This document shows positions 1 to 27,312 of a stretch of DNA of 27,312 nt, one piece after another. The stretch covers positions 1 to 27,312 of the IMG/VR virus record IMGVR_UViG_3300028025_003228. One strand, 5' to 3'. A program made the translations under genes and the position numbers. Each line of letters opens with the position of its first letter. The first letter of the stretch is position 1. Under the pieces are notes generated by a model, which saw only the letters and a program-made list of their open reading frames with translations, did not search any database and was not told where the DNA came from. The DNA is from a virus.

Positions 1-59
1 GTTAATAATAACATTAATTTTACTGTTCCGAAAACTATTTAGCATTACTTTGTTTTGTA
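1..59. other. AT-rich intergenic edge downstream of the 1181-residue fibre gene
   Basis: This is the sequence after the stop codon of the leftmost fibre gene. It is very AT-rich. On the minus strand an ATG at 45 opens a frame of 15 codons that reaches the window edge, but nothing like a Shine-Dalgarno precedes it. A GCTAAATA sequence nearby misses the late-promoter motif NATAAATA by one base. I see no convincing terminator hairpin. A following gene may begin here or beyond the edge, but the sequence does not decide this. Confidence 0.3.
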
Positions 60-3000
60 TTAGAAAGTTCCGCCAACTATATTTGCTGTTAAATTACCAG
101 TTATAACAATATCTCCACTTATCGTTCCACCATTATTTGCATCCAACGAATTGTTTGCACGAATAAAAGCAGCAGTGATAGAATTATTTTGTGTTGCATC
201 AGTTGCAGTAGCAGCATTCGCAGCAAGGAACGCAGCAGTGATACTATTGTTTTGTGTTACACTAACTGCTTCGGCGTATGTAATGTATGTGTTAGAATTA
301 GCAAAAGCAGCATTGGCATGAATGAATGAAGCAGCAATGCTGTTGTTCTGTGTTATACTGACTGCTTCATTGTATGTGATATACGAATTAGCATTCGCAA
401 AAACAGCGTTTGCGTGATAGAATGCCGCTGTGATGCTATTGTTTTGTGTTGTATCCGTAGCAGTAGCAGCATTAGCGGCATCGAAAGCAGCAATAATACT
501 ATTGTTCTGCGTAACATTTACACCATCAATATTGTTTGCCGAAGCAAAGGCAGCATTAGCATGAATGAAAGCACTAGTAATGCTGTTATTCTGTGTTACG
601 TTGACTGCTTCATTGTATGTGATGTAACTATTAGCATTAGCAAAAGCAGCATTAGCATGAATGAATACAGCAGCAATGGAATTATTCTGTGTAAGATTAA
701 CTGCTACTGCACCATTGGCAGCAGTGAATGCTCCATTTGCTTGGTTACGTGCAAAACTATCTGTTGCCGAACCACCAGTGGCAGCATTAGCAGTTTCAAA
801 TGCTCTTGTAGCGTAAATGTATAAGTCTACATTACTGTTTGCTGCAAAAATATAATTGGCAAAAATGGCATTAGCACCAGTAATGCTACCATTTGATCCT
901 GTTGTTGTCAGTGTGTTAGAAGTTACATTGCCAACAAAGATTACATCACCATTTACTGTTCCACCAGTGTTTGCATTCAACGAGTTATTGGCACGTGTAA
1001 ATGCAGCAGCAATAGAGTTATTCTGTGTTAAATCTACACCAACATTATTATTAGACTGTAAGAATACAGCACCAATAGAATTATTTTGTGTTACGTTGAC
1101 TGCTTCATTATATGTGATGTACGAATTGGCGTTTGCAAAAGCAGCATTGGCATGGATGAATGCACTAGCAATACTATTATTTTGTGTAGTGTTGACACCA
1201 TCAATATTGTTTGCCGAAGCAAATGCTGCATTGGCATGAACAAAAGCGGCAGAGATAGAATTGTTTTGTGTTGCATCAGTTGCAGTAGCAGCATTGGCAG
1301 CATCAAATGCAGCATTTGCTGTATCATATGCAGCAGTAAGAGTTGCTTCCGATGCAACATAAATTGAGGTGTTGCCGTTATTGGCAGCCCACTTACCAGT
1401 AGACTCTATCCAAAGGAAGGAAGAGTTTGGTTGGATACCACGTTCAATTTCAAATCCAGCGTCTTGTGTTGGTTGAGATACTTGACCTAAATCAGCATTC
1501 AATGTAATTATGTTATCACCAATTAACTGATTGATGGTATTAACATATGTGGTATTACCAGTTACAGTGAGGTTGGCATTGATAACAACATCACCACTAA
1601 TTGTTCCACCACTGTTTGCATCCAAAGAATTATTAGCACGAATAAATGCAGCATTTGCTTGGTTACGTGCAAAACTATCTGCTGCCGAACCTCCAGTAGC
1701 AGCATTAGCAGCAGCAAAGGCAGCATTGGCAGTGTCCAGTGCTACTGTAATCGAATTGTTTTGTGTTGCATCAGTTGCAGTAGCAGCATTCGCAGCAAGG
1801 AAAGCAGCGGCAATACTGTTGTTTTGTGTTACATTGACTGCTTCATTATATGTAATGTAACTGTTAGCATTAGAAAAAGCAGCATTAGCAGTATTCAATG
1901 CAACAGTTATACTATTGTTTTGTGTTAAGTTGACTGCTACCGCACCATTAGCAGTATCAAAAGCAGCGTTAGCATGGTTACGGACAAAGGTATCAGTTGC
2001 ATTGTTAGCAGCAAGGAATGCGGCATTCGCATGAATGAATGCACTATCAATACTATTGTTTTGTGTTAGATTAACTGCTACTGCGCCATTGGCAGCAGTG
2101 AATGAAGCGTTTGCTTGGTTACGTGCAAAACTATCAGTTGCTGAACCGCCAGTGGCAGCATTGGCAACATCAAATGCTTTTGTGGCGTAAATGTATAAAT
2201 CTACATTGCCGTTTGCTGCATAGACATAATTAGCAAAAATCGCATTAGCACCACTAATAATTCCATTTGAACCTGTGGTTGAAACTATATTAGCAGATAC
2301 ATTTCCAATTACTATTACATCACCAGTAATCTGACCACCAGTGTTGGCATTCAGTGAATTATTAGCACGTGTGAATGCGGCATTAGCATGAACAAATGAA
2401 GAAGCAATGCTATTGTTTTGTGTGGTATTAACACCGTCAATGGTATTTGCTGAAGCAAATGCTGCATTTGCGTGAATGAAAGCACTAGTAATAGAATTGT
2501 TCTGTGTTACATCAGTTGCAGTTGCGGCGTTAGCAGCAGCAAAGGCAGCAGTGATGCTATTGTTTTGCGTTACACTTACTGCTTCATTGTATGTGATGTA
2601 ACTGTTGGCATTAGAAAATGCTGCATTGGCAGTATCAAGTGCTACTGTTATGCTATTATTTTGTGTAGTATTTACTGCTACAGCACCGTTTGCTGTATCA
2701 AATGCGGCATTGGCATGATTACGAACAAAGGTGTCAGTCGCATTATTGGCAGCAGTAAACGCAGCATTAGCATGAACAAAAGCAGATGCTATCGAATTGT
2801 TTTGTGTTACACTGACTGCTTCATTATATGTGATGTAGCTGTTAGCATTTGCAAAGGCAGCATTAGCATGAAAGAATGCGGCAGTGATACTATTGTTTTG
2901 TGTAGCATCAGTTGCAGTTGCAGCATTAGCAGCATCAAATGCAGCATTAGCATGGTTACGAACATACGTGTCAGTTGCATTGTTAGCAGCAGTAAACGCA

Positions 3001-3605
3001 GCATTCGCATGAGCAAAGGCAGCAGCAGCAGTGTTGACAGTATTGGCAATGCCAATCTCACCAGTGTATCGTGCTCCAGAGATATACACACTCTTCGTGC
3101 TAATACCCGATGGTAAATTAGTGCCACTAAAGTTTAGAACACCCGATTGATAATCAAAGAACCATTCTTCACCAGATGCCGTTGCAAATAATTCTGTTCC
3201 AGTTGTATTAGATGTCGTGCGACCAGCATTATCCAAGAATACACGAACTGAATAGGTCGCACCAAATTCAGGACTAATCCAATTTTGTGATCCAGTTTGC
3301 CATGTTCTATATGCAGTTGCACTTCCAAGTTGACCTCGTTGACCAGGACCATTAGTGCCGATTGGTGTCTGTGGCATCTCCAAAGTAGCATCAGGTCTAT
3401 AAACCGTAACAATACTTGTGGTAGTTGCGGGAATAGAACTAGGAATACTTGATGATTGAACTAAAAGACTATCACCCCTGATTTGGAGTGGACTAGGCAG
3501 TGCCTCGTTCGTGGCATCTTTGTTCGCTGTAGTATCTGTTTTAGTAGCAGCATAACCTATCTTCTTCCAAAGATAGTCTACTTTTTGGGTATCTGAAATG
3601 GCCAT
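60..3605 (-). CDS. Giant repeat tail-fibre protein (1181 aa), TQNNSI/ANAAF coiled-coil repeats
   Basis: Probable long tail-fibre or fibre-shaft protein. Residues 1-190 form a non-repetitive head that starts MAISDTQKVDYLWKKIGYAA, a head type I recognise from marine T4-like fibres and probably the virion-attachment end. The rest is a shaft of ANAAF and TQNNSI motifs. I count 21 TQNNSI copies and seven NSYITYNEAV-type linkers. Three beta modules that start GG.(I/V).GDV interrupt it at about 423-470, 666-760 and 881-930, and a fourth starts at 1159. The repeat fits heptads with Phe or Leu at a positions and Ile at d, so a trimeric coiled coil is likely. The start ATG overlaps the previous stop as TAATG, which suggests coupled translation with the 1757-residue fibre. 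The protein ends GGTF* just after the fourth module begins, so it has no obvious receptor-binding tip. Function is inferred from composition and context; no enzyme motif is visible. Confidence 0.88.
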   Translation of the reverse strand: MAISDTQKVDYLWKKIGYAATKTDTTANKDATNEALPSPLQIRGDSLLVQSSSIPSSIPATTTSIVTVYRPDATLEMPQTPIGTNGPGQRGQLGSATAYRTWQTGSQNWISPEFGATYSVRVFLDNAGRTTSNTTGTELFATASGEEWFFDYQSGVLNFSGTNLPSGISTKSVYISGARYTGEIGIANTVNTAAAAFAHANAAFTAANNATDTYVRNHANAAFDAANAATATDATQNNSITAAFFHANAAFANANSYITYNEAVSVTQNNSIASAFVHANAAFTAANNATDTFVRNHANAAFDTANGAVAVNTTQNNSITVALDTANAAFSNANSYITYNEAVSVTQNNSITAAFAAANAATATDVTQNNSITSAFIHANAAFASANTIDGVNTTQNNSIASSFVHANAAFTRANNSLNANTGGQITGDVIVIGNVSANIVSTTGSNGIISGANAIFANYVYAANGNVDLYIYATKAFDVANAATGGSATDSFARNQANASFTAANGAVAVNLTQNNSIDSAFIHANAAFLAANNATDTFVRNHANAAFDTANGAVAVNLTQNNSITVALNTANAAFSNANSYITYNEAVNVTQNNSIAAAFLAANAATATDATQNNSITVALDTANAAFAAANAATGGSAADSFARNQANAAFIRANNSLDANSGGTISGDVVINANLTVTGNTTYVNTINQLIGDNIITLNADLGQVSQPTQDAGFEIERGIQPNSSFLWIESTGKWAANNGNTSIYVASEATLTAAYDTANAAFDAANAATATDATQNNSISAAFVHANAAFASANNIDGVNTTQNNSIASAFIHANAAFANANSYITYNEAVNVTQNNSIGAVFLQSNNNVGVDLTQNNSIAAAFTRANNSLNANTGGTVNGDVIFVGNVTSNTLTTTGSNGSITGANAIFANYIFAANSNVDLYIYATRAFETANAATGGSATDSFARNQANGAFTAANGAVAVNLTQNNSIAAVFIHANAAFANANSYITYNEAVNVTQNNSITSAFIHANAAFASANNIDGVNVTQNNSIIAAFDAANAATATDTTQNNSITAAFYHANAVFANANSYITYNEAVSITQNNSIAASFIHANAAFANSNTYITYAEAVSVTQNNSITAAFLAANAATATDATQNNSITAAFIRANNSLDANNGGTISGDIVITGNLTANIVGGTF

Positions 3606-6600
3606 TAAGCAGCAACTCCTATAGAGAGAGTGGTTATACTCTGACCAGCAGATAATCCGATTCTAATTAATACTACATTACCTGTTGCGTTGGACATATT
3701 TTCCGTTCCTAGACTCATGGTGTATCCACCACTTAATGCTGTTCCTCCCAAAATTCTATCGGCACTTGATAGAGCACATCCATCACTTCCGTTACCACCT
3801 ACGCCAGTTCCTGGTTGACCCGAAGCAGCTTTTACTGTGCCACATTCCAGCCAACCATTTAATCCACTTGATGTATCTATGCCAGTTCCAGGAGCAGCCA
3901 ACCAAACACCCGCAACACCAGTTGCTGATGTAATGTTAATGTCAAAGTTTGACAGTGCTGTTCTACGGAATGCAAATGTAAAGTATTGTGTTCCTGTATC
4001 ACCAGAACGATTTGGTCCTACTGGTAGATATCCTGTGCTATAATCTGTAACATCATGTTTGATAGCACCTATTCTGATAGTTGCTTCTTTTGTTCCAGCA
4101 ACTCCAGGATCAGATGATTCTGAATACACTTGTGTTGTATAGAAGTTTGTTGCTGAAGTATATACTGGAGTATTAGATGTATTTGCTTTGAACCAGTGTG
4201 AACGAATTCCACTTTCGTTTGCGCCAGCACCCGAAGCAGGAGAACCCACTCCAGTTGCTACAATTGCAATCTCTGATATACCACTCTGTGCTGCCGAATG
4301 GACTGCCAACCTAGTTGAGTTCTCCACCAAACTACCATTACCTGCTACGTTGTTAGCACGAATACCGATTGCTTCGACTGTTCGGACACTTGCTGCGATT
4401 GGAACATTTAAAGTTCCCAATGTGTATGCAGAAGATTTTCCTGTGTTTGCTTTAGGATATCCACTCTGTAGGTATGTGGTTGCCCCATCTACCTGTGCAT
4501 ATGTAAATGCTGTAGGAGTAATGGCAATAGCAGTTGTTGATTCATAGTTAGTTCCACCCGCAATTTGCACTGGTGTTGCTGTATTGAACACACCAGTATA
4601 GCATTGTCCAATCCAGTTAGTGATTGTTGCACCCACCATATTGACAGTAGCACCTGTAGTAAAGTAAGGAATACCAGAGATGTAACGATAGTTTGCTGTG
4701 CCTACTGTCAATGAACCTGCGGTCGTTGTTGGTGCAGATGTAATATCATCCTTTACAAACTCAACCACATTGGTGTTACCATTTGCACTGTGTTGCAACT
4801 GGAAGTTGTTCACACCGAGCGGGACTGCTGCTGCTGCGGTTGAAACATTTGCCTTGAATCCTGTAAAATATCCAGGAGAATAAATGGATGCAGCAAAAGT
4901 TGTTGCAGTTCCAGTGGCATCCAATAAGTTATAATCACTCTCACTCAGAACACTCAAAGAGTTAAATGTTCCAGTGTCCGAACCATTTGTGAATGCTCTT
5001 GCACCAGAGTTAGCACCGTTGACAAATGCAGTCAGTGTTCCCACATTCGCATTTGCTGCGAATGTAGTCATGTCTGTGATGGCGATGTTACCACTAGTTG
5101 CTGTAGTTCTATTGACTAATGTTCCAACGGTATAAGTTGTTGCTCCACCAGTATTGTTGGCAAACTCTGCTGCCAAGTAAGGAAGAGTTCCTGTGCTACC
5201 ACTGAATGTAATAGTCTTTGAGCTTAAAGGATTTGGTGCAGCAATGTTTGCATCATACACTTTGATAGATGTAGTCACCGAACGAGGTATCGATGCAGGG
5301 TTCGAAGTATTTGAACTTGTCAATACCAAATTGGCTGTCAAATAACCAGTTCCAGATGATGCTGCAAATCCATAGGTGTATGCCAATCGTGAACCGAACA
5401 CACCACCTGATGCTGTGTCACTAGCAATCGATGTGTTTGGTTGACTGTCACCAAAGTTTGCAGTGTAAGTTACAGCAGCACCAGTAGTATTTGTGGTAAT
5501 GTTTTCCATGTAGAGAGTATCACCCTCTGTGAAATACAAGTTGGCAGCAGCAGTCAGAGCATTACCGCCAGAAGATACACGATAGAAACGGAATCCCATG
5601 ACAGGATCAGGTGTGTAGATTACCACATACGATGAACGTGTATTAGATGCTTCACTACCAGTTCCTGAACCAGCATTATTGTAGGCACGAACTGTAATGG
5701 TCTTTGAACCCTGAACAGTATACGTGCGAGTAATAGTTGACGATGTACATGCAGTTGTGTTTGCTCCACCATCACCCCAATCAACATCGTAACGAATGTT
5801 TCCATTACTTGTAACAGGAACAACTGTCAGAGTTACTACTGAACCCGAACCTGCTCCAAGAGGACTTGCCGTGAATGAAACACTCTTAACAAAAGTATTC
5901 GCACGAACATTGTCAAGCATTTCATTGAGGTCATCAATCGCATCAGTAACCGATGTTACTGTTGACCATCCAGTATATGCACCTATGTTAGTCAAACTAC
6001 CATCTGTTGGTGTTCCCAAATTGATTGTGTTGCCAACAACTGAAATATTATTAGCAGCAAGGAAAGCAGCATTAGCAGTATCACGTGCATAACTATCAAC
6101 ACTTCCAGCAGCAGCAGCATTGGCAGTGGCAAAAGCAGCATTGGCATAGTTACCTGCTGCTGTGATATCTGCTTCCGAACCAACATAGAACATGGTGTTG
6201 CCATTATTGGCAGCCCATTTACCATCTGCTTCAACCCAAAGGAAAGAAGAGTTTGGTTGATTTCCACGATCAACTTCAATACCAGCATTGGCAAGTGGAG
6301 AACCAGATTGATTGATTGCTGCATTCAGTGTAATGATATTGTCAGCGATTAATACAGTCAGTGTATTTGCATAGACTGTATTACCAACAACTACTAGGTT
6401 ACCAGTAACAGTAACATCACCAGTAATCTGACCACCAGTGTTTGCATTCAGTGAATTGTTGGCACGTGTAAATGCAGCAGCAATTGAATTGTTCTGTGTT
6501 TCATTAACTGCCACTGCACCATTAGCAGTATCGAAAGCGGCATTTGCATGATTACGAACATACGTATCAGTGGCATTGTTAGCAGCAGAGAATGCAGCAT

Positions 6601-8878
6601 TTGCCGTATTCAGTGCAACGATGATAGAGTTATTCTGTGTAAGGTTGACTGCTACAGCACCGTTGGCCGTATCGAAGGCAGCATTAGCATGATTACGAAC
6701 AAAGGTATCAGTTGCATTGTTAGCAGCAGTGAATGCAGCATTGGCAGTGTTCAGTGCAACGGTGATACTGTTGTTCTGTGTTAGATTAACTGCTACTGCA
6801 CCATTGGCAGTATCAAAAGCAGCATTAGCATGAGCACGAACATACGTGTCAGTCGCATTGTTTGCAGCAGCAAAGGCGGCATTGGCATGGTAGAACGCAG
6901 CAGTTGTATTAATAACCGATGAATTGGCGGCAGTGAATGAAGCATTTGATTGATCGTATGCTTGTTGAATTCTTTGGTTCTGACCCGACTCTGTTGATAG
7001 AGCAGAGTTAGCAGCAGCAAATGCAAAGTTAGCATGAATAAATGCCGAGTTTGCTGTAATGAATGCAGCATTACCAGTGTTGCGTGAAAATCCATCCACT
7101 GTTCCAGAGGCAGCATTATTTGCTTGTAAGAATGCAGCATTGGCAGTATCTCTTGCATAAGCATCAACACCAGCAGCACCTCCAGCATTAGCAGCAGCAA
7201 AGGCGGCATTGGCATGAATGAATGCAGCAGTGATACTATTGTTTTGTGTTGTATCAATACCAGCAGCAGCATTGCCTTGTGCAAAGGAAGCATTGGCAGT
7301 ATTCAATGCAACGGTGATACTATTATTCTGTGTCAGGTTTACTGCTGTGGCAGCATTGGCAGTTTCACGTGCATATGAATCAACACCTGCTCCACCACCA
7401 GCATTAGCAACTGCAAAGGCAGCATTAGCAGTATTCAGTGCTACTGTTATACTATTGTTCTGTGTTTCATTAACTGCTATAGCAGCATTAGCGGCAATGA
7501 AAGCAGCATTCGCTTGATTGAATGCACCTAATTGTCCAGCACCAGAATTAGCAGCAGTGAATGCAGCATTAGCGGTATTCAGAGCAACGGTGATGCTATT
7601 GTTCTGTGTTAGATTAACTGCTGACTGTAAACTCGTAGCAGTATTACCTGCATCAAATGCTGCATTGGCATGATTGAATGCACCCAATTGGCCAGCACCT
7701 GAGTTAGCAGCAGCAAAGGCAGCATTAGCCTGGATGAATGCAGAGTTAGCCTGGTTACGTGCAAATCCATCCGTTGCATTACCGCCAGAAGCAGCATTAG
7801 CAGCAGCAAAGGCAGCATTCGCATAGTTACCAGCACTGATTGCTTTTGAGTCTGCAACATTCGCAGCAGCAAAAGCAGCATCAATAGAATTGTTTTGTGT
7901 TGTATTGACTGCTATCGCAGCATTAGCAGCAGCAAATGCACCATTGGCATATATGCTGGCACCGACACGATTGATTTCTGCGGTATTGGCAGCAACAAAA
8001 GCCCCATTGGCTTGTATCAGTGCTACGTTTGCAGTAGAACGAGCATACGTATCGGTTGGGTCTACACTATTAGCAGCAGCAAAAGCAGCATTGGCATGAA
8101 CGAATGCAGCATTTGCTTGAATGAACGATGAGTTTGCAACCACCGAAGGAGTGTTCGCAAATATTGCTGTAGTATTATGTGCAGCAAATGCCGAATTGAC
8201 CGAAATGAAAGCAGCATTTGCCTGAATGAATGCACCATTGGCATAAGTTGCTGCCGAGTTTGCTAAGTAATCTGGAATTGATGCCAACGAATTGGCATAT
8301 GCAAAGGCAGCATTTGCCTGAATGAATGCAGAGTTTGCTTCTATGAATGCTGCATTTGCTTGGTTGCGAACGAACGTATCAATTGATGCAGCATTGGCAG
8401 CAGCAAAGGCAGCATTAGCCTGAATGTATGCAAGGTTGGCATAATAACTTGCCGAGTTTGCTGTAATGAACGAATACTGTGCATGAGTAAATGCAAGGTT
8501 AGCAAACTGTGCTGCTGAGTTTACATAGTATTGCGGAGTATACAGTGCAATATTGGCAGCAGCAAAAGCAGCATTGGCAGTGTTGAATGCAGCAACTACA
8601 TTGTTTGATGCTGTGTATGCCGTAGCATTCGCAGTGTTGGCACGATCAAAGGAAGCGTTAGCCTGATTGTATGCAGTAGAAACAGCAGTAAAATTGTTTG
8701 CTGGTCTTACTTCCCACTTGGCAGTATCGGAATCATAGACTAGAGTATAATTATCCTGTAGACCAGTTGCATTGACATCATTGAGGTCAACAAGGGCGAT
8801 ATTAGGGACAACGACACCACTTGCCGTTAGTATTGTTCTTGACGGTTGATTGACTGCTACCTTACCGATTAGTGCCAT
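3605..8878 (-). CDS. Giant tail-fibre protein (1757 aa) with coiled-coil repeats, PKD-like domains and large C-terminal head
   Basis: Likely the main distal fibre and receptor-binding candidate. Residues 1-60 form a short head with a D.NDVNA...DNYTLVYDSDTAKW pattern typical of phage fibre N-termini. Residues 60-810 are ANAAF repeats with eight TQNNSI copies. Residues 815-905 are a beta module (GDVTVTGNL, LIADNIITLN, QPNSSFLWVEADGKWAANNG) shared with the 1181-residue fibre. Residues 950-990 carry GAYTGWSTVTSVTDAIDDLN. Residues about 1005-1090 look like a PKD/Ig-type domain (DVDWGDGG, then TYTVQGSKTITVRAYN), and about 1092-1215 may be a second one. Residues 1216-1757 are non-repetitive, rich in Thr, Gly and Asn, and match no family I know. 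Their terminal position suggests receptor contact. An AAGG lies about 8 bases before the ATG, three bases downstream of the 111-residue gene. The head is not related to that of the 1181-residue fibre. Confidence 0.9.
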   Translation of the reverse strand: MALIGKVAVNQPSRTILTASGVVVPNIALVDLNDVNATGLQDNYTLVYDSDTAKWEVRPANNFTAVSTAYNQANASFDRANTANATAYTASNNVVAAFNTANAAFAAANIALYTPQYYVNSAAQFANLAFTHAQYSFITANSASYYANLAYIQANAAFAAANAASIDTFVRNQANAAFIEANSAFIQANAAFAYANSLASIPDYLANSAATYANGAFIQANAAFISVNSAFAAHNTTAIFANTPSVVANSSFIQANAAFVHANAAFAAANSVDPTDTYARSTANVALIQANGAFVAANTAEINRVGASIYANGAFAAANAAIAVNTTQNNSIDAAFAAANVADSKAISAGNYANAAFAAANAASGGNATDGFARNQANSAFIQANAAFAAANSGAGQLGAFNHANAAFDAGNTATSLQSAVNLTQNNSITVALNTANAAFTAANSGAGQLGAFNQANAAFIAANAAIAVNETQNNSITVALNTANAAFAVANAGGGAGVDSYARETANAATAVNLTQNNSITVALNTANASFAQGNAAAGIDTTQNNSITAAFIHANAAFAAANAGGAAGVDAYARDTANAAFLQANNAASGTVDGFSRNTGNAAFITANSAFIHANFAFAAANSALSTESGQNQRIQQAYDQSNASFTAANSSVINTTAAFYHANAAFAAANNATDTYVRAHANAAFDTANGAVAVNLTQNNSITVALNTANAAFTAANNATDTFVRNHANAAFDTANGAVAVNLTQNNSIIVALNTANAAFSAANNATDTYVRNHANAAFDTANGAVAVNETQNNSIAAAFTRANNSLNANTGGQITGDVTVTGNLVVVGNTVYANTLTVLIADNIITLNAAINQSGSPLANAGIEVDRGNQPNSSFLWVEADGKWAANNGNTMFYVGSEADITAAGNYANAAFATANAAAAGSVDSYARDTANAAFLAANNISVVGNTINLGTPTDGSLTNIGAYTGWSTVTSVTDAIDDLNEMLDNVRANTFVKSVSFTASPLGAGSGSVVTLTVVPVTSNGNIRYDVDWGDGGANTTACTSSTITRTYTVQGSKTITVRAYNNAGSGTGSEASNTRSSYVVIYTPDPVMGFRFYRVSSGGNALTAAANLYFTEGDTLYMENITTNTTGAAVTYTANFGDSQPNTSIASDTASGGVFGSRLAYTYGFAASSGTGYLTANLVLTSSNTSNPASIPRSVTTSIKVYDANIAAPNPLSSKTITFSGSTGTLPYLAAEFANNTGGATTYTVGTLVNRTTATSGNIAITDMTTFAANANVGTLTAFVNGANSGARAFTNGSDTGTFNSLSVLSESDYNLLDATGTATTFAASIYSPGYFTGFKANVSTAAAAVPLGVNNFQLQHSANGNTNVVEFVKDDITSAPTTTAGSLTVGTANYRYISGIPYFTTGATVNMVGATITNWIGQCYTGVFNTATPVQIAGGTNYESTTAIAITPTAFTYAQVDGATTYLQSGYPKANTGKSSAYTLGTLNVPIAASVRTVEAIGIRANNVAGNGSLVENSTRLAVHSAAQSGISEIAIVATGVGSPASGAGANESGIRSHWFKANTSNTPVYTSATNFYTTQVYSESSDPGVAGTKEATIRIGAIKHDVTDYSTGYLPVGPNRSGDTGTQYFTFAFRRTALSNFDINITSATGVAGVWLAAPGTGIDTSSGLNGWLECGTVKAASGQPGTGVGGNGSDGCALSSADRILGGTALSGGYTMSLGTENMSNATGNVVLIRIGLSAGQSITTLSIGVAA

Positions 8879-8881
8879 AGA

Positions 8882-9217
8882 TTACCTTGTGACAGATGGC
8901 AACACAACAGCAATGCCTTCCACAACTCGTGTCACGGTGTTTGATGTTCTATCAGTAACAATCAAGTCGTACAAGTAACGACCTGGTGATAAGTTAGCAG
9001 TGTTTGCTGCTGTCATTGATAGAGTAATCTCGCCAGCAGCATTGTTAGTAATAATTGCTGTTAGGTTATTTGCTGACGATGAATAATAAGATTTACGAAT
9101 CTGCGATGCTGCTGAATATGTTGATAGGTTTACTGTATACCCAAATGGGTCAGTTACTGTTACAGTTGAGGATAAGTTTGCACCCTGTTCGATAAAGATT
9201 TCTACAAATGCGGCCAA
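8882..9217 (-). CDS. Small beta-rich virion protein (111 aa), TTG start
   Basis: A small protein of a type common in marine T4-like phages: an EQG..LS.TVTV.D..G....L..Y....QIRKSY pattern, then alternating hydrophobic strands and a ..PGRYLYDLIV...... ending. It resembles the N-terminal beta-sandwich of phage baseplate or fibre components. No catalytic motif is seen. The start codon is TTG at 9215-9217. It is supported by AGGAG seven bases upstream, by the expected M-A-x-F start of the family, and by the absence of an in-frame ATG near it. It is the first gene after an intrinsic terminator and a perfect TATAAATA motif, so it opens a transcription unit with the two giant fibres. It is probably an adaptor or minor baseplate protein needed with them; that role is inferred from position. 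Confidence 0.85.
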   Translation of the reverse strand: MAAFVEIFIEQGANLSSTVTVTDPFGYTVNLSTYSAASQIRKSYYSSSANNLTAIITNNAAGEITLSMTAANTANLSPGRYLYDLIVTDRTSNTVTRVVEGIAVVLPSVTR

Positions 9218-9232
9218 AAGTATTCTCCTTTT
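9215..9232 (-). promoter_or_regulatory. Ribosome binding site that fixes a TTG start
   Basis: On the minus strand AAAAGGAG is followed by AATACTT and then TTG. The strong Shine-Dalgarno and seven-base spacing decide the TTG start of the 111-residue protein. Confidence 0.8.
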
Positions 9233-9239
9233 AATACAT

Positions 9240-9247
9240 TATTTATA
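9240..9247 (-). promoter_or_regulatory. T4-type late promoter, TATAAATA
   Basis: The minus strand reads TATAAATA, an exact match to the T4 late promoter -10 element recognised by gp55-type sigma factors and to the NATAAATA motif reported for T4-like cyanophages. It lies in an intergenic gap immediately after an intrinsic terminator. A start about six bases downstream would give a short leader of roughly 17 bases with AAGGAG before the TTG start. It probably drives the 111-residue gene and both giant fibre genes. Confidence 0.75.
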
Positions 9248-9249
9248 CA

Positions 9250-9273
9250 AACAAAAACCCGCAAAGCGGGTTC
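9250..9273 (-). terminator. Intrinsic (rho-independent) terminator
   Basis: On the minus strand a perfect 7-bp stem AACCCGC/GCGGGTT with a TTT loop is followed by TTTTTGTTTG. The arms are at 9266-9272 and 9256-9262. It sits about 30 bases after the stop of the 126-residue gene that ends at 9301 and just before a TATAAATA promoter. It therefore ends or weakens the upstream transcript and separates the middle fibre genes from the giant fibre unit. Confidence 0.85.
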
Positions 9274-9300
9274 ATGTTTCATTTTCATTAAAATAATATA

Positions 9301-9681
9301 TTAGTAAGGAATCCAAGACCTAGTAGATTCACTCCATGCCCATCTATCTTCAGGATTAGCATAGTCTGGTTTAGGCACTGGAGCTTCCCAATAACCAGTT
9401 GTCATATTTAGAGTCCACGAATGATAACCCTCTGGTTTAGGGGGAACAAAAATATTATAATCTTCATTATATTGATATCCAGTTCCTGGATAATTCAACC
9501 GAAAAGAACTATTGTACGAACATTGAAGCCATTTTGTATCCTCACCATATATGCTTTTACAGAAAGCAATGCCTACAGTTTCACTTTCATGACCATGCTC
9601 ATCCAGAATATCACTATTATTAACAACAATAACTCGTAATACATTATTATTATTCTTGTCTATCTCTGCAAAATGTGCCAT
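9301..9681 (-). CDS. Conserved marine-phage protein of the MAHFA type (126 aa), paralogue 1
   Basis: Function unknown. It begins MAHFAEIDKNN with a repeated I.VVNN pattern, then ILDE.G.E.E..GIAFC, a Y.YNEDYNIFVPPKP segment and a Trp-rich tail (SWTLN, YWEAPVPKP, RWAWSE, SWIPY). I recognise this family as common among small structural-region genes of marine T4-like phages. The Trp and Pro pattern suggests a compact beta fold or a carbohydrate-facing surface, but that is inference. CAGGAG precedes the ATG by six bases. It lies 25 bases after a clear paralogue and is the last gene before the terminator. Confidence 0.82.
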   Translation of the reverse strand: MAHFAEIDKNNNNVLRVIVVNNSDILDEHGHESETVGIAFCKSIYGEDTKWLQCSYNSSFRLNYPGTGYQYNEDYNIFVPPKPEGYHSWTLNMTTGYWEAPVPKPDYANPEDRWAWSESTRSWIPY

Positions 9682-9706
9682 CTAAAACTCCTGTTTTTTT
9701 GAAAAT

Positions 9707-10087
9707 TTAAGCATCGCTTGGAGTAATATCATACCACTCCTGATTGGGTTCGTTCCATGCATATTGTCTACCAAGCAATTCACCAGATGGTTTTGGTTTT
9801 GGTGCATCCCATGCTGCTGTAGAATTATTCAATACCCACGATGGATATGGTTTAGGAGGAATGAATGCATTAAGTTCTTCATTATATGTAAATCCAATAC
9901 CCGCATAACGAAAACGCATTCTATTATTATACGAAGTTTGTTTCCAGTTACCGCCAAACAATTGTTGACAGAATGCTACACCAAGTGCTTCTTGCTCTTG
10001 ACCATTTTCATCTAACAGTTGTTCATTACCAACGACAATGACTTGGGTAACAATATTATTTTCATCAAGTTTTGCAAAATGTGCCAT
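9707..10087 (-). CDS. Conserved marine-phage protein of the MAHFA type (126 aa), paralogue 2
   Basis: Same length and layout as the next gene: MAHFAKLDENN, VIVVGN, LLDENGQEQEALGVAFC, then FTYNEELNAFIPPKP, PSWVLN, AWDAPKPKP and a final YAWNEPNQEWYDI. The two are a tandem duplication that has diverged substantially. Function unknown; probably a small virion or fibre-associated protein given its place between fibre genes. TAGGAGAG lies about 8 bases before the ATG. An ACTAAATA sequence at 10121-10128 is a weak, one-mismatch version of the late-promoter motif NATAAATA. Confidence 0.82.
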   Translation of the reverse strand: MAHFAKLDENNIVTQVIVVGNEQLLDENGQEQEALGVAFCQQLFGGNWKQTSYNNRMRFRYAGIGFTYNEELNAFIPPKPYPSWVLNNSTAAWDAPKPKPSGELLGRQYAWNEPNQEWYDITPSDA

Positions 10088-10123
10088 CCTAATACTCTCC
10101 TAAGTTAAAACAGTTTACTCTAT

Positions 10124-10603
10124 TTAGTTTATAACAATCCAACCTGAACCAGTATGACCTTGAAATTGTGTTCCTGTAGTAATAAACACCAGCATTCCTG
10201 CTTGTGGTGCAGTTATTGTGGAATCTCTTGTGGTGTTACTTGCAAATACTGGCAATTTGAATGTAGTATTAGCAGTAAAATTTGTAACTGCCACATTCGT
10301 AGAAAGTTTTGGACTAGTAACAGAACCATCAACAGGAGTTTGTGTTGCCATCACACCATTACCTAAATGATGCATGACAATATTATTTGTGCCTACTGCT
10401 GGAGGAGTAGTAAAGTTGACGTAATCTCCACTTATTGTATAATCATTTGTTGGAGTTTTATACGAACCTCCAACAAACACTGCAACAGATGCTGTTCCAG
10501 CAGGCGAACGACTCATTGGTCCAAAACTCGTAGCGGAACCATCACCACTAAACGTGTCAACTGAAAATAATACTGATGAAACCTGATTGCCAATGTATGC
10601 CAT
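10124..10603 (-). CDS. Short tail-fibre-like protein with MAYIGN head domain (159 aa)
   Basis: Residues 1-80 match the head of the 389-residue fibre in this window: MAYIGNQ, F.GDGSATSF, VAVFVGG, Y.ISGDYVNFTTPPAVGTNNI. This head is common in marine phage fibres and probably forms a virion-binding beta domain. Residues 80-159 are a short tail with SPKLSTNVAV, a TTRDSTITAPQAGMLVFITTG segment and a GHTGSGWIVIN end. That end resembles the small C-terminal beta domain of some phage fibre proteins. AGGA precedes the ATG. The gene lies 11 bases after the 138-residue gene. It is probably a minor fibre or a cap. Confidence 0.82.
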   Translation of the reverse strand: MAYIGNQVSSVLFSVDTFSGDGSATSFGPMSRSPAGTASVAVFVGGSYKTPTNDYTISGDYVNFTTPPAVGTNNIVMHHLGNGVMATQTPVDGSVTSPKLSTNVAVTNFTANTTFKLPVFASNTTRDSTITAPQAGMLVFITTGTQFQGHTGSGWIVIN

Positions 10604-10614
10604 TTATTTTCCTA

Positions 10615-11031
10615 TTATTCTGGTCTTACTGGTGCAGCACCTTCTGATTTTGGAAACTTATCATTGACTTCTTTGATTGCTTCATAGAAGTCTGTTCCCT
10701 TACCAGGAATTTTACTTTGTTCCATTGCTTCCCAAAGTAAATTCACAAGAACTGTAATATCGGGATAGTTTGATGCACGATCTATAAAGTATTGATGATG
10801 CTCAATAAACTTATTCTGATATTCTAACTCTGCCATGATTTCTGCTTTTGTTGGAGGTTTTGTATTTTTATCATCCTCCCAACGAAGAAACTCAAAATGT
10901 CCACCCGATGCCGACATATCATATCGTGCGCCTGGACGTAATGCTTTAATTGCTGTGTCAATGCCACAAACTAATTTATTGTTGCTACCACCCATTAGGT
11001 ATTGTGCATATTCAATTTCTGTGTTATTCAT
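10615..11031 (-). CDS. Hypothetical protein (138 aa), possible fibre-assembly helper
   Basis: A soluble, mostly helical protein unlike its beta-rich neighbours. The N-terminal half has IEYAQYLMGG, then GIDTAIKALRPGARYDMSAS and FLRWED..NTKPPTKAEIMAELE. The W.D....PPT..EI..E pattern recalls small proteins encoded beside phage fibre genes (XkdW-like or tail-assembly helper types), but I am not certain of homology. The C-terminal half has HHQYFIDRASNYPDI, WEAMEQSKIPGKGTDFYEAIKEVNDKFP and a Pro-rich end. AGGAG lies six bases before the ATG and a CATAAATA late-promoter motif lies 32 bases upstream. Its position directly after the poly-Gly adhesin gene suggests a chaperone role in fibre assembly; this is inference. 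Confidence 0.8.
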   Translation of the reverse strand: MNNTEIEYAQYLMGGSNNKLVCGIDTAIKALRPGARYDMSASGGHFEFLRWEDDKNTKPPTKAEIMAELEYQNKFIEHHQYFIDRASNYPDITVLVNLLWEAMEQSKIPGKGTDFYEAIKEVNDKFPKSEGAAPVRPE

Positions 11032-11062
11032 TCACCGCTCCTATAAAAAAGTTATTACTCAG

Positions 11063-11070
11063 TATTTATG
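11063..11070 (-). promoter_or_regulatory. Late promoter motif CATAAATA
   Basis: The minus strand reads CATAAATA, which fits NATAAATA. It is in the 46-base gap between the poly-Gly gene and the 138-residue gene, with a predicted leader of about 26 bases and an AGGAG ribosome site at 11038-11042. It may boost the 138-residue, 159-residue and two 126-residue genes. Confidence 0.6.
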
Positions 11071-11077
11071 TTGTATT

Positions 11078-12160
11078 TTAAATCGTAATTGTTCCAGTGC
11101 CTGTAAAATCAAAGTGTCTATAACCACCTGAATTATGATAATACATGTCTCCCCCACTTACACTTGTAGCATTTGCAAATTGTTCTGAACTCCATCTAAC
11201 AATACATCTACCACCAGCACCACCACCACCATCTCTGAAAGGGTCACCTGGTCCTTGACCACCACCACCTCCACCTGATCCAGAGAATTGAACTCCACTA
11301 TTTGCTTGTCTTATTGTTCCATTCGGTCCACCAGGATTTCCACCATCACCACCAGTCTGAGGATAACCAGAACCACCACCAGAAGACCCACCATTTCCTC
11401 CTGCTCGTCCATCACCTGCTATTCCACCACCACCTCCCGCACCAAGAATATCACTCGATATACCTGCTGGTCCGTATATAGGATGTGTAGGAGCATTGGG
11501 GTATGGTTTAGACATTGGCGGTCTATAACTAGTATCATATGAAGAGACTAATTGAGTTATAGCAAATCCATTACCACCACCACCACCACGTTCAGGTCCT
11601 GACTGACCATCACCTCCAGTATCTTGTGTTCCACCACCACCGCCTGCACCACCACCTCCACCACCAGAATTACCATTACCACCACGGCGACCATTTCCAG
11701 GACTCTGTGTGGCGTTACCGTAACTTGGAGTAAGTGTTGTATCCCTACCACCGCCGCCACCACATCCACCATCACGACCAGCACCATCACCGTTACCGCC
11801 AGCATTACCTCGGCCACCACCCCCACCACCAAAAGCAGTTATAGTAGTAAATCCTGGAAATGAAGAAGTAATCGAAGAATCTCCACCTTGACTTCCACGT
11901 GATGATGAACCTGGACCCATACCTGCACCACCACCTCCACCACCAATATTGAAAGTAAAAGTAGCACCTTTAGCGACAGCAAATGAACCTGTGATTACAC
12001 CACCAGAACCTCCAGCACCACCTCCTTGTGAACCACCACCTCCTCCACCTGCTATTAGCATGTATTCAATAACGTCAGTGAATTGAGTTAAATTTGCACT
12101 TTCCGAAAGAACTCTACTTGCACCGAATGATCTATTCGAAAATGACGAAATGATTGGCAT
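11078..12160 (-). CDS. Poly-glycine tail-fibre adhesin-like protein (360 aa)
   Basis: Residues 1-35 form a short leader (MPIISSFSNRSFGASRVLSE). EYMLIAGGGGGG then opens a long glycine-rich region to about residue 310, with many GGGGG runs separated by short Ser/Asn/Pro/Thr segments. A C-terminal GRCIVRW strand and a YRHFDFTGTGTITI end follow. This layout matches the glycine-rich domain found in many phage fibre proteins and recalls the Gly-rich motifs of T-even gp38 adhesins, which form polyglycine-II bundles displaying receptor-contact loops. Homology to gp38 itself is not claimed. The start overlaps the stop of the 389-residue fibre as TAATG, with GGTGGAG nearby, so the two are probably made together. 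The coding DNA is rich in GGT and GGA repeats, prone to in-frame length change. Confidence 0.85.
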   Translation of the reverse strand: MPIISSFSNRSFGASRVLSESANLTQFTDVIEYMLIAGGGGGGSQGGGAGGSGGVITGSFAVAKGATFTFNIGGGGGGAGMGPGSSSRGSQGGDSSITSSFPGFTTITAFGGGGGGRGNAGGNGDGAGRDGGCGGGGGRDTTLTPSYGNATQSPGNGRRGGNGNSGGGGGGAGGGGGTQDTGGDGQSGPERGGGGGNGFAITQLVSSYDTSYRPPMSKPYPNAPTHPIYGPAGISSDILGAGGGGGIAGDGRAGGNGGSSGGGSGYPQTGGDGGNPGGPNGTIRQANSGVQFSGSGGGGGGQGPGDPFRDGGGGAGGRCIVRWSSEQFANATSVSGGDMYYHNSGGYRHFDFTGTGTITI

Positions 12161-13329
12161 TACTGCACTCCACCTGGACCCATACCAGAACCGTTTGCAT
12201 ATCCGAAAGTTGTATTACCAACCATAACAGTGTATGCAGAATCAGCAACTTTTATGACTGTAATATTATATACGTCTAATGATTGTGCCTGAGTTGATAG
12301 TTGAGATGGTTGTGTTGCACCCATCCAGTATACACTACTCAGAGGATTTACGCCATCAATAAAAACATTTGCTCGATATTTCGTTACACCTTGTTTCAAT
12401 GCAATAGCAAGAGATGCTGTTTGACCAACACTCAATAAACTATTAAGTGAAGTGGTCGTATTTCCAACAAGATTGAACGTGACTGAACCAGTAGTATTCG
12501 CAACAAAGTAATATGCTGTTGCTTCCGCTACATGGATGTTATAGTTTCCACTGATTGGAGTTGTCTGTACATTTACAGTCTCAGCAATACGAATTGTGGA
12601 TAATGTTAAATTTTGGGATAAAGATCCTGAACCCACACCACCACCAGCAAAGTTATTTGCAGAGATGGCACCAGTGCCAATCAAATTACCTGTGATAGAA
12701 AGTGCAACAATACTGTTACTAGCATTAATAGAATTAATAGCAATTAGGTTACCAGTAATCTGACCAGCAACAATGTTATTACCACGAATAGCAGTATCGG
12801 CAATTAAGTTACCAGTAATCTGACCAGCAACAATGTTATTACCACGAATAGCAGTATCAGCAATTAAGTTACCAGTAATCTGGCCAGCAACAATGTTATT
12901 ACCACGAATAGCAGTATCAGCAATCAGATTTCCTGTAATTGTGCCAGCAACAATGTTATTACCACGAATAGCAGTTATACCAAGTTTGTTGCCTGTAACC
13001 GAACCATCTATTAATTTTACTCCACCAATACTTCCATCGACTAATTGATTTGAAGTGACTTGATTATAATAAATGATGCTTTGTGACTTATATCCGACTT
13101 GAATATTGTTTGCACCAACAGAAGGTGCTTCGGTAAATGTGATTACTCCACTCGACACACCATAAGAAGCATAGGGTTCTTGCTGTACATTATTTACAAG
13201 AACTTCCAAATAGTCTGGATCACTAATCGGTTGGGAAATTGAAAACTGTGTACAAGCTCCATCACCGTTAAACTTTTGAACGGATAGAGTATTGAAACCT
13301 ATTTCTGGTTCATTTCCAATGTAAGCCAT
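12160..13329 (-). CDS. Tail-fibre protein with MAYIGN head and decapeptide repeats (389 aa)
   Basis: Three parts are visible. Residues 1-90 are a MAYIGN head (F.GDGACTQFSIS, LVNNVQQEPYASYGVSSGVITF, VGANNIQVGY). Residues 92-230 are short repeats of the form xxI.GN.Ixxx, including TAIRGNNIVAG.ITGNLIAD repeated almost perfectly. This is likely an elongated beta-solenoid or triple beta-helix shaft. Residues 235-389 are a domain common in marine phage fibres: NLVGNTTTSLNSLLSVGQ, VFIDGVNPLSSVYWMG, SLDVYNITVIKVADSAYTVMVG. The protein ends in a Gly-rich tail. AGAGG lies before the ATG, which overlaps the previous stop as TAATG. It is probably a peripheral fibre working with the poly-Gly protein encoded next. 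Confidence 0.88.
   Translation of the reverse strand: MAYIGNEPEIGFNTLSVQKFNGDGACTQFSISQPISDPDYLEVLVNNVQQEPYASYGVSSGVITFTEAPSVGANNIQVGYKSQSIIYYNQVTSNQLVDGSIGGVKLIDGSVTGNKLGITAIRGNNIVAGTITGNLIADTAIRGNNIVAGQITGNLIADTAIRGNNIVAGQITGNLIADTAIRGNNIVAGQITGNLIAINSINASNSIVALSITGNLIGTGAISANNFAGGGVGSGSLSQNLTLSTIRIAETVNVQTTPISGNYNIHVAEATAYYFVANTTGSVTFNLVGNTTTSLNSLLSVGQTASLAIALKQGVTKYRANVFIDGVNPLSSVYWMGATQPSQLSTQAQSLDVYNITVIKVADSAYTVMVGNTTFGYANGSGMGPGGVQ
12741..12980 (-). repeat. Four tandem 60-bp repeats inside a fibre gene
   Basis: Four units begin at 12741, 12801, 12861 and 12921. Units 1-3 differ at only one or two bases per neighbouring pair. Unit 4 is diverged in its first third but keeps the core caatgttattaccacgaat. 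Each encodes two decapeptides, GQITGNLIAD and TAIRGNNIVA. Confidence 0.95.
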
Positions 13330-13661
13330 TAACTAACCTCTAAAACAGATACGATAACATCAGCGGATGTAGCAGTCCCCATTTGAACTTGTAACCTATC
13401 ACCTGCTTCCAATACAAGTTTTTGGTCACCACCAACAGGAACTAGAGCACCACCTGGAGCAATCGTTGCGTTCTTTACCATGAACAATGTATTTGACGCA
13501 GTTGAATTAAACACCATGACATTTGCAGAAATCGGTGTGGTAATGAGATTGGAAACACTCATACCAATGACAGTTGCAGATGTTGATGCTGGCACAGTGT
13601 AAACATCTACCGAAGATGTTCCAACCGAACCAGCAAAGTAATTTTTAAAATTGTTAGCCAT
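13329..13661 (-). CDS. Small beta-rich virion protein (110 aa)
   Basis: A compact all-beta protein: MANNFKNYFAGSVGTSSVDVYTVPA, then VIGMSVSN, NVMVFNSTASNTLFMVKNA, IAPGGALVPVGGDQKLVLEAGDRLQV and a VIVSVLEVS end. The P.G.....G....VLE.GD.L.V pattern is shared by small structural proteins in many marine phages, and I recognise the family but know no assigned function. AGAGGA lies before the ATG. The stop overlaps the next ATG as TAATG, so it is coupled to the decapeptide-repeat fibre. A connector or fibre-base role is plausible; it is only inferred. Confidence 0.83.
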   Translation of the reverse strand: MANNFKNYFAGSVGTSSVDVYTVPASTSATVIGMSVSNLITTPISANVMVFNSTASNTLFMVKNATIAPGGALVPVGGDQKLVLEAGDRLQVQMGTATSADVIVSVLEVS

Positions 13662-13674
13662 TAATGTCCTCTGA

Positions 13675-14220
13675 TTATCCTAATGCTATAGCAAATGCAA
13701 TTGCTGAATCTTGTATTGCTGAAATTGAACTGTATATTTTAGTATTTGCTGCTCCACTCATTATTGCTACATTAGCATTTGCGAGTGTGGAAAGTCCAGT
13801 AACATATAAAGTTTCTGCGATATTTGCCGAACCCGATATAGTTAGGTCATCAAATCCTATTGAATCAAGAATGATATTACCAGTAACATTTACATTACCA
13901 GTAACAAATAAATCCTGTCCAACATAAACATTCGATGTAACATTGAGTGTTGCAACATTACCTGGAATAGTAATATTACTTCCAGCAAAACTAATGTTGG
14001 CAATGTTCGCAGTATTGGCTTGCAGAGTGTTGATGTTCGCATGTGTCTTTACATTCAAACTAGCAGTATTAGCATCACCAGAAATTTCAATGTTGGTGTT
14101 CGCAACAAAGATTGAACCATTACCATCAGTAAGAAGATTGACAGTACCAATTACAGAATCAGTAGATGCCATCCACTGTAGGAATGTATTCGAAGTCGTT
14201 ACTCTATTAATTGCTGGCAT
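13675..14220 (-). CDS. Fibre-like structural protein with GN/NI strand repeats (181 aa)
   Basis: Residues 1-30 read MPAINRVTTSNTFLQWMAST, a start common in marine phage fibre-like proteins. Residues 30-130 have short strand repeats rich in N, I, V and G, ending VYVGQDLFVTGNVNVTGNI. The tail (FDDLTISGSANIAETLYVTG... AIQDSAIAFAIALG) is hydrophobic. The LFVTGNVNVTGN stretch resembles the beta module of the giant fibres, so a triple-stranded fold is likely. The ATG comes one base after the stop of the 74-residue gene (TAAGATG); the ribosome site is weak (GATGAG), so translation is probably coupled to that gene. Confidence 0.82.
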   Translation of the reverse strand: MPAINRVTTSNTFLQWMASTDSVIGTVNLLTDGNGSIFVANTNIEISGDANTASLNVKTHANINTLQANTANIANISFAGSNITIPGNVATLNVTSNVYVGQDLFVTGNVNVTGNIILDSIGFDDLTISGSANIAETLYVTGLSTLANANVAIMSGAANTKIYSSISAIQDSAIAFAIALG

Positions 14221-14221
14221 C

Positions 14222-14446
14222 TTATGTTCTCATCTTTACAAGTTCATGAAGCATTGATTTGATTTCCGTTATATCGTCTTCTAGTTTATTTACTTTGTTT
14301 TTTAGTTCTAATTCTTCTTCTTGCTTTCGTTTTGCTAGTTCTTTGCGAAGTTTATACTCTTCTAGTCCTGCTCTGTCTCTATTTAGAATAGCTCTGGTAG
14401 AGATATCTCGAATCAGATTTTTTTCACCGTCTATTTGAACAAACAT
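14222..14446 (-). CDS. Small coiled-coil protein (74 aa)
   Basis: Residues 1-25 read MFVQIDGEKNLIRDISTRAI, a motif I recognise from small proteins beside marine T4-like baseplate genes. Residues 26-70 are highly charged and fit one long helix with leucines in heptad spacing (LEEYKLRKELAKRKQEEELE, then VNKLEDDITEIKSMLHELV). It is probably a dimeric or trimeric coiled coil linking baseplate parts; function is not known. AGAGG lies within the end of the DUF4815 gene, two bases upstream of it. Confidence 0.83.
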   Translation of the reverse strand: MFVQIDGEKNLIRDISTRAILNRDRAGLEEYKLRKELAKRKQEEELELKNKVNKLEDDITEIKSMLHELVKMRT

Positions 14447-14448
14447 AA

Positions 14449-17400
14449 TTATCCTCTAGGCAAAGCAATTGCACGAAGTTCTTTGAATCGTGGAACATCC
14501 ACAGAACTTTGACCATAAAGAACAACTTTGATTGCAAAAGTTCTAAAGTCGGAGAATGTAGTAGAACCTGAAGTGTAATTAATATAATTGTCAGGAACAT
14601 TACCAGTACCAGGAGCAAATGTCAATTCACGATAATCACTTTCATTCGCCGAAACAAATGTAGTGTTATTCAGTTGTGTCATTATAGCCCAGTTTTTGTC
14701 TTCAAATGTTTCCGAATCACCAGTTGAAAGAACCTTATAGTAAACTTGAATACCCGATAGTGGAGGTAGATACGTTGTTAGATACACACGTAAATCTTCT
14801 GAATCAAAACCTTCTGCTAATGTAACTTGTTTTGTGAAGTAACGAATTGCAGAGTTGCCACCCGACCTCTTATTCTCACCATTGTATGACACAACTGCAC
14901 CTGAACCACCGCCACCAGAAAGTGTTATTGTTGGTGATGTTATGTATCCAGTTCCAGGAGATGTAATAGTTACAGCAGTCACGACCTCATTAGTAACAGT
15001 AGCAACAGCAGCAGCACCTGCTCCACCACCACCAGAAATTTCTACTGTTGGTGTTGATGTATATCCAGTTCCACCACTAGAGATAACCACATCTGAAGTT
15101 TTTAATGGTAGATTGTTAATTTTGTTTTCAACCGCCAACCAGTTCAATCGTGTTTTATCAATCATTGGTGACACATCTCTGTTTTGAGTTGCCATCGTAG
15201 CACGAATCGTAACAGTAGTATTACCAGTTGTTTTGTTTAACACACGACGATCATATCCATCAACCATACGATAATCCACAAATGGAATTATAGGCAAGTA
15301 TGAGTGAGAAGTATTGCCAGTAAATTGCTGTGATATAAACTCATAATTAACCGAAGTATTTGCAAGAACAACATCAGTGGTCATAAAATGTGCCAAGTCA
15401 TATGCAGTATCAGAAGCAATCGTTGATGTATCTGCTTCAAAATGTGCAAGAGCAGTTGCGGTCGTAAATACTTTTTTATGTAAACTAAACATCATTGATG
15501 TTACTGGTGTTGGAATCCAAGTTGAACCATTTTGTGATTCAAACAACGAACCCACATACGGAATAGCACTGATGTTATTATTATCAATAAAATTCTTTTC
15601 ATCTTTTTTCGCACAATATAGATTATACGAATTAGAGTTAGAAACAAACACAATTGAATGCTCACCAGGTTGCAAGAAAATTGGAGCATCAAACACAAAC
15701 TCAGTGTATTTGGTTACATCATTCAAATCTGGTTTTGAATTCGGTGCAACTGTTTTTACTTTATCGGGTGTTAGTGTTACGGTAGCAAACGGATAGACTG
15801 TTCCTGATGATGGGAATCCATTCACCGTTGGTCTAATTTGCATTGTAACAGGAACTGACACATCCTTTGTTTGGAAACATACACGAACACTCGACAAGAA
15901 CATACCTTGTGGATATTGATACGAACTTATCAAGAAGTTTTGAGCCAATGGGTCATAGTATGTTTGAATTTGTTTTGTTGAGGAACTAGAGTTACCTTTA
16001 ATCGAACTTCTTTCACTAGTTCTCTCTTCAGAAACACTACTTCTAATTACAGATGGAACAAATACAGAAATAGATTGTTCCTGAACTGTTTGTACAACTC
16101 CTTGTGAGAAGAATGTAGCATCACCATTCGTTGATGATGATTCAACCAATCCAGTTTGAACATCAATTAATCTAAAATGTTTTTCACCAACACGGAACGT
16201 ATCTCCAGGAATACTGAACACAACGGATATTGCACCCTCTTCTGTTGTCTGTGGATCTCCAATTGTATAAGTGGAAGTAGTATCAGGAACAGTAGTCCAC
16301 GGTGTCGATACTGTCAACGTGCGTGTAGTTGGATTGTAGTCAGAAATAGTTCGTTGCTGTCCAGCACCAGTTCCACTACCAATCGTAACAGTTTTACTTT
16401 GATAATTACTTTGTGTGGCATTCGTTGCATTACCAGCATTGTAATTCAAAACCATTGCTGTGCTGTTTGCTGAAATGGCTCTTCCACTAAAGTGTTGCCA
16501 ACTAGCGAGTTCTGATGAAGTACCAGTTATAGTACCAACAACTTTGACATTCGAATAACCTGTCCACGTTCCAACACCAGCAACGGTGTCAATATTAACA
16601 ATAAATGCATTTTTAGCTGATGTTTGAATAATGAAACCAGTTCCCAAAACAACATTTGTGTCAGTGGTTCTAAATGTAACTTGTTCCGAATCACCAACAG
16701 TTGTTTGATATTGTAAATTGTCATTCTTAAACACGAACTGATTGACGTTAGTAATATATTTTGACACATCAACATTATCAAAGAATGAAAACAACGGTGT
16801 CAAAGGTTTGAATGCTGTGCCTGTAACCAGAATAGTTTTCGCTCTCATGTAAGGAATGATGCTTACATCAACAACTTTGTCACCCAATGTTTTAGTTAAA
16901 GTTGTTGGAACAATTTGTGACAGAACACCTGAACGTGATTCATTTGTAGTTGTAGTAACTAGTGATGATGAAGTTGTTGTTAAAGTCTGTTCATCAAATT
17001 TAGTTTTACCTTGTTTGCCTGGACCTTGAACAACTTGATCTATACCTTTAGTAATTGCTTCTCGAGCTGTGATGGGTTTTGTCGATGCTGTTGTTCTCGA
17101 TGTTCCACCAATTTCTGTTTCATTAGTTACACCTGTCCATGTTGTTTTCCATGCACCCCACGATGTGCTTTGAATTGATGACCATGCATCTGCTGCCGCT
17201 GAACCACCAGTTAAATCAACAACTTGTGACTCAACTCTTGTTTGTGAATTCCAAACATCCGAAGATGGATAAAGGTTTACTTTACCAAGATAGTTAATCC
17301 AATTGAATGGATTAACATTGATTGTTTTGGATGCCAATGGTTGTGATAACCAAGTTTCAGTTGTTGATTTACACGTTATCATTGGACCACTATATTCAAC

Positions 17401-20400
17401 ATTAACATCAATTGATGCTGTGGTATTTGCTATATCAGTATTGGAGAAAATCCCAACTGCTGTAATATTATATGAACCCCTAGCTTCATTATCGACAACA
17501 TCAATAGCAGCAGAAAAATCACGACCAGTAAAATTGGCAACAGATTTATCTACAAATGAATCAACAACAATACCATTTTTAAATCGTGGTAAATTCTGCG
17601 AGTCCAGAATAGACAAATCTTGTTTACCCATCGTTGCTATCTCAAGCAATGATAATGAAGTATAATATTCCAGATTTTCAAGTCGTTTTTCTAATCCACC
17701 GATGTCTTTCATCGTGTACCGTTTATTGCGAACACGATCAATTTGTGTCGTAAAAGGGTATTGTAAGTATGCTGGATAATTGAGAACATAAAGAGTCATT
17801 GCATCTTTAGGTTCTACTGGAGCAACAGGATTTACTCCTGGAATGCCAGGTAACACTTGAAGTTTTCTATCTGTAGTGAGAACAACTCTATCAACACGTG
17901 GTAGATAGTAACCATAACTTATGATGAAGTCACTGGTGCTCAAAGGAATTTTTGGTCCAGTAGTAGTTTCATTGACATCAAACACAAAGTTATTTGCTGA
18001 GTATGCAGTCGTTGCATCTTGTCGAACTGGTCTAAAATCTAAAGAATTTTTAAGAGATAGTCTTCCACTATTTTTTGATGAGTATTGTGGTATTTCACCA
18101 TAGGTGAAATTACCGTCACCCAATCGTGTATACGAATCCACATTAAAGAATCCAGCACCCGATGATGTGAATCTATTGTAACGAACTAAAAGTGGACCTA
18201 CTGGAGCTGATTGTCCAGGAAGTAATCTAATTGCACCCCAATCATAATACGAATCTTTTTGTCCTGTAACCAAAGCATAACGTGATGTTACATTAATTGC
18301 TGAACCAGAATTTGCTGTGGTAATTGCTGTATTGCTATAATCGAAAATAGCATTAATGCAGAAAACATCAGTTACATATAAAGTTTGATCTACACCAGGA
18401 GTTTTGTTGACTAATCCTTGTGCGATGTGAGTTTGTCCATGTGGAATAAACACATACGCAGATGTATTACCCGAACCAAAAACTGAGTTAGCAACTACTT
18501 GAGTTTGAACAGCAGTATTGGCACGAATGTACGTTTTAGTTTTTGATGTTGGGTTGGTTGAGCTAATAGTAGCATATAGATTGACAGTCATGTTGCCACC
18601 ACCGAACACAGAGATAGTTCGTGCTGTTGTATCTACAGTAAATTGCCCCGAAGGTACTAATTGTCCTGCTTTATATCCACCGTCAGGACCAGAATTAGTT
18701 CCCGCTGCTGTACACACTACTGTATAGTATTCTGATTTGGCAGTATTGGTTGTTGCTGATACAAGTGTTTCACCCGAACCAACAGTCAATGCTGTTGTAA
18801 CACCAGCAGCTAAAGTTACTCCTTGATATAATCTCTCATACTCATAGTTGAAGAATGAAGTTGCATTATCAGATATATTTGAATCACCCAAACTAAAAAT
18901 CATAGGTTCTAATTGTTGTTCTGAAACATATGTGGGTGTATATAATGATGCAGTATCCCTTGAATAATTATGTACATTTGCACTAGTAATAAGTGTAGTT
19001 CCAGAATAGACTGCTAATGATTCTGCTTGACCAAAGTCAAAATCAATTACAAAACGAGATTGCGTATTGATTGCGGCAGAGAAAGCAGTATCTACGGTTA
19101 CAGTACGAGTAGCACCAGTGTATGAAGCAATTTTTCTAGTTCCATCTGTAGCACCAGGACCAGAAGTCATTCTAATTGTTGCGCCCTGATATGCATTATC
19201 TGTGAGTGAAAATAATCCTGGTAATTGGAATGTTGTAGCAGTGCCGTTGTTATAAACTGCATATCCACTAGAGTTGGATGTTGTAGTATCATACAACGAA
19301 CCAGTATTGATATCAGCAACATAAACTGCATAGACAAAAGCACTGCCATTGGATGCATTTGATGTTGAATCATATGACATCGCTTTGATTTTAGCAGTTC
19401 CAATTTTCGTGTTTGCCAAAAGAAGAGTATTACCAGTATTGACTGATGCAGCATCAACACAATGAATATCTACTGTTCCATACAGATTAGTTGGAAGAGT
19501 ATTATACATGTTATTGGCATAGATATATCCACCATAACCCGAACTTAACCGTTTATTATCTACGTTTGCTTTGGTTCGTGGTTTAGGAACGGTTAGTGTT
19601 GTTGCCGATATTGTGCCAAACTCATAACCTTTGACGTAGGCTTTACCAGGAGATAGTGTAATATCTAACTGTGCAGTGTTACTTGCATTGGTATCCAGAC
19701 CAATGTCAAATTGTCTGACAATATAATCACCCGATTCATCATAAGTTCTACGAGCAATAGTTTCTTCAATCTTACCCCATATTGGAGTTTCTACCGATGA
19801 AATCAGTTCTCCATTAACAACTCTCGCAATTTCAATAAATTGAGTTTTATCTATACTGTCAAGTGGACGAGTATTTAAAGTTAGTTCAATATTGAAACGG
19901 TCAGCACCAGGTGCTTGGAAATTAGATGCGTCTTGAGCAGGATCAAGTAACGAAGTATCTTGACTATTATTAACAATGCTTTCAGTGACATCATAACCAA
20001 CTAGAGCATTACCAGTTGCGCTATATTTGTTAATAGCAACAGACGCATCTTGAGTTGTAATGAAGTAACCACCATAGTAATACACACCAGCAGTAACAGA
20101 CCATGCTTGACAATTACCCATTGCACCATTGGAAGTAGTATTTGCAAAGTAGGTAATTGCTTCTACATCAGCATTTGCTGTGTAAATTGTTTCTGTATTT
20201 GCAAATCTATCACCAAATACCTGATTAACGATCAGAGTGATGGGTTGACCATTTGCTGTAACTGGATCGTAAGATTTAATTACATATGCTCGTTTCGTAT
20301 TGGCAGCATTTTGAATAATCTTACCTTCAAAATTTCCAGCAGCAATATCAGTTGAAGCATATGTTGAAGCAATATTAATATACTGAACAGTCTGGAAGTT

Positions 20401-20604
20401 GTTTTTACCACCAGTAACAACTGAACCAGATTGAAACATATAATCACCAAACTTATTAATTTGGTCTTGTAGGATTGTCTGTTGTTGGGTTAGTTCACGT
20501 GCCTGTACAGCATATCCAGGTTTGAAGAGTATGCGATGATAGTTCTTCGCATCATCGAAGTCATCATAATATGGGTCTATATTAAAATTTGTATTAATAG
20601 CCAT
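14449..20604 (-). CDS. DUF4815-family giant baseplate/fibre protein (2051 aa)
   Basis: The N-terminus (about 5-66) has the DUF4815 signature: FNIDPYYDDFDDAKNYHRIL, FKPGYAVQARELTQQQTILQ, then FGDYMFQSGSVVTGG. Related proteins follow gp8 in many marine T4-like phages and are called structural or tail-fibre proteins; their exact place in the virion is not settled to my knowledge. Two copies of a small beta module (G..DGTRKIASYTGATRTVTV type) lie near 472-522 and 1402-1450. A conserved block near 1546-1650 reads YYDPLAQNFL, then VRVCFQTKD..VPVTMQIRPTVNGFP. Residues 1842-1905 hold two GxGY glycine-rich modules, followed by a C-terminal domain ending FKELRAIALPRG. AAAGGTTAGTTA precedes the ATG, 10 bases after gp8. 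It is unusually long for a baseplate component and may replace T4 gp9-gp12 functions; that is inference. Confidence 0.87.
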   Translation of the reverse strand: MAINTNFNIDPYYDDFDDAKNYHRILFKPGYAVQARELTQQQTILQDQINKFGDYMFQSGSVVTGGKNNFQTVQYINIASTYASTDIAAGNFEGKIIQNAANTKRAYVIKSYDPVTANGQPITLIVNQVFGDRFANTETIYTANADVEAITYFANTTSNGAMGNCQAWSVTAGVYYYGGYFITTQDASVAINKYSATGNALVGYDVTESIVNNSQDTSLLDPAQDASNFQAPGADRFNIELTLNTRPLDSIDKTQFIEIARVVNGELISSVETPIWGKIEETIARRTYDESGDYIVRQFDIGLDTNASNTAQLDITLSPGKAYVKGYEFGTISATTLTVPKPRTKANVDNKRLSSGYGGYIYANNMYNTLPTNLYGTVDIHCVDAASVNTGNTLLLANTKIGTAKIKAMSYDSTSNASNGSAFVYAVYVADINTGSLYDTTTSNSSGYAVYNNGTATTFQLPGLFSLTDNAYQGATIRMTSGPGATDGTRKIASYTGATRTVTVDTAFSAAINTQSRFVIDFDFGQAESLAVYSGTTLITSANVHNYSRDTASLYTPTYVSEQQLEPMIFSLGDSNISDNATSFFNYEYERLYQGVTLAAGVTTALTVGSGETLVSATTNTAKSEYYTVVCTAAGTNSGPDGGYKAGQLVPSGQFTVDTTARTISVFGGGNMTVNLYATISSTNPTSKTKTYIRANTAVQTQVVANSVFGSGNTSAYVFIPHGQTHIAQGLVNKTPGVDQTLYVTDVFCINAIFDYSNTAITTANSGSAINVTSRYALVTGQKDSYYDWGAIRLLPGQSAPVGPLLVRYNRFTSSGAGFFNVDSYTRLGDGNFTYGEIPQYSSKNSGRLSLKNSLDFRPVRQDATTAYSANNFVFDVNETTTGPKIPLSTSDFIISYGYYLPRVDRVVLTTDRKLQVLPGIPGVNPVAPVEPKDAMTLYVLNYPAYLQYPFTTQIDRVRNKRYTMKDIGGLEKRLENLEYYTSLSLLEIATMGKQDLSILDSQNLPRFKNGIVVDSFVDKSVANFTGRDFSAAIDVVDNEARGSYNITAVGIFSNTDIANTTASIDVNVEYSGPMITCKSTTETWLSQPLASKTINVNPFNWINYLGKVNLYPSSDVWNSQTRVESQVVDLTGGSAAADAWSSIQSTSWGAWKTTWTGVTNETEIGGTSRTTASTKPITAREAITKGIDQVVQGPGKQGKTKFDEQTLTTTSSSLVTTTTNESRSGVLSQIVPTTLTKTLGDKVVDVSIIPYMRAKTILVTGTAFKPLTPLFSFFDNVDVSKYITNVNQFVFKNDNLQYQTTVGDSEQVTFRTTDTNVVLGTGFIIQTSAKNAFIVNIDTVAGVGTWTGYSNVKVVGTITGTSSELASWQHFSGRAISANSTAMVLNYNAGNATNATQSNYQSKTVTIGSGTGAGQQRTISDYNPTTRTLTVSTPWTTVPDTTSTYTIGDPQTTEEGAISVVFSIPGDTFRVGEKHFRLIDVQTGLVESSSTNGDATFFSQGVVQTVQEQSISVFVPSVIRSSVSEERTSERSSIKGNSSSSTKQIQTYYDPLAQNFLISSYQYPQGMFLSSVRVCFQTKDVSVPVTMQIRPTVNGFPSSGTVYPFATVTLTPDKVKTVAPNSKPDLNDVTKYTEFVFDAPIFLQPGEHSIVFVSNSNSYNLYCAKKDEKNFIDNNNISAIPYVGSLFESQNGSTWIPTPVTSMMFSLHKKVFTTATALAHFEADTSTIASDTAYDLAHFMTTDVVLANTSVNYEFISQQFTGNTSHSYLPIIPFVDYRMVDGYDRRVLNKTTGNTTVTIRATMATQNRDVSPMIDKTRLNWLAVENKINNLPLKTSDVVISSGGTGYTSTPTVEISGGGGAGAAAVATVTNEVVTAVTITSPGTGYITSPTITLSGGGGSGAVVSYNGENKRSGGNSAIRYFTKQVTLAEGFDSEDLRVYLTTYLPPLSGIQVYYKVLSTGDSETFEDKNWAIMTQLNNTTFVSANESDYRELTFAPGTGNVPDNYINYTSGSTTFSDFRTFAIKVVLYGQSSVDVPRFKELRAIALPRG
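14890..15081 (-). repeat. Two GxGY glycine-rich modules in the DUF4815 protein
   Basis: Residues 1842-1905 read GGTGYTSTPTVEISGGGGAG then GTGYITSPTITLSGGGGSGA, a tandem pair of about 32 residues each. The same pattern occurs in gp6, the gp7-like protein and gp8. Confidence 0.85.
16252..16398 (-). repeat. Beta module copy 2 in the DUF4815 protein
   Basis: Encodes VTIGSGTGAGQQRTISDYNP, TTRTLTVSTPW, DTTSTYTIGD. It matches a module at 19039-19186 in the same gene (IRMTSGPGATDGTRKIASYT, then ATRTVTVDTAF). Confidence 0.7.
19039..19186 (-). repeat. Beta module copy 1 in the DUF4815 protein
   Basis: Encodes the first copy of the module described at 16252-16398. Shared pattern: G.G...G..R.I..Y...TRT.TV, then a closing strand. 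Confidence 0.7.
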
Positions 20605-20614
20605 TAACTAACCT

Positions 20615-22183
20615 TTAAAATCTAACAATGAGTTTTATATTTTCTGCTTGACCCTCTGTGCGAGTCGTTTTTAGTGCATTTTCGGTATACAGAATATCTC
20701 CTGTATATGGTTCAAATTCTGGATTAGAACCACGAACAACAATCCTGGATGTACCAGAGTTTGCGCCCGTTAAAGAAAGACCAGTTAAAAAAGTTCCCTG
20801 TATGTGAGTCAATTTAACAGTATTTGTAGACTGATCTATAACATGTCCATAGGCGATAGCATTATTTGCTGCCGTTCCCTGATAAACATATTCATTTAAT
20901 GCATATGCTGTTCCTGAAACTACTGTAAGGTCAGTGGTTTGTGAAATGAAAGAATTAGCATTTGCATTTGTGACAACTGAGGATTCCCCATATTTATGTG
21001 GGTTTATAATAATCCCAAATTGTCTGAATGTAGTATTTGCTGAAATTTTACCATTCTCAGTCGTATCAATTTCACCAATCCTTGACGATACCATCACATT
21101 TGTTCCACCCAATTCTTTGGATGGGTTATATGCATGTCCAAATTTTGGAGACACAATACAACGAACATTGGCAGTATTAGCACCAGTTCCTGTTCCATAC
21201 ACATACGCATTAGCACGGCTATATCCAGTTCCAATGGTTGTTATTGTAACTTTGGATAGGTTGCCAGTGGTTGAACCAGAAAGAACTGGAACTGCAACTG
21301 CACCAATGCCATCACCGTCAATATAAATCCTGGTGGTTATTGATAATTGATTTGCAGCAGTTCCACCACCATTAGCAGTAACAGAACTTGATAATGTTAT
21401 TTTATTATTTGGTATATCTAATGATGAAATGTATGTTTGTGACGGAATACCCAAACCAGAAACTGTCATATTTGCCACCACATTTGTTGTGTTGGCAAGG
21501 GTAAGAATAGTACATCCTGTGGCATACGATGCAACGGTAACATTATTATGGTAGTATGCTGAACCTTTATTCACTACAACGATGGTAGTCAATTCCCCAT
21601 CAACAACACCAAGATTACTTACACTGTAATCTAACTGCGCCGTAGAAACTGGTGTTGGAATCCAGGCATCTGCCAGGAATTTATTGGATGGTTTGACATT
21701 GTACATGTACTTCCAGATATACCCATCAGCAGTTGCGATATTACCATTCGATGACGTATAATCACCAGTGGGTTCTACTGTGGAGTTTGCAGAGGCATTA
21801 TTAGACAAACACTTATAGACGTTACGTGCCGATGTATATGCATACATTGGTTTTAAATTTTGTGAAACATTTGCTGAAAGCAAATCAGAAGTTGCAATAG
21901 TGTCATCATATTGACGATACTTTGTATTTGCAGTCCACGTTACTTTGGGAATGACCAGTTCAACATCGTTGCCAGTGATTCGTTTGGCAGCCATCATATT
22001 ATCCCAAGCATCCTTCTCATCGACAACTGTATCAACTATGGAATCGGGAGATGATTCGTTGGCATACACCAAATGGTTGCCTACAAAAACATATCCGACA
22101 GTAAGTGCTGCTTCAGTGAAGCTCTCCTTAAACTGTTCGGCAGCATTGAATGCTAATTTTTTAGTTGTTACTGTTGTGGGCAT
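20615..22183 (-). CDS. 8: Baseplate wedge protein gp8 (522 aa)
   Basis: Homologue of T4 gp8, a dimeric protein of the baseplate wedge that sits on gp6/gp7/gp53. Diagnostic blocks: the N-terminus with VGYVFVGNHLVYANE, then KRITGNDVELVIPKVTWTAN, GYIWKYMYNVKPSNKFL and WIPTPV; the C-terminus with HAYNPSKELGGTNVMVSSRI, TTFRQFGIIINPHKYG and LYTENALKTTRTEGQAENIK. T4 gp8 is 334 residues. The extra length lies mainly at about 199-346, where glycine-rich GxGY modules and a separate inserted module (218-284) are found. The ATG lacks a strong ribosome site (AGAG four bases away), but GATAAATA lies seven bases upstream. The stop is 10 bases before the DUF4815 start. Confidence 0.94.
   Translation of the reverse strand: MPTTVTTKKLAFNAAEQFKESFTEAALTVGYVFVGNHLVYANESSPDSIVDTVVDEKDAWDNMMAAKRITGNDVELVIPKVTWTANTKYRQYDDTIATSDLLSANVSQNLKPMYAYTSARNVYKCLSNNASANSTVEPTGDYTSSNGNIATADGYIWKYMYNVKPSNKFLADAWIPTPVSTAQLDYSVSNLGVVDGELTTIVVVNKGSAYYHNNVTVASYATGCTILTLANTTNVVANMTVSGLGIPSQTYISSLDIPNNKITLSSSVTANGGGTAANQLSITTRIYIDGDGIGAVAVPVLSGSTTGNLSKVTITTIGTGYSRANAYVYGTGTGANTANVRCIVSPKFGHAYNPSKELGGTNVMVSSRIGEIDTTENGKISANTTFRQFGIIINPHKYGESSVVTNANANSFISQTTDLTVVSGTAYALNEYVYQGTAANNAIAYGHVIDQSTNTVKLTHIQGTFLTGLSLTGANSGTSRIVVRGSNPEFEPYTGDILYTENALKTTRTEGQAENIKLIVRF
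21146..21589 (-). repeat. GxGY modules in gp8, one split by an inserted module
   Basis: Residues 199-346. The first half of one module (VVVNKGSAYYHNNVTV) and its second half (IYIDGDGIGAVAVPVLS) are separated by residues 218-284. A complete second module follows (ITTIGTGYSRANAYVYGTGT). Confidence 0.75.
21332..21532 (-). repeat. Inserted strand module within gp8
   Basis: Residues 218-284 carry GCTILTLANTTNVVANMTVS, GLGIPSQTYISSL and NNKITLSSSVT. The pattern M.VSG.GIP..T.I.S......ITLS is one I recognise as a stand-alone small module in other marine phage structural proteins. Here it interrupts a GxGY module. Confidence 0.7.
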
Positions 22184-22189
22184 AATCTC

Positions 22190-22197
22190 TATTTATC
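22190..22197 (-). promoter_or_regulatory. Late promoter-like GATAAATA abutting the gp8 start
   Basis: The minus strand reads GATAAATA, fitting NATAAATA, and overlaps the stop of the upstream gene. Only six bases separate it from the gp8 ATG. If it is active, the transcript would start at or next to the ATG. Confidence 0.4.
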
Positions 22198-24724
22198 AAG
22201 AACTTGTGGTTGAAATGAAAATTGTTTGGTAATTTGCGTATTGTGTAAATGGACTTGATACGGTTAGGACTGTATTACTTTGAATAGAACTGATGGTTCT
22301 AATCTGATTGTTTACAGAAATATGTGAACCGATGGTCAGGATACCTTTAGTGTTTGCTATGTTGAAACGAGTATTTATTCCAGTTACATAAATGGATGAA
22401 TTAACATTTACTGTTCCAGATATCGTTATAAAACTAACATTTGCGGTATCAATAGTATTACCAACGATTTCACTAGTCCTGTTATAATTCGCATAGTTGA
22501 CGAATCCAACTGGATGTAACAACTCCTTCAATATCTTCTTATACTTAGTGAATTCCACAGTCGAAGAAGTTACGTATGAATAGTCAATGTAATACTTTGA
22601 ACCCGCTAATCTACGGTCAGCAGCAGACAGAATGGATTCGGTGCTTGTCCATCTTCCATCCGTTGCCAAATACGATCTTTCAATCTCAGCATTAGCAGTA
22701 GCAGTCCCACTGCCTTTGCCTGATAAATCTACAATCGGCAAGAATTGATATCCAGAACCAGGACTAATAATCCTTACACTTAGAATTGATCCTGGTTGAG
22801 CAATGGTGTTGGCAGCAGATAATTGTTCACCATCCGATGCCAAAGCAGTTATCTCAATATTGGCAGAAGAACCAGTGGGTGATGATATGGTTACTTGTGG
22901 AAAACTATTTGATACATAATTTATGCCACCCAAAGGTAGTTTATCATACAGTCCAACTTTTCTATTTGTTGCGGTAGTTAGGAATGCGACATTGACACGC
23001 ATTGATGTGTTAGAATAAATTGTGTCAACAAAACGAGATTCATTGTTAATAACAACCCTATCATTTACTTTCAACTCATCACTGAAGAATGTTCCTGTGC
23101 CTGTCACGTATGCATTAGTAGAGACGATATTCGCAGTTCCCGCAATTCTTGGCGGTTGAATTTCAATACGAGTAACTGCTCCTGTGCCACTTACACGTGA
23201 AACTACTGCGGCAGCTCCAGACCCAAAACACATACGTGGATTTGGTCCAAATATTACTTCATCTCCAGGAATATATCCCGACCCACCAGAATTTACTTTG
23301 AATCGACCTATCGAACCAAACCCTTTAGTTGTGTGAGTAAAATTATTATTTGATGTTTGATAGGTAGCACCCACAGCATCAAGCACTGGTGTTATGGTTG
23401 TGGGAGTAGTCGATAAAAGAATCTTTACATTAGTGATTGGACCGACTGTTAGATTCTGGAATGTCAGTGTATCTGATATTCGTGTATTTGCATTTGAATT
23501 AATAACCTTCTGTCCAACAAAACCATAGTTGGAATCTAAAATTGTCAGTGTTTGAAAATCAACAATTGTGTCAGTCGATACCGAATAGATATTTCCAGCA
23601 TTAGCACCAGATACATCTATACCATCAACCACAAGACTTAAAAAAGCAGATGCATTACCTGATACATTGATACCTGATGCATCAGTAAATACCGCACCTC
23701 CACTGTTCACATTAATACTATCAATGTAACCCTCAAAAACATCATCGATAATAGCAGTAGCATCAACGGTCGAACCACCACCACTAACCACCACAACATC
23801 ACCAACATTATAACTGTTACCACCATTTATGATATTGATTCTTCTAATGATAGAAAACGTAGTCGCTTGAACAGAAATTAAAACACCATTCGAATCTACG
23901 ATATCAGTGTTTACAACTTCACCATTTTGAAAGTTGCCTAGTAAAGTTTTTGTGCTGATAACCAATTCGATTGGAAGACCCAAGTTCAATTGGTCAGTAA
24001 TAATTCTTCGTGATGCTCTTTCCACAATAGCAGTAGCACCTGAAGATACTCCAGTTATTTTCCTGTTGTTCAACAAATCAATATTGAATGCTTGGTAAAC
24101 AATCCTGACAACTGAACCATTTGCTGGAGCAGTGTCAAATATAATCTTACGATATTCTTTGCGTAGTGAAAAACCCGATGATTGAACCACACCATTCACA
24201 TAAACAGTAATATCATTGTCGTTAGAAAATTGTGCCAGTATAAATGTTTTGACTGTTCCATCACACGTATAAACAGTTGCTATATCTTGATTGATACGAA
24301 GTTTATTATCTACTACCCAATTACCAGCAGAAGCACGAAGAACATTATTCTTTGGATAGATAATATCCAACTCTTCATCGAATAACATTCTGAATAAAAA
24401 CTTGAATGATTTTTCCGAACCTTTGGATAGGTATAGTGGTAGAACATTTTTTATTAATGTTGCTTTATCTACCCTCACATCACGTGGCAATAGATTGGCA
24501 TATGTGTTAAAAAAGTTATCTTCAAATTGGTCAATAGATGCATCAACATCAAAATTTGTTCTTAAATCTTTTGCAGCAGTAACTAAGTCATTGTTGGCAG
24601 AACTTTGTTTAGTCTCAAGAAATTCATAATATGCTTCAACAAAGTTTATAAATGTGGGATACTCATCCCTAATATATTCAGGGATTTGCCGACTTATAAG
24701 AACCGAAGTTTTTAGATTGCTCAT
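22196..24724 (-). CDS. Baseplate wedge protein, gp7-like (842 aa)
   Basis: It sits exactly where T4 gene 7 lies, between genes 6 and 8. The N-terminus (1-135) reads LKTSVLISRQIPEYIRDEYP, FINFVEAYYEFLE, LLPRDVRVDKATLIKNVLPL, KGSEKSFKFLFRMLF and ASAGNW. Residues 706-740 have AGSKYYIDYSYVTSSTVEFT and KKILKELLHPVGF. Both blocks are typical of the protein often called gp7 in marine T4-like phages. T4 gp7 is 1032 residues and the similarity to it is weak, so the name rests mostly on order. Three GxGY glycine-rich modules lie near 298-327, 476-511 and 650-683. Two copies of a third module type lie near 536-592 and 770-838. It probably forms the wedge core with gp6 and gp8. Its ATG overlaps the gp6 stop as TAATG. 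Confidence 0.85.
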   Translation of the reverse strand: MSNLKTSVLISRQIPEYIRDEYPTFINFVEAYYEFLETKQSSANNDLVTAAKDLRTNFDVDASIDQFEDNFFNTYANLLPRDVRVDKATLIKNVLPLYLSKGSEKSFKFLFRMLFDEELDIIYPKNNVLRASAGNWVVDNKLRINQDIATVYTCDGTVKTFILAQFSNDNDITVYVNGVVQSSGFSLRKEYRKIIFDTAPANGSVVRIVYQAFNIDLLNNRKITGVSSGATAIVERASRRIITDQLNLGLPIELVISTKTLLGNFQNGEVVNTDIVDSNGVLISVQATTFSIIRRINIINGGNSYNVGDVVVVSGGGSTVDATAIIDDVFEGYIDSINVNSGGAVFTDASGINVSGNASAFLSLVVDGIDVSGANAGNIYSVSTDTIVDFQTLTILDSNYGFVGQKVINSNANTRISDTLTFQNLTVGPITNVKILLSTTPTTITPVLDAVGATYQTSNNNFTHTTKGFGSIGRFKVNSGGSGYIPGDEVIFGPNPRMCFGSGAAAVVSRVSGTGAVTRIEIQPPRIAGTANIVSTNAYVTGTGTFFSDELKVNDRVVINNESRFVDTIYSNTSMRVNVAFLTTATNRKVGLYDKLPLGGINYVSNSFPQVTISSPTGSSANIEITALASDGEQLSAANTIAQPGSILSVRIISPGSGYQFLPIVDLSGKGSGTATANAEIERSYLATDGRWTSTESILSAADRRLAGSKYYIDYSYVTSSTVEFTKYKKILKELLHPVGFVNYANYNRTSEIVGNTIDTANVSFITISGTVNVNSSIYVTGINTRFNIANTKGILTIGSHISVNNQIRTISSIQSNTVLTVSSPFTQYANYQTIFISTTSS
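22211..22417 (-). repeat. Module copy 2 at the C-terminus of the gp7-like protein
   Basis: Residues 770-838: GTVNVNSSIYVTGINTRFNI, HISVNNQIRTISSIQSNTVL, TVSSPF. It matches residues 536-592 of the same protein. Confidence 0.7.
22676..22777 (-). repeat. GxGY module in the gp7-like protein (third copy)
   Basis: Residues 650-683: VRIISPGSGYQFLPIVDLSG then KGSGTATANAEIE. Same pattern as in gp6 and the DUF4815 protein. Confidence 0.8.
22949..23119 (-). repeat. Module copy 1 within the gp7-like protein
   Basis: Residues 536-592: NAYVTGTGTFFSDELKVNDR, VVINNESRFVDTIYSNTSMR, VNVAF. The shared pattern with residues 770-838 is V.G..T.F........I.....R.I..I.SNT.L.V...F. Confidence 0.7.
23192..23299 (-). 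repeat. GxGY module in the gp7-like protein (second copy)
   Basis: Residues 476-511: KVNSGGSGYIPGDEVIFG, then CFGSGAAAVVSRV. It is lengthened between the strand and the Gly-Ala segment. Confidence 0.75.
23744..23833 (-). repeat. GxGY-type module in the gp7-like protein (first copy, NSY variant)
   Basis: Residues 298-327: IINGGNSYNVGDVVVVSGGG then STVDATAIID. It keeps the Tyr and Gly-rich loop but has N-S-Y in place of G-x-G-Y. Confidence 0.7.
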
Positions 24725-26769
24725 TATTGCTCTGAAATCATTACAGTTGAAATGGAAGTCGGATCATCACCATCAATAGTTATAATGGTATTCCTATTGG
24801 TGCTAACCACTGTATTTTCTGCCTGTATAGTAAATCGAATATATCCATCAGGAGAAGAGACAGAAGTAATTCTAATGTCGTTGATTGTCAAAGTTCCTAA
24901 GTTATAATCAATGGTTCCTGCATTAGAGTTGACAATTTGTCTTTCGGATAATTGATTATAATAAACTGTTCGCAGTGTACCAGTTCTCGAATCAATTACT
25001 GGAATGGCAGTTGCACCATATCCACCACCATCAGAAATAGTAACAATAGCACGTGTATAATCAATGCCTCTATTCACCATTTCAATTCTTGCAATTTTTC
25101 CATTGACCACAATTGCAACTGCTTCTGCACCAATACCATCACCAGAAATAGTTACTGTTGGAGGTGAAATGTAATCAACACCAGCATCCAAGACTTGAAT
25201 ATTTGAAATTCCCGAAAATGATTGTGGAATCTCTTCAAACTGAACTTCTTGTTCTGCTCCCAAAGCATCTAAAGTTTTGAAGAAAGTGGATGTCAATCTA
25301 TTGCCAATCGTTCCTCTACGTAAAGGTATATTAAATTTTACACTATATGGTTTAATTGATATCAGTGAAGGCAGTAATCTTTTCTGAACACGAAGAGCAC
25401 TTTGCGTTCCGAAAAATGCATTCAAGTTTGTACCATCAATTGCTTTTTGAAGTTTCGATAAAACAAACTTTGAAGAAAATTTATTAAGATAGAGATTACT
25501 ATAGTTTAAAATAGTATTTCGTATATTTGTTTTCAACGCACTTTCAGTCAACGATGTTTTTCGTGCATCGTATCGTACTGTGCTGTCAATCAACAAATAT
25601 AAAAACTCTGGATCACGAATAATAACGTCAGTAGAAACCACTGCTTTTGGTTTGATAATCTCATCAATAATTCGTTGCTTCTCCGCCTCTGAAATATAAT
25701 AGTTTGTTTTAGGTTTCAATGAAATGAATACTTTACCATATACTGGTTTCTCTTCATCCTCTCCACCCCACACCGAAATAGAATCCAGTGAAGTATAGTT
25801 TTGCAAAATGTACGTCTCATAATCCTTAAATGTAATCAAACGATTTTGAGTGGCAAACTGAGATGCAGTAGAAAACTTAATTGAGTCTACACTTTCACGG
25901 TCAGAACCACCCGCAGAAGGTGACACAACACTCACATCAATAGTAGAAAGACCATTGATAGTTGAACCTGCTGTGAAATTATTTGCTCTATTAGAGACAG
26001 CACCAGATGTAATGAGATAACTCATATTCACTATTGCACCATCAGTTAATGATTGTCCTATTACATTGTCACCGAAACTAACTTTAAATTTTCCATCATT
26101 AGATTCATTTAAAAAATAAACCAATGAAGAACCAGTGACATCAAGAATGTCTGATACTAAATTATATGTCTGTGCTGCGGTGTTTCCCGAAGTAGGAGTT
26201 ACAGTAACTCTGAGTGTTCGTGTATCAATGTTTGCATTCGGAATAGTAAATACCGATTTGGGATTTGAGATAGCATTATAGGTCTGTGAAAAATTTATAA
26301 ACTGACCTTCGTAGATGTCTATATTTTCAAAGAAATATTGTGTTCCAGTTTTAGATATAGTGACTGATTCAGTTGTTATGTAATTATATGAAATGCCATC
26401 AACGAGTTCTGAAAAGAAAGTGTATCCTCTTGGAAGAGTAGCAGTATCAGCATCAGTTGTTGTTGAAGTAACAGTTACATTGACAGTTGCTTTAGGGGCA
26501 GTAACTGAATAAGGAACATAGTTGAGTGTCTTGGCATGTGACACTACGGCATCACGTGTTGTAGCACTATCCAAGAACGATTCATTGGCAACCATATTCA
26601 AATAGTATGCATTGTAGTGAGTATTGTATGCAAGAATATCCAATAGAACATTCAGACCAGCACCCTCAAAATCGTAATCAGTAAACTCTGATTGCTGTCT
26701 TAAAAAATTCTTTAGATTGGTTTTGATTGTATCAAAATCAAGGTCTGTGACTTGTAAACGAGCAGCCAT
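24724..26769 (-). CDS. 6: Baseplate wedge protein gp6 (681 aa)
   Basis: Homologue of T4 gp6 (660 residues), whose dimers form the continuous inner ring of the baseplate and join the wedges. It belongs to the gp6/J-like baseplate family. Diagnostic N-terminal blocks are FLRQQSEFTDYDFEGAGLNV, LLDILAYNTHYNAYYLNMVA, NESFLDSATTRDAVVSHAKT and LNYVPYS. The middle has KFKVSFGDNVIGQSLTDG and NRLITFKDYETYIL, and the wedge region has VFISLKPKTNYYISEAEK. Two GxGY glycine-rich modules lie at about 521-593, in the C-terminal part. The ATG follows the gp25 stop directly (TAAATG), and the gp6 stop overlaps the next ATG as TAATG, so gp25, gp6 and the gp7-like protein are probably translated as a coupled set. 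Confidence 0.96.
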   Translation of the reverse strand: MAARLQVTDLDFDTIKTNLKNFLRQQSEFTDYDFEGAGLNVLLDILAYNTHYNAYYLNMVANESFLDSATTRDAVVSHAKTLNYVPYSVTAPKATVNVTVTSTTTDADTATLPRGYTFFSELVDGISYNYITTESVTISKTGTQYFFENIDIYEGQFINFSQTYNAISNPKSVFTIPNANIDTRTLRVTVTPTSGNTAAQTYNLVSDILDVTGSSLVYFLNESNDGKFKVSFGDNVIGQSLTDGAIVNMSYLITSGAVSNRANNFTAGSTINGLSTIDVSVVSPSAGGSDRESVDSIKFSTASQFATQNRLITFKDYETYILQNYTSLDSISVWGGEDEEKPVYGKVFISLKPKTNYYISEAEKQRIIDEIIKPKAVVSTDVIIRDPEFLYLLIDSTVRYDARKTSLTESALKTNIRNTILNYSNLYLNKFSSKFVLSKLQKAIDGTNLNAFFGTQSALRVQKRLLPSLISIKPYSVKFNIPLRRGTIGNRLTSTFFKTLDALGAEQEVQFEEIPQSFSGISNIQVLDAGVDYISPPTVTISGDGIGAEAVAIVVNGKIARIEMVNRGIDYTRAIVTISDGGGYGATAIPVIDSRTGTLRTVYYNQLSERQIVNSNAGTIDYNLGTLTINDIRITSVSSPDGYIRFTIQAENTVVSTNRNTIITIDGDDPTSISTVMISEQ
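24991..25209 (-). repeat. Two GxGY-type glycine-rich modules in gp6
   Basis: Residues 521-593: VLDAGVDYISPPTVTISGDG then MVNRGIDYTRAIVTISDGGG. Each has a DY turn, a valine strand, a Gly-rich loop and an Ala-rich strand. Confidence 0.8.
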
Positions 26770-27174
26770 TTATCGAATCCGTTCGAGGAAAAAAGTAATT
26801 GTGATTGGGTCAGATTGGTTGATAACAGAAAACTCAACCTCCACACTGAATCCATTATTTTCATAATCAGCAAAAACATAAACCTTAGAGACACTTGCTC
26901 TTGGTTCATAGTTTGCTATAACTTGTGCTATCTCTCTTTGAAGGGCAATTGATGTCAGTTCATCAATGTTTTCAAACAATAGTTTACGAACATTCGATCC
27001 AATTTCTGGTTGGAATGGTTTTTCGTAGTGATTAGTGAGGACTAGATTTTTTATCGAATTAATAACTGCCTTGACACCGACATGTTTATTGATATCCTTT
27101 TTGACAGGATGGATATTGAACGACAAGTCCAAATCTCGAAAGTCTCTTACTGTATCTGTGGTAACTGTAGCCAT
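26770..27174 (-). CDS. 25: Baseplate wedge protein gp25 (134 aa)
   Basis: Homologue of T4 gp25 (132 residues), the lysozyme-related fold (without known lytic activity) that is the conserved core of contractile baseplates, also found as TssE in type VI secretion. It initiates sheath assembly contacts and joins gp6 and gp53 in the wedge. Visible signatures are DLDLSFNIHPVKKDINKHVG, AVINSIKNLVLTNHYEKPFQ, PEIGSNVRKLLFE, and an EPRASV segment with YEPRASVSKVYVFAD. The EPR motif is the strongest family marker. The ATG has no close Shine-Dalgarno (AAGG is about 15 bases away), but AATAAATA lies four bases upstream. The stop is directly followed by the gp6 ATG. Confidence 0.97.
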   Translation of the reverse strand: MATVTTDTVRDFRDLDLSFNIHPVKKDINKHVGVKAVINSIKNLVLTNHYEKPFQPEIGSNVRKLLFENIDELTSIALQREIAQVIANYEPRASVSKVYVFADYENNGFSVEVEFSVINQSDPITITFFLERIR

Positions 27175-27178
27175 ATGC

Positions 27179-27186
27179 TATTTATT
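27179..27186 (-). promoter_or_regulatory. Late promoter-like AATAAATA abutting the gp25 start
   Basis: The minus strand reads AATAAATA in the 18-base gap before gp25, fitting NATAAATA. Four bases (GCAT) then separate it from ATG. Initiation at the usual distance would fall at about the first base of the ATG. Confidence 0.45.
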
Positions 27187-27192
27187 CAACCT

Positions 27193-27312
27193 TTAAGTGT
27201 TTTGTGTTACTGAATTGATATAGTTCGTGACTATATCAATTTGCGTCCCTACAGCAGTTCCAATATCAGGAATGACTACTTCTTGAATTGATGAACCAGA
27301 GGCATAGTAATT
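27193..27312 (-). CDS. 3' end of an upstream gene (39 codons), probably baseplate hub region
   Basis: A frame open from the window edge ends at TAA 27193-27195. It encodes a 39-residue C-terminus with SGSSIQEVVIPDIGTAVGTQ and then IDIVTNYINSVTQNT. It is in the same strand and spacing as the rest of the operon, 18 bases before gp25. In related marine phages gp5 (hub and tail lysozyme) or another hub/PAAR gene lies here, but the fragment carries no diagnostic motif, so I do not assign it. Confidence 0.6.
   Translation of the reverse strand, partial: NYYASGSSIQEVVIPDIGTAVGTQIDIVTNYINSVTQNT

Follow-up and report, generated by a model that had tools for sequence, protein, structure and literature searches.

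A paired glycine-rich module inserted in baseplate proteins of a T4-like phage, with a probable distant relative in the sheath protein gp18

Results

The baseplate genes and their module copies

The window, meaning the whole 27.3-kb stretch of DNA analysed, is an entire IMG/VR record and a fragment of a T4-like phage. Its minus strand encodes, in order, gp25, gp6, a gp7-like protein, gp8, and a DUF4815 protein of 2051 residues, with gp25, gp6, the gp7-like protein, and gp8 forming an ordered T4-like wedge set in which each member has Pfam/PHROG matches. The wedge gene order is common to the window, HTVC008M, and P-SSM2, and the closest cultured relatives of gp6 and gp8 are those of the pelagiphages HTVC008M and Mosig. 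The predicted model of gp8 aligns with T4 gp8 (1n7z) over 267 residues at 2.9 Å, with a Z score of 21.2. The genes considered here are:

24724..26769, minus strand: gp6 baseplate wedge protein, 681 aa; Pfam Gp6-like_1st 9e-22, phrog_219 2e-152, PDB gp6 4.6e-39
22196..24724, minus strand: gp7-like baseplate wedge protein, 842 aa, with three modules; Pfam Baseplate_wedge 8e-9, weak PDB matches to T4-like gp7
20615..22183, minus strand: gp8 baseplate wedge protein, 522 aa, with a split module; Pfam Phage-Gp8 1.5e-7
14449..20604, minus strand: DUF4815 protein, 2051 aa; Pfam DUF4815 1.5e-62, phi812 baseplate protein ORF65 8e-41

A first-pass annotation had described a GxGY module of about 30 residues repeated in these four proteins, and every site was recovered, with offsets of no more than a few residues from the positions that it gave. 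The copies are as follows, with E-values from a pooled two-unit HMM, for which the best match among the remaining window proteins has an E-value of 0.018:

25000..25215, minus strand: gp6 module, residues 519-590, units 519-554 and 555-590; HMM 519-588, E 3e-21
23645..23854, minus strand: gp7-like module 1, residues 291-360; E 3e-20
23084..23317, minus strand: gp7-like module 2, residues 470-547; E 2e-16
22670..22930, minus strand: gp7-like module 3, residues 599-685; strong unit 645-685, E 4e-11; weak half-unit 599-626, E 0.16
21518..21610, minus strand: gp8 module, first part of unit 1, residues 192-222; HMM 192-225, E 8e-6; strands 198-205 and 213-217
21335..21517, minus strand: nested domain of ~60 residues within gp8 unit 1, residues 223-283 (VSGLGIP.. 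beta domain), without counterpart in four cultured gp8 proteins
21152..21334, minus strand: gp8 module, remainder of unit 1 and unit 2, residues 284-344; HMM 268-337, E 1e-12
14887..15096, minus strand: DUF4815 module, residues 1837-1906, two units; HMM 1839-1904, E 5e-17

Architecture of the module

One unit spans 36 residues and comprises a hydrophobic strand, a GxGY turn, a PTVTI strand, a GGGxGA loop, and an Ala/Val (Ala-rich) strand, with the G and Y columns conserved across units. The recurring unit of the first-pass annotation is thus real, but the natural domain is a tandem pair of units, ~72 residues in length and with six strands. In the predicted model of gp6 these strands lie at residues 520-531, 538-543, 549-555, 558-566, 574-579, and 584-593, with a pLDDT of ~90. 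The gp8 model displays a matching six-strand series, again at a pLDDT of about 90, once a nested insert at ~223-283 is set aside, with strands at 285-290, 296-301, 309-316, 324-329, and 339-344 following the insert. The gp8 copy, annotated at first as residues 199-346, is present, but is split by this further insert of ~60 residues, making gp8 a case of a domain within a domain within a protein. The nested insert has no counterpart in the gp8 proteins of HTVC008M, Mosig, P-SSM2, or S-SM2, and in the model its range (~205-290) resembles tail-tube and tailspike beta domains, with Z scores of 8-9.4.

Homology among the four proteins

A profile that started from 18 seed segments was iterated over a set of ~1,500 distinct ORFs, drawn from reference phages, metagenomic relatives, and the window itself; it matches 126 of 133 gp6, 126 of 132 gp7, and 97 of 99 gp8 proteins, together with 53 of 97 DUF4815 proteins, many of these 97 being fragments. 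A seed profile of four single units had collapsed to short local matches, and the two-unit profile was used instead. With profiles restricted to single families, that of gp6 finds the window DUF4815 protein (6e-12), gp7 (5e-4), and gp8 (9e-4), and that of DUF4815 finds gp6 (5e-9) and gp7 (6e-5) with the window gp8 copy unmatched. The gp8-only profile finds gp6 (9e-8) with the gp7 and DUF4815 copies unmatched, and the gp7-only profile finds gp6 (8e-4) with the gp8 and DUF4815 copies unmatched. Cross-matching of single-family profiles, the check suggested by the first-pass annotation, thus succeeds for each family, though not for every pairing within the window, and profile-profile comparison in hhalign links all six family pairs at 72-99% probability (gp6-DUF4815 99%, gp6-gp8 98.5%, gp6-gp7 96%, and gp7-gp8 72-79%). 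Single-sequence phmmer within the window gives a strong match between gp6 and DUF4815 and weak matches for gp7 and gp8, such that family profiles are needed for the latter, and tblastn with the bare module gave no match, with the low-complexity filter the probable cause.

G, T, A, and V abound in the unit, and this composition, along with the weak single-sequence matches of gp7 or gp8 to the other hosts, would be expected if the likeness were a convergence of glycine-rich low-complexity sequence in the absence of homology. However, pooled and family profiles gave no matches below 1e-3 in same-composition proteomes that had been reversed or shuffled in 20-residue windows, and even a crude motif pattern occurs 5 times, whereas 300 shuffles contained it 0.31 times on average and never more than 3 times. 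The ordered two-unit architecture with conserved G and Y columns, and the six confidently modelled strands in two hosts (gp6 and gp8), also oppose convergence, which was rejected on the shuffle controls and which we regard as extremely unlikely. Judged by profile comparison, the modules of gp6, gp7, gp8, and the DUF4815 protein are homologous.

Insertion and retention

The module is a clean insertion in gp6: its conserved flanks directly adjoin each other, or are separated by unrelated sequence, in the gp6 proteins of HTVC008M, Mosig, P-SSM2, S-SM2, and T4, none of which has the module. T4 gp8 likewise lacks the module, and the cultured Kyanoviridae gp8 proteins examined carry it. Among cultured relatives, P-SSM2 and S-SM2 bear it in gp7, gp8, and gp14, and HTVC008M and Mosig in gp7 and gp8. 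The alignments thereby mark the module as an insertion relative to T4-like gp6 and gp8, in agreement with the earlier statement that the T4 proteins are free of it and with the earlier view that one module had entered proteins of otherwise different folds.

Within the clade of the window the module is fixed, being found in 125/125 gp6, 119/119 gp7 (module 1), and 91/91 gp8 proteins, and it is carried by 52 of the 53 DUF4815 homologs in which both flanks are present, with L168 a clean absence. This fixation identifies the module as an old, retained decoration rather than a recent hitch-hiker. The gp6 module is also more conserved than its surroundings, with a mean entropy of 0.97 compared with a protein average of 1.12 and 1.28-1.38 for the flanks.

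Occurrence beyond the wedge

Among the PHROGs matched by the bare module are those of head closure Hc2, hub/lysozyme, tail fibre, and large virion proteins. Direct searches locate the module in the neck protein gp14 of P-SSM2 and S-SM2, a gp15-like sheath-stabilisation protein of Mosig, a tail fibre of P-SSM2, and a 1,425-residue virion protein of S-SM2, and wider DNA searches used a consensus-like 75-residue module query. The module is also carried by the sheath protein of Marzo (at 240-314), by the metagenomic sheaths L332 and L298, by a sheath stabiliser and a minor head protein, by lambda-like siphophage tail tubes in Pseudomonas genomes (an inserted copy, in proteins with full-length Phage_TTP_11 matches), and by bacterial SusD lipoproteins. 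The earlier view of a decoration shared by neighbouring wedge proteins was right but too narrow, with neck, sheath, tail-tube, minor head, fibre, and bacterial proteins also bearing it. The L332 and Marzo sheaths share a core that is ~45–50% identical, and their modules occupy different sites (98-224 and about 237-318 respectively), which is direct evidence of separate insertions or moves. On the evidence of these sequences, the module is a promiscuous accessory domain inserted in many unrelated virus tail and neck proteins.

Relationship to domain I of T4 gp18

T4 gp18 matches the module profile at residues 102-157, which lie in domain I, and a profile of gp7 modules aligned in hhalign to gp18 gives 95.6% for domain I compared with <0.4% for domains II and III. 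When gp7 modules were compared with Pfam one by one, 31 of 43 matched Gp18_dom_I (PF22639) and the next family was matched by 3, with the best single module of this comparison reaching 24.3 bits. The majority of these matches score below the curated Pfam cut-off of 27 bits; one relative (G005) lies just above it at 27.3 bits, and gp7 module 1 of the window lies below it at 14.4 bits (E 7.3e-4, for the 27-kb record), such that the window's own copies fall outside PF22639 membership. In a search of the whole PDB (177,635 distinct sequences) the six best matches were all gp18 at domain I, with E-values of 0.003-0.04.

The location of the module in a sheath points the same way. The metagenomic sheath L332 is 34% identical to T4 gp18, and its module (98-224) sits exactly between the flanks that bracket domain I of T4 (98-188). 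The module resembles domain I both as a loop insertion in a host (gp6) and in its occupation of the domain I site in a sheath (L332). Domain I of gp18 shares with the module a two-unit pattern (PGSNYAVGD...; WTAEI-SSSSSG-LAAV), six strands (predicted ones in the gp6 and gp8 modules), and insertion in another protein, but differs in having an extra alpha-helix relative to the gp6 module model, and GGGGxGA loops present only as traces.

Modules of gp6, gp8, and DUF4815 gave only 3-5% against gp18 domain I in hhalign, and none of 28 gp6/DUF4815 modules matched Gp18_dom_I in Pfam, so the chain runs via the gp7-type modules and the one sheath location. A profile of the module-bearing sheaths alone found T4 gp18 at only 0.05, and 44RR at 0.002. 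Searches of the PDB with a mixed profile returned no credible match, and those with a gp6/DUF4815 profile only a weak match to a levanase (E 0.1); in fold searches with complete models of gp6 and gp8, gp18 was missing from lists that other domains had filled, and this is not counted as an absence. Taken together, we consider it highly probable that the module is distantly kin to gp18 domain I. T4, free of the module in gp6 and gp8, would then probably possess one distant copy, in its sheath.

Discussion

In T4, domain I of gp18 projects outwards from the sheath and takes no part in contacts between sheath subunits; it is in contact with the baseplate and binds the long tail fibres when these are folded back (retracted), with the domain I mutations G106S, S175F, and A178V shown to block fibre retraction (PMC3004832). 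Counting Met1, these residues are G107, S176, and A179; the published numbering must omit Met1, because positions 106 and 178 hold P and L. The unit-1 turn (PGSNY) has G107 as its glycine, and S176 and A179 lie in the unit-2 Gly/Ser loop (SSSSSGLAAV). The retraction mutations thus fall in the two glycine-signature sites of the module, from which we infer a docking role for these loops. The module would be exposed at the surface and would function in docking.

In the mechanism that we propose, two 36-residue units would form a small six-stranded beta-barrel, an accessory domain inserted into loops of unrelated virion proteins, and this barrel would be a distant relative of gp18 domain I, itself an insertion. 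Copies in gp6, gp7 (three), gp8, and the DUF4815 protein would furnish the baseplate with several rings of one barrel, with the glycine-rich loops as surfaces on which fibres and adjacent parts would dock or be cemented. We regard this proposal, of a barrel kin to gp18 domain I that is inserted in virion proteins and docks or cements through its loops, as likely.

The presence of the module in baseplate and fibre proteins, and of bacterial copies in SusD-type glycan-uptake lipoproteins, would also suit an adhesin that holds the phage to the host cell surface through weak binding of sugars or ions, as proposed for phage Ig-like domains; sheath accessory domains have been suggested to aid adhesion (PMC9230969). 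However, the gp6 module is conserved above the protein average, unlike a diversifying host-binding domain, sheath, tail-tube, sheath-stabiliser, and neck proteins bear copies as well, and no carbohydrate-binding Pfam family was matched above cut-off. An adhesin is accordingly improbable: both the strong conservation of the module in gp6 and the T4 genetics of gp18 domain I point to docking between proteins rather than to sugar binding.

A role as passive mechanical cement, in which the module binds no particular ligand and acts as a rigid filler that steadies neighbouring subunits against each other, is likewise unlikely. Whilst the hosts gp6, gp7, and gp8 contact one another in the T4 wedge (PMC3004832) and the copies are fixed in the clade, close cultured relatives build their baseplates without the gp6 copy, one DUF4815 homolog is cleanly without its copy, and the lack of sheath-sheath contact by gp18 domain I also argues against a filler. 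Docking through the loops remains the preferred reading. More tentatively, gp18 domain I may be an outlier of one uncatalogued family of promiscuous barrels, repeatedly inserted by viruses into ~10 kinds of virion protein (counting gp6, gp7, gp8, DUF4815, neck, sheath, sheath stabiliser, tail tube, minor head, hub, and fibre), in which the loops offer a reusable docking face for fibres and tail parts. The bacterial SusD copies imply that fibre docking cannot be the universal role, and that the barrel can serve other ends.

The Ig-like accessory domains of tailed phages are promiscuous insertions in tail and sheath proteins, placed away from the conserved core (PMC9230969). The module has promiscuous tail and sheath insertion in common with them, but where these have an Ig sandwich it has a pair of 36-residue GxGY/GGGxGA units, and none of 28 modules matched an Ig-like Pfam family above cut-off, with stray matches to Big_3_3 (0.045), PKD_5 (0.43), and TIG (0.51) from one member each. 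Neither Pfam nor NCBIfam names the module as a family of its own. The PHROGs that hold it (phrog_460 Hc2, 438 gp8, 708/2885 gp7, 701, 5342, and 1922) are whole-protein clusters named after the host, with the shared domain unannotated as a unit. No description was found in the open-access literature that was searched, and an earlier one in subscription papers is possible.

Promiscuous accessory domains of phage virions are known mainly as Ig-like, and the module would add a second class to them, abundant and with a distinct signature. It also blurs whole-protein clustering, with baseplate, neck, fibre, and sheath PHROGs matching one another via the module, such that a gp7 can be labelled 'head closure Hc2' on account of the shared module alone. 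If the link to gp18 is true, the old genetics of fibre retraction in T4 would become a testable hypothesis on the decorations of abundant aquatic T4-like phages.

Repeats and Domains Beyond the GxGY Module

Outside the window, the GxGY module, a domain of two 36-residue units, is found within the SusD_RagB match of SusD/RagB outer-membrane lipoproteins of two Bacteroidota loci, L214 and L236, at residues ~430–520. In the cultured pelagiphage relative HTVC008M, the protein at the gp7 position (L006:21436-24486) bears the RefSeq label “head closure Hc2”, a name probably acquired because the module ties this protein to the family of the neck protein gp14.

The DUF4815 and gp7-like proteins each contain a further repeat, as follows.

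19039-19185, minus strand: DUF4815 ~48-residue repeat, copy 1 (residues 474-522), GxGAGQxRxIxxYxxxTRTxTVxxxW
16255-16398, minus strand: copy 2 (residues 1403-1450), same motif
22943-23131, minus strand: gp7 third repeat, copy 1 (residues 532-594), YVTGxxTxF..I.VNN..R.V..I.SNT.L.V
22211-22408, minus strand: copy 2 (residues 773-838), same motif

The two DUF4815 copies match each other at about 1e-3, and an ORF at 13675-14220 weakly matches the gp7 repeat.

Elsewhere in the window, two large proteins (3605-8878, 1757 aa, and 60-3605, 1181 aa) carry 36 AFxxAN motifs apiece and probably form the long shafts of tail fibres, with a coiled or fibrous structure. A 389-aa protein (12160-13329) has a ~20-residue tandem repeat with four RGNNIVAG units, and a 360-aa protein (11078-12160), 34% glycine with long poly-Gly runs, may resemble glycine-rich phage adhesins.

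Domain Architecture of gp8

The GxGY module of gp8 is interrupted by an insert, which is a second mobile beta domain.

21335-21517, minus strand: beta domain nested in the gp8 module (residues 223-283), VSGLGIP..ISSLD..ITLSS

Structure comparison of the model shows a fold like those of tail-tube and tailspike domains (Z 8–9.4). Towards the C-terminus, modelled residues 415-486 (20726-20941) superpose on residues 766-843 of T4 gp7 with 1.5 Å over 66 residues (Z 7.8), which suggests that gp7 and gp8 have a domain in common.
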